Positions 1 to 64,000 of a DNA stretch of 64,000 bases are shown piece after piece. Source of the DNA: Clitopilus passeckerianus (taxonomy: Eukaryota; Basidiomycota; Agaricomycetes; Agaricales; Entolomataceae); NCBI GenBank assembly GCA_944990035.1, contig CALYLX010000112.1:1550001-1614000 (forward strand), given 5' to 3'. Position 1 is the first letter of the stretch, and each line of letters begins with the position of its first letter. The notes beneath the pieces are model-generated. The model did no database searches, had not been told where the DNA came from, and worked only from the letters and a program-made list of their open reading frames with translations. Position numbers and translations under genes: made by a program.

Positions 1-211
1 ATCAGACAACATCGATATCCCTGAACATCAATATCCACGGTCCGACATTCCGAACGGCCTGCCCTCCAAACTCGTATTCCCACTTGCACCTTCGTTGTGC
101 CTTCAACTCGAGTCACTTCGCTAAGCTTTGCTACGTAGCCCTCACAGTTCTTGCTTCCTTGGTTCTCTTGGTATTATCGGATTTTTCTTCGTGGGCCATC
201 TTGGATAAAAC

Positions 212-1276
212 ATGGCACCAACTACTATCACAGTCGATGCTGTAGGCCATTTGTCCATGGATCAAAGCTGATTGTCATTAATTGGTAAACCTTTCCCAGA
301 TCCTTTTCGACATGGATGGGTAGGGTCAAAAGTTCTTGTTAAATGTCCTTGCCTTTAAATGCCTCTAGAACTTTGATTGACTCAACACCGGGAGCCTACA
401 AAGCATGGAAGACTTTCGCGGACGATTATTTTCTCGGTGACCACATCGCCATCACTCATGCTAGCCATGGACGACGGCTCAATGACACGCTCAAAGAGTA
501 CTGTAAGATCGAGGATGAAGCTACGCTGCTAGTATGGATTCTTTTTTGATCACATTGGTAACAGGAATTTCTGCCTGACCGCCATGCCAGAAAGAGATCG
601 ACCGATTCGAAGACGACGTTATCGCTGGCGGACCATTGCCATTGCCTGGTGCAATTGAGCTGGTTAAGCGGGTAGGCGAATATAAACACGCTCACGTAGA
701 TTGACCTCACGGTTGTGCAGCTGAATGAAATAGCCCCTGAGTCGTGGACAATCGTTACTTCAGGCATGTTCTGTAACCCTGCCCCATTTCATTGTAATAA
801 TGCTCATGTTTGGATATTTAGCGTCAAATAAATACGCATCGGCGGCTCTGGAGAAGGCAGGTCTACCCTTGCCTCCAGTGACACTGATAGCATCTGATGA
901 TGTATCGCATGGGAAACCACATCCGGCACCTTATCTCGCAGGCGCCGAGAAATGCCAGGTGGATCCAAAGACTAGTACGTGATTTTGTTCTCTGGTGCAA
1001 AGGTTGAGGTTTACCCAGGCGACCCTGTAGGCCTCGTTGTGGAGGATGCCATCTCAGGGCTTAAGTCTGGCCGCGCTGCTGGATCGAAGACCCTCGCCGT
1101 GCTCACTTCTACTACGCGAGAGCTCATTGATGCGTCAGATGCAAACCCAGACTATATTGTAGAAGATCTCACGAAGTATGTATCTATTGAATAAGGCATG
1201 TCATCGTGCTGACAATCACTCTAGAGTTTCCGTACGACAGGTCGACGGCAAACTCGAAGTCACCATAGATGCATAG
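212..1276 (+). CDS. HAD-family sugar/glycerol phosphate phosphatase (GPP/DOG-like)
   Basis: Spliced reading begins MAPTTITVDA, then ILFDMDGTLIDSTPG after the first intron, and ends KLEVTIDA at the TAG of 1274-1276. All HAD landmarks are visible: the DMDGTLID nucleophile loop, VTSG (motif II), GKPHP with the motif III lysine, and VVEDAISGLKSGRAAG (motif IV). The segment GRRLNDTLKEYC and the FEDDVIAGGPLPLPGA cap region resemble fungal glycerol-3-phosphatases (Gpp1) and related 2-deoxyglucose-6-phosphatases, which dephosphorylate small phosphorylated polyols or sugars in the cytosol. Family membership is firm; the exact substrate is inferred. At least six short introns are needed, at about 250, 305, 530, 672, 765, 970 and 1175. 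It ends tail-to-tail with the p23 gene 149 bases away. Confidence 0.85.
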
Positions 1277-1425
1277 AGCTGAACAAAGTCTCTTGATCTC
1301 GTAGAACTGGTTATTATGAATTTAATGCATTAACGATGTATGCGCATCTGGGTCAATTTGGGCCCAACACAGGGTTATCGTGTTGGAAATGGCGATCATA
1401 CACTGGTGAAGCTATTATTAGACGT

Positions 1426-2292
1426 CTATTTAGAGGGCTCAGCATCCTCCAAAGGTGGGGGGCCATCATCGTCAGAGTCTTCCTCATCATCACCGGCAGG
1501 AGGTCCTCCTCCACCAGCACCTGAGGCACCCATGCTCCTCATCATCTAGAGGTATGGCATCAGTACGTCGGCTTCGCCAAAGAAGAGTTGGGCTTACAGC
1601 TTCCAAGTCCATGCCAGGGGGCATACCACCCATACCTCCCATACCTCCCGGGCCCATGCCTCCCATTCCAGGCATACCTCCCATTCCTGGACCCACATCG
1701 AAGTCATCCTCTGGCTCTGCAGCAACACCTTCCTGTTCATCCTCGTCAACCCATTTGCTGAAATCGGTCTTGATGAAAGGAGTCTTCAGCTTCTCCTTGG
1801 TTAATCGGGGCCAGTAATCTAGCTGTTTTTCCTTCTTGCGGAGGATGACGGCGAATGATCGCGATGTCAGTTTTCGTGCAGAGCTCTGCCATATAGTCGC
1901 GAGATTAGTCTCTAAGATATGTTTGAATCCATATCCATACCTCTGGGTCAATCTCTGCGAAGAGGTCGAGCTTGAAAGCATAGTTCCTTTCCTCGAGACC
2001 CTTTGCAGCGCTAGTGGAGTTTTGCGATGAGCTCGTAGTAATCGCATCAGAACTGCACGACATACTTTCCAGCCGTGGCACTGAAGCTGATGGACGTGGG
2101 AGTAAGTTCATACTTGAGAGTATTTTCCTGAATGTCAGGGAGGTTGATGGTCAAGTAGACGATATTCTGTTTGAATAAAACACGAAAATGAGCATTTTGA
2201 AGATTATGGAATGGATGTAGAAGGATCCGTACTTTAGCCTCGTCAGACTCAGAGCTACGCTGGGCCCAGAGAACTTCAGGGTGTGTGGACAT
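1426..2292 (-). CDS. Hsp90 co-chaperone p23 (Sba1/Wos2 type)
   Basis: The first exon starts MSTHPEVLWAQRSSESDEAK and splices to NIVYLTINLPDIQENTLKYE, a CS/p23 beta-sandwich start. Downstream exons give FKLDLFAEIDPE, then SSARKLTSRSFAVILRKKE, YWPRLTKEKLKTPFIKTDFS and KWVDEDEQ, which are p23 hallmarks including the WPRLTKE motif that contacts Hsp90. The C-terminal tail is unusually rich in Gly-Met (about 25 residues of GGM/GMG/GPGG repeats). A last intron then leads to MMRSMGASGAGGGG and an acidic end DDEEDSDDDGPP. p23 stabilises the ATP-bound closed Hsp90 dimer in cytosol and nucleus. Four introns are inferred. Its start lies 107 bases from the divergently transcribed gene at 2400, so the two share a compact promoter. 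Confidence 0.93.
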
Positions 2293-2399
2293 GGTCGATG
2301 GTGGATGTAGGAACGTGAAATGTTGTTGAAGAAAAGAACGACGCGAATGGCGATGGAAAGATCCAGAAAGTTCACTCTCGGGGATGCGAGTTGCGCCAA

Positions 2400-3353
2400 A
2401 TGGGGAAAGTGGTAAGATGGATCAAACGCTTACGTTATTCGTGATCTGTAAGCCAGCCAGGCGTCGACGACAAGGCAGTCAACAACGAGGACTGGGTAGC
2501 AAAACGCGATGTGGTGAGTGGTCCTTTTGAACTCGAGAATACGTGGCTAACGATGGAGGAAGGTGTACAAGGTGGTTCTTGCCACTATTGCTATTGCCTC
2601 TGCCAACGGCCTCTCCGTTTTTCTGCTAATATTCTTACTTTCTCTGACGATTAATGCCAAGCCCTGGTAAGTGTCCTGCTTCCTCGAGGATCCACCGGAA
2701 GTACTGACTCTTCAAACAGCTTCTATTGCATTGTTCTATTGACGACTATCTTTGTTTCATCGTGCTACTGGCAACCACTACCGCTCGATAGCTCTCTTTC
2801 GCATCCATGGGCGGACAATATCACCACCTTTGCAGAAGCATTGAATTCAACACTCACCGATCGTCCAAAAAAGCCTATACCAGATGTTATTCGCACAATG
2901 GATCGCTGCTGGTGCGACCTCTCATACAATATCATGTTTGAACCCTTCAACGTCACCCATTGGGAGTACCTCAGCGTGTTGCGCTTAAAAGCCGATTTGG
3001 AGCAAGATCCCACCAAAGCTGCGTTATCAACTGGGAATGGAACGGAATCCACAACCATCGGAGGCAGCGACGCGACGACTTCTGGAACGCCGTTGACACC
3101 TCAGCTTTTCTCCTGGAGAAGGGCGCTCATCTCGTATAGGAAGTCTGTCCGCAACCTCGTTCTGGAACTCATCCCCGAACGATCGTCTCTGTCGAGGACT
3201 TCCTCCAATAACCCACCATCTCCTAGTGGGACTCCACCCCCACAAGCTTTGCCCGAAGTGGCCTCTCAAGCTGACCTACCTCTCCTTAGAGAGAAGTATG
3301 ATTTGCGACAATATGGACTCGGAATAATATTTGACTTTAGTTTGAATCGTTAA
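2400..3353 (+). CDS. Small two-TM membrane protein of unknown function
   Basis: The chosen start ATG (2400-2402) gives MGKV, spliced over 2412-2456 to PGVDDKAVNNEDWVAKRDV, over 2514-2562 to VYKVVLATIAIASANGLSVF, and over 2667-2719 to FYCIVLLTTIFVSSCYW. All three junctions keep frame, which supports this model. Two hydrophobic segments (VVLATIAIASANGLSVFLLI and CFYCIVLLTTIFVSSC) form a probable hairpin. A hydrophilic part with NXS/T sites and a Ser/Pro-rich stretch near TSSNNPPSPSGTPPP follow, and the end is YGLGIIFDFSLNR. No catalytic motif or DHHC box is present. I do not recognise the family; it may be basidiomycete-specific. Confidence 0.65.
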
Positions 3354-3674
3354 TACCACGAGAACGCAAAACATGATAGTTGTCATTACTGTACTCGTAG
3401 CAACTGTATACTGTAATTCCACATTCCTTCGCTGAAGTTACGGTTTGACGCCTGCAACGCTTGGCCGGTCGTGGGAATGCTGTGCAGGGACGTTGGCCAG
3501 TCGGCAGGAGTCGGTCATAACGCCTTCATAAACCAACCCAATTTTCTCTATAAGGACTGGGCTACAGCTAGTTAAATAGCAGGCGACTTGTTTGAAGACG
3601 CGTCTCTTTCGTGGCTGGACGGCCAAGTGTACCGCCATTAGGCAAATACTGCGAACTAGCCTATTGGAGCCACC
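3354..3674. other. Intergenic, 321 bases
   Basis: This stretch lies between the two-TM gene and the Mdv1-like gene, both on the plus strand. It should hold the terminator of the first and the promoter of the second. No RNA gene, repeat or conserved ORF is visible. Confidence 0.6.
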
Positions 3675-6212
3675 ATGGACTCTCGTTCCAGAGACTCGTC
3701 CTCGTCCGGTCCAAGCAAGATGGATGTAATGCAGAAAGCCTTTCTGGCTCCTTTTCAACATAAGAAACGAGACTCTACTCGTATTCTCTCCGATCGTACG
3801 TACATCATAAACCTAGCATCTCTTGGAAACCGTGGACTGACATTTTCTGAACCCTTTCTAGTGGCGCCAGTCATTATGACCCCTCGAATGATTAACTCGG
3901 CAACTACGTCCTCAAAACCGCGAGCATCGATTAGTAACTCGACTATTACCAAGTCAAAGATGGACTTCGCGACTCTTGGACGTGCTCCTATGCGTTTGGG
4001 ACTCGGCTCGCGGCGGATTACTTCGCGGGACCTGCAAATAGTAGAGGCTACAGATGAGCTCTTGGAAACAGAAATACCAGATCCCGAAAGCGCTGAAGCG
4101 AATGTCAGCTTGCTACGTGGCTTCAACGCGACCATTCCCAGCTCGGAGCAAAGCCGGACGAGGAGAAGGCAGATGAGGAATGTGGATACGCCGAGGTTGG
4201 GTTTGAAGAAGCTGGGAATGAGTGCGAGGGGCTTGCTTACGGATGAAGATGACCATGAGAGCCAGAGTGTGGTTAGTGAGGAGGATATGGTTGTCGTGGC
4301 TAGGACCGAACCTGGTAAAAAGCCTAAGAAGCGGCCGAGGGAAAGCCTGAGCGCATTGAAGACTTTTGGGAAGGAGGAACTCACCCGGCAAACGAAGGAA
4401 ATTCAGAAGGACAAAGAAAATTTATATGTTCGGAGGGTACGTGTATCTAACCATACCTTTACACTTTGGTCGCTGATGCTCTTTGCAGAGCTTAATCAAC
4501 AGCGAGATCGCGGAAATAACGAATAAAATCCATGCCCTTGATAACATACGCGCTAGGCTTGAGCAGGACCTGCTGAAGCTACAGGAAGATGAGCTGGAGC
4601 TGGACGATGAACGTAAGTTGTTGCACGAGAATTACTGGTCTGTTGCTCATAGATCCTGCAGTCGCTGGTGTTCAGGAGCGCCTTGAATTCGAGGAAGCGT
4701 CAAGGAGGAGGTCTGCCGCTGGTATTTCAGCGGTTGAACCTCTACATATCCCTCCAAGCACACGAAGACGTAAAGGTCCCGCATTTTTGCCCTCAGAACA
4801 TGACGAGCTCCCTCCCGGTGTCGCATTTATGGTGAATTGACTCTTTCGTCTCGTCAGTGTGGTTCTAACACCGATTTTGTAGACGCTGGAGAGCCATACT
4901 ACACCAATCACTGCTTTGGATTTCTCTGAGCCATATGGAACTCTAGTCACTGCCTCTCAAGAAGATGCACAACCTCGGGTATGGGACCTCTTTACTGGAT
5001 CTGAGATAGGACGGTTGCGTGGCCACCGCGGTGCTGTTAAATCCCTGCAAGTCGAGGATCACGTTTGCTTGACTGGTGGCGAAGATGGGAGCGTAAGGCT
5101 TTGGGATCTCAGGAGGGTCGAAGACGAAGATGGCTGGGAAGAAGGAGATACGTTCAGCTTGAACGATGTCGCCGAAGAGGACGAGACTTTGTTGGAAAGA
5201 GATCCTGAGGCGGCCGAACGACTAAATGGCATCCATGATTCAGCCAGCGTTGGAGATTTTAACGAAAGAGAGGGTCCTTGTGCAAGAGTCCTGGAAGGTC
5301 ATACCAAGGCCGTCACTGCTTTGTATTTTGAGGACCAATGTTTGGTGAGTTGCCATCAGTGAAATCTCACTATCCTTCCTCATTGCGCAATTTTCCATTA
5401 GGTGACTGGGGCTTCTGACAAAACTCTTCGCCAATGGGATCTCACAACTGGGCAGTGTGTCATGTCAATGGATATCCTCTGGGCTATTTCCCATCCGCCG
5501 AAGACAAGCTCCCGGATGGCCTCCGTTCCTGATATATATGCCCAGGCTTCGGTCGGCAATTTTGCCGTGCCCACTCCTCCGTATGCCGATGGAACCTGGG
5601 AGACCTACGAGGACTTCGTTGGCGGTGTTCAGTTCTGGGGTCATGGTCTCGTTAGCGGCAGCGGAGACGGGGCTGTCAGGATGTGGGACAGTATGTGTTT
5701 TCGTTAAGACATTGCGATAAATGCTCATACGCTTCCTGCAGTGCGTACTGGACAGGCACATCGGACGCTTCTGGGCCACACTGGTCCCGTCAGCTGCCTT
5801 CAGTTTGATGAGATACATATCGCTAGTGGAAGCTTAGATAAAACTGTGAAGGTACTCGTCATTGCTGCCTCAAGAAGCTAAAGCTAAAATTTAACAGATC
5901 TGGGATCTCCGTACGGGTGGAATATACGAGACGATTCACTTCGATCACGCTGTTACTGGTCTCCAGTTTGACACCCGCAAAGTTGTGGCAGCGGCTGGTG
6001 AGAATGGCATCAAGGTACGTGAATCTTTAACTTGGCCCCGCCAACACTTCTCATTCATCATCTATTTCCTACAGGTTTACAACCGCACTACCCTTCAACA
6101 GTCTTCGTTGCTTACAAATGGGCACATGAAACCAGTTGAACGCGTTCGCTATATGGATCGCTATCTAGTCTCGGGTGGCCGGGATGCGATGGTCAAGATA
6201 TGGTCGTTATAG
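3675..6212 (+). CDS. MDV1: Mitochondrial fission adaptor, WD40 (Mdv1/Caf4-like)
   Basis: The N terminus ([17 protein letters not shown]) leads into a basic region, then a heptad-rich segment from [20 protein letters not shown] to [18 protein letters not shown], a strong coiled coil. A beta-propeller follows, with blades ending [46 protein letters not shown] and a final MVKIWSL at the stop. The order N-extension, coiled coil, WD40 is that of Mdv1/Caf4, which bridge Fis1 to the dynamin Dnm1 on the outer mitochondrial membrane. Long insertions between the early blades (an acidic one near [16 protein letters not shown] and a [14 protein letters not shown] loop) also suit Mdv1. At least eight introns are needed. 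Assignment rests on architecture and is convincing. Confidence 0.88.
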
Positions 6213-6615
6213 AGCAAATAGAACAGCCCGCTTTCCGCAGTTATTTACTCATTCGTCGCTTTCGTTTAATGGACCCTGCAATACGCCCCAGCATTCACAT
6301 TCATACTATATTTACAAAATTCAATGTAATCTACAACACCTTTCAACAGCACAATATAGAATGAATCGGTCTTTGGAGAAGGCAGCGTCTAATGGGATGT
6401 AGGATAGTAATAGGCGCTTACACACGTGACTTTGCGGTTGGAATACATGTATCCCCTTTTGGCCTGTAGCCCAGACGCGACTTCCCACTCATTAAAGCTG
6501 GCAAGCGAGGCTTAGATCCTTTGTAGGACCACTCCTTTCATCTGCGCCAGCCTCGTCAACTCGGATAGCCTGGAGAACTAATCTACTGAAGTCATCTTTC
6601 TCTGAAGTTTTCTAT
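6213..6615. other. Intergenic, 403 bases
   Basis: Region between the Mdv1-like gene and the SprT-like gene, same strand. No ORF or repeat worth reporting was seen; it presumably contains a 3' end and a promoter. Confidence 0.6.
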
Positions 6616-8773
6616 ATGGCTGGCAGCAGCCACAGGGCCCAGGGATCACCGGCGAAACCTCAATTGAGCAACGAAGTCGTTTCTGACAGCGAGGAAGAAC
6701 GCGTGTGAGCATACCTCGCAGAACGGCGCGATTGTATTCTTGGCTAATCATAACGCAGGAAAACAAGACGCAATGTACGATTAATTGTCATTTCTTCGGA
6801 CTCGAGCGACAGTGAGGACGATGACCAGGAATCAGACTCAGAGTAAGATTACATCCTGTCTTCCCACTTGAGCTCACCACTTAGCTCTTGTCCAGGAGTG
6901 AGGTAGCGAATGATGCCTCTATAACAAAGCCTCCCCTCTCGAAGCTTGCTGAAGGAAAAGACTCTGGGTCGATAACTAATTCTGGGCATAATAATCCGAG
7001 GTATGCCTTTGTTCCGGATTTAGCGGAGATTGGGTTTGACTCTCACCTTTCAGGTCGAGCACTCCGATGCAGACGCCCCAGAATAGCCTGAGCAACCCCA
7101 AAAAGGAGCTCAGCCTCGACATATGGGTGTCATTGAGCTCTCGGACAGCGACGATTCCGCAGAAGAAGCACCATCTATTATGCCAAAGGCATCAGGATCA
7201 AAGCAACAACAGCCGAAGGAACAGCCTGGGGAATTTGAAGAACAAACTGTTATCTCTCACGGGGGATTCGATGATTGGTTGAACGACGGCTCTATCCTGG
7301 TTCTGTAAGTATAAGCCTGTGTTGGAACCTTGGCTTTTGCTCACTGTTTGTTTAGAGATGAACCTCGTAGCGCACGAAAGCCCAAGCGCATCTCCCCGAC
7401 CAGTGCTGTTCAGACCCCGCAGACAAAGAAAGGATCTGGATCGTTCATCCTACATATTGCGGGCTCCGCTACGCCGTCCAACGATATCCTCAAGGATCTC
7501 CCTGTCACTCCCCTTCGTCCTGGGCCCAAACTCTCCATGGACAATACAGCTTCACAATCCAAACCGCGGCGCACACCCGGGAAAAAAGCACAGGCTGCTG
7601 CAGAACAAGAGCGGAGGGAAACTTACGCGCACGAGCTGTTTGTTGACTTGAACCACACTGTCTTCCAAAACGGTCTTCCAATCGACACCAAACTAGTGTG
7701 GAGCAAGCGCTTGCTAACAACAGCTGGTAGAGCCAGGTGGCATCGGTAAGTGTACCATGCGCTTGATCTGAGTTGTAATCTATCCTTACGACCAACGAGA
7801 TCCCGCACTGGGGAACAGACAAGTTCGATTGAACTTGCAGAGAAGATTCTTGACTGCAATGGTGGGTAGTAGTACATCGCAACTTGTCAGAATCGGTGTT
7901 TGACTTTGAACTCAGAACGGATTCGCAATACTCTTTCACATGAGATGTGTCATCTGGCTTCTTGGGTTATTGACCAGGCTCCAGGAGAGAACCATGGATC
8001 CATCTGGAAAGCCTGGTCTGTACCTCATCCTTTTCTTAATCTCATTCGGCCGAGCTGAACGGATACGATAAAGGGCTCGCAAGGTAATGAAAGCACGGCC
8101 TGAAATAGAGATCTCAGTAGGTCCTTCTCCTATGTTCCAAGCTTCTGCAAGAGGCTGAATTACCTGCTTAGACTCGACACGACTATGAGATTGTGTATAA
8201 ATACCAATGGCGTACGTATGCCCTGTTCTGGTGCGCTGGCCCTCTGGCTGATTCATGCCATAGGATGCGAAAAATGCACGAAAGTGTACGTATTGGAACG
8301 GCAGTGGTTGGAATCGTACTCATCGGATTTTAGCTATGGCCGCCATAGTAAATCTATCAAGCCCCAGGAAGTTGGTTCGTATAGTGCTCTGATCAATTTA
8401 GAAGCGCTGCAGTACTCACCACCACCAAGTCTGTGGATTTTGTAGAGAGGGGACACTCGTACCTTTGTTTGCAACGAGACAGGCAAAGGCCCCGCAGACT
8501 CCAAAGACAAGTCGGCAAGCAGCCACTAAACCGCAAGGTATGGTCCGAATCTAATATGTCTACACTATAGTGACTCTTGACACCCGGATAGACTCGCCTC
8601 AATCGCTACCACGCCCCAAGGGCGTCGCCAAAGGACTTCACAATCGTCTCACTGGCCCTCATCATGGTTTGCACATTGAACATTCCTGTGATTCTGATCA
8701 TGAACTTGATCCCGTACTCAACTTGACAAAAGCCATGAGCACCGTCACTATCAAGGCTGCCCACACCACTTGA
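6616..8773 (+). CDS. SprT-like zinc metalloprotease, GCNA/ACRC family
   Basis: Spliced reading starts MAGSSHRAQGSPAKPQ and continues through acidic, Ser-rich disordered repeats (SDSEEERV, SSDSSDSEDDDQ, IELSDSDDSAEEAPS). The core follows: ETYAHELFVDLNHTVFQNGL, KLVWSKRLLTTAGRARWHR, SSIELAEKILDCN, then RIRNTLSHEMCHLASWVIDQ with the HExxH zinc site (HEMCH) and a downstream H in NHGSIW. After it, YEIVYKYQWRCEKCTKVYGRHSK supplies the first half of the SprT zinc ribbon. Acidic N terminus plus SprT domain is the GCNA layout; these proteases act on DNA-protein crosslinks in the nucleus. The usual second Cys pair and a C-terminal HMG box were not found. Exon joining near 7080-7125 and after 8370 is uncertain, so the last about 100 residues are doubtful. 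Confidence 0.78.
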
Positions 8774-9041
8774 ACTAAATGTGCTTTCCTTTGGGCTTCT
8801 CATCTGTCAGTAAATTAGGTTACCCCAGTAGATATATCATAATATACACATGTCAATGCAAACACGTTTACTCAAGACATTCTGAAGCGTTCGGAACAAT
8901 GTTAGATATTATTCAATTCAGTTTACATACAGGTGTACAATTACCAGAAACGACACTGTAATAGCATGCATTAGTCTTGGTAGGATGATGTCCATAATTA
9001 GTGAATAAATTAGAGTGTCTTCAGGCCACTGGAAAGAAGAT

Positions 9042-11134
9042 CTACTTCCTATACTCCCTTACCAAAAGTGGTAGTTGCGTTCCTAACTCCCATTTATTTG
9101 TGATATATGGGCGAGTCAAGATGGAGTTAAACTTGGAGATTTCAATTCCATCGGCCGGCGCAAAGGAAAAGCGAGGAATGATTGTGGCAAGGAAGGCTTT
9201 CATCTCATAGACTGTGAACTTGTAGCCTAAGCAGGAACTTGGTCCAAATCCGAACGTCATGATATTGCCTAGTCCGGGGTGATTTGTTGAAGGTGTAGGC
9301 TTTCCGTTTAACCAACGGTCAGGGCTATGATGGAACAGTCAGTAATTGAACAAGACGATCGACAGGCAGATACTTACTTGAATACCAAGGCATCGTCTCC
9401 CCATATTTCAGTGGATAAGTTGAGGCCTTCTATGGGGATGTGTACGTAGCTTCCCTTCCTAATTTTGAAAGTCTCGCCGGGGTTGAGTACAGTTCCGTCC
9501 CTCATTGTCATAGGATGAGACACCGGAATGTAGTCATCTGTCGTGGCGACTCGGATTGAACTATGAACAGGCGGGGAGAGTCGAAGGGTCTCGGAAACAA
9601 CGGCATCTAGGTATGGCAATCTACTATCGAGGTTCCCCAGTGTCCACTTGACTTGATGCTGGAACTCAGCCAAAAGTTCGGAGCGTAGGCGTTCTTGCAT
9701 AGATGGGTTGAGGGCGAGGTAGTGAAGGACGTATGAGAGGGCCAACGAAACAGAATCTGAGCCAGCAAGAAGAAAGGTCGAGCACTGATCCAGAAGCTCT
9801 GCATCGGACAACCTATTGGACGGTTCAGAGGACATGTTGGCCTTAACTGGAAAGTAACATTAGGAGGGTGAGTGTAGTGGCATTTCATGAGACCCACTCA
9901 AGAGACTAAGGATATCTTTCTGTTCCTTGGCATTTCCAGCACACTCAGCCAGAACTGCCACCCTCTTCTTCTCCACAATTTTTTTCCAGCTCGAGCCACA
10001 ACTTCTAGGCTTGAGTTTGTCACCTTGGTTCGTTCGTCTGGCTGCAAAGATCCCAGAATTAGCAAGGAATGATCATGAAGTGAATGATATTGACATACCC
10101 AAAGTGTTCGGATTATCGGGAAGTACAGTTCAGCAATGGCTCGGAGCTCAGAGCCTTTATCCACGATGTCGAACATACGTCTGTATGCAGTGTAGACCTC
10201 CTCGGATTCATCATCCAGGGAGTTAAACTCGTAGTCAAAGCCTGAAAGCCCAATCAGGTCGAAAGATGCTCGCGAGATCCAATGTAATACGTCAATCACA
10301 ACGCCAGTTGAGTTTCCCTCTTTTTCTACAATCACGAATTCACTTGTGGAATCTGAAGGTGTCGGAACATCTGAATGACTGGGTGGTTTGGGATAGAGGC
10401 GGTTCCATTGATTGCATAGCTGGCCTGCTGTCTCGAAGAAGATGGGCAACATGTTTCTGACGGTTTGGGTACTGAACGCTGGACCGATGAGTTTGCGCTA
10501 TGGGGACACGATCAGAACCTTCGGGGTCACCAGATGTCGGGAAAGCTTGCCTGGAATTTATGCTCAGGACCTTCCAGTGAAAAGATCCCTGTTGAAGGCA
10601 TCGGGTAAGTAAGAGTGAATAGATGTTTGGAGGCGCCTCGCCTTTGCCAATTAGCCGTGAGAGTACGGCTCGAGTTTGCCATGGCTTTTCGTAGATGGGC
10701 GAGGTGAGAACGTGAGATATAACCTGAAAATCCAGAGAAAGGAGGCGGTAATCATGCTAGGATGGAACGTTAAAATCCGCAAAGAACACAATTTGAATCT
10801 AACATACACGGCCCAATCCATGGAATCGAAAAGTCTTCCCGAATTTTGAGAACCAGTCCTTGTGGGTGTTAGGACTGACTTCTGGACTATGCAAATGTCA
10901 GACCTAGTAGGAGCTTGGAAGAATTAAATTGACATACTCAAGTACATCGCGCAACATACTCTGCAGTCTCGTCCCGTCTGGTCCTGGCAAATGTTGTAAC
11001 GGGTCAAATCTTGGCGACACCAGCATCATCTTTGTAAACCACCACGCTCCTCGAACCACCAGAAGGGTGCTGGTCACAAGAGCAATCTTCGCCAGCGATG
11101 AAAGTACAATGCATAAGGCCCACTTCAGAGACAT
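9042..11134 (-). CDS. Cytochrome P450 monooxygenase
   Basis: The first exon gives an N-terminal membrane anchor (MSLKWALCIVLSSLAKIALV) and the proline hinge HLPGPDG. Later exons give GKGIFSLEGPEHKFQRKLIG (C-helix region, restored by removing an intron inside the GKG/IFSLEG junction) and PAFSTQTVRNMLPIFFETA. The I-helix oxygen-activation motif appears as LLAGSDSVSLAL, the K-helix as ETLRLSPPVHSSIR, and the haem-binding loop as FGFGPSSCLG with the axial cysteine. This is a complete ER-bound class II fungal P450; the CYP family and substrate cannot be assigned from motifs. Multiple introns interrupt it. It is divergent from RPS29, with 624 bases between. No biosynthetic gene cluster surrounds it, so it is likely a stand-alone oxidase. 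Confidence 0.9.
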
Positions 11135-11758
11135 GGAGGGCTAGGACAAGAGAACGTTCCATCGGTTAGCGCCCACAGTCTCTGTGAAATGCTAAAGCAG
11201 GTTAACCAAATTGGGACAGCATTTAGATCACAATATTGCCTAAATTAGAAACAAAGGGACTTCCAAAAGCGGCGAGCGTGGCGCATCTATATTACAGTCG
11301 TCTCTCACTCACCGAGCAGGGTCAATACCCGCGTGTCAGGAAGAAGTTATGGGCCTTCTCGTAAATCACTGATAAAGACGGAAAGAAGCAACCAATGCCC
11401 TTAATTGCCAATACAGTCATACTAGGACCAATCTGCAACCAAGATTACGGAAGACAATCCCACTACGCATGTATTACGACTTCCAAAGCTGCATATATCG
11501 TAGTAGGGCGTTGCGAGAAAAAGGCGCCTGTGAACAAATTACAATAGTGTACACCATTCGTGTCTGATTCGGAGATCGAACCTTATCAAGCGGATGTACA
11601 GTTTACGTAAACATGGACACTCGTTAGGCTGAGTTATTGACTGGCATCTCGTCGCCCCAGCAAGCCCTCTGGAGATTCGTGGGTATTGTGGCCTTGGAAG
11701 TCAACCTCGGAAGAACTAATACAGACTTATAGGCTCCTAGCACCTCAAAACTTCAAAA
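11135..11758. promoter_or_regulatory. Divergent promoter region, P450 and RPS29
   Basis: These 624 bases separate the P450 start (minus) from the RPS29 start (plus). No ORF is credible. No specific site is claimed; only the divergent arrangement supports a shared control region. Confidence 0.5.
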
Positions 11759-12042
11759 ATGACACACGACGCTGTTTGGTTCTCTCGCCCCAGAAAGTTC
11801 GGAAAGGGTAGCCGTCAATGGTGCGCTATCTTTGCTCTTCTCTAGGCATTCAGAGGACCTAAACAGCGTTCCTATAAACAGCCGCCTCTGTGCCCACCAG
11901 GCCGGTCTCATTAGAAAATACGGTCTTGACCTTTGCCGTCAATGCTTCCGTGAGAAGTCTGCAGCTATCGGATTCGAGAAGGTATGTCCAGGGCATTCCC
12001 CTACCTCTACATCGGACTAATAAGATGCTATAGAACCGGTAA
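11759..12042 (+). CDS. RPS29: 40S ribosomal protein uS14 (S29)
   Basis: Three exons, 11759-11820, 11882-11981 and 12034-12042, join in frame to a roughly 56-residue protein: [20 protein letters not shown], then [34 protein letters not shown] and a two-residue last exon NR before TAA. The four cysteines form the zinc knuckle (CRLC, then CRQC) of uS14. Length and sequence match the eukaryotic small-subunit protein that sits in the head of the 40S ribosome. The last exon is only nine bases, counting the stop codon, so automatic gene callers may read through intron 2 instead and end at about 12020. Confidence 0.96.
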
Positions 12043-12656
12043 AAGGATTACTTATGCCTATATCCATCTTCCTGTATTGCACCCATTCATTTCATTAATC
12101 GCAAAAGCTTTCTGTATGCACCATGAGCGATAGGCTATGACAATCAAAGGCATTCTGAAAACTATTCTGCTTGAGCCTGCGATCTCCCTTCGAGCTTCCC
12201 CGATTGCCTTGAAGACTGAGACGCGTCAGTCGCGTCGATATCGAAATCACTGGCCACAAATTATTCAGATGAATCTAATTTTATTCGGCTTTATACAATC
12301 GTTGGGTTCGAATAACTACAGAATGATAGACATAGTGTTGCAAAGGGGGCTATAACACAGACAACCGATTTGAGTATGCATGAAAAACCTGTACAAATGG
12401 TTAAGAGTCAAATGAATGCCAGGAAAGCGAGAAATGGAATTGTAAAGTGCGAGGTGCAAATACAAGTGTGGAGGAAAGGGAAAGTGTTGTTTGGTATGAG
12501 TATAGATATAGCTGAGGGCAGTTAGATGATGACAGTAAAGGGTGGCAATAGAAGTCAAGAAAAGGGTAGAGTATGGTGGTATATGACGCCAGAGCATCGT
12601 GATTAAAAAGAATGTAGAGACCGGTTTTGACGGAGCAGCTTTTGACATTATACAAT
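12043..12656. other. Intergenic, convergent 3' ends
   Basis: These 614 bases lie between RPS29 (plus) and the PUF gene (minus), which point toward each other. They probably contain both 3' UTRs. The long minus-strand ORF here is a frame shadow of the PUF tail and its UTR. Confidence 0.6.
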
Positions 12657-15600
12657 TTACATTCCATAGCCGAAGCTTGACCTCTGGTAAGGATCGTTCA
12701 TAGAGCCTGGCATGCCTGCACCAGCGAACGAGCCCAGGTTCGCGAAGGAGGTGTTGGAGAAACCGGCACCATGAGAGTGGGAAGGAGAGATGCCGGGAGT
12801 ACCATGGTTGGAATTGCCTTGTAAGACGTAGGAGTCGATCGAGGTAGGCATGGCATGAAGAGGAGATCCAGCGAGGTGTGCCTGGCCAGCGAAGTTTTGT
12901 CCAGGCATCGAATAAAGACCATTCTGCGAGTACACGTCGGCCATGTGGGTTGAGGCATGTGTCGGCCATGGGGACCTCCTAGATGGTTGACGGCACCGGC
13001 TGGAAACCACCACCGAAATGATCCATTTGCTCGCGTTGCAGCTTGTTCTGGATGCGCTTGCCGTACGGTGTGTTGCGGATCAAGGGCAGAATAGGACGAA
13101 TACCGTCCACGAGAAGGGCGCGCTGGTTGGGATCGGCGTAATCAAGCGCAGTCTTGTCACATAGGGTCAGTATGACTTGGCAGAGCTATGAGAACTCTGA
13201 TAGCTTACCTGGACGCAATAGTTGCCATATGAATCCCGCAGCAACTTCTCCAGCCTGGAGCGGTTGAGAAGTTCTTCAATGAGCATCTTCCTCGTTGAGT
13301 GTTCAGCGACTCGAATGCACTAAAACCTGTTAGTAATTATTTGATTGAAGGAAGGAATAATGTGCACCTTTTCGATGACATTGGAGCTGAACTTTTGAAC
13401 AGAGAGAGCACAGACGTTGCCTGCGAACTGACGGATGACGGCATCGCTGAAGCGGTTGTCGTTGAGATCGAGAATATATTGAACAACCTAAGCGATATTA
13501 GCTGTGATCTGCCAAAAAAAAAAATGCAAGAGTGAGACTTACATAGTTGCCATATGGGTCCTGGACAAGGGTCAACGCATTGTAGGTAATCTCGTTCACC
13601 AACTGGACCCGTTGATGATCGGAAGCGTGGTCAATGCAGCGCTGTAAGACGCAGCAGCCGTGACGGTGAGTGGCAACTTCAACGCAGTTGGCGGCGACGG
13701 CGTTATAGATGAACTATATGCGACATAAGCCAAAGTCGAATTAGTGGAGATACTGAAGGCATACCTGGTTGTCCTCTGGTGCCAACTTGTTCAAACACTT
13801 TTGAATAACATGGTTACCATTCAGATCCTTGATGAGGACTACGACATGAAGGCTCAGTGCAACAATGATGGAATGGATCTGGGCATTGTAAGGTCGAACA
13901 TCAGGTTGCTGCTGATGAATGTCAGCAGAATGGGGAGATGAGTACGTGAGTAACATGCCTGTCGCCTAGAAGACAAGAAATCGATCATCTTCTGAACAGC
14001 CCGGGTACCGTGCATGTTAAGAGAGATATTGACGAGGTCTTGTGCCACGGATTCGCAGATCAGGTTGCGCTGGTCGTCGGTTGAGTACTCCAAGAGTTTT
14101 TGGCAGAGATAGTTGCCGAATGGATCTATAAAATGTAAGGAATCGTGGAAAGAACATAGATTTTGACCGTGTACTAACCAGTCATGAGCTCTGCGAAGTG
14201 ACTGAAGGTCTCCTTGAATATCATGTCCCTATGTTCGGGGACACCCTCCTCCAGCTTCTTCTGCAGGTATCGGCAGCCATGCTGGTCTTTGCAAAGCGCA
14301 GGGATCTCTCCTTGAAGGTCCTCCAAGCGAGTGCCAGTGAAGCGGTTGACTAATGAAACATAAATCAGAAACAATGGGAATCATGACTGAAGAACAGACG
14401 CATACATTCACGATCCATGTCTCCACGCTTGTGCTTCTGCCCGTGCAAACCATTCATTTTCTCAGCGTTCACGCCATTGTTGCGCCCAGGAATTCCCAGC
14501 CCGTAACGAGAACCGTTGTGGTGATAAAGCGCAGTGGAACCGGTGGTACCGCTTGAGGGTCCATTCGGACTGGAACCGTTGGCTTCATATCCGAAGTCAT
14601 TGAACTTGTTCGATCCAAGGCCGCCGTTGACCCCGTAAACGGAGTCCATTCCATAATGCTGAAGGCGCCATTTTAATGACAGGACAGATCATACCCGAAA
14701 AGGCGAAACTTACCTCATCGGTGCCGGTGGGAGAAACAGAGCTGAAGGAGACGGTAGATCCGTTTTGTGGCGCCCTCGACAAAGAAGCACCCAAATCAGT
14801 CGCGAGAGCATTCCCTTCAATTGGAGAACGAGCATTCAAGGAATGACTATCAGGAGTATGAGGAGTTCCAGCAGACTTGAGGTGACCGGAGGTATTAGGA
14901 CCGCCTGTCAGTGGCGTGGCAGGCACAGAACGAGCTGCGGCACTGATATTATCCAAAAGTGCATGGGGGAACCACGACGGGAGATGGGACTCGGGAGGTG
15001 GGATTGACTCGAGCCTTGGGATAACTGTTGAATGAGTGGCGTTGCCGAAGCTGAAACGGAACCCAGTTTGCCTGGTTGGAGGTCTTCAGTTGGAACTTGA
15101 AGAGTCAGATTCGGGTTGGTGACAATTCGTCGGTCGGCTCGGGATGAGATACCGTCAGGGCCGCGTGTGACAAATTGTGGCCACTCAGAAGGTGATTTCT
15201 CGCGGGTTTCCAAACCACGGAAGTTGGACCTTGGTGAGGCTTGAGAAATATGAGCGAGATCGAGAGCTGCCGAAGACGTTGTAACCTGAGTAAAAGAATG
15301 AGGAGATGAGGTGAAGTGGTGATGGAAAGTTTTCATACCCTGTTGGAAGGATACGGTGCATGGTACTTGTCATCATCTGAAGTGGGCAAATGACGCATCG
15401 CGTCTGTCACAATCATGTCAACGAAAATGGGGAAGACGAAGGTCGACGGAACTCACTGTGCATTTCCTGATCTAACTGCTCATCCAACAACATGCCAGCA
15501 TTATAGGTACTCGCATACTTAGCACCTTCATCACCGTAACGAGAGTTGCTCCTGGTGAGATTGGGACCAGAGATGGAGGGAGGAACAGGAGAGGCACGGT

Positions 15601-16317
15601 TCGACTGGTCACCAATAAGAGACAGGTTGTGGAGGTGACTGGCAATCTCCTCGTCATGGCTGCTAGTCGAAGTGCGACGGCTGGCGGGCATGCTTCGCGC
15701 ACCAACTCGAGCGAATCCACCGTTGGTGTTGGCGACGGACGGGATTTCAGGGGACAAGTTGACCGAAGGGGCGTAGGTGACAGATTTCCTCTTGTCGGCA
15801 GCGGACCCGACTGCCTTGAGGAGGGACTCGGCATCTACAGAATGAGGGACTCGGCCCATTCGAGGGAGCCCAGCTTCTCCACTGAGGACGGCGTTGATGC
15901 GAGGAGGGGTCGTGGGGGCAGACACAGCGAAGCCGGCACTGTTGGCGTCGTAGGGGATAGCAAGGAGTTCTTGGGCCTGCTGCTGCTCGAGAGCACGCAT
16001 TTGGTCCTCAAAAATTTTGCGTTGAATGAGACGTTGACGTTCATGCTCGATTCGCTTGAGTTCGACACGCTGGATACAGATGATCAGTATATGAGGTGTA
16101 TGAGTGAAATGGAGACTCACAGCCGACATATCCGGCATATTACTTCCGAGCCTCGCAGCCTAGCAGAACCAGATGAGTTATCGACGTAGTGAATAGATTA
16201 GGAACTGCATACAGAGTCAGCAAGATCCAAAAAGGCCGGTGGACTTTGCTTCCTCTCGTCAGAGGTCGAACGGTGATTATTAGTAGAATTCATAGAATTT
16301 TCCATAGACACATTCAT
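12657..16317 (-). CDS. PUF (Pumilio) RNA-binding protein
   Basis: Start MNVSMENSMNSTNNHRST splices to a short exon (AARLGSNMPDMSA) and then RVELKRIEHERQRLIQRKIF, a Gln/Glu-rich helix. A long Ser/Asn-rich disordered region follows. PUF repeats occupy about 14370 down to 13030, for example GEIPALCKDQHGCRYLQKKL, PFGNYLCQKLLEYSTDDQ, VNISLNMHGTRAVQKMIDF and NTPYGKRIQNKLQREQMDHF, whose helices contact one base each in 3' UTR targets. Several introns lie between repeats. The frame holding the repeats meets TAG at 12979-12981, just after GGGFQPVPSTI. A second frame then reads HMADVYSQNGLYSMPGQNF and on to GYGM and TAA at 12657, with protein-like composition. I therefore extend the gene to 12657 and flag a frame break. 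Confidence 0.87.
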
Positions 16318-17513
16318 GTTGGTAACGAGTTATTCCAAGGCAGTGAACGAGAGAATTTTTTTCCGAAAACGACGTGGAGAAGGCTCGAAAGTACCTTGAG
16401 AAAGACGTAAGGATAAGATTGACCGTTGAGCGTCTAAGCCACGACTCACCACGAAGTAACACTTCGAGTTAGACTGAAAAGACTGTTGATACAAAATTCG
16501 GCTGATAGCTATTGGAGGTCAGAGGACAAGAAGTCGAGCATGCAACAGATGCTGACCCTTTTATATATACTCCGTTTCGAGGAGAATAGTTGTACAACAA
16601 GTTGGACAGAGAGGGAGGTTAATATATGGGGTCAGTGAGAGCCAGAGCGGCCAGGGTCCATAAACTCTAACCACCGGCAATGTCCTCAAATTTTCAACTT
16701 CCGGTCCCTGTCGTTACCCTTGAAAATATTTTGCATTTCACAGTTCTAGTCTCTACAATTCAATCCCGAAGTAATAGTTCAACGTAAACTTTGAGATCGA
16801 CGTTGTCTTCTCTTAATTATGTCCCTAATATCATTGACTTTCAATGAGATTCCCGTCCGTACAGTAGCCATTTCATTATCTCCGGCCTCAGGAAGCTTCA
16901 TGCACCTTTGGAGTGGTAAAGATGTCGTTGCCATCTACGACGGCGAAGTGGAGAGAAACGTGTCCCAAAATTCAATACATACGCCCACAGGTCACTATCA
17001 AGACAGGGGCTGCGTCAAACCGGTTCTTTCCACCCCTTCTTGTCAGCACTCTTCGCAGAGGAACAACCTGGGTAAGCATGCATCGGAATTGCCCATACGT
17101 AAATCAGTCATGATTAACCAGGCTTTGCCGTGTCGTCCCAACGACGAGCCTACCATCATCGCACGGAGTGAGTGTTACCACAACTTGGGTCAGGCCTCTG
17201 CTGTAAACGCCGTCTGCGCATCAAACCCAAGGAAAAGGCGCGCACGGTGATGATGCTGAATCATACCACTCTTCCGACTAATCACTTGGAAGTGGATATT
17301 AAGCATTGACAGGTCCAGAGGTACATCCTGCCGCCAGGCGCGTAAGCTTTTAAGCTACCCTAATTCAGAACCTTCGCGATTTGCCTGACAGAAAATCGCG
17401 CCACGCCATCATCCCAATTCAGTTAGCTGGCAGAAAGTGACAACCCAGAGCACCTTTTTTGGATGCTTGAATTCAATCAGGTGAACAAATGTGAGGCCGA
17501 AATTCCATTGCAT
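16318..17513. promoter_or_regulatory. Upstream region of the PUF gene
   Basis: About 1.2 kb between the PUF start and the end of the UVRAG-like gene, both on the minus strand. Such a long 5' region suits a regulated RNA-binding protein with a spliced 5' UTR, but no specific site was identified. A 143-codon plus-strand ORF inside it has no recognisable content. Confidence 0.4.
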
Positions 17514-20500
17514 CTATTTAACTGGAGGTAACGGAGAGGACACAACACGACCCTCTGACGAATCAACGTGCCGCTCCCCTTTCTCGGTATCTTCAACCGT
17601 CTCGCCAATACTCTTGGGTGCTTCTTGAGCAGTCGACGTATCCCGAGCAACTCCAGAAATAGTCTTCCGATCCTCATCATCGTCTTGTTCGGACCCCTCT
17701 ATTACCACCTCAGGCGTCGCTTGGGGTTCTTCGGCCAGGTGATCTTCTGAAGGGTCGACCGCCTCGCTCGGGCCTTCCACCTCAATAGTCGGGACAGGCG
17801 AAGGTTGGCGAGTCCGAAAGAAGCTGGTTAGAGGCGAGAACGTAAGAAACGCTCTACTTTTCCTAGCCGTGTCGATAATCGTAGCCGTTGGCGTGGTCGA
17901 AACGGTTGGAGTCGTCGATCCACTCGCAGGTGGCGTATTAGACACAGTCACTGAATGCAAACCTTGCTCGGTTTCCGCTGTGGGAGTCTTGGGTTCCTGG
18001 GCATCGTCCGACTCCTCGCTGTCACTAGAAACATCTTCCTGCTCGACTTGTGATGCCATTGACAATGGAGAATCGATGCGAGGTGGCCTACTGGATTGCC
18101 AATTTGTCAGAAGAATGTCCATTTCCGAACAGAATCCTGCAGCTTACTGGATCTCGGCGCATTCACCGCTAGTCAGTGTTAGTAAGAGATTCTTGAGATT
18201 GGCAAGTGTATGCCGCATATCCAGCGCCCGAAGATCACGCTCTGACATGAGCTGCAGAGACAAAGCAGTCAGAGCAAGCGCGGATAGAAAAGCAACGGAC
18301 ATACCATCTCGATATCTTTATTTAGGAGATAAACACCATACTCAAACCGATAAGCATCGACTCCTTTGGAAAACAAAGGGAAGCTGTCGACATTTTGTTA
18401 AGCATGTCAAGGACAAAGTAAAGATGACAAAATCTTACACCCTCGGCCCAACCATGGTTGAAATAGCATCTCTGATCAGACTTCGGCTCCCAACACAAGT
18501 GATGGGATAGACAAGGCCTTGGCCGAGATAGGCAGCCATGAGCTGGACGAGTTGAGCAGCATATCCCAGGGATGTTGCGACGACATCTTCTGTTATTTCC
18601 TTGTGGAGTGGTAGGCTCAAAGGTGGTGCTGGGTCAGTGGCTGCCAGAGGGATAGGCAGCGGCACATCGAGGATGGTGAATAGTAGGTCAGGTGGGGAGA
18701 AGAGCTCGATTGGGTAGATGGAGGAAAGTATGGAGAGTAATGTAGTTCGAGTGGGTGCCACTCGCCCTTGTAGGGAAGAAAGATTACACCTGTGTTCCAT
18801 GAATCAGCTGCCTGCGGATGCAAACCGAGAACACGAACCTCTCCTGGTTGAGTTCTTCGTCCGTTAGTAGCTCCTCGTCGTAGTCCGCGTGGAGTTGTTC
18901 CCCAGCGACGTATAACGTCTCTCTTCGTCTTCGGATATCTTCTGATTTAGCCGCTATCGAGGCTCGTACTTTAGAAAACGGGGTGAGCCTCCGTGTATGA
19001 CACTACAGGTGAAAACCCACATTTATCCATGTCACTCAGGACCTGCTTATGGTTCTCTCTGATTTCATCTATGCGTGCTTCACGTTCTGAAATATCTCGG
19101 CGCTGCTTTGTTGGTTAGCGATAATTCAGCGGGGCGGCAATGGTGACAATACCTACCTTAGCAAACGTGCCATCAGCTTCAACCAAAGAGTCAATCCTGC
19201 CAACAACGTCCGCCAGAGACCCCTCTTCCTCTGATATACAAGCATGTATATTCGCCAGCCTAATTAACGTCAACGTCATTTATCGTTTGGTCATGGTGTA
19301 ACAATAACTGACCTTAGAAGTTCCTGATAATTCGCCGTCTTGACATTATCGGCATCCTCAGTCCCTGGAGGTCCATTCTCTCTAGTTTTCCTCATCCGCC
19401 TTCTTGAAACCGCCACCGGCGTCGTCGTAGCCTCAGAAAGATCTGAGGTCCCAGTAGGCATATTGTCCCCAGCCTGCTTGACTTTCCGTAACTCAGACTC
19501 CGGGTCTGATGTATACCCAACTGACGGGGTTTCTGACCTACTCAACCGAAGTTGCGAGGATAAGCAGAATGTTCGGTTCGGAGGCGATAGTGTAACTAAA
19601 AGTGAGTTTGACGGGAGAGATGCAGGCTGAAAGTAGGGGATCGTGAGTATACTGGAACCGGTCTCGTGAAAGTAAGAATCTTACATCGTCTTCCAGCGGA
19701 ACCAGTGCGTTCAAATCAACATCCCATTCATCCAAAAGTTTCCAATCCTGTGACCTAATATCTGAGATATCCGCTTCCTTCTCCTTGCCTTTGCGACTCA
19801 TTTCGGGCCGGGTATATTGGCTGACGTTTGCCCATAATTCTATCTTGACCTTGTCTCCTCCTAGGTCTGCTTCGTCCTCGATTTGCGAGGCAACGTCCAG
19901 TGAGAATGAGGGGTTGGTGGACGGCCGGTGGACCGATGAAAAGTACATTGATCGTGTGGGCGAGGGTGAGGGTGAGGGTTCCAGTGTGGGACGAGGACTT
20001 TTCGCTGGAGGTGCGGGTGAGCGAGTGGCAGGTGACTTCGAGTCTCCGTTGGCTCGTAGGGAGGAGGTTGAACCTGATCTTGTGTGAGGTGAGACTGCCT
20101 TTATCGTCCCGCGAGATCCCGCAACAGTTCCACGTCTCGCCATTGGTTTGGCAGATTCTCTGTTCGACAAAGGGAATTAGCGGTGGGCTTTCTTGCATCA
20201 CCATTCTCAGCAGCTTTAGAGCCGCTGAATGACGACTTCATGCGAGGAGAGGTTGGCGGAGTGGATAATGAGGGCTTTGACTCAGTAGTGGGCGGTTTCT
20301 TAGAGCGGGGAATTGACACAGCGACGAAGGTTTCCACCAGTCTTGATTTGATAACTTTCTCGAGGGAGGCCTGAGAGTTATCGGGAAAGAAGGCACTGAA
20401 TGGGGTGCTCAAACTACCAGACGAGTAGGTCGCACTATTTGAGAGCGCAGATACTCGTGAACTGACGGAAGCCATTGAACTGGTGCGTGCCCGGTATGGC

Positions 20501-20517
20501 CTATGGTTTAGGTTCAC
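17514..20517 (-). CDS. UVRAG/Vps38-like PI3-kinase complex II subunit
   Basis: The N-terminal part is Ser/Pro-rich and disordered. A C2-like stretch follows: DWKLLDEWDVDLNALVPLED spliced to PASLPSNSLLVTLSPPN. A coiled-coil region includes ANIHACISEEGSLADVVGRI, KRRDISEREARIDEIRENH and HADYDEELLTDEELNQER. The BARA-like C-terminal domain is clear: TSLGYAAQLVQLMAAYLGQG, LVYPITCVGSRSLIRDAIST, FPLFSKGVDAYRFEYGVYLL and NKDIEMLMSERDLRALDMRH. These match UVRAG/Atg14-family subunits that pair with Beclin/Vps30 in the Vps34 lipid kinase. The C2 plus coiled coil layout fits UVRAG/Vps38 better than Atg14, so endosomal sorting and autophagosome maturation are the likely roles. The frame stays open upstream to about 20745, so the true start may lie beyond 20517. 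A long acidic tail ends VVSSPLPPVK. Confidence 0.8.
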
Positions 20518-21198
20518 GGAAGAAGTAGATTTCTGGCGAGAAAGGCCATCGTTCTCAACAGAGAAACTGACTCTGGAAGTGGACGGTCGGCCAGTTGCCG
20601 CTTCATCCTCGCGTATCGCATCCTCTGATTTATGGCTCTTGGTGGTTCTCGCGGAGGTTGTTGATATTCGTCGAGAGCGTTTCCGAGTTAGGGTGACATC
20701 CAGGTCGTCAGATAGGTTTCCTAAGCTTGTAACATTTGGCTTTCTGCAGGTTGGGTGAGAGCAGAAGCCAATGCATCTCGTGCCGGAAAGAGTGTCAAGT
20801 TACGGATTTGGACAGCCGTAATGTGTCGTATGCGTCGCTGCAGGCACAATTAAAATTCGCATTCGAACAGAAGAGAAGGGACGAACTTGAGTCAAATTTG
20901 AATCCTCACAATAACTGAGGGTGGACGGATTCGAGGCCATGGACGGAGACAGGCCGGGTCCTGAGACGGAATGGCGCCTGCAACCCCGAGAATGATGGAA
21001 TTCTCCTGCAACAGAGCTTAGATGCGCCTTTATCGTTCAAAGACTGATTGAACTCACCTCACAGGCCAGAGATATGAGTAACTCTGGGCTGGGACCGACG
21101 AGCAACACTAGAGTATGATGCAGGAACTCTGTTTGCCACTGTGTTGCCGACAAGTCCTGTAGCCTTTCTCCATTCATCGACATTCAACTTGGACTATC
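20518..21198. other. Divergent upstream region
   Basis: This segment separates the UVRAG-like gene (minus) from the coiled-coil gene (plus). The part from about 20520 to 20745 reads open in the UVRAG frame, with basic Ser/Arg-rich sequence such as RKRSRRISTTSARTTKSHKS, and may be a first coding exon. The rest is taken as promoter. Confidence 0.45.
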
Positions 21199-22755
21199 AT
21201 GCCTCCTAAACCTCGGCCAGTGTTCAGCACAACAGACGCGACGACGAAGGATGCCATGGAATCAAAGCTCATGCCCCCTCCTCCTCCTCCTAACCCACCA
21301 ACTTCTCGCGTAATTCTTGAACCGGAAGCAAATGCACTGGCCAACTGTTTGAAGGTAGGGTTTCCTCCATTAGACCTCATATGCTTTCTGGATCTGACTA
21401 GAAGACATAGAACGCAGCTATCAAAACCGGCCAGATATACAGCTTCTTTGCAGATACACATAGGCTGTAAGCTGCCCGTATTTCCCGTGCAGCTCAGGAC
21501 TCACTCAATTTCGAAGTGGCATTCAGGCTCATGCTCCCAAACCACCACGTTCCTTGACAGCCTCCTTAGGAAGGGAGATAGAGAAGTATGACCAGATTGT
21601 CGATGCTATGGAGGCACATCTTGTGAGTACTCTAATTCACCATAACTAATTAGAACACAGCCTAATGTCCTAAAAGAACAGGGCCATCGCTGTTCTACAA
21701 CGCGATCTCGAGCGAGAGGAACTACGAATAAAACAAGCAGCTGATGCAGCCCTTGCTGCAAAATCTGGCTCATTTTCTCCTACTTCCAAAGATATCCCTG
21801 TACCTCCAATCGAAGGAACTCCCAAGCAGGATGCCGCTCCGCTTCCAACTCCTAGCACCTCTCCCCGGCCATCTTCCTCCGCTGGACCATCCCGTCGACC
21901 ATCTGCAATCTCTATATCCTCCCTCCATCGCCCAGCAGTCCCCTTGAAGTTAGACTTGTCCTCTTCAGCGCTTCGCCTAAATCCTGAAGAAGCTGCAGCG
22001 ATGTTCTCGAGTGGCCTGGCGTCCCCAGTCACTCTCGCCCCCAAATCGGCACGGCCTATTGGTCCTAATGAATTCCTCCGGAACTCATGGCTGCATTCGT
22101 TGCCTCGAATCCCAGTCTAAACGAACGACCGGTCGATATAGACCTAACCATCGGAGAGCAGGACCCAGCTCCAGTCACCACCACAGAAGGAAAGCTCGCA
22201 GACGTTGGGAGCTCTGCCGATAAGCCTATTGAACTTGACCTGGACAGCATGGATATCGATATGGATATGGACATGACAGATCTCTTCGGGGACGCTGCTG
22301 AATCCGGAACAACGAGCGCAAGTGAAACGGATGCCATGAATGACCTTTTCAGCGCGAACGTAGGACTGTTAGGCGAGAGCAGCAACAGCGTGAAGGCAGA
22401 GGCATTCGACACAAATAACACAGATGATCTATTTGCATCGCTTGGTGTCACGGGAGGTTCGCAAGACGTTCAGCCGATGAAAGATGGCAACAGCGATGCT
22501 CAAACCGCACCTTCTCCAAACACGTTGCTCGCTAGCTTTGCAGCGGGTGACGGGGCGCTCAATATCGCCGACCAGAACTCAAATCCGGGGGCCTTCGATA
22601 TCAACAACTTGGATTTCGGCAGTCTAAGTCCCAGTTTCTTCAACGCTGCTGGCGATTCAGACATGAAGTTCATGGACATGGATTTCTTAAGTGTAGGAGC
22701 CGGCGGGCCGAGTGAGGAGGTGACAGTGGAGAAAAAGGCAGAGGAAACCTCATAA
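21199..22755 (+). CDS. Acidic coiled-coil nuclear-type protein (possible Mediator subunit)
   Basis: Start MPPKPRPVFSTTDATTKDAM, then a proline run. Removing introns gives NCLK joined to NAAIKTGQIYSFFADTHR, then APKPPRSLTASLGREIEKYD, QIVDAMEAHL and LRAIAVLQRDLEREELRIKQ, a helical coiled coil. A Ser/Pro linker follows. The second half is strongly acidic, with VDIDLTIGEQD, IELDLDSMDIDMDMDMTDLF and repeated DDLF/NDLF motifs, ending VEKKAEETS. The helical bundle plus acidic low-complexity tail is reminiscent of fungal Mediator tail subunits (Med2/Med3 type), but this is resemblance only. The frame must shift near 22070 to join the two halves. Confidence is high that a gene is here and low for its function. 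Confidence 0.6.
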
Positions 22756-23204
22756 TGTCCGGATTCCCATTGGGCCCGACAGGCCATACTGTGATTTTGT
22801 ATTAGCCTACCAACCAATGAAACCATTTTGATAAAAACCTTGAACGCGGTGGACAATCGTGACATGAACCCTTCAAACCAGATATATATAGGCGTTCAAT
22901 CCTTCCATATTTGTGATCATCATCTCCTTGCAGCCTTGCGACCATGTGCAGCGATACTGCAAACGTTCACTCAAGCGACTTATCGTCTTTGACCTTGTGA
23001 TCTTCATTGTTACGATGTGGCAGTATCTCCACTTCATTGACCATGCGATCAATACCAGCGACATGGACAACGTGGGTGTAGCTTCTTGAACATGATTAAC
23101 TGCCGTTTGATAGGGCAGACCTGAGTTGTCAGTGGAGGTGCTCGGACGAATCCTAGCATATAAAGAGGGGGCACAAATGTCTCTAAAGCACCAGCTGGTT
23201 CAGC
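22756..23204. other. Intergenic, 449 bases
   Basis: Between the coiled-coil gene and the S1/P1 nuclease, same strand. No credible ORF or repeat. A TATA-like stretch (gcatataaagagggg, about 23156-23170) lies about 40 bases before the nuclease start and may be its core promoter. Confidence 0.5.
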
Positions 23205-24754
23205 ATGAAATCGTACGGTGCCCTCGGTGCTCTTCTCTTCTCCGCTTCCTCCGTATATGGGTGGGGTGCTAGTGGGCATCAAGCAGTTGGGTGAGTTGTA
23301 CTGCTTTGAGTGCGATCCAAGCCCGGTTGTTGACACTGTTCATATAGATATGTTGCTATGCAGGTTTGAACTAGAGGTTATGTTGCCTCCAATCATGTTG
23401 ATCATCGTCGTCTCGTAGTTCCTTGCTCCGAAGGCGTTGAGCTTCGTCAAATCCTCTCTGGGTTCCACTTACTCTTCATCCCTCGGCCCTGCCGCAACTG
23501 TTAGTTCACCCATCCTTCGCCTTCAAGTCTGGGATCCTGATCTTTCTTCTAGTGGGCAGATGAAATCAAATCTCAGAAGGCTTATGCCTGGTCATCTGAA
23601 CTGCACTACGTTGACGCGGAGGGTGAGTCCAACATCCCAACCCGATACCGACCACTAACAGTCACCATACCTCATAGACAACCCACCAACGTCATGCTCC
23701 GTCTCCGAGACTCGCGATTGTGCTAATGGCAAATGCATTCGTATGTCAATCCCACTTTCCAGATCAGCTTGAGGGAACAGGGAGTGAACCATTCTATAGT
23801 TACCGCGATCGCAAATTATACCACCCGTGTCGTCGACACCAGCCTTTCTGCGGCTCAACGCCAAGAGGCTCTCAAGTTCCTTGGTACGTCTTCATTCCAT
23901 TTTGTCATCGTTTCTGAGCAAACACATTAACATGTCCGGGATAGATCATGTTCGTGATTTTGATGCTTGGGTCCCTACCCTCTCTTGCTCATTGCAGTTT
24001 TTCAGTTCATCGGAGATATCGGTCAACCCCTTCATGTCGAGGCACTCGAAGTCGGCGGTAACGATATCAGCGTCAAATGCAGCGGCTCTACATCGAACTT
24101 GCATTCAGTCTGGGGTACGTGTGCCAGAAGGGACGTGCGTTGGGATAATCCTGACTCCTACTTCCAGACTCTGGCATGATCAACAAACTAATTTCAGCGA
24201 ACTATGGTAACTCTGTCACAACCTGGGCGAACACTCTTGCTACTCGTATCAAGGTATAATAGATGCATGCTCCTATTCAGAAGCAAAATTGTAATTGACC
24301 ACCTTAAAGTCCGGCACATACCAATCCTCTGCCGCCTCCTGGATCTCTTGCTCTTCAACTACGACCCCAGCTCGCCGCGAAATTGCCGACGATATCACTG
24401 ACCTTCTTGGCGCTCGTGCAGCAACCGCAATAACACCTCTCAAATGCCCACTCGTGTGGGCGGCCGACTCCAACTCATATGACTGCGTAAGGATGACAGG
24501 TCTAATCCCAAAAACCTACACTGACACTGTAACCTGACTATAGTCATACGTCTTCAGCTATTCTAGTGGCTCCGATCTCTGCACTTCCAGCTACTATACC
24601 GGCGCCGTCCCGATTGTAAGTTACCACATCTATGTCATAGATCTTCACTCATGCGGGTCGTTTTACTTAGATTGAGAGCCAGATCGCAAAACAAGGCTAT
24701 CGCCTGGCAGCTTGGCTGAACGTGTTGTTCGATGGTGCTACCAACCTTCCCTGA
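23205..24754 (+). CDS. Secreted S1/P1-type zinc nuclease
   Basis: The signal peptide MKSYGALGALLFSASSVYG is followed by WGASGHQAVG; cleavage before the tryptophan exposes the N-terminal Trp that chelates zinc in this family. Other ligands are present after splicing: D in WADEIK, H in SSELHYVDAE, H and D in DHFIGDIGQPLH, the H ending that motif, and H and D in NLHSVWDTGMI. The chain ends AAWLNVLFDGATNLP. These enzymes degrade single-stranded DNA and RNA extracellularly. The usual IHQ within the HFIGDIHQ motif is IGQ here; that residue is not a zinc ligand in P1 nuclease. About eight short introns are inferred. Length near 300 residues is normal for the family. Confidence 0.9.
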
Positions 24755-25055
24755 GAAAGATTATGCTCGATGTTCCATAGCCAATACACTTGCTCCTCAA
24801 TAAACATTATTCCTTTCCCCGTTACAGTTGCTTAAGATAAGCGCCCAGTAGGGAAACCCCCGTCGGACCGTCCGCGAGCAGTTCACATCAATCTTCCTTT
24901 CGGTTAACCTCAATCCACCACATGCTTCTCCCTAGTTCACGAGTTGAAAACCCGAATGAACTTCATATGGTCCGGAAGGATAAGGGCCTACTCTGCTCTT
25001 ACTACCACCACCGCTCACAAAGAACAGAGGACATAGCTCTGCTCATCACCTTGCA
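24755..25055. other. Intergenic, 301 bases
   Basis: Between the nuclease and the PNGase A-like gene, same strand. Nothing beyond ordinary 3' UTR and promoter sequence was seen. Confidence 0.55.
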
Positions 25056-27432
25056 ATGTGGCAGCTGCGGATTATTACTCTACTACCTCTGCTAGTAGGA
25101 TTCAGCGCTGCACAGCTGACTCGGGAGGAGCTTGACCCTCTTCTCTCTGGCCTTAAGAATCGTCCTCCAAATGAGGTCTCCCTAGAAAAACGGGTGCCAT
25201 TATCAACGGACGACCCTACAGTGGCACCTTTGGTCGACCTCCAAGTCTTTGCTCCTCCGGTGGTACCCAAAGGAGGCCCTCACTGCCAGGTCGAACTGCT
25301 CAAGCATTCTTTTGGCGATGGCTCGTATAATGCACCTGCTGTCGTGAAGTACGTGCCACCAACGTTGAAGGAATGCGGAGAATTGGGCAAGTGGGCTGCC
25401 ATCGGCCTGAACTTGTCTGTCTATTCGTAAGTGGCCATGTCCTTGAGTACGCTTCTGGAGACTCCCGCTCATCCGATCTTAGGATTGGGACACAATATGA
25501 TCGTCTGAGCGTGGGTTACTTTCGTCCATTACCCTTAGATGCAGAGCTCAACTATCACATTGTCTAGGCAATCTATCTGTCGCACACTGAGAGTGGGTTA
25601 AATCTACCGTAGAGATTGACTTGTCGATATCTTATTCGAACACTACCTTCAGTCTGGAGAAGCTCTAGTGCAGAACCAACAAAGACAGGAACTATCTGGA
25701 CAACGTATGGCATGGCGCAGAAATCCGGGAATGTTGCAGCTAATTAACCCGCGACTACAGGATCAAAGATGTTACCCACTTCACGCCTCTTTTTTCAAAG
25801 GAGGGCGACTTGATGATGGATTTCAGCAATATCATTGCCCCAGATTTGTGCGTAGAACCACATCTCTATATCATATGTGACTCACCCTTAGCGAATCAGG
25901 CTACTCGACGGTGTTTTCGATGGTCAGCTTCAACATGGCTTGAGACTTGATTCAATGCGCTCATAGATCATCATAGTGACGCTGACTGCGACCTTCTATG
26001 TACCTACGCCGAAATTTCCAGCTCCGAACAGTGCTGCAGACTTGATCATACCACTCTCAAATCTTTCACCTACGCTTCCCAATCTCTTCGCAATTGAGGA
26101 CGATACAGGTGTAGTGACGGACGTTTCCCTGCCTGAGTCAACTATAGAGGCATTCATCGAGATATTTTGCTCTGGAAACTCCGCGGAAGAGTTTTGGTAT
26201 TCCAGTGAGGCGTTTCACCTCCCTTTCTCCGTGAGGAATAACGCCTTGCGTAGATACGCCGGACCAATTCCTGCCATATTTTCCTGAAAGCACTGGTCTC
26301 GTAGGAAAGGGTCCATGGAGAGAGGTCCAAGTCCTTATTGATGACCAACTGGCAGGCGTTGTATGGCCCTACGGTGTAATCTATACGGGTGGTGTTACAC
26401 CTTCAAATTGGCGACCTTTGACCGCTTACGGTGCATATGATGCTCCAACCTACTGGATTGACGTAACGCCATTCTTGCCCAAGCTACTCGACGGTTCTAC
26501 TCAACACTCCGTTGGTCTCCGAGTCGTTGGGCAAGGCACAAGCCCCACGTTTAACTCAAACTGGTTCGTGTCGGGAAGCATCCATATCCGCCAAGGAAGC
26601 AAGAAGACCACGGGTACTATCACGAAATATCATGCCCCTCCCGTGGAGATCGAAACAACAGGGGGTGCTAGTGCAAACAATGAAACAGTTTGGACCACGG
26701 TGACGGCGAAGCGGTCGCTGCTGATTGAGAGCAAGCTTGTAACATCAGAGGGGACGAAAACAGTGGCCTTCTCACAAGTACTAGACTATAGCAACAGTCA
26801 GAAATATGCAGACGAAGGCTGGCTTCAGGTACAGGCAATTTCCTTCTGGTGATTTGACATTGACTCGCCGAAACTGGCTATATTCACAGTGGGTCAACCA
26901 AACCACGACTGGTACCATCACATCAACGCACAATGGGGCCCAGAAATTGCGAGATGCTTTCAGTTATCCACTAAGCCTCTACTCCAACTACTCCCTGTAT
27001 ACGCAGGAATATGGTAAGAATAAAGCTGGTCGAAGTTAACGGTGGAATCTGATATGTGCCTGTTCAGGTGCATATGGTTCTCAAATACACCAGATTTATA
27101 CTCGTGCTTTACAACCACCATTGGGACAGGCGTATCGGTCCATCCACTCCGACCAGCATGCAAAAGGCGAGATCGGGATGGATAACTGGCCAGGACTCCG
27201 GCACGCTATCAATGGCACAGGGACTACGTCTCAGATTTTCGCCTACGTGGATGGACGAGGAGAGACCTATTTCCGTGACATAGCGGCCAAGAACGACGGA
27301 TGGGTCCATGACAATGTTTGGGGTACCTTGCGCGAATCCAATCCGCCGGTTCCACAGAATCAGATATTTGGACCAGGCGGTGGGCCAGGCTTTCGCAGAA
27401 GGTCTATGAGGCACGGCGGGGTCAAAAACTGA
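25056..27432 (+). CDS. PNGase A-type peptide:N-glycanase, secreted
   Basis: The signal peptide MWQLRIITLLPLLVGFSAAQ is followed by a propeptide-like stretch and the family signature VDLQVFAPPVVPKGGPHCQV, HSFGDGSYNAP and CGELGKWAAIGLNLSVYS. Intron removal near 26202-26251 joins FWYS to NTPDQFLPYFPESTGLVGKG, PWREVQVLIDDQLAGVVWPY and GVIYTGGVTPSNWRPLTAYG. AYDAPTYWIDVTPFLPKLLD and NSNWFVSGSIHI follow, all typical of the PNGase A family (PF12222). The C-terminal half includes GYGSQIHQIYTRALQPPLGQ. These enzymes release N-glycans from glycopeptides at acid pH outside the cell or in vacuoles. It may work with the adjacent secreted nuclease as a scavenging hydrolase. It ends 73 bases from the oppositely oriented cullin-like gene. 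Confidence 0.88.
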
Positions 27433-27505
27433 GTATCGCCTGGATATATGCTCATATATCGTCGCATTATTACATGGCAGCAGAGGTAGAAGGAGCCAAT
27501 ATAGT

Positions 27506-28559
27506 CTATTTTGCGCCTACATTCTGGACAAACTTATCTAGTCTTTTACGAAGAACGTGATCAGGTCGTACACCGGTAAATCTGAAGCAAACAATGAGTT
27601 CATTGGCAAGGCGAGTCTTCTCATCTTCGCGAATGTCCTCGGACTCCAGGAGGTGCTTCACACTGCGGGCTAGGCGACCTTTAGGGCCAGAGGATCCTGA
27701 AGTAGGCTTCTGGGCCGTTTTGTTCTTGTTTTTCGAGTTCCCTTTGGCCTTAGGAACCGCTAGAAGAGGCTCCAAGACTTCAATCCTAAATCGGCGCTGA
27801 GCGAGAGAGAGGAGAGGCACGACGCGATCTGGCGAGCTTCCTGCCTCAGCGCTAGCTTCGACGCTAGCCAGTTGGTCACTGGTGCCGTTTTCGTCATAGC
27901 CCCACTTCTTGAGTTCCTCGTTTCGTTTCTCACGCAGTAATCTGGCCATTTTCTCGCGTGTTTCAGTTCCTGTGAGATTTTTCGTGACGGATTCTATGAC
28001 GTCGTTGAGGCGCAGCCAGCCTTTATCCTCGTCAACAGCTCGCCGCACATAGTGTCGGTTCACATAATTGAGAAGTCGGTGGGCGGAGTGAGCGCCTGCA
28101 ACGTAACGTTTGTAGCAAGGTATAAGGTATTGGACGAGTGTTGTATCATGAAGAGGAGCCCCAAGTAGTAGTTCACGAGTAGTTTCTGCAAAATATTTGT
28201 CAAGCTGTTCGTATAGGATCTGCGCCACTCAAAGGCTCTGAAGTTGAGCTGCGTTGGTGCGGACCGGTGGGTTCGTGTTGAGCCGTGAAGCTTGGACCAC
28301 AAGTCAGACATTGATCAACCAGCAGAAAAGAGAGACAACTGAACTAATTATAGCATGCTGAGTGGATACCAGAATAGAATGCAACGTCTATTGCTGGCGG
28401 TTTCCCTTCAGGATCGTTTATTGACGATTTGACTATATGGTCTAATGCAGGTAAGAGATACGCCCACAACGCCGAGAGCGACGCTGCTGGATTGGCGCTT
28501 CCTGAGGCAGGGTTGAGGATGGTAGGCATGGCAGGTTCTTTGCCTTTGATTCCAGGCAT
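27506..28559 (-). CDS. Short cullin N-terminal-repeat protein, no cullin homology domain
   Basis: Exon 1 reads MPGIKGKEPAMPTILNPASG, then ALWAYLLPALDHIVKSSIND and FYSGIHSACYN, the pattern of the first cullin repeat (W.fl.pgid.I ... Y.aiyn.c). Next come KLHGSTRTHRSAPTQLNFRA, ILYEQLDKYFAETTRELLLG, AHRLLNYVNRHYVRRAVDED and MARLLREKRNEELKKWGYDE, ending KRLDKFVQNVGAK. LNYVNRHYVRR strongly recalls the CUL1 signature. The total is roughly 330 residues, whereas cullins are about 750, and no C-terminal cullin homology or neddylation domain follows. It could bind an adaptor such as Skp1 without recruiting Rbx1. The join between exons 2 and 3 near 28230 requires a frame change I could not place at a good splice site. 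Confidence 0.68.
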
Positions 28560-28762
28560 TTCAACGACAGCAAGGAGCGTTTATGTATGAAACGGCCGAA
28601 AATTCGGAGACAGGGAAGGAGGTGAGAAAAAAGTAGGCGCAACTCGAAAGCGATCAGATAAAACAAAGTTTGATGAATATAAATAGCGACCAGTCCTTGG
28701 CGTGTGGCTGGCGTACTATACATATCTACAATAGCATATACGCACACCCTGAAAATCTTTCA

Positions 28763-31626
28763 TTACATCTTCACCATGAGAAGATACTTCACCCGAATCT
28801 GAGAAGTATCGTAAACGATGTACTGGATTTTATTTGTTGAGATCAGCAACTGCCTAGTCAAGGAACAAGGGGTACAGACCTCGTTGTACTGCAGATAGGC
28901 ACCTGGTGGGTTTACGTCCTTGCCAGGACCAGCAGGCATCTGGCATCCAACAAGTTCATCGTTCTCAAGAGCTTCACCTGCATCTTTCCAGTCGATAGGC
29001 TGGGTGCGGCCAATGCCTTTGGTCGCCCTATTAGAGGACAATTAGGTGGGTCAGGAGGAACACATGTAAAATTTCACTGACATTTTTTGAGCCGATTTAC
29101 AGCTTTGGTCGGCGTAGTAGTCCTAGAACAAGGGGAAAAAGAAGTGAGCTTTGGTGAGAACAATGGAAGGACAAATAACCCACCGAGTCGTTGAGCTCAT
29201 GGAAAGGTCGTGCAACGACTTCACATAAGAGCAGGACACCAGTTCCGTTACTGAGATGTGCATAACAGTAATTTGCGGACTATCCTCTGAATGTTAGTAT
29301 TCCAAAGAAGGTCTCTTGTTTTGTTCGACTTACTTTGGACATCATCTAGTCCAGCAAGTTAGCATGTGTGGATATCTCGCAGAATTGGATACAAGGACTA
29401 ACATCTGCGAAGTAAACACCCTTTCCAAACATATAACCAGTGACTGGTGCTTCTGGGGGAGCGATACGGAGACCTTGCTTGAGAATACCAGCGAAGTTGG
29501 TAGTTCGAGATCCATGCCAGAGGAGAAGTCTCTCCCCGTTCTGGAGGTTCGCGTAACCTTTGGACTTGAATACATCGGATTCAGTCCCTCTGAATGTCGT
29601 AGGTCAGAAGGTAGCATTGGACATAGTATTGAAGCGAACAAACCTTTCCACGCGGTAAGCGTTGAGGACCTGGACGGAATAATGTCTGTGAGTGGCGCCG
29701 TGTGTATCTTGCACGTATTTGTCCAGGGCCGAGAACTCTTTGGATGTTCTGACGACTGGCTCCATGCTGGTAAGGCCCAAGGAGCGGAAGTTGGCATCCA
29801 AGGGGTTCAGAGGATTACCAGCTTCGTCCGCCATGATATTCGCCTTGATGAGCTTGGACGCAACTTCCATATCACCAAGAGCATCGACGAGGTCAAGTTC
29901 CTGGAGGTTGAATCAGTAACTATCCACTTGAGCTTTCAGGATGCCGACCTTCTTCAGAAGGGTTAAGCTGTTGATGACGGCGGGACGCTGTCGCCCAAAG
30001 TCGTGGGGGATAATTCTAGAGTATGGTTAAGAATATCAGTCATGAGTACGTGTGTGAAGGACGCACGAGTAATAAGCGCTGCTGAGGTGTTCACAAGCTG
30101 CACGAAGTCCACCATACTCTTTGGCGACGTCGCCATTAGGTTGCTCAATGGCTTCAGCTAGTCTCTGAAGGGGTGAATCAGCTGGGAAGATCATACATCC
30201 ACTTTAAGACCGGACCAACCTTCAAGGCGGCAAATCCGGACAAGATAGTAGACGTGGCCAATTTGCCTAACAGTTATGGTCAGTTTGGGAGGAAATTAAA
30301 AAACGTTCAAAGCCACATACCGAGAGGTAGTTTCCTTGCGTCATAGTTCATGGAAGACAAGTGAGCGTCAATGATACTGCAATTGCGCGAGTATGAGTAG
30401 TGAAAGCGGATATCGATAAGAACAGTCCATACGCAGTAGAGAAAATAAGGCGAGCGAATTCCTAGCAGACCCCAACGATTAGAGCCAAATAAAAAGAGGG
30501 AGAATAGGGGGAAAGGTACCTGGACCTCAGCTGCTAGCTTAGAATCCGGAACGATCGCGTCCTCCTTCTCTTCCTTCTCCTTCTCCTCATCTTTGTCGTC
30601 GTCGTTACTGTAGTCGCGTTCCAGGTAGGTGTATTTGCCTGTATCGCGTTGAGTGTATTGAGTTCTATGCTCCAATAAAAAGCAAACAAGCAAGCAAACC
30701 TTTTTTAGGCACCATTCCATGTCGGCTTTCCCAGTTGGTTGCAGTTTTCGACTTAAATTGCTTCTTGAATTCATTGACAGCATGGTCAGATGGGAAGGGT
30801 CCCTACAACGCAAGCCTGAGTTTCTACAGACTGGCGAGGGCAATTAACACAAAGCTGACCTTTGTTTGGGTTTGCCCGTTCTCGCCAACTCTGCCCCAGC
30901 GAGTGAAGAGAACACATTGAGCCGTATTTCCAATCGGATGCAGAAGCTGAATAACATAGAACCTGAGTTGACACGTCAGAAATCCAATTCCGTCGTGCAT
31001 GGAATATGCTGCATACTTGTTCTTATTTTCATAACCGCTTACATCTGTCTGGTTGAGCATTGCGTCCCACACAGACTCCGGATTTGAGTAGACCTGATGC
31101 GAATCTAAGAGCAGGGACATTCAACATTCTGGCAGTAAAGTTGAAAGAACCGCACTCACCAACTTTGCCAGACATTGAATCAACGGGGGCGGCACCCCTC
31201 TGGATGACTGTTACCTATACCAGAAATTCAGAGCATGTACTAGATTTGGGCTTTCATAAGACTCACCATCTTCTGGGGTTTGTCATCGATCTTTGTGTCC
31301 TTGTCATCTGAATCATCCTCGCCATCCTTAGCGATGTCTGCAGCGTCTGCATCCTTCTGGTCGTCTTCATCGTCAACTTTCGCCTTTTTGGTGGAAGGTT
31401 GATCCACGGCATCATCAACATCAGCGTCCGCTGCTTTTGCGCGACCACGTTTGGCCTTTGGTTTGGCTGCTTTTGGCGCCGATGTTGCCGGTTTGGTGCT
31501 GGGGACTGCGGCTTGAGCTGAGGCTGCACTTGTTGAGGGTGCAGCTGCAGCAGCCTTATTTCGAGCACTAGAACGCGTCGGGACAGCAGGAGCACCATCA
31601 GCAGTGGCTTTCTTTCGAGGAGGCAT
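28763..31626 (-). CDS. Poly(ADP-ribose) polymerase (PARP), WGR type
   Basis: The N terminus [20 protein letters not shown] is Lys/Ala-rich and disordered with a KKAKV nuclear signal. The WGR domain follows as [20 protein letters not shown] and [15 protein letters not shown], continuing to [10 protein letters not shown]. The helical regulatory domain contains [20 protein letters not shown] and [20 protein letters not shown]. The catalytic domain shows the H-Y-E triad: [31 protein letters not shown] and [20 protein letters not shown]. No BRCT domain or zinc fingers precede it, so the layout is PARP2/3-like or like the single PARPs of other filamentous fungi. It is expected to act in the nucleus in DNA-break signalling. 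About ten short introns are needed. Confidence 0.93.
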
Positions 31627-32722
31627 GTTGGTAACGCGTTGTGGGTGGTTGAACTTGTGTCAACAACGAGCCTAGATGGCTTGATTTATGGGGCTGTTGT
31701 GGGCGCGTTCCGGACCCGAGCGGGCTTCCCTTTTTGGGAGCTGAGTCGGGATCCCGACGTTTCCACATCAGTCGCGCCTGACATTGACCAATCAAAGTGC
31801 TTCCTTGGGTGTGTCAAGGTGCAGGCTATGCGTCCGAGTCAGGAACGCGCCATTAGTCTAAACGTCAGCATGCTTGTAGCCAATCGGAAAGCGACTGCGC
31901 TGGAAGATGTTGCCTCGTTGTGATCTCTGACCAAGGGCAACCTCCCAGGTAGCCTCGTTGTGATCTCTCACCAAGGCCATTGGGCATAATACAATGAACT
32001 TCTGAAGACGCTTGTAAATTGAACAGCCCTGAGCAATAAGCTGGCGAGTGATAAAGGACAACGGCGCTTTAAGATTCATGTTCGGGACTCGTCAAATACA
32101 AGATTGGCGTTCTGGCCAAAGGAGCTCAACAATGGCCACGTATCATCATCCCTATCGATCTTCTATATCTGGTGCACCGAGATATTTTTTTCTTCGAGTC
32201 TTGACACCTTCCCCTGGATTGTACCGAACCATGCTGCCATCCCTTTGTGCAAAAGACGGGAACCTTAGCCGATTCTCCGATAGCGTGTTAATGTGATTAT
32301 AACGAGGGCACCCACCGGGGATAACTCCTTTTCAAGCTTGACATCACCAGCCATCAGTGTCTACCAACACAGTGTGATAATAAAGGGGGGTACGGTTTCT
32401 GTGCGCGTTCCATGTCGGTCAGGCTGCAGGTTTTCTATAAAGCAAGGATGGGGTGGGGAATTACACGGCATCAACTCTACCGATGTCCACAATCCAGCTC
32501 AATGCAAGCTACCCCCAGTGGTCTTACGGCAAGTTTCCGTGTTTCTCGACCTCGACTGACCGGTTTTAACTTGCTTTCTTCCCTCTAGACCACACTTATC
32601 CGTACTCTGAGCCACTCCAGGGCGCCCATATCCAGAGATCCGACGTAGAACCCCTCTATGGTGCTCGTGGGCCCCACATTTCCACTGTCGACCATCAAGA
32701 ATACAACTGGAATTTCGGTAAC
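31627..32722. promoter_or_regulatory. Divergent upstream region, PARP and HMG-box gene
   Basis: A 1.1 kb region between two divergent nuclear-protein genes. It contains a 40-base direct repeat pair at 31912-31976 and no credible ORF. Regulation is inferred only from position. Confidence 0.45.
31912..31976. repeat. Direct repeat, 25 bases, 40-base period
   Basis: The 25-base unit beginning gcctcgttgtgatctct occurs at 31912-31936 and again at 31952-31976 with one mismatch (ctgacc against ctcacc). It lies in the region between the PARP and HMG-box genes. Confidence 0.85.
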
Positions 32723-33860
32723 ATGAATACCACACCTGACCGTGACCGCTCACCTTCCCCTTCTCCGATGGAGGAAACTGCCGCTATTGATGCACACTAT
32801 GGCTCACCCTCAGAGTCCGAACGGCCTGCTAAACGCCTTCGCTCTGGCAATCTGATCCCTCGTCCTCGTAACGCGTTCATCATCTTTCGGTCCGAGCGCT
32901 GCAAAGATCTGAAGAAAGTCGAACGCGACCATCGCCTCATCAGCAAAATCATTGCTAGTTGTTGGAAGAAGCTTTCAGTACAAGAGCGGTCTGTGTGGAA
33001 GCTGAGGGCTATGAAAGAAAAGGAAGAACACTATAGGAAATATCCCGACTACAAGTTCACTCCAAAATATCGAACGAAGACACCGGCCAAGCGCAAGGTC
33101 AACAGGACGGGTGAAAGCGAAGCCACCGCTGCGAAAAGATCTCGGACCTCCTTCTCGCTGGAAAGCAGGGAGTCGAGCTCGATGTCGAGGTTCAACGTCT
33201 TCAGCTCACCGACGAACTTGAGGATGCACGCTCCCACTCAACCTCTCCCACTGCGCCATCCGCTCCGGCGCACGAACGCATGGGCACCATCACACTCTCT
33301 TTGCCTCAATCTGGTCCATCCGATTACTCTTCCGACGAGGACGCGTCTGCCCCAGTGTTTCGAAGCCCCTTGCTTCCTCCTGCTGACTTGCCGCCTCAGC
33401 TCCGATTGGTAAGTAGACCTTCACTGGGAACGTTCTGCGCACTCATTAACATACTCTTATTTAGGATCTTCCTCTGGCGCAAACAGAAAACACGATGCTC
33501 CCCTATAGCAATGGCTACTCTACGTTGTTCCAAGGCACAACTATGTCGGTTCAGCAGCAGGCTTCAACCCCCTCACCCACCTTCACCCCGTCGCCTTCCT
33601 CTGATTACGGCAGAACGGATAGTTGGTCTAGCCCATCGCAATATAGCCATAGCTTTGATTTTGTCCCCTACCAATACATGCAGGGTGCAACGAACTTCTC
33701 AGGCCACTACATGATAGAAGGGGATCGGTCAGCTCCTCCCCTCCTCAATCCATCCGCGGGTTCTCGTCACGCGAGTCCGGTGAATGGTAGCTCTCCTTCC
33801 CTCATGGGGCCTTTGCAACGCAGACCTATGGGACGCAATTACAGGCCTGATGTCCTTTGA
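32723..33860 (+). CDS. HMG-box transcription factor (MATA_HMG-like)
   Basis: Start MNTTPDRDRSPSPSPMEETA, then RPAKRLRSGNLIPRPRNAFI and IFRSERCKDLKKVERDHRLI, SKIIASCWKKLSVQERSVWK and LRAMKEKEEHYRKYPDYKFT. RPRNAFIIFR and HYRKYPDYKFTPKY are the hallmarks of sequence-specific HMG boxes of the SOX/MATA class. Downstream, a different frame gives KISDLLLAGKQGVELDVEVQ and RLQLTDELEDARSHS, then Ser/Pro-rich sequence, an intron at about 33410-33463, and an end at GRNYRPDVL. The frame change near 33098-33139 could be a 41-base intron with a weak donor or a missing C. Fungal relatives control mating, fruiting and stress; no specific role is claimed. No pheromone, receptor or HD gene lies nearby, so this is not evidently a mating locus. 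Confidence 0.83.
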
Positions 33861-34328
33861 TGATACTGGCTTGTATCGTACCCATTTATCCCTTTGTTCT
33901 TTACGATCGATTCGCTTCAGTTCGCATCACCATTGCCTCTATTGATGGGCTTTTGCTACATTTCTTCCTGTATCTATCCGTTTCGTCCCTTCATGATCGA
34001 TTTTCTTTCATTTCACTTCGTCAATGCCCATACAACTGGGGCCTCCGTTACAATTCTGTCCATACCACCCACTTCACTTTCTTCCACGACAATACCTTAC
34101 TAAATTGGTTACTCTTATCCTTACTCCCTTATCAGACTACCATAACCATCGCTTGCGAAAGCATGGTCAATTGTGGGAGCTTGATCATTTTGTTTTAAAT
34201 TTAGATTCGACTAACATCCTTACATTGCATGCATATTACCATTCGTTAAAACTAAAATTATGATTAAAAATGATTGAATAAAATTTATTTTATTTTAAAC
34301 ATGGCCCCTTCATTGCACTCGATTCTTG
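33861..34328. other. Intergenic, convergent 3' ends
   Basis: AT-rich 468 bases between the HMG-box gene and the dihydroorotate dehydrogenase gene, whose 3' ends face each other. No ORF or RNA gene recognised. Confidence 0.55.
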
Positions 34329-35380
34329 CTAAGATTGTCCCCCGCTAAGAATTCTGAACGCATCGACACCCTTGTTACCGAAGAACGTAGCACTACCAAC
34401 AACTGCAGCTCCGGCACGCCTCATCCTCTCGGCAGCCTTGCTGGAGGTGACACCTCCAACTCCAATGACCTGAATATCCTGTAGTACGCTTGTATCAGGA
34501 TCAGATAAGAGTTGCCTGAACGCGAACACGTTTCCTAGCGACAGGGAATGTATCGCATCTCCAGCTGACCCTCCCAAAGCAGGAGAGACAGCAAAGTCAC
34601 CCACGGCTTTGGAGGATGATCCAGATTCGGTGAAAACTTGGTCAGCGAATACGAGGGTGTTCCCGAGTGTATTGGTGCATGTGAGGAACGATATTGGACA
34701 TCTGGTGATCCCAGAGGCGTCAGTGAAGCAAAGGTCTTTCAGGCCCGTAATGACTCCGATGAATTGATCACGGTACACAAAAGGCGGCAGCTTGAGACCG
34801 ATAGTGAGTGATGGGTCTTTGGCGAATTCATCCTTCAAGACATTCAAGAGAGGCAACAGGGAAGGGAAGGAGTAACCGGATGGCGGGGAATTGGGTATGT
34901 TCGGACACGAAGTGTTCAGTTCGATTGCAACCACTGAATTGTTGTGAGTATCTTTAATTTGGGCGCGGAGATCCTGAATGGACTGGACCATCTGCCTAAG
35001 GATGGCGGGGTCGGAGGAGGTTATGCTAATAATGAATGGTTTTCGAGGAAAGGATGATTGTGCATTGTAGATGTTCTGGATGCTGGAGGTATAGTACTGA
35101 AGTGGATGTGGGGAATAACCATAGGAGTTGATCGACGATATACCGAAATTGGTGAATGCAACCTGCCCAAAAGGCTGTAAATACCTATTATTATATTTTT
35201 AATAGAACTCACCGTATGCGACTCATCCTCAGTAAAACCGCTGAGAGTCGCTGTACGTGTTGTCACTGCACCTGTATATGGGGAATCATAGAGAGCTTGC
35301 AGCTGATCAAGTTCCGAAGACCAGGCACACGATGAGTTGATGAGAGGCGGAGAAATAGTGACAGAATTGATTTTGGCCAT
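34329..35380 (-). CDS. Dihydroorotate dehydrogenase, class 1-like (Ura1 type)
   Basis: Start MAKINSVTISPPLINSSCAW; one intron lies near 35170-35210, after GFTEDESHT. The joined protein continues AFTNFGISSINSYGYSPHPL, then FIISITSSDPAILRQMVQS. The class 1 active-site loop reads ELNTSCPNIPNSPPSGYSF with the catalytic-position Cys, followed by GLKLPPF (lysine) and FLTCTNTLGNTLVF. The FMN phosphate loop is VIGVGGVTSSKAAERMRRAG ending GSATFF. No transit peptide is seen, so a cytosolic enzyme of the class 1A kind (fumarate-using in yeast) is likely, acting in pyrimidine synthesis or as a diverged relative. Most basidiomycetes are expected to use a mitochondrial class 2 enzyme as well. An in-frame ATG also exists two codons earlier. 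Confidence 0.87.
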
Positions 35381-35506
35381 GGGCAAAAGATGGATGAAGA
35401 TGCAGTGTTGAAGAGAAGATTAGAAGTACAGGTGCCTTATCTTGGTGGCCGTCCAATTTTGCCGATGAGTTCACGGGACCCCTGATGCCGATAAGACGAA
35501 TATATC

Positions 35507-36393
35507 TTATTTCAAGAGTTCTTCCCGCTCAAGTACAGATTTCTCTAGTTTTATCAAAATGGTCGTCCTCGACGGATGTGGCTGAGTCGGAGTGCTATGT
35601 GCCGTCACTCTCGCAGGCTTGGAAGGGGTATTTGACATCAGAACCCAAAAACGGTGCAAATCAAGTTGAGAGAACTCACAAATCCAAACCCATCCAAGAC
35701 TGCCTCCACGATCCCCGCCGTGAACGATGAACAGCTCAATTGGCTAAGATCTCTTGGTACAGAAATGTGGCGTTCGATGGGTGGGTCATTGTCGATGATC
35801 ATGTCTGAGGTAGTGGAAATTAATGAATTGTATGCAGAACGGAAACAGGAAGAACGTACATTCGTCCGCATTTTCTACGCTCTTTTCAATTGCATCTGCT
35901 GGTTTTCCGTAGACAGCCTTCCAGACTTGAGTGTGTATGAGCATCAGCGCGGGAACGAGGCGGATTTCTCGTTTGGGCGTCTTCGAAGAAGATTCTGCAC
36001 GCCACACCATGAGCTCTAAAATTCTCGTTCCAATGCGATAGCCCAATGTATTAAGTCTAGAAAGACATGAGAATGAGATGGGCTTGAGGGTGGGCTATAA
36101 ACTACAACTCACTTTCTTTCGAGATCATTGATTCCACCGACGCGTTTCTGCGTGTATTGAACGACTTCTGAGAATAGGAATGCAAATGCTGATGCGGAAA
36201 CCTCGGAAAGCCGTGTCTTATTGAGATTTCTGTCATATATGTTTGGGCGAGGTCCTGGTGGTTTAACAGATCCCTGAGGTACAGACGGTAATGAGAAACG
36301 TGTAGAGCTCGATGTCGGCGATGAATGGTCGAGAGACGACTGCGACGCTGTCGAAAGGACCGATAAACGAGGATGAGGCTGAGAGTAAGCCAT
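35507..36393 (-). CDS. TRS31: TRAPP complex subunit Trs31 (TRAPPC5)
   Basis: A Ser/Pro-rich N terminus (MAYSQPHPRLSVLSTASQSS) is followed by the Bet3-family fold: LSEVSASAFAFLFSEVVQYT, QKRVGGINDLERK, LNTLGYRIGTRILELMVWRA and FGKPADSLEK-like YGKPADAIEKSVENADE. After an intron come MIIDNDPPIERHISVPRDLS, QLSCSSFTAGIVEAVLDG and FPARVTAHSTPTQPHPSRTT, ending LEREELLK. TRAPPC5 is a core subunit of the TRAPP tethering and Rab-GEF complexes at the Golgi. Three introns are inferred, and the stop is at 35507-35509. Its start is 116 bases from the divergent BTB gene. Confidence 0.92.
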
Positions 36394-36509
36394 TGGTATG
36401 AAGACAAGTCGTGATTAGCCCATCCGGAGTCTCGGGCCTCGGCTCACAGCTTTGCACTTGGCGACCCTCATGACCATCAAGGCCGCCTCTGCAAGTCTGA
36501 CGAATAATC

Positions 36510-39262
36510 ATGGCGCAGGCACCCAGCCGCGATATAAAAGCCCTGTTTCGTGATGAAATGCCTGCTGGTCGCATTCGCCAAAGAAGGTCATCCATGAACC
36601 TCCAGAAACTGGGCCCGACAGCGCTTGAGATCCAGAATCATCTCTACACCTCATTCTTGCAAGGCAGCACGGCAGATGTTGCTCTGAGAGTGCACGGCTC
36701 ATGGAATGCCATATACAATCTTCATCGTGTTGTGCTCATTCAATCGGTATGTTCAACTGCTCTCTAACTTTTCTAGGCAAAAATGCCAACCTTCTGGTGT
36801 CTAGGGTTTCTTTCGTTCATTATTCACCGCTGGCTTCCTCGAATCTTCAACGAGAAGAAGGGCCTCCAATGGCCCAGAAGAGATCGTCATCAGATTCGAT
36901 GACCCAAACATCTCTCGTGCAGGTGAAGGTTTACGCAATTCCACATACAGCAATCAGTTGACGTCGGTGTTCGCTTTTAGCGTTTGAGTACGTTGATCAG
37001 CCGCTCAGAACTTCGCTCTTGGCTGAACTCATTATGACAGAATCTGTATTTCGAGGCTTTACGGCGGCGGCCCTCCACTCGACATCTCTCCCTACTTAGT
37101 GCCGACCAGTTCGCAGCCTCTGACACCGTCTTTTCCTTCGGGTAGACCGGTCCACAAAGCACCACAAGGTCATCATCCTGCCACACCTCGCTTTCTCTTA
37201 TCGCTGCTCGCAACTGCAGTCTACTTATCGATACCGTCGCTCGCCTCGCAAGCACTGACGTCCATCCTGAATACTATCGGCCCGTACACTGTTCTCAAGT
37301 ACCTCAACTTCGCATTGGGCGAACATATCGGATTTCTTGAGCTGGAACATGATGAACCACAGGCGGCAGTTGGGCTGGAACACGTTGCTCAAGCGATTGA
37401 TGCTAGCGAGACGGCATCTATAGCATCCACTTTCCGCTCGGAAGCATCCACGACACCAGGTGATTTACTCATCAATAAAGAACCATCGCAAGATTCTGCT
37501 TCCGCAGTTTTCTCCATCCATGAGGGTATATCGGATGACGATGATATTTCTCCGGAGCCGTCAATCCATTACGGAGGCATATCCAACAAAATAGGAGAAG
37601 CATGTACCTGCTGGCTTGCAAGATGGGGTGTTGATTTACTCCCCTACGAAGAGGGGATGGACAAAGGGACACTTCAGGCGTCGATCTCCCGCCGGAAACG
37701 TTCGTGGACCATACCAGCCCTTACAGCCCCTTCTCCAGAAGGCCTTCTGGAGCATGTTCCTCGCATTTGGTCACGCGGAGGCTTAACAGCAAAATGGGTT
37801 GTTGCTGTGATCTCTGCAGACACGTTCTTCGTCAAGAGCGAGAAAGAGCGATATTCCATCGCATGCAGAGTAGTCGAGCTCCGCAGAAGAGTTGGAATAC
37901 TTCCATCAGAAGAGCAAGAATGGGCCAGACTCTTCGAGCATGGTATATATTACGCCAATATAGTGAGTAGCTTGAAGCATTCAATGGTAACAATCTAATC
38001 ACAAGTGTTCCTAGCCCATGGACGATCTCATACAGATCTCGCGAGACATTTCACCAACGACCAATCAACCCTTCGTTCCTTTGTCCGTGATCCAGGCAGC
38101 ATCCTGGTCCCATTCACTCCTACAGCACCACATCATGGTCCGCCCTCCAGTCAGCTCCTCGGGCACCCCTTCGCCGCCACCACGAGATAAAGAACTAGGC
38201 ATTTCCCAGAAGACAAGTGACGTAGTTGCGTCGGCAGGCCCAACCTCCCCCACGTTCTACTTTCCTGTGTCAGGTAACGCTTCCATAAGGCTAGGGGATG
38301 ATGGAACCGGATTATCTGGATCTACGGGCAGCGGCTCGATCTCCATGGACCAACTCTTCACCTCGCAGCCGAACCTTGCCTCAACTCACCCATCTTCTCC
38401 AACCCTCACTTCGTCTTCGCTTGACCCGAACTCTGGTCCACTCACGTCTGAAGTGGATTTCTTCGGATTAGCTCCTGCGCGGTACACCATTGATGGCGTG
38501 AAGGCCAAAGACCCAAATGGCCAAATTCGCTGGTCTCCTCATCCCCCTTATCGGTTTGCTGTCGAGTTCTGGGATTTGGATGCACTGAGGGAGAAGCAGA
38601 AGCTATTCTCTCAGACAATCTTCTATGCAGGAAGCCTGTTCAACGTTTTTGCTCAGGTCATCAGTAGGAAGAAAGGCCAGATTCAGCTGGGCATCTACCT
38701 CCACAGACAGTCGAGCATCGAGCCCATCCCTCCCTTTAGTACACCATTTGTCCCTCGATCAGAGCGCCCTGCTCTCGAGAATGAACAAGACCTCTCCGAC
38801 TCACGAGCTCTAATACATAATCGTGGGCCATCTCTTCCGACCTCTCTCCCCTCGCCCTCGCTCCACTACTCCCCATCAATTCACCCAGTGAGCCGTAGCG
38901 GGACACCCAACGCTGGGCTAGCATCATTTAACACAGCCAGCTCTCCGTCGTTGAGGCCAATTACACCGTCCTACGCCTCAACTACTCCACCAGCCACGTC
39001 TCCTGGGATCATGCCAAATCAAGCATTCCGTGACCCAAGGCCATCCGTTTCCGCCTACTTCTCAATCAGCTGCGCTAGCCTACTTGGTTCTTCGCAAACT
39101 CGATTCTCGAGTACCCCGGATGTCTTCCATATCAGTAAGAGCTGGGGTTGGAAGTCAAGTTCGTTGATTATGGAGTCGGAGTTGGGCGATGGTCCGAGCA
39201 AAGCTGCAGGTTCTAATAACCTGAATAGCTTCCGAGCCACAATCGTTATGGGCTTGGTGTAG
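36510..39262 (+). CDS. BTB/POZ domain protein (germ cell-less-like layout)
   Basis: Start MAQAPSRDIKALFRDEMPAG. A BTB core follows: LQGSTADVALRVHGSWNAIY, NLHRVVLIQS, then GFFRSLFTAGFLESSTRRRA and EEIVIRFDDPNISRAAFE, with introns at about 36747-36805 and 36921-36979. FLLSLLATAVYLSIPSLASQ and ALTSILNTIGPYTVLKYLNF resemble a BACK-like helical region. The rest is long, with acidic and Ser/Pro-rich linkers, and a C-terminal globular part around RWSPHPPYRFAVEFWDLDAL and VFAQVISRKKGQIQLGIYLH, ending FRATIVMGLV. BTB plus a large divergent C-terminal module is like the germ cell-less family and related fungal BTB proteins, usually Cul3 adaptors. That partner role is inferred only. Confidence 0.8.
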
Positions 39263-39580
39263 ATGTTGAGGTTGCTGAGGTTTGGCTTCAAGTTGGGCAG
39301 ATTTCTATGTAGCACCTTAACGTGTATTTTTAGCACTAGATATTAATTATGTATACCGGTTTTACAGACCCAACCCCATGTATTCGATAGTGTTCGGACA
39401 AAGTTATGTTTCATTTATTGCTGCACTGTTGGTTGCATATGTGCCGTAAAATGTAAGCTCAACCTGTGCAAAGTTGATCGAATGTTCAGTGCGAGCCAGA
39501 CGCGACCGTGACTTGACAGGCTTCGGCTGCATCATCATTGACTGTTCCTTCTACCACACCTCTATCCTCTACTAATCGAC
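39263..39580. other. Intergenic, 318 bases
   Basis: Between the BTB gene and the MFAP1 gene, same strand. Nothing specific was seen. Confidence 0.55.
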
Positions 39581-41460
39581 ATGGAGGCTTCACGAAAGGC
39601 GGCACCAAGGGCTGCTCGACCCGCAGCTCGATATTGGAAAGGGAAAGTGCCGAAAGGTGTTGCTGAGGTCGACTCTGATTCGGAGGAAGAGAACGACCAA
39701 CAGGAAGACCTTGAAGAGGGGGATGTACCTGTAGGTGGAGACCAAGACTTTGGAGATGAAGAAGACGAAGAGGCAGAGGATATACCGCTACGGACGGAAG
39801 AGCGGACGAACATCAAGTCCATGAATGTAACCCTACGGGACGTCAACATTTCGAAGGACGGAAAGGTCATTGTAGCGGGAAAGGAGGAGTCAGGCAGGAC
39901 TGAAATAGAGCAGGAGGAAGGTATGTACGTCCATATTGGCTGCTCAGCCCAATATCTCAAGCGCTAGTGGTCGACAGAGTCAGAGTCAGAGGAAGGGGAT
40001 GAAAACGAGAAACCTGGAGCAGCAGAGGGCCAGAGTGACTCTGAAGAAGAGGTTTGCTCTCGCCAACTTATCTTGTATCTACTCTTTTCCGATTAACACT
40101 ATGATTATCACTAGTCTAGTGAATACGAGAGCTCCTCAGAGGAAGAGGCCAAACCTCAATTCAGGCCGGTCTTTGTTCTAAAGTGGGTTCAACTAATACT
40201 TCCATATCTAATGACTCATGGAATCCTGATAGACGAGATCGTGCTACGATCGAAGAACGGAATCGTATAGACCAAGAAAACGAGGAAGCACTGAAGAAGA
40301 AGGAACAGGAAGCAGAGGAACGTCGCAAACAAAGCCATGACCTTGTAGCTGAAAGCATTAGGCGTGAATTGGCAGAGAGTAAGCTTCTCTTTGACTACAA
40401 TATGCGCACTATGTCCTAACATCATATCTCACGCAGAGGAGAAAGAGGAGGACGTGATAGAAATTGACGACACGGATGGAGTGGACCCTGAGGCAGAATT
40501 CGAGGCGTGGAGACTACGTGAACTGGCTCGAATCAAGAAAGAGAAGGAAGAGGAAATGCAAAGGGAGCTCGAAAGAGAAGAAATTGAACGGCGTAGGGCG
40601 ATGCCCGAGGAACAGCGTATGAAAGAGGACCTCGAGCATGCGAAGAAATTGCGGGAGGAGAAACCGAAAGGGCAGCAAAAATTCCTGCAGAAATACTGGC
40701 ATAAGGGTGCTTTCCATCAGGTATGCCTCCCTCATCCTCATACAGCATGTATGCCTAAGGCGGTAATTTATAGGATGAAGAAATTCTCAAGAGGGACTAC
40801 ACAGAAGCAACTGAATCGACTATGGACGTGTCCCTTCTACCCAAAGTTATGCAAGTTAAGAACTTCGGAAAGCGAAGTCGTACAAAGTACACTCACTTGC
40901 TGGATCAAGACACTACCGCGGCCACTGGTGGGTTCAGTGGGACAGGCCCAGCCAAAGCTGGCGGTAAATCTACGGATGCCGGATGCTTTAACTGCGGCGG
41001 CCCTCATCTCAAGAAAGGTAATTGGCTATAAAATATGTTCCTTGGTCTTAAACTGACTCGAAATATCGCTTTAGACTGTCCAAATATTACAGGTCCCTTG
41101 ACAGAACGAGGAGCAACTGGTGCAAACAGTGCCCCCACCGGACCACGGCGGTGGGGAGACAAGTCCGATGGAGGCTCGTGGAGGGATCGCGAAGATAGAC
41201 AAGACAGCCGTAATGGGGGCTGGAAAACCGAGAGAGGGGACATGGGGAGGCGAGACGACCGCCACCGAGATAGAGACAGAGACCGGGATTATGGGCGAAG
41301 ATATCACTATGACAGGCGTGATTCTCAAAGGAGGTCGAGGTCGCCACAAAGGTCAAGGTCGCCACGGTACAGTAAGCACGACAGTTACCGAAGTGAAAGA
41401 CGACGCTCTCGGTCTCGTTCAGTTGAAGACTACAGAGACAAGCGCAGACGATTGGATTAA
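39581..41460 (+). CDS. MFAP1: Spliceosomal protein MFAP1 with C-terminal zinc knuckle and RS tail
   Basis: Start [20 protein letters not shown] with the GKVPKGV motif. Acidic stretches follow ([37 protein letters not shown]), then [20 protein letters not shown] and a long charged helix. The conserved core reads [56 protein letters not shown], then [20 protein letters not shown] and [24 protein letters not shown]1 (yeast relative Spp381) joins the B complex of the spliceosome. After the usual end, the protein continues with [14 protein letters not shown] (a CCHC knuckle, CX2CX3HX4C) and an Arg/Asp/Ser tail. Introns are short and frame is kept throughout. Confidence 0.92.
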
Positions 41461-41577
41461 TTTTGTAGCATAGTTTTATCAATGATATACGAATATCTAA
41501 TTCAATCTCTACATTGTGTACCACTACCAGTACAAGAAAACTTCAAAATATCTAAGTATTGACTTCTATGGTCTAGT

Positions 41578-42095
41578 TTATGAAAGCTTGAATTTCTCAA
41601 TGCCTCGTCTGGAATTCTAGACGATGTTGACTGTTAGTCGGTGTTCACGATGGAGAACCAGTACTGACTTTGATGAGCCTGCTCAGAAGACGAGGGACAG
41701 AAGTTGCAATGCAACATCTGAATGCTGGCATCCAGGTAAGTTGCGGGTTTAAAACGGCTTCCAGAACACGTTTTGACTTCTGTATGGATGAAATGAGCAT
41801 TGTCAGCACGAGTCACTACTTGGAGTAGAATGTAAACGCACTCGAGGCAAAAGAATTTTCACCGAGGCTTCAAGATCGGCAGGCTCCTACTATTTGCGTT
41901 AGGGTGCAGACGTACATTATGAAAAAAAATCAAACATACGACATACGTAATGGCAAGATGGTGGGAGCAGTGTTGCGAACGAGGGTATCGTATCAGGGTA
42001 CGTCTAGCCCCGGGCCTTTTCGGAAGGTAAGTTGTGAGCGGCACTGCATAAATATCCTCAAGGGTTAAGCTGAATGAGTCCTCTTCGAGAGACAT
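41578..42095 (-). CDS. Novel four-exon small-protein family, copy D (divergent)
   Basis: Exons read 42095-41940, 41886-41842, 41779-41669 and 41616-41578, giving 52+15+37+12 = 116 residues with all introns phase 0. Start MSLEEDSFSLTLEDIYAVPL; exon 1 ends RYPRSQHCSHHLAITYV. Exon 2 is EPADLEASVKILLPR, exon 3 opens KSKRVLEAVLNPQLTW and ends SVPRLLSRLIK, and exon 4 is NSRRGIEKFKLS. Exon lengths and the pattern (acidic start, basic segment ending in a Tyr-Val, A.L.P motif, hydrophobic stretch, short tail) match copies A, B and C, though identity is lowest here. An in-frame ATG also lies at 42131. The function is unknown to me. It follows MFAP1 tail-to-tail. Confidence 0.62.
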
Positions 42096-43712
42096 GAGGA
42101 TTTTGTGGTGGAGGTAAAAAGGTGAGGCCAATCGGTTCCGAGGTCGTATGGGTCTCGACGCAGTGGCAACAAGGAAGGTGAGGTGTGGAGCTTCTTAAAC
42201 AACAACAAAAACCAGATATTCGTCGGTTGCCCTCTTCCTGGGAGTATTCCTCTCAGGCGTTTCACTTCTCTGTTTCCGCAAGTGGAATTAAAGCACCTGG
42301 TCAAGAATTAGAAAAAGGGTCCATGCATCAGAATAGAGATGAAGACACTCACGGCCAATATTCCCCCCGGGTGCGAAGACAACCAGACAGAAGCTCTAGG
42401 GTACTTCTGCTAGATATTAGCAACCACCGCCACCTTCACAAGTGCCGTACTCTAGACGAGGCAAGATCAGAGCCAAAGGAGTCTCATACACGTTCAGACA
42501 GGGAAACGTTGTATGTTTGAAACGGAGCCAGAAGAGTTGACGACAGACTGCAACCGCCTGGTTGCAAGATGGCGGCCTCGAGGCGAGGATGGAGCCTATA
42601 TCTGTTCTCGAGAAACTGATCGTGACAGAGGCGCTGTCACGCTGCCAGATCAGGAAACGTTCGGGATGGATGCTGGTGGGCGCGTTCCCACAATGGTCAA
42701 GTTTGTCCAAGGCATTGCAATTCGGCGAACCTAATCACCTAGGAATGAATGTGGACTGGAGTCACAACCAGACATTCAGAGTAGTCATGTGAAGTTTGTA
42801 CTCCCTTGAAATCTGGTGGGAGTTGGACCACGGTTGGAATCACAGTGCCAGGCCAATATCCAACAAAAAACTCTGTCCGAGGACCCATTCGGGTGCTAGA
42901 TACAGTAATAGACCCGAGAAAATGGCGGTTGTGGTTATTGTGATATCATCCTCCCAGCCTCGTTTGGTTGTAGGTTGACTTGACGATGCGAAGTGCTGAT
43001 GTTTGGCATGGTGTTTGCCAGAGCCCGACTCGATATAGGCCACCGCGTCATGCCAGGAATGTGCGTGATTGCCAACGCACATCTTTGGAAAGGTCCTGAG
43101 GTGCAGAGTATTAGCCCAGCCGTAATGGTATCAACAACGGACTTGTAGAGGCCTGTGAGCGCAGGTGTTCTGGGAGAAAGAATGACATGAGCGCAACCTT
43201 GACGAAAGGGCGTCGTTGGTTTGAGTTGGGGCGCTGCCCCAGTATCAAGTGTTCCCTAGTTTGATTGGACGCACATACTTACGCGAAAAAAGACTACCGA
43301 ATTCTTACAGCTATGAGGGCGAGAGCTCAGAGATGAGAGTCGAAAACCAAGTCTGAGGAGTGAAATTGACGCGTCGAGATTCTAGCGAATCATCAAAAAG
43401 AGCCCACAACCCTCGGCTAAAAGGTCACTGCAATATGCAAACAAGTGTTTTCTAAGAGTCTCAGTGAGTCCACGGCTTCAGACGAACTGGATCCTTTGAA
43501 TTCTAGCATCATTGAAAGAAGTCTGATCATTTATCCGGATACTCTAGCGGTTAACAAGGCGAGGGTATACAAAATATGCACCAAGAAAGCAAGGTCGTTG
43601 GAAAGCAGGCGAATGTAGGTTAGTCGAATATACACAGCGGGGAATAGCATAAATTATTTTAGCATATAAAGTGGGATAGATTTTTGATTCTTCGGGTGGA
43701 GAGCCTTCAGGC
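42096..43712. other. Gene-poor stretch between family copies D and A
   Basis: This 1.6 kb holds only short ORFs without recognisable content. It contains the promoter of copy D. No repeats joining the two copies were noticed by eye. Confidence 0.5.
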
Positions 43713-44244
43713 TTATGCGAGATCTCCAAGTAGACCCCTCCAGAGTAGATTGACGCACTTCTGGACTGCTGGTTAGTAACAGATCCTGCTTTCAAGTATT
43801 TTGTGGACTCACGGCGAGGAGGCCGAAGACGATTGCACCCAGTCCAATATTCCTCACGAATGCACGAAACCCGCGTTCAGGTGGTTGCAATAACGCGCCA
43901 ACCGCTTGAAGTGGGATCTGGAAAGCTAGAAAGTTTAGAACGAGCGGACCGTGACGTGGGAAGGAAAAACGCGCACCTGGGGTTGTACAAGTTCAACGTG
44001 AGCTTCGACATAAGCGGCGTCCTGTTGTTAATGAGCACATGGACGAGCTTGATGAAAGCACGTGTCGACATACAACGTAGGAAATGTTCATCTGGTGGAT
44101 GGATCTTTGCGCCAAAGCATAAGGTGAGTATCTCTTGCGAGGAAGGTATTTGCGTTTTCTTGTCGAAGAAATGCTTAGAGCAGAAGAAGACGGTGACAGG
44201 GAATAGGCCGGGAGTTGGAAGGGAAATTCCTCGTCGTATTGCAT
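43713..44244 (-). CDS. Novel four-exon small-protein family, copy A
   Basis: Exons read 44244-44074, 44021-43977, 43917-43813 and 43760-43713, giving 57+15+35+15 = 122 residues, all introns phase 0 and 52-59 bases long. Start MQYDEEFPFQLPAYSL; a Ser-rich then basic region (STRKRKYLPRK) leads to RYSPYALAQRSIHQMNISYV at the end of exon 1. Exon 2 is DAAYVEAHVELVQPQ, exon 3 opens IPLQAVGALLQPPERG and ends NIGLGAIVFGLLA, and exon 4 is KCVNLLWRGLLGDLA before TAA. The C-terminal half could form a membrane-associated or single transmembrane helix. No signal peptide is seen. Function unknown; support comes from matching exon-by-exon copies B and C. Confidence 0.78.
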
Positions 44245-47200
44245 AGCGAAAAGTAGGGGAAATGAGTGTAAGGTCCTTGTGTTGGAAGGAGAGAACGAAG
44301 GATGGTGGGGTTGCAGCTGGGAATTCAGCGGGGTTTTAAGGATGAGAGGCCCCTGTGGAGAAACAGCCGAAAGATAGGCCCGAGAATTTGGCCTGAATCT
44401 AAGGATGGTGGGCGGCGTCAAGATCACAACTCTATTTTTCCACCGTGTGACAATTCCTTCCAGTCCCTCCTTCGTTCAAACATTTGCCTCCGTCTCCCCT
44501 GACTGAGTTCTTGAAACCAAGAAGCACTCCGCGATCAACTTCCTTCACGGATCGTGGCTTTCGTACCCCTTCAAAAAGTTCCCATATCGAGGAAGGAGGG
44601 AAAGCCTTTCTACGAAGAGGCGACTTCTAGGCAGAAACGCAGAAGCACACCATCAACGAAAGGTTGCCGATCTAGAAAATCTTATGGAAAGCGCCGCGCT
44701 CATTGCCTGCCGTCGCTCGGCTCCCTGTTGAGTAGGGTGCACGGTGCGTCACGGATGTATGAATTGCAAATGTTGTCTTTGATCGCGGCGTACTTTGAAT
44801 ACATTCCATGCATGGTTTTCAGCGACGACGTTCTGCAGATAATCAGCTGCTCCTGCCACCTGGGCCCTTCTTTGGTCCGTTAGCCAGCCTGAACAAGAAG
44901 CTATAGCGTGCAACATACTGGATATATCCTCGGCAGGTCCTTTGGAGCTCTGCAGTCCCGACCACAGGCATGGGCCCCAAGGTACCAGGGTCCCACGTTG
45001 ATGCTTCTCGCTGACTCGATGTGCCCGTACTCCGCCGCCTTCTTTCCCATGAAATAAACAACATTGCCGAATGCCGACGCGTCGGGACCGACACCATTTA
45101 TCCTTATATGGAGATGTGACATAACACGTCGGGTCACGCAATATAAGGTCAAGTCAATGTGTGGGGGCATCGTTTCCTCCCCTCCTCTCAACCTCGCCGT
45201 CCAGTGATCTTTATGTGTGTATATCTAACAAATGATAACTTTATTAGTATTTGTCACTGGAGTGAAGCCTTTTTCAAGAGCAAGCGGCGAAGATGGAGAC
45301 AAGCCCCAAAACGTCAAATTATCGCCAGTGTAATCATTGTGAATCGAAATATTGAAGACGCAAGATTTGAAGAAAGAAGAATCGAAGATAGGCTGCCTGA
45401 AGACATACCTCAACTCTGGGACTGCTCTCTCTAGTGCTTCATCTGGCTTTCTTGCGAACCGACGTCCTTGCATGGCATGCTGCAACCGTGACCGGAAGAC
45501 ACGAATTCACCTGCAAGGGTTAAAGCCTATAAATTGCCTCTATTTTGATCTCCTGAAGGTCATACCTCAACTGGAAGACATTATCGAATTTTCCACCGTT
45601 GTGAAGGATGCGTCGGAGTGTTTGATGCCACTGCTCTAAGGCTCTGGACTCGAGGCAGCCATCTGAGAGGCTGTATGCGCTCTTTTATCCGCCAGAAATG
45701 TCCTATGGTGAGTTGAGACTGTATCGTGAATTGTCTGCCCTGGAATATGGAATCCTGGGTTAAGCGTTTACGGCTTGCACGCAAAACCCTTGAAACGGCG
45801 ACACAGAAATTGGATTTTCATGCTTTTGTGAAGAGCTGGACCCGAAGATTCAAGGCGTCCTTGTTGGAGACCTATTCCCCTGTATTTTGGAAGTGTGGAT
45901 GGACGTGGCCAGCCGGAAGACGAAACAAGAACATCGCACACAATGGAAACAAACAAAGCCATTTGGTCCCCCGAAGCCGCGCTAAAAGTCCGCTGGTCTG
46001 TGGCCTCGCGTTCGACGCTCCGGGGCCTTTCATTCAGCGTTCTTTTGGTCAGAATAATTATGCCGCCTCCAGGCGAATTTTGAACCACCTTATTCTGCAT
46101 CGTGAAATAACGTCCAGACCAGCAACCACCGCAACGCAAAATTTCCCAAAACTCAAGCAATTATGGGACGCTCCAACAGCCACAATCCCCCACCAACTTT
46201 TCCTAGGCGATTCTCGATATATTTTTTCAACTTACAGAAGAAATGGCTTTTAGGATATGGCCAGATAGGGTCAGAATAGAGCAAGATAGGGACGGAACCA
46301 CCAGGACATTCACAGAGAAGCAGAAAGTCTGCACATATACACTTGTTGAAATGCAGTACGTCCAAGTCGCTTGCAAGATTTCTGACAAAGGAGAAAGTAC
46401 ACAAGCGTTATTCTATAATCTACGCTGAGCAGAAAGTCGATGGCCCACCCGACGTTCGTTCGAGCTTGCTCAAACCTCTTCGCCCCGTGGATACATTCCA
46501 CGATTTGCCCAGTTTCTCCAAAACGACTCCCATAACGATGCCACAACTGCTTTTCCCCTCCAAATGTCAAAGAAAATATCCTTTCATCTCTGAATCTTAG
46601 GCCACGACTTGACGCAATGCCTGGTGGGACCAGGTTGCCCCGCTATCCCACCGTCTCCCTGCCGCAACCTCCCAACCAATTTCTGAACGGTATTTCCTGT
46701 CGGTTTCCTTTATCACCAAGCGCCACCCGTTTCCGAAATTGTCTTGAAAGAACTGCGAGGTAACGCGACCTGGGCTTGCCCTCATCGACCTTAACGCGAC
46801 AGCCGACTAGGTAAAGGCAATCCGAGGACCTCCGAAAGACATTCCTTGAGCGAAAACCTCAAAGGAGAATCAAACTCGCCTCTCTTCTTCCCTGTTATCA
46901 ATCATCAAAGAAAACACTTCTATGTTTTACCCCGTCGCCTCATACGTCTGGTTCAGCTCGAGGACATGCCTGGGGCGCGAATCGTTCCAGCATCGCCGCT
47001 TCTACTCAGGCCTCAGGGCCCACCTCGAGTATCGATCCCTTGCAGAAAGCCTCTTGTGCCATCAGTCGTTTTCGATTGATGGCGGATATTACTCCCCAGT
47101 CACCCTGCATTCAGTGACACCTACATGCCACAAACAATAGGAATGGCGGACACCTAATTTGTTATCTCTTCTGGTTTGCACCATGTCGCCATCGACCTCT

Positions 47201-50155
47201 CCTCCTCACCTCAACGACTGGCCAAGACGCTGATCGACAGGGGAATATTTCCCATCGTGTTTCAAGACGGAAGCTGCAAACCCAGATCGCGTCCAAAGCG
47301 CATCAGCCCGTTGCGGTACGGTTTTCTCCTCTGTTCACATCAGCTCGTACTTACGGTTTTTATTGAAGACAACCCAATACTTATTGTGCCAGAATTTATG
47401 CCGCCAAAAAACCACATTTTGAGTCAGTATCCACCGTAGAAAAAAATCAGAAGAAGTCAGCTCACCATTTCCGCCATCCCACAACTTCCAAACTCACTAG
47501 CTCCAACACGATTGAGGGAGGAGAAAGGCCCGTGACCGCTGCCTTATTTTCAGCAATTTTCAATGACTTCAAAGAAACCCCTGCTCAGAAAAGTCGCCAT
47601 GTTCTTGTGGCTCCCGTTCAAGAACCGTGGCAGTTTTCTCGGATTCAAGGCACGATGAAGGCGAATGGTAAGTGCTAATGATTCAGTTAGCTCGTAGTTC
47701 GCAGTTTACTCAAGGTTAACTAGGCAATTGAACCATAGTGCTAGCAACCTTGGCTCCCATAAATTCATGGTTTCGTTGAAGTCTAGAGTTACGACAGGGC
47801 CAGGACACACCAAGCATCTCCGCCAAAGACCATCATTGGGCCGACGCAGCTTCTGTAGACGTTGAACGCCCAGCAGTTCGTAGCCGCACTAGTGGACACC
47901 CTCCATCTCTTTGCTGGCCGTAGTCGCCACAAAAAGGCGAGGTCGTCACCAGAACGCAAGGCTCTTTCCCAACGCAGGCTATCTGGCTCTCTGCCGCCCC
48001 ATCCCTAACATTCTTAGTGAAAGGAAACAGGTGCCAACAGGACAATTTCTCTCCAAAATGATCACCAGCCTTCAAGCCAGTTGGCGATCCCCAATCAACT
48101 CCCCGTCGTTGAACCATGCTCAGCTGCAGACAGCCCGCACTCGCTTGAGGTCCAAAACGGAGGCCAATACCAGCACTGCGGAAGAGCAGGACGTTGCGGT
48201 TCGAGAAATACATCCATTTCCAATCAGATTCAGATACCGCATATATGTGTTGTCACCGTCGGGATCGTCGCTTCCATTTCGAGCAACTGCCACTCAACCA
48301 ATGGCCACCCCTGGCGCTTCCACTCGTACCGCCGGATTTTCCACCTTGCCAGTCGAACAATGGCCTACATAGGCACCAAGGGCACGTCGTGGCAGTGCGT
48401 ATGCAACGTTAATTCCCTGCGGCTTCGTCGATTTGATATATATGCGGGATTTGCTGGTGAGTTGTAACATTGTTGATGTTGTACGTTTGCTGAGTGTTCT
48501 TTGCAGGTGGGTGCGCGAGGGTGATTGGCTAGCGGCTCCGCTCCGCTTGGGTCTGCCTGTGTCCGGCCAATGCGGTCGGGTAGCTTCTACGACCCACAGA
48601 ACTCAGCAATTATCACAGGCGGCCCTCCCCATCTTCCCATGTTATCAGCCGCCAAGAGCTTTTCGAATAGACCAAGTCGCTCTTGAGGCCGTTATCACCG
48701 GCCAGTGCACGATAACATGGATAGAAGGCAGTCGAGATCACTCCTCCATATGTGATGCAAGCATGAGCATTTGCTCACAATGGGTGCCGTATGGCGCCGA
48801 TGCCGATGCTTCTGTGTCATTCTGTCAGCTCAGGTCCTGACAATCCCCCTCATTGACGTGGACTACCATAAACGATAGCCCTTTCTAAACGGCGCGTCGG
48901 TCCGCTATGGCGAATGCATCATTCGAACCTTGTTTTGACGGGCGTCTACTTCCTCGATAGGCTTCGGCTTTTCGAGGTTCGGTTAGCCGGTCTAGCATCG
49001 ACCAACACAGACCAACATACGGAACCGGTACTGTTCAAAAACATCTCCCCTTGAACAGATACCGACCACAGCATCGTGATACAGCGACACAATCATTCTC
49101 GAACCCAACCGACCTCACCGCATCATGGTGAGCGGCTTTGGCGGGGAAGTGGCGCCAGGTGCATTGGTTGCACTGAGTTGGGTGGAACACAGTGGGACGA
49201 TCTGAGGTCCTTCGCTGGAGGTGCGCAGAATGAATGTATTACGCTTGATTGACGTTAGACGTTGGAATTGGCAAGTGTACAGACATTTCTCATAATTTAC
49301 GCCTATCCAACGGTATATGGAGTATTTTAGTCCACTTCTCATTGGAGTGAGTGCGGGGAAACCAAACGAATGATAATCATACTACATGCTCAAGCGGGGC
49401 GCCTTGTGGTTATTTCATCCTGCTACTTTTGAAGGGCGTCCCGAATGGTAACCCCATCGTCGAGCCTCCATTGGCTCCATGATCGCAATTTATATTCTGG
49501 AAGATGGTCTGTATAGAGTTGAGGTAATCAGCCGGCCTAGACTGAAGTCTGAAGGCACTGGTGTCCGTCGAAAGCGCAGGAGAGTGCGGCCGCACATCTC
49601 GATGGTGAGGCACAGGCTGCCGGTGTTAGACGTTGCTGTGTTATACGACTCTCGGTCGATATCACCGAGCTGTGGAGAGTGTTGGGTCGCACATGAGGTT
49701 AAGGCGAGTTGGCTGCTGCAACGGCCGTTTTCGGTAGTGTGGTCAGACCGCTGGATTGGCGCGGCCTGGGTCAAGAGAGCATAACGATGGCACGGGGTCG
49801 TTCCGTTACGGATTTGCGACGTTGAATCCATTATGGCTATCTACGATCTACTACTCTGTGTAGATTCAGAGATTGTCCCGAGTTTTACAGTGCAGTTAAT
49901 GGGTGAATTTGAAAGGCAATTTCCTTGTTTGAATGAAACAAACGCATGTTATTGCCACTCTCATTGAGATATTTGGACAAGAGGACAATAAAGGCGGGGA
50001 GGCGGCTGAGGCTGGGGAGGCCAAAGCCGGCAATGTGCGGAGTGATCGGGGTCTTGTAAACAAAGCCAGAAAAGGAAAATGGCCGTAAGCGACATAAAAA
50101 GTAAGGCGACAGTGGAAAGTCAAAACGCCAACAGACCTCCTCGAACCCTCCAGCA
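44245..50155. other. Gene-poor island, 5.9 kb
   Basis: Between copy A and HMG-CoA reductase no gene could be supported. ORFs are short (the largest about 175 codons), overlap on both strands and have no family motifs. No terminal repeats, reverse transcriptase or transposase motif was recognised. Diverged transposon relics or a non-coding transcript cannot be excluded. The promoter of copy A lies at its left end and that of HMG-CoA reductase at its right end. Confidence 0.5.
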
Positions 50156-53100
50156 ATGTTGCGTTCGTTGAGGGCAATCCTCCGTCCGTTTGCCATTCAG
50201 GCTGCTTTCTATCCTATAGAGACCATTGTCTTCTTCTCAATTGTCGGAACCTTGGCTTATTTCCATATTCTCAACGCCATTAAGCACTCTTCATTCTTCG
50301 CACCGACAACATTTGCACCACTACGACCTGGTTATGCCCTCCTCAAAGCCGGAGAATGGATCCCCGTTAGAGAACATTTCTGGAAGAACGACAAGTTTTC
50401 ACCAGTAGAAATCCAGCAATTCATATACACCGACGTCGACAACTCAATTTCTACAAAACTCGCCGAGGCCGTCAACTTCTCCCATTTCGACAACTCTACC
50501 CTCACCCAAACGATTTCCTTCCTACCGGCTCAAAAGGAGTCCATTTTGTCGCTCCTATCCTCCGAAAACACCCTTCGTCTTCTTCCAGGCGGCCCAGAGC
50601 TCACCACCGAACCCATCATTGGCGAGACACAGTCCCCCAAGTGGATTGCCTACGCCGTCCGCGCCCTCGTTATGCGCTTCTGGACTCTCGCAAAGAAAGC
50701 AGATTCGCTCGACATCTTCCTCATTCTGTTGGGATACGTGTTAATGCATGTCACTTTCTACCTCCTTATCAGACGCTCCCGTTCACTCGGTTCGAGCTTC
50801 TGGCTTCCGGCAGCCATTGTCTCCTCCTCAGTGCTTGCGCTGCTTCTCTCCATTCCCATCGCAAACGCCATCAACATACCCATTGATCCCGTTGCACTGA
50901 CTGAAGCGCTTCCATTCATCGTTTGTACGGTTGGATTTGACAAGCCCCTCCGACTCGCAAGGGCTGTGTTTTTGCACCCCCATCTCACCACACCTCCTGT
51001 TGCGCTTTCCTCGGTACCTTCCTCTGTGCCCGTACCCCTTAAGCCTGCCGCCAAGATTCTTACCGAATCCCTATCGCTTACCTACCCACCCATCATCCGC
51101 GACTACATCCTCGAAATTGCTGTTCTTGTCGTAGGTGCTTGCTCCAGGGTTGCTGGCCTCAGCCAGGTTTGCGCATTAGCCGCCATCCTCCTTGGTGTCG
51201 ATTGTCTCTTGATGTGCACATATCTTGTCGGTATACTCGGTGTCATGATTGAGGTTCGTTAATCTCCCACTTGCTAACCCGCATCATATCTAACCGATCC
51301 CTAGGTTCGCAGAATCAAGACTGTTCGCGCTATGACCAAGACCGGTCGCTCGCGTTCCAATTCGATCTCGTCCACATCCAAATCCCCGTATTCCTCCATC
51401 CCATCGACGCCAAAGCCCATTTCTCTTTTCTCCGGCAAGCCCAGTGCTATGGTTCAGCCTCCCCAACCACCTTCCATCCGTGAACGCCTCCTGGGTGTCA
51501 AGGCAAGCTCAACCGGAACACTCGGAAAGGCTAAGGATGTCGAGAAGCAGCAGGAGAACCCTGTTGCTCGTCTCAAGCTCCTTCTGATTGCTTCCTTCCT
51601 TACGCTGCACATCCTCAACCTCATTCACCCTCTTGCCGGCACTACCTACGCAAACAAGAGCCACCTCGCACGCCATGCGCATACTCCCGCTGTCAGTGGC
51701 ACTTTGAGTCTTACCGGAGAAGGTGCGAAGAAGGTCAACATCAGAGGCGAAGGTATCAGGACGTTTTGTATATGCTTGCCAATTCCGAAGGCGATGAGGA
51801 CTTGATTGTTCGTGCCAATCCTCCCATCTGGGTCAGGATGGTCGACAGCCCCATTTCGGATGCGGATGCTGCTAGCCAGGAACAAAACACCACCACTGGA
51901 ACCAAGGTCGATCGATTCATGTCCAGCTGGACCAGGCTCGTTGGTGACCCTGTCATCTCCAAGTTTACCGTCCTCCTCCTTGGTCTCAGCATCTTCCTTA
52001 ATGGGTATCTCCTCAAGGGTATCGCTGCCGGTACTGGTGCTGGCCTTCCTTTGATGAAGAGCGGCGGTGTTAGGTTCGGAGGTGATGAAGCTGAGGCTGA
52101 AGTTGAACAGATTCCCGATGGCGCCATGAGTGCTAGGTTCGCAATGAAGGTTGCAGAAGGCGCAGTTCCGACCTTCACGCTCGAAGATGTCGACCGCAAA
52201 CTGCGTGCTGCTCCTAGCCACACCCCCGTTTCCGAATTCTCTCCCAGCCCATCGACTACGCTTACCAGGACACCTTCGTTGGTTTCTCTGAAGACCTCGC
52301 CACCGACTCCCTACAAAAACGTCAATGTTACCCCTACGCCTGCTGCCCTTCCCGCCCCTGAGCCCCTTCCCAAGCTCCCACCTCCACCTCGCGGTCCTAC
52401 CAGGCCTCTGGCTGAATGTGTTGAGATCTTTGAAAACGCCGAAGGAAGCAAGAGGGAAAACCTCAGCAAGCTCAGCGACGAGGAGATCATCTTGTTGGCA
52501 CAGAACGGAAAGATTGCGGCTTATGCTCTCGAGAAGCTTATCAGCGGTGGTGAAAACGGCGTCGAAGATCTTACCAGGGCAGTCAAGATTAGGAGGGCTT
52601 TGATCTGTATGTTTTCCTCCTTTTGCCACCGCATATACTCGCATTACTGACGCCATTTTGCAGCTCGTGCTTCCAACACTCAGTCACTCGAAGACTCCGA
52701 CGTCCCCATGACTGACTACGACTATACCAGAGTCATTGGCGCTTGCTGCGAGAACGTCGTCGGTTACATTCCCCTTCCTCTCGGTATCGCCGGTCCCCTC
52801 AATGTCGATGGTGTCTCATACCCCATACCCATGGCTACCGCTGAAGGCACACTCGTCGCTTCCTGCTCTCGTGGTTGCAAGGCCCTCAACGCCGGCGGAG
52901 GTGTCGCAACTCTCGTCACCCAGGATGGAATGACCCGTGGACCTGCCATTGACTTCCCCAGCGCCATCCGAGCTGCCGAGGCCAAGGTCTGGATCGACTC
53001 CCCGAAGGTTACGTTACTCTCAAGGCTGCATTCGAGACCACCAGTCGCTTCGCCCGCGTTAAGCAGCTGAAGACCGCCATTGCTGGACGCACGCTCTACG

Positions 53101-54054
53101 TTCGATTCATGACCGCCACCGGTGATGCCATGGGTATGAACATGATATCAAAAGGAACAGAGAAGGCTTTGGACAAGATGAGGGAGTACTTCCCCGACAT
53201 GGACGTCCTCGCTCTTTCTGGTAACTATTGCACGGACAAGAAGCCTGCTGCTATCAACTGGATCGAGGGTCGCGGCAAGAGCGTTGTTGCGGAGGCTGTT
53301 ATCCCTGGCAAGATCGTCAAGACTGTTCTCAAGACTTCGGTAGCGGCGTTGTGCAACTTGAACATCAAGAAGAACTTGATTGGTAGCGCGATGGCTGGAA
53401 GCATTGGTGGATTCAACGCACATGCTGCTAACATTTTGACCGCGGTCTTCTTGGCCACTGGTCAGGATCCTGCTCAGAATGTTGAGAGTTCGAACTGTAT
53501 GACCTTGATGGAACCGTAAGCATGTTCGTCCTCATGCATGCAACCTCGTCTGATGCGCTTATAGGACCAACGACGGAGAGGATCTCCTTATGACTGTTAC
53601 CATGCCCTCTATCGAAGTAGGAACTGTTGGTGGTGGTACTATCCTTCGTCCTCAGGGTGCTATCCTCGACATGCTCGGCATCCGCGGCGCACATCAAACC
53701 GACCCCGGCCAGAACGCTCAGAGGCTCGCTCGTATTATCGCAGCGGCTGTCATGGCCGGTGAACTCAGCTTGATGAGCGCTCTCGCTGCTGGCCACTTGA
53801 TCAAGGCGCATATGGCCCACAACCGCAGTCAGCCGAACACCCCCGCTCCCGGTGGCAGGAACGCAACTGCTGTCTTGGCGCATCAGCAGGTGACGACTAC
53901 GACGACAGAGGTCGTTGAAGTGGTGAAGAAAGAAGAGGTGGTGAAGAAGGAAGAAGCTGTACCGATAGAGGCGCAATCGCCGCAGCAACCACAGATCCAG
54001 CCTTCCCTGACTAGATCAGAGAGTTCAGCCAGCCTACCGCCATACGAGAAGTAG
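50156..54054 (+). CDS. HMG1: HMG-CoA reductase with sterol-sensing domain
   Basis: Start [20 protein letters not shown] with eight or so membrane segments, including the sterol-sensing region [20 protein letters not shown]. Introns sit near 51252-51303, 52604-52663 and 53517-53565. The catalytic half shows [33 protein letters not shown] (catalytic Glu), [10 protein letters not shown] (Asp), DKKPAAINW (Lys) and [12 protein letters not shown] (His), so all catalytic residues are present. The protein ends SASLPPYEK after a Glu/Val-rich tail. It makes mevalonate from HMG-CoA in the ER, the rate-limiting step for ergosterol and isoprenoids. Two single-base frame breaks occur in homopolymers (TTTT at 51764-51767, CCCC at 53000-53003); adding one base at each restores a normal enzyme, so they are probably sequence errors. 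Confidence 0.96.
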
Positions 54055-54567
54055 ACGGGGCGCTACGTTTGCTCTCTCTATATCCTCCCTTTTAGATGGG
54101 TAGGGCCTGATTCCTTGACGATACACATACGCATATTCTACTCACTTGGTTATTATCGATGCTTTCGCTGGTTTGGTTGTTGCATTTTATACTATATTCG
54201 CATCTTTTGCTTCGTTCATACAACATTTTGCATTATATCTGATCGGGCATTTATATCTCTTTTGCTTTTGCAGCACCTTTTACAGAGTAACCATCGTTTT
54301 TCTCGCCTCCCATGTATCCCCTAGTATTGGAATGAAACTTCTCTATGACACTCCGAGCTTCATACAAGGGCAGTTTTGATATGTAGCTCCCACTATAGCA
54401 TGTACCATGCTGGACGACATGCAGACCAATGTACGATCTTGTTGACTCCTGTTGCTCGAGCACCTCGTGTCGTCTACAGGACCTTGTTCTGAAACATTTC
54501 AGGCTCGCCTCCTTTGTCGAATTCATCTATATTTCTATGGAAAGAATACGTTCTATTTCCCAAACCG

Positions 54568-56682
54568 ATGGACTCACCACACAGCTACGCCCCAGTTCAA
54601 GCGGGACTGCGAATTAGAGGAGGCTTTAATTCCGAAGGTTCGTCGTTCTTGGCATCCACTATTCAGGGTTCTGATCTGCTAATGAGGCTACAGGCAGTTT
54701 TGTGTGGGGTTTCAAAAAAGTGACGGATGCTTCTGTGGATGGCCTTCTGCTTGTAGCACAGGTCTATCGGTCGTTTTATCGCTCACAACTTGGTCAACTG
54801 AAAACAGACCCGGATTTCTTTGCACAGTTCTGGCCACCCATAATCCAGAATTACTTCTCGATGTTGCAAATGGCAACAGCGAATCCTTGGGGGCCGCGTT
54901 ATCTCGACCAAAATACGTATGCGACCAAATAAGACGCGTTCTAGACAACTCCATTCGCAGCTACGTGCATTGGTCTGCCGTGGAGCGGGTCTTGAGGCTA
55001 GCTGGGGCTCTCGAGTTTGTTCCACCCAATCCAGAAGTCAAGCACATGCGGAGTGAACTTGTTTACTTGGCCGCAACATTCACGATTCAGGCGATAAAGG
55101 AGAAGTCTGAACATCTATGTCGCCATGCTCTTCTAACGGATCCTCGATTCAACAGATTCTTTCCTGACAAGGTGCGCTACCCCACTAAACGCTCGAGTTT
55201 TGATGGTGATCTTTACTCTTAGACAATCGATACTTCTACTGGCCAGACTTCCTTCAAATTTCGTCGCGAGCGTCAGGCCGAGTGGGACGCCCTTTGCAAC
55301 CAGCCTGACCTCGAAGGAGCTTGCGCCAGGCTTCTTTGGTATTCATTTGATGATTTACTGGTCTACAAAGCCAAAGGCGGTGCAAAATCCAAGCTTGATG
55401 GACCACCAATCGTCGAAATTCCCGCTGCTTTTAAAGGGCTCGGGAATACGGAAGCCCAACAGATGAACAGCTATCTTCATGAAACCCTCTCTGAGCATAG
55501 CGAGTTGGTTGTGAGTCTCCGTTCTAATTTCTGATGGATGGTTTTCTTGAAACTTTATTCAGTGTTTCTATATGTGCTTCGGCGAGGTTGGAAAACCCGA
55601 AGAATGGTGTCAATACAAAGATCTGGTCCAATACTACCAGAACCAAATGTCGTAGCTCGATTCTTTTAAGGTTGCTCTCGAAAAGGCGACCTTTGAGAAG
55701 CATGTCAAGACATTAGATGCATTCACTGCGAAGTCCAGCACAGGGCCAAAGAAGATCTGGAAAGAAATCGAGTTTGTAAATAGCCCGCTTTCTAAGGCAT
55801 TTAAGGTGAGAATGCCCATCTGACTCCTCCATACTGTCTGATAGCGCTACAATAGTCAATTGACTTTGAAATTTTACCTCCGAAGTGGAAGGTTATAGAG
55901 GATGCATTAGCACTGAAACCGGAAAAAGAGCAAAAGAAATTTTCTAGCTCTCCCGGAAAGAAAAAGTTCAGATGTTCTTCCGAAGTTTCGCGTACCAAAG
56001 TGCTTCCCACAGAGAGCCCGCCCGCTGACATACGGCCATATAATCCACAGACCGTGACCCAACGGCCTACAGAATCAGTCGAGGCGTCTCCTCCGAGGGT
56101 GGGTCCTAAACTCAAGACTCGCCCGAAAGTACCCACTCCGAAAGCCAGTACCGAAGAGGATCTCACTGGGGACGTAGGCATTGCCGTCGCAGACTCTGAG
56201 GGCCCTAGCCAGGTTAAGAAAAGGACCTATGATGTCTTGAAGAGGATCTTCCTGTCGGCACAGGAACAACGCCCCGTCGATTGTCTGGAATTCGAAAAGG
56301 TGGCAGAGATCATTCTTTTCCCGGGACTTCGTATTTACCGTTGCCATTTTGACAGGCAATGGGTGATCTCGGATTCAGTGTCGGCGTTCGTTACGGTTCG
56401 AGCGTCACCTGTGTACCAAACTCGTCGACCATTCCCAGTAGGTCAATCCCACCAATCATCTACAAACCATTTTATCTTACCTTGAATCCGGTAGATGGCC
56501 GTTGCTTCGTTTATCACCGGTAAGTTCACCCGTACTAGTTCGAGGCAGAGCATACTGAAAGGGCAAACAGGCGACATGGCAATGACACCTACATGTACCA
56601 ACCCATGCTGCACGTTATTGCTAACAGGCTCCAGGAACATTATGGTTGGGACATGGGCTCCTTCTCCTGCGCACGAGAATGA
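54568..56682 (+). CDS. Uncharacterised fungal protein, C-terminal HicA/dsRBD-like module
   Basis: Probable start MDSPHSYAPVQAGLRIRGGF, spliced to SFVWGFKKVTDASVDGLLLV. Later exons give PELLLDVANGNSESLGAALS, RRVLDNSIRSYVHWSAVERV and RQAEWDALCNQPDLEGACAR. A Lys/Pro/Ser-rich linker precedes a compact C-terminal module: CLEFEKAMGDLGFSVGVRYG, SSVTCVP, then DGRCFVYHRRHGNDTYMYQP and MLHVIANRLQEHYGW ending SFSCARE. This pattern (F..AM..LGF....GSSVT....., HR.HG, I..RL....GW) recalls a fungal domain with the small HicA-like or dsRBD-like fold, from memory only. The splice frame around 54770-54830 is unresolved. I do not recognise a function; it may be lineage-specific. Confidence 0.6.
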
Positions 56683-56821
56683 AATTCATATCATAGGTGT
56701 ATTTGATTCAATATGTAAAATGTAAATGTACAAATACGATCTGGTCATGGTATCCCCAAGATTTAAAGCCCGAATGGGAGTTGTAAACTACCGCTGCTTC
56801 TGAAGATCAACCTTGCATGGA

Positions 56822-57531
56822 TCAGCAGTTGTCTTCGTGGTTCTAGGTAAACTATATCAGCGGACTGGTAGCATCAAATTAAAGGACCAACTCACAGGGT
56901 CAATCTCCCATTCTACGATGTTGTTGGTGACGAATCCATAGCCTCCTTGGGTAAGATAGCCGTCTCCACAGCCTTGTAGAATCGTGTTCAGGGAGGTAAC
57001 GCAGAGGTTAACATCCGAGAACTTGGGAGGGACGGTAGATCTGTTTGACGAGTGAGCGTAATCCTACAGGAATGAAGCCATACTGACGGCTCTCCGCTAT
57101 GGCGCACTGTGAGTTCCCAGCGGTAATTGGTTTGGTCGGTGGTTCCATCAGAGTGGAATGGCACGCAGGCGCTAATCTTGCCGCCTTATAAGTGGAATAC
57201 TGAAATTAGCATGTTGATACTGGCGGACATGAAGGATCGTACCAATTGCGATCGGCTTGCCAGCAACCTGATGGAAGATAATCAGAAACCTGGAATCCCG
57301 TTTATCGGCAGAGAACTCTATCTGACCTGTTGACAGATTGCGCTTGCAATTGACTTGCCCTCAGAGACTTTAGACTTTAGCCCTGAGGTGTGACATTTGC
57401 GAATGGTGGCTTGGCTGGACACGCCAAGGGCAAACGCTGCGAGGACCTGCGAAAAGATGACCAGGGAGATTTTCAACGGCGGTCAAAACGGCGAAAGAAG
57501 CTGCACTCACTGTTGCAAGTGCGCACTTCAT
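56822..57531 (-). CDS. Small secreted protein of unknown function
   Basis: Start MKCALAT spliced to VLAAFALGVSSQATIRKC makes a clear signal peptide with cleavage near SSQA. Following exons give KSKVSEGKSIASAICQQ and ISACVPFHSDGTTDQTNYRW, ELTVRHSGEPS, then NLCVTSLNTILQGCGDGYLT and QGGYGFVTNNIVEWEIDP, ending NHEDNC at TGA 56822-56824. Conserved-looking cysteines suggest disulphides. Length is roughly 180 residues. This fits the small secreted protein class common in mushroom genomes, some of which act as effectors; no such role is claimed. The splice sites around 57190-57070 are uncertain. Confidence 0.6.
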
Positions 57532-60500
57532 CGTAGAGTGAAAAGCAGATGTAGAAGTAGGAGATGGGGCCAAACATAGCTGGAAATTGCAGCTTAAATA
57601 GCCTTAATAATATCAGAATCTCCACTCCCAGGATCATGTTGGTAGGGCTTGGCAAGGTACATTTAACTGTCACTGTCAATGTCAAGAAGGAGCAGGGTAT
57701 GGTATCGAATAGACAAGTTGAGGCATTTGACCGAGATTTTGAAAATCGCGTCGCGTAGACTCCTACGAAGCGCAGAGAACGTTAAAAATAGAACAAGTGT
57801 CCGAATGTTTGTACACCTACCAACGATCTAGTTGAAAAAGCTGCTGAAAGCTCAGGCTCCACCGAAACCGAAATTATGCAGGTGGCTGGAGTTATGCAGG
57901 TGTACCTGGCAGATACTTCAGCTGGCATTAGCTTATCACACCAAAGGCGCGGAGTCTTTGATTGGAAGCCCAATCAGCCTCTCCTCAGAACGTTAAGTTC
58001 CTGAACATGATTTTAGCAAGATGGACATGTCAGACGTCGGGAAAGCATGGAGGATATGGAGCGGAGTTCAGCAACTGATGTCGACAGGTTGTTGGAAGAT
58101 GTTGGCCATGGCTGGTTTAAACATGAGGCGCAAGCAATCCGAGTGCCTGCTGGAAGGTGAAGTTGACAATGATGAAATAAGGTAGATGGAGGGTCGGCCA
58201 TTCTTCGAGAAAGTGAAGCCACTAGAACTGGATGCTCACTATGTAGAGCTGAGATCTCGTTCGTAGTTGATTTGGACCCCAGGTAGTATTCAATATAATC
58301 TCGACATAAAGTGGAGATATTATGGATATTTTCCCAGACGCTTGTCATCGTATTTTCTCGCCGGCCATGCCGAAGGCTGCATGCACATTGAAGTGTCGCA
58401 CCTCAGGGGTGGCCGTAGAGTCCATGGTTGACCTTCAAATAATCGCAATTACGTGCCGGTGTACTCGGCGAATACGAGCACTGTCATAGTGAGAAATTGA
58501 TCGCTGAAATGCAGCTGGTGTGTGGGCGTGGGGTGAGAGTAAGAAGTCGTAGCATAGTGGCCGGTGCAGGAAATTTTGTTTGGGTACGCATTTATGGAAT
58601 ACAAGGAAGTTGAGTCGTCTCGTATGTCTAGAAGGATGGTTCGGAGCGCTAGTTACGCTGGATATATGCGGTTGTTTCATGCTGGTGGAACTGATGGTCG
58701 CCGACTGTAAAACTCTAGAGTTAGAATAGGTGATATATCGTTGCCGAGGCTACAAAATAATGGTTGGTGTTACTTACCAGTTGTACCCAACAAAGCTTTT
58801 GCGGCCTAGGAAATGTCACTAGTCTCCCAATAAATCTACAGAGGAGGAAGCCGGGACCAGCCAATTGCCTTCAAAGCACCGCGCCGTTTGTTGCACGGCC
58901 GAGATAAATGGTTCTTGTGGGCTTGGGACTTGAAGGCGAAAAGACGAAAGCCCAGGATGACTTGCGCCTGGAGTGGATTATATGCAGGCTGAGTTTTTTG
59001 AGCGTCGTTGATATGGCATTTGGGGCCTTGTGGTCGGTGTCGAGTTTGCCCGCCGTTGAAACAGCAAAACCACAGATTCATGTTGGGGGAAAAAGTCGCC
59101 ACATGCGGGTTTGGAGACGGTTGGTCGTTTGTGAATTGGGGTTGAATTGTTAAAGGCGTAATGCTGCATTTATTCCGTAAGAGATGGTGCTTGTAAAAAA
59201 TCGGCCTATACGACCAACCAGGAATCCCAACGTTTATTTTAGTGGTAGATTTCATGTCCTCCAATGCCACCATAGGTGACCTTCAACTATAAGCTTTCTT
59301 TGTGCGAGTAGGCTGACTTGTGAGGGTGTAATAAACCGTTCCCGGTTTGCGGCTTGACCGTGAGGTTTGGCTTTGTGATATTCATTGTCTTTTCTTTTTG
59401 TCGAGCTCTTGAAAGGAAGGAGAAATGCTGTAGGATGGTCGCGTCGACGCGGTGGCCAGCAAGATTTGCCGTTGGGCAGACGTGGGATTTGTTGATCGAA
59501 ATGACCATTTCGTCTAACTGCCACTCTTGTTCTCAGACACTCACGCGCTCTTGTCTGCCTAGTTTGCTTGCTGCTAGCTCTTGCGCTTGAGTGCAAGTAT
59601 GCGATCTTCAGGCTCCTTCTTCTCCGAAGACTTACCAGCAATGAGGATGCTATAGTTTCTACGGTGGCTTTTCATTGGACCCCCGCGGCTGGACCCCAAC
59701 GCCTTGAAGTTCAAGGTGTCGACCAAATACTTTCCTTTCAACGACGGTAAATCTGGCGGAGAGCCAGGCAAAGGTTGCACATGTACGCTTGACGTTTGTC
59801 TTTGGAAGGCCAAGATTTGACATATCGCCTCAAGATCCACCCTAAGGTTGCGGGCACCCTTGTATCATGTTCAATGGGCATGGTCTTCACGGCCACAAAA
59901 TTTCACCAAGCTTTGACGACATGTTCTAGCACACTTTCAAGAATTTCCAGATAGTCAGGCTGACTCTTGAGGACACTCTTTGGCCTTGATGGGCTTGTGG
60001 TTTGGGACCGAGGCAGAGACCTGGCAGTTTTGGGCGCACACTGGGAGTCACACACTATGAGGTTCGTAATCATTTGTTGTTGATTCTGTTATGAGTTTCC
60101 ATTTTGTTCTTGGGATGGCCAGTTCAGTTCTATGCAATGTCGTTCAGATGTTGCGCTCCGATTTGGCTTCCAAATGCATTCTTGCCGGTTCTCAGTGATG
60201 TTGCCGATGACTGATGTCTTCTTTCTTCAAGCATGTTCAAGGGAGCACCTTCGTCAAGACGCGGGGCACAGGCAGACACCAGAAAACGAGCAGGACAACC
60301 ACATGGAATCGAGTCAACTTACACTTTGAAACGTGACCCGATCCATGTCACAGTCATGCCGAGAAAGGCGCGCAGGGCGGCATCCGCGGCGGCATGTTCC
60401 CACGGGCCCCCGAGACGGAGCCTAAGTTTCCACAGTAAACAGACACGCTTGAAAGTTCAAGGAATCACGGGGGTATTATCGGGACGACGCTTCGGGTAGG

Positions 60501-61141
60501 AAGATTGCAGTGACTGAGCCCCAAGAAGGCTATGGGAAAACTGATCGACCTAGGCTTCTCTTTAGTCAAAGGTAGTTCTGTCGCCAGAGTTTGATTGAAT
60601 GACTAGCTGATGTCGGCGGTTCAGGTCTTAGGCGTGGCGAATGTCGGATATGATGGCTGCGGCGTTCTGCGTGTTCTGTACAAGCTGGTTCCGAGATGCT
60701 TCTCACTGCATTCGTCTCTGGCTCCAGTACGGAGAGCATGGTCAGCGAGGACGAGACAGAAGAATCGTACCCCTCGGAAGTGTTTTCAAGGAAGTCGGCC
60801 TAAGAAGGTTGTGAACTGTGCATCCCAGGGAATTCGGGCCGTCGACACCTTCTTTTCCCTTCTCAAGATCACGGTTCTGCCAATGACGAAGCGCACTGCG
60901 TTTCTTGTACATTTGGTGTTCGCAGTTGCCTTTTGCGTGGCGTTGACTGGCTTGTGAAACTGTTTTGATTGGAAAATGGGGTGTTGGCGTTGGCATCACG
61001 CGGGTCATGGGGAAAGATATGGTAATGAGTGTGTAAACGCCGTTCGTCGCAAATCAATGTCAATTAATGGACTCATGCAGGGTCTGCCTCCATGGTTCGA
61101 CCGAGACTTGTTCCTCAACCTTCACGTTCATTACCGGCCCA
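57532..61141. other. Gene-poor stretch, 3.6 kb
   Basis: Only short, unrecognised ORFs on both strands. One region (about 58000-58680 minus) has faint local similarity to the small-protein family but no intact model. The promoter of copy B lies at its right end. Confidence 0.5.
61034..61084 (+). promoter_or_regulatory. Promoter block of family copy B
   Basis: TAAACGCCGTTCGTC at 61034-61048 and ATGCAGGGTC at 61075-61084, 26 bases apart, precede the copy B start by 57 bases. The same two elements with the same spacing precede copy C. Confidence 0.7.
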
Positions 61142-61697
61142 ATGCATTTCGAGGAAGAGCTTGCGTTTGCGATCCCGGGATACAACCCAAGCTCCTCAAC
61201 GTTGGACTCTTATTCTCGCTCGCCACCTACTCGCAAGAACCACGCTCGTTCGCCACGACAATCACCTCAACGCTATGCGCCGTATCCGGTGCCGCAAAAG
61301 TCTGTTCGCCAGATGAACATTTATTACGTTGTAAGTTGGACGTTTTCCTGTCTAGCTAGCGCTCAGCACTCAGCATTGACCTGTTGTCGTGTAGCCCCCA
61401 ACATATATTGAACAGCGAAGAGAGGTTTATCGGCCACCTGTACGCTATCCCTTGGCAATTTCATGCACACTCTCTGATCCCTGACAGTCACCCATTCATG
61501 CTATCGACGCAATACTGCACCCTCCAAGAAACGGTCTCATTGGGGCAAATATGGTTGGCGCAATCCAGTTCGCCCACAGATTGTTTGGCTTTCTCTTCGT
61601 ATGTCCTCCAGCAACACAGGCGGCGTCTATCTAACGCTGTCTCGCCCTCCAGAACTACGTCGACATCTTGCGCAGAATAATGCCTGGAGAAATATGA
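61142..61697 (+). CDS. Novel four-exon small-protein family, copy B
   Basis: Exons 61142-61330, 61395-61439, 61488-61598 and 61653-61697 give 63+15+37+14 = 129 residues, all introns phase 0 (64, 48 and 54 bases). Start MHFEEELAFAIPGYNP; exon 1 ends RYAPYPVPQKSVRQMNIYYV. Exon 2 is PPTYIEQRREVYRPP, exon 3 opens SPIHAIDAILHPPRNG and ends FAHRLFGFLF, and exon 4 is NYVDILRRIMPGEI before TGA. An alternative, shorter exon 2 using GTTTAT at 61425 is possible, but the chosen GTACGC donor gives the 45-base exon shared by all copies. The hydrophobic exon 3 end could be a membrane helix. No known domain is recognised. Confidence 0.8.
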
Positions 61698-62102
61698 ACC
61701 TATCCGTTATTTACCACCAAGACGTTGACAAGGACTTTAGGACCCCAGACATGGTTGCAGTAGCCGCCCAAACCCCGAATACATATCATTCATATATTCT
61801 TCAATATCTCGTCGTTTTAATGTATAAATGTTTTGTATAGATTATTATGGAAAACCAATGCTCTTTTTTCAACATACATTTATGATTAGAAAGCGAAAGT
61901 GGCCCAAGTGTCGAGGAATTTGCCCAGCGGATTCTCGACTGCCCCAGTTTTAAAGGATATATAGCTAGGATATTTCTAGAGGATCAAGAATAAAGACGGT
62001 AATAATGTACAGAGGAGGCCAAATGAATACTCGAGATGGAAGGTGCGAGTAGAATACTAGTGCAGGCGAATTTTAGGACAATGAAACGCAATATGAACAA
62101 GG
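61698..62102. other. Spacer between convergent copies B and C
   Basis: These 405 bases separate the facing 3' ends of copies B and C. No ORF or repeat is supported. Confidence 0.55.
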
Positions 62103-62625
62103 TTAGTTTTGTGCCAGGACCGTCCTGCGCAAGTTCTCAGCATGTCCCTGGAGAGACTGGTGAGCGATTTTCAACTTATACTACAGGATTGTGGACGTAC
62201 GGCGAGGAAACCTAAGACCCGGTTGAAGAGGCCTAGGCCAGCTACAATGAAACGCCTTTCGATCTGAGGGGGATGCAAGATGGCGTCAAGAGCAGGTTCG
62301 GGAGCCTGTTGAGGTTGTTAGACATGTTCGCAGAAGGTTTGCTGCTAAACTGACGGCCGGACGATAAACTTCTCGGGAGTCTTCGATGTAAGTAGAATCC
62401 TACGAGTGCAAGGTCAGACGATTACGATGCTAGAAAAAGGTTGATAATTACCACGTAATATATATTCATCTTGTGAATGGATCGCTGGGGAACCATGTAG
62501 GGAGCATAACGTTGGCGCGTTCGAGAGGAGCGAACAGCTCCAGGTAGATAGCTAGTAGCGAGGGAGGATTGCGATGGTGTATAGGCAGGAATTTCGAAGT
62601 CGAAGTCTTGGTCGAACACGTCCAT
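62103..62625 (-). CDS. Novel four-exon small-protein family, copy C
   Basis: Exons 62625-62452, 62399-62355, 62305-62201 and 62147-62103 give 58+15+35+14 = 122 residues, all introns phase 0 (52, 49 and 53 bases). Start MDVFDQDFDFEIPAYTP; exon 1 ends RYAPYMVPQRSIHKMNIYYV. Exon 2 is DSTYIEDSREVYRPA, exon 3 opens APEPALDAILHPPQIE and ends LGLFNRVLGFLA, and exon 4 is GHAENLRRTVLAQN before TAA. It is closest to copy B, faces it tail-to-tail 405 bases away and shares its promoter block, so the two probably arose by inverted duplication. No known domain is recognised; the tail may be membrane-associated. Confidence 0.8.
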
Positions 62626-64000
62626 GGGTGCCAATGTGTCTGGTGTTGAAGCAAAGGATGGTGGTAGTTTGAAAAAGGAGAGTGCGGCGCCGTGACTGTA
62701 TTTATGGACCCTGCATCCTGGTACCAATCGTTGATATTGGGGGACGAACGGCGTTTATACTTGTTAGGATGGTTTCTGTGGGATTTGATCGAGATTGGTT
62801 TGGTCTCCGAAGCTGATGTGCCTCGCTTCCTATCAAGCACGCTGGTGGTGCAGAACATCTCTGGAATGAATTCTGCAAGATGCTTTTTATGACAGCGAAG
62901 CCGGACGAAGCCAGGGCTACCCAGTGCTGCCACCTGGGAGGAGAGGAAGGTTTGCTTCACTGATATAGGCCAGGTCTTGTTGCTCTGATGGTGGCGCGCT
63001 AGAAAATTTGCGGTGTAAGCCTTGGGAGCCGGGGAATTTGCTTTGGGAGACTTACTGTCGCGGGCCAGTCAACGGTTACTCTTGTTGTTGACTGCAGATG
63101 ATTCTTGGCTTTTGACGGCACAAATGGTGACGGTTTTTAAATCCTGGCGGAAACAGCAGTCTGGCAGCTATTATATAGAGCAGCGCATTGATGGTCTATG
63201 ACTCCGTAGCCTCAAAAGCGGCTGCGTTCACACCATTTACATCGTTTTCGGTGATGCTTTGGCCACGACAGCAACGGCGCCCAGATAGCCAAATATGGAA
63301 ATCCGTCGGGTTCCCACGCTGAGTCAAGGCGCTACGGAACGCTGGGAATATCACCACTCACGGTGAGTCAAGCCACCGAGAACATACTGGAACCACAAGG
63401 AGCACTTGTCAGGATGCTGTGATCATCAGATTGATGAGAAGAACGCACACGGGGATGTTGGCCTCGAGTATGCTTCTTGAGAGTCAACAATCACGTCGCT
63501 AGAGGTATACAGGTGTCACAACCAGCCTGAAAATCGCTGCATGAAGGCCCAAGATATCAAGAGAGTGCGTGAAGACGTCTGCATGAAGGCCCCTTCTGGC
63601 AACGGTTGTCTGCTCTGGTGTAGAACGTCCCCTCTTCTGAGTCGCGGATATGATTTCTCTGGACAGCCTTAGCCCCCGTATGCATTCCCTACGTGAACCT
63701 TGACGTGAACTGCGAACTGTGCATCAAAGCCTCCGAAATAATTGCGAGCCATCTTGCGGATTGTCACCAGAGGTCTAGGCATGTCTGACTCCCTGAGGGA
63801 GCGCGAAGGTCATCTGTGTTGTGTCCTGGTGCCGAAGCCGTCGTATATCCTGTTTCCGGTGGTCTGATGAGGAACCACAAAAATGGGTCAGTGGCAAGAA
63901 GGAGTGCTCTTAAGCAAGCTCTAGTGCGCAGAGTACTGAACGGATTGCGGCTTCCTTGCTGGCGGATTAAATGTCGAAGAATGAGAACGTGGGATTGACT
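62626..64000. other. Upstream of copy C, then unassigned sequence
   Basis: Contains the copy C promoter at its left end. A 14-base direct repeat, CTGCATGAAGGCCC, occurs at about 63537 and 63580. No gene could be supported to the window end. Confidence 0.5.
62707..62757 (-). promoter_or_regulatory. Promoter block of family copy C
   Basis: On the minus strand TAAACGCCGTTCGTC (62757-62743) is preceded by TA, making a TATAAA-like box, and is followed after 26 bases by ATGCAGGGTC (62716-62707). The start codon is 81 bases further on. Both elements and their spacing match copy B exactly. Confidence 0.7.

Follow-up and report, generated by a model that had tools for sequence, protein, structure and literature searches.

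Four small genes lie within one 64,000-nucleotide stretch of Clitopilus passeckerianus DNA, referred to here as the window, and raise the question of whether they belong to a protein family of their own and, if so, what kind of protein such a family would supply. The sequence-only reading had described a four-exon family encoding proteins of 116–129 residues, and all four genes, copies A to D, splice as it claimed, the motifs that it quoted being found in the sequence at the places given.

62103..62625, minus strand: copy A, 122 aa; exons 62625-62452, 62399-62355, 62305-62201 and 62147-62103 (spliced model, alignment)
61142..61697, plus strand: copy B, 129 aa; exons 61142-61330, 61395-61439, 61488-61598 and 61653-61697 (spliced model)
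43713..44244, minus strand: copy C, 122 aa; exons 44244-44074, 44021-43977, 43917-43813 and 43760-43713 (spliced model)
41578..42095, minus strand: copy D, 116 aa, a distant member; exons 42095-41940, 41886-41842, 41779-41669 and 41616-41578 (spliced model)

Each copy consists of four exons separated by three phase-0 introns of 48–64 nt with GT..AG ends. The second exon measures exactly 45 nt in all of them, and copies A and B are arranged tail-to-tail.

Copies A, B and C share 38–45% identity (45% for B and 42% for C against A), and D shares 23–30% with its relatives, which bears out its earlier description as a weak member. The phmmer scores are 92.1 bits for A–B, 80.9 for A–C and 63.4 for B–C, and those involving D are 15.9 bits with A, 18.0 with C and 9.7 with B. 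For all six pairs, none of 1000 shuffles matched the observed score, the best reaching 6.1–12.1 bits; since all three D comparisons exceeded 1000 of 1000 shuffles, D is distant yet related above chance. Where A, B and C differ from one another, they do so mostly at third codon positions, as for coding sequence, with counts at positions 1, 2 and 3 of 48, 38 and 81 (A–B), 58, 42 and 83 (A–C), and 56, 38 and 83 (B–C). The dN/dS ratios among these three copies are unusable, dS being saturated.

The family extends beyond these genes: the four loci originally proposed are real but undercount it, as at least nine loci (D, C, B, A, E, H, I, F and G) are found within a 192-kb part of one contig (C111). 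No further convincing locus was found elsewhere in the 64.8-Mb genome by a search that divergent members escape. Second-haplotype copies are present for E, F, H and I, and the modelled set comprises 11 sequences (A–D, E, E', F, F', H1, H2 and I), G being left unmodelled. All 11 display four exons and three phase-0 introns, including I, which was modelled by hand with a poor second donor (GTCAAA) and a 28-codon last exon. Within this single genome, the family sequences diverge strongly while the four-exon layout stays.

This layout was also used to find members. A scan of 216,737 bases for splice chains yielded 315 chains, which were scored with a profile built from A–D, E, E', F, F', H1 and H2. 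Eight places exceeded 5 bits, namely the profile members F', B, E', A, C, H2 and D (D at 81.8 bits) together with I, which reached 21.2 bits despite its absence from the profile; the limits of the scan (last exon of at most 29 codons) had been set after I had been seen. An earlier exon-chain enumeration for I, with limits of 8–18 codons for the last exon that were too tight, gave none. In the reversed-sequence control, none of 201 chains scored. A later profile containing I pointed to two extra weak places, at 4.3 and 3.2 bits, which are not counted as members. In addition, 246,737 bases were scanned by motif, which gave 11 places, eight of them in the family (A, B, C and E', with F' and H each on two contigs); the donor lies 15 codons past the P-Y motif in all eight, against 21, 6 and 7 codons in the other three. 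Locus H and locus I are absent from the genome-search listings obtained with A, B, C, D, E' or F as queries and were recovered via profile and splice layout, so that exon layout can expose family members once sequence similarity is nearly gone. Several candidates were rejected: a dispersed transposon (the DNA of copy D has one genome match, and A, B and C each occur once), the weak matches L019 (C75) and L022 (C99), where a three-frame reading by eye revealed no family exon, and weak places on C141 and C66, dropped as weak matches only.

The surroundings of the genes contain the following further features.

61034..61048, plus strand: 15-base element TAAACGCCGTTCGTC, about 0.1 kb upstream of B
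62743..62757, minus strand: 15-base element TAAACGCCGTTCGTC, about 0.12–0.13 kb upstream of A
56822..57531, minus strand: probable secreted protein gene, a neighbour outside the family (model by eye, weak Pfam GBD_Y3 match)

The 15-base element is identical upstream of A and B, and these are the sole two places in the window within two mismatches of it. No upstream motif common to the whole family was found across nine upstream regions: the best 7-mer occurs in five of them, a count that 6 of the 200 random sets also reached, and 8-mers shared by E, F and G (three of nine) are within the range of random sets. The neighbouring gene matches GBD_Y3 with an E-value of 1.2e-4 and a score of 23.1 bits that falls short of the curated cut-off (28), and more copies of it are located on C111 at about 1630 and 1672 kb and on C6 at about 32 kb. 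A probable HMG-CoA reductase gene is another neighbour of the family.

The proteins share a plan in which the N-terminus is acidic and aromatic, a basic stretch is rich in Arg, the core centres on RY-x-PY and the second exon is short. Net charge is −3 to −6 over the first 15 residues and +3 to +9 over residues 16–60 in all 11 sequences. The distance from P-Y to the exon-1 donor is 15 residues in eight of the 11 (A, B, C, E, E', F, F' and H2), that of E and F being taken from collinearity with E' and F'; the exceptions are H1, with the same spacing but P-H, D, which is devoid of P-Y, and I, with 21 residues. The earlier impression that these proteins contain no recognisable domain held throughout: above cut-off there was no match in Pfam for A–D (0 of 4) or for E', F, H1, H2 and I (0 of 5), in NCBIfam for 10 sequences, or in PHROGs for A–D, and two profiles, one of 4 sequences and one of 10, gave no match to PDB sequences at an E-value of 10. 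The Pfam score of F against Dpp_8_9_N (12.9 bits, E 0.11) lies below the cut-off of 27. Scanned with the A–C exon-1 alignment, collections of viral and of prokaryote contigs yielded no homologue. Structure models, each covering a single exon, predict two helices for exon 3 of B (on the A–D alignment; mean pLDDT 79.9) and no secondary structure for exon 1 of A, at a low-confidence pLDDT of 61.

The reading to which we give most weight, with a probability of roughly 0.4, is that these small proteins are intracellular, have a putative adaptor or regulatory role and form a family that evolves fast and has expanded locally. Such proteins would be partly disordered; their N-terminal motif and core would bind partners, the basic stretch may contact nucleic acid or acidic surfaces, and a C-terminal amphipathic helix, in line with the helical prediction for exon 3, could pair with another protein. 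Local duplication would generate new copies, perhaps along with their neighbours, followed by divergence in a birth-and-death cluster. At locus H, selection would favour, or at least tolerate, very different alleles. Fungi have locally clustered, fast-evolving orphan gene families, which resemble the present one in having copies in one region, birth-and-death evolution and no known domain. Unlike them, this family keeps its four-exon phase-0 layout while identity between branches falls to about 23–30%, and its acidic N-termini carry no hydrophobic leader discernible by eye.

Locus H is hyperdivergent between the two haplotypes available, whereas E and F are not. Its two copies disagree at 95 of 297 exon sites (32%) and at 32 of 167 intron sites (19%; P=0.003), they share 48% of exon-1 residues, and exon-1 changes are spread almost equally over the codon positions (19, 19, 21), in contrast to those of E/E' (6, 3, 13). 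The upstream flank, from 250 to 1200 nt, differs by only 11.5%. These figures would suit a self/non-self recognition cluster with H as its specificity locus: hyphal fusion or mating would bring together the products of different alleles or paralogues, and the difference between them would be sensed. This is nevertheless unlikely, as the comparison involves two haplotypes only and dN/dS (NG86) is 0.53 over exons 1–3 and 0.63 in exon 1, not above 1. Moreover, the downstream stretch, from 250 to 800 nt, is also very divergent (0.40), so the divergence peak extends beyond the gene. Mushroom MAT-B pheromone/receptor loci likewise group small genes whose alleles diverge. However, no C-terminal CaaX box, the mark of mating pheromone precursors, was seen by eye in the 11 models, and linkage to MAT-B was rejected, the listed STE3 receptor matches being on other contigs (C66, C69, C106, C154 and C155), as was linkage to MAT-A, with homeodomain matches 1.43 Mb away on C111 and others on C19 and C139.

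Anchoring in a membrane through a C-terminal hydrophobic stretch, as suggested earlier, is rather doubtful. In a 19-residue hydropathy scan of the 11 sequences, C peaks at 1.88, the only one above the usual cut of about 1.6, and A reaches 1.44, both in the C-terminal part. The other nine peak at 0.23–1.08, some at the N-terminus, and at loci E, F, H and I exon 3 is shortened to 18–19 codons. Exon 3 of B is modelled as helical, and an amphipathic helix fits the numbers better.

Neutral decay, that is, functionless gene fragments drifting apart, is improbable and already disfavoured for E, which is under purifying selection, with 8 amino-acid changes between E and E' against 15.5 expected (P=0.0004) and a dN/dS of 0.16 (NG86) or 0.23 (YN00), well below the value near 1 that would have spoken against the family. 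Together with the surplus of third-position differences between A, B and C, this supports the coding nature proposed earlier, as far as tested. For F/F' there is no more than a hint of selection, with 10 changes where 13.3 are expected (P 0.07; dN/dS 0.35 by NG86 and 0.62 by YN00), and decay would also accommodate the even codon positions of H exon 1 and the state of G, where exon pieces are present on C111 with a broken exon-1 frame. Against decay, the splice layout is retained in all 11 modelled sequences, and the reading frames of H are open in both copies, although random placement of its substitutions keeps exons 1–3 open in only 5.7%. The frame break in G may be an assembly error, given that the overlapping haplotigs C6 and C12 show 73 mismatches and 77 gap openings over 30 kb. 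Exon 1 of I stands at 87% between the haplotypes, and the copies of I on C6 and C12 are out of step through an indel within exon 3.

A selfish cluster of spore killers or other drivers is very improbable: the genes resemble the multi-exon wtf meiotic drivers of Schizosaccharomyces in being small, clustered and quick to diverge, and G has no second copy listed in searches with E' and F, but its frame break may have the alternative origin given above, and these proteins possess at most one hydrophobic stretch according to the hydropathy scan, whereas wtf proteins have several transmembrane helices.

Few of the genes that decide whether mushroom strains are somatically compatible are known. It is quite unlikely that the cluster is an undescribed mushroom self/non-self system in which H alleles would specify identity and the other copies would form a paralogous reserve. 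A family of small proteins whose genes are clustered, one locus being hyperdivergent, represents a concrete, testable candidate for somatic compatibility.

The motifs on which the sequence-only reading had built a family of four small, four-exon proteins were confirmed in the window sequence, and the four genes, A–D, yield spliced products of 122, 129, 122 and 116 residues. In the splice models, each gene contains three phase-0 introns of 48–64 nt, and exon 2 measures 45 nt in all four. A, B and C share 38–45% identity with one another, and D shares 23–30% with these three; in each of the six pairwise tests, the observed score was reached by 0 of 1000 shuffles, and the models are therefore homologous beyond chance.

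All four loci are thus real, but their number had been set too low, as at least nine occur on C111, the contig carrying the window (genome examined: 64.8 Mb, 160 contigs). With A as a genome-wide query, the exons of A, B and C were returned together with one weak match on the same contig (E 0.48), and B gave an additional match on contig C6 (E 0.12); on full reading, family exons were visible at both weak matches. D was absent from the genome-search matches of A, B and C. The further members are as follows, E' and F' being second-haplotype copies:

C111:1674935 (allele E' at C6:35790): E, from a search with exons 1–2 of the C6 copy
C111:1690519 (counterpart on C6): H, from a profile scan, then frame and splice layout
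C111:1697245 (counterpart at C6:58240): I, from a profile match (E 1.7), then read and modelled
C111:1706807 (copies on C6 and C12): F, from the same search as E
C111:1783009: G, from the same search as E

The exons of E, E', F and F' measure 201, 48, 54 and 39 nt, phase 0 throughout. With a scan value of only E 0.098 on C6, H was accepted on its reading frame and splice layout, and exon 1 of I is 87% identical between C6 and C111. The order on C111 is D, C, B, A, E, H, I, F, G, spanning 192 kb. Because divergent copies escape similarity search, nine is a minimum, and further members may exist elsewhere in the genome. C111 itself was read over 1500–1614, 1673–1677, 1689–1692, 1705–1709 and 1781–1785 kb, the middle part being covered by C6 as the other haplotype.

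A finder of four-exon phase-0 chains, run on 216,737 bases that comprised the window with the 50 kb on its left, C6 in full and 10 kb of C12, produced 315 chains, which were scored with a ten-sequence profile (A–D, E, E', F, F' and both copies of H). Eight places exceeded 5 bits, namely F', B, E', A, C, the second copy of H, D and I, the last reaching 21.2 bits with a profile lacking it and with finder limits chosen after it had been spotted by eye. Reversed sequence gave 201 chains, none above 5 bits. Including I in the profile added two places (4.3 and 3.2 bits), not counted as members, and on reversed sequence gave none above 3 bits.

The proteins have a common plan: in 11 sequences, net charge lies between -3 and -6 over residues 1–15 and between +3 and +9 over residues 16–60, and in most of them a core RY-x-PY follows this basic stretch. 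A loose scan for this core in 246,737 bases gave 11 places, eight of them belonging to the family (A, B, C, E', F' twice and H twice, the last two counted doubly because C6 and C12 overlap); the donor lies exactly 15 codons past the core in all eight and in none of the other three. As had been claimed, no known domain was recognised; none of the library profiles matched above its cut-off. From the alignment of A–D, exon 3 of B is predicted to form two helices (mean pLDDT 79.9), and no structure was predicted for exon 1 of A (pLDDT 61). The tree places H beside I (support 100/98) and joins D to E and F (99/98); support for the E–F fork is 81/73.

C6 and C12 carry another haplotype, and the assembly holds unjoined overlapping haplotigs: C6:48668-78748 and C12:1-30000 represent the same 30 kb at 99.44% identity (73 mismatches, 77 gap openings), which suggests base-level errors, chiefly indels. 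Indel errors are thus probably present in the assembly, and the broken exon-1 frame of G may be a base-level error; an indel in exon 3 puts the copies of I on C6 and C12 out of register with each other. C6 also contains a repeated unit of ~1.3 kb (17390-18747 and 47509-48776). Between haplotypes, E and E' show 22 differences (dN 0.032 and dS 0.194 by NG86; 0.035 and 0.152 by YN00), with 8 amino-acid changes against a random expectation of 15.5 (P 0.0004), and F and F' show 10 against 13.3 (P 0.07; dN 0.040 and dS 0.115 by NG86; 0.050 and 0.080 by YN00).

Divergence between the two copies of H is higher in exons (95 of 297 sites) than in introns (32 of 167; Fisher P 0.003). It amounts to 17% in the nearest 250 nt upstream and 11.5% at 250–1200 nt, and downstream to 24% in the nearest 250 nt and 40% at 250–800 nt. 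Changes in exon 1 are spread about evenly over the three codon positions. For exons 1–3, dN/dS is below 1 (NG86 dN 0.35, dS 0.67), and dN exceeds intron divergence (JC 0.20–0.24), short introns being partly constrained. Both frames are open; were these exon 1–3 substitutions placed at random, 5.7% of the trials would leave them so. As judged from two haplotypes, constraint on H is strongly relaxed at the least, and the locus may be diversifying.

The small genes are interleaved with copies of a neighbour, and the following genes lie among them:

window 50156-54054, + strand: probable gene for HMG-CoA reductase, located between C and B; its first ORF matches the sterol-sensing domain
window 54600-56700, + strand: apparent gene adjoining the former
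window 56822-57531, - strand: probable gene for a secreted protein that matches the glycan-binding domain GBD_Y3 below the cut-off
C111 ~1630 kb, C111 ~1672 kb and C6 ~32 kb: further GBD_Y3-like copies

The catalytic part of the probable reductase was recognised by eye, and the one ORF tested in the adjoining gene, 54704-55222, has no Pfam match. The GBD_Y3-like gene of the window lies 3.6 kb from B and the ~1672-kb copy ~2.5 kb from E, and none was listed genome-wide outside the cluster region at E 0.01; duplication of neighbours and small genes as blocks would be the simplest reading. The same 15-base element lies ~0.1 kb upstream of both A and B, with no other window site within two mismatches, and CGGGATAGG, common to the upstreams of E, F and G, is by itself within the range of a random control. 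STE3 receptor matches occur on five contigs, and Homeobox_KN matches on the cluster contig (C111:156138-164993) and at C19:50075-55152, the latter set probably a haplotig. Both kinds of match are in keeping with a basidiomycete, more closely one of mushroom type.

The family is therefore real, locally expanded and fast-diverging. On the favoured explanation, with a probability of roughly 0.4, its members may act as small adaptor or regulatory proteins, combining a disordered acidic-aromatic N-terminus with an amphipathic C-terminal helix; a recognition role would be a bolder and rather improbable reading.
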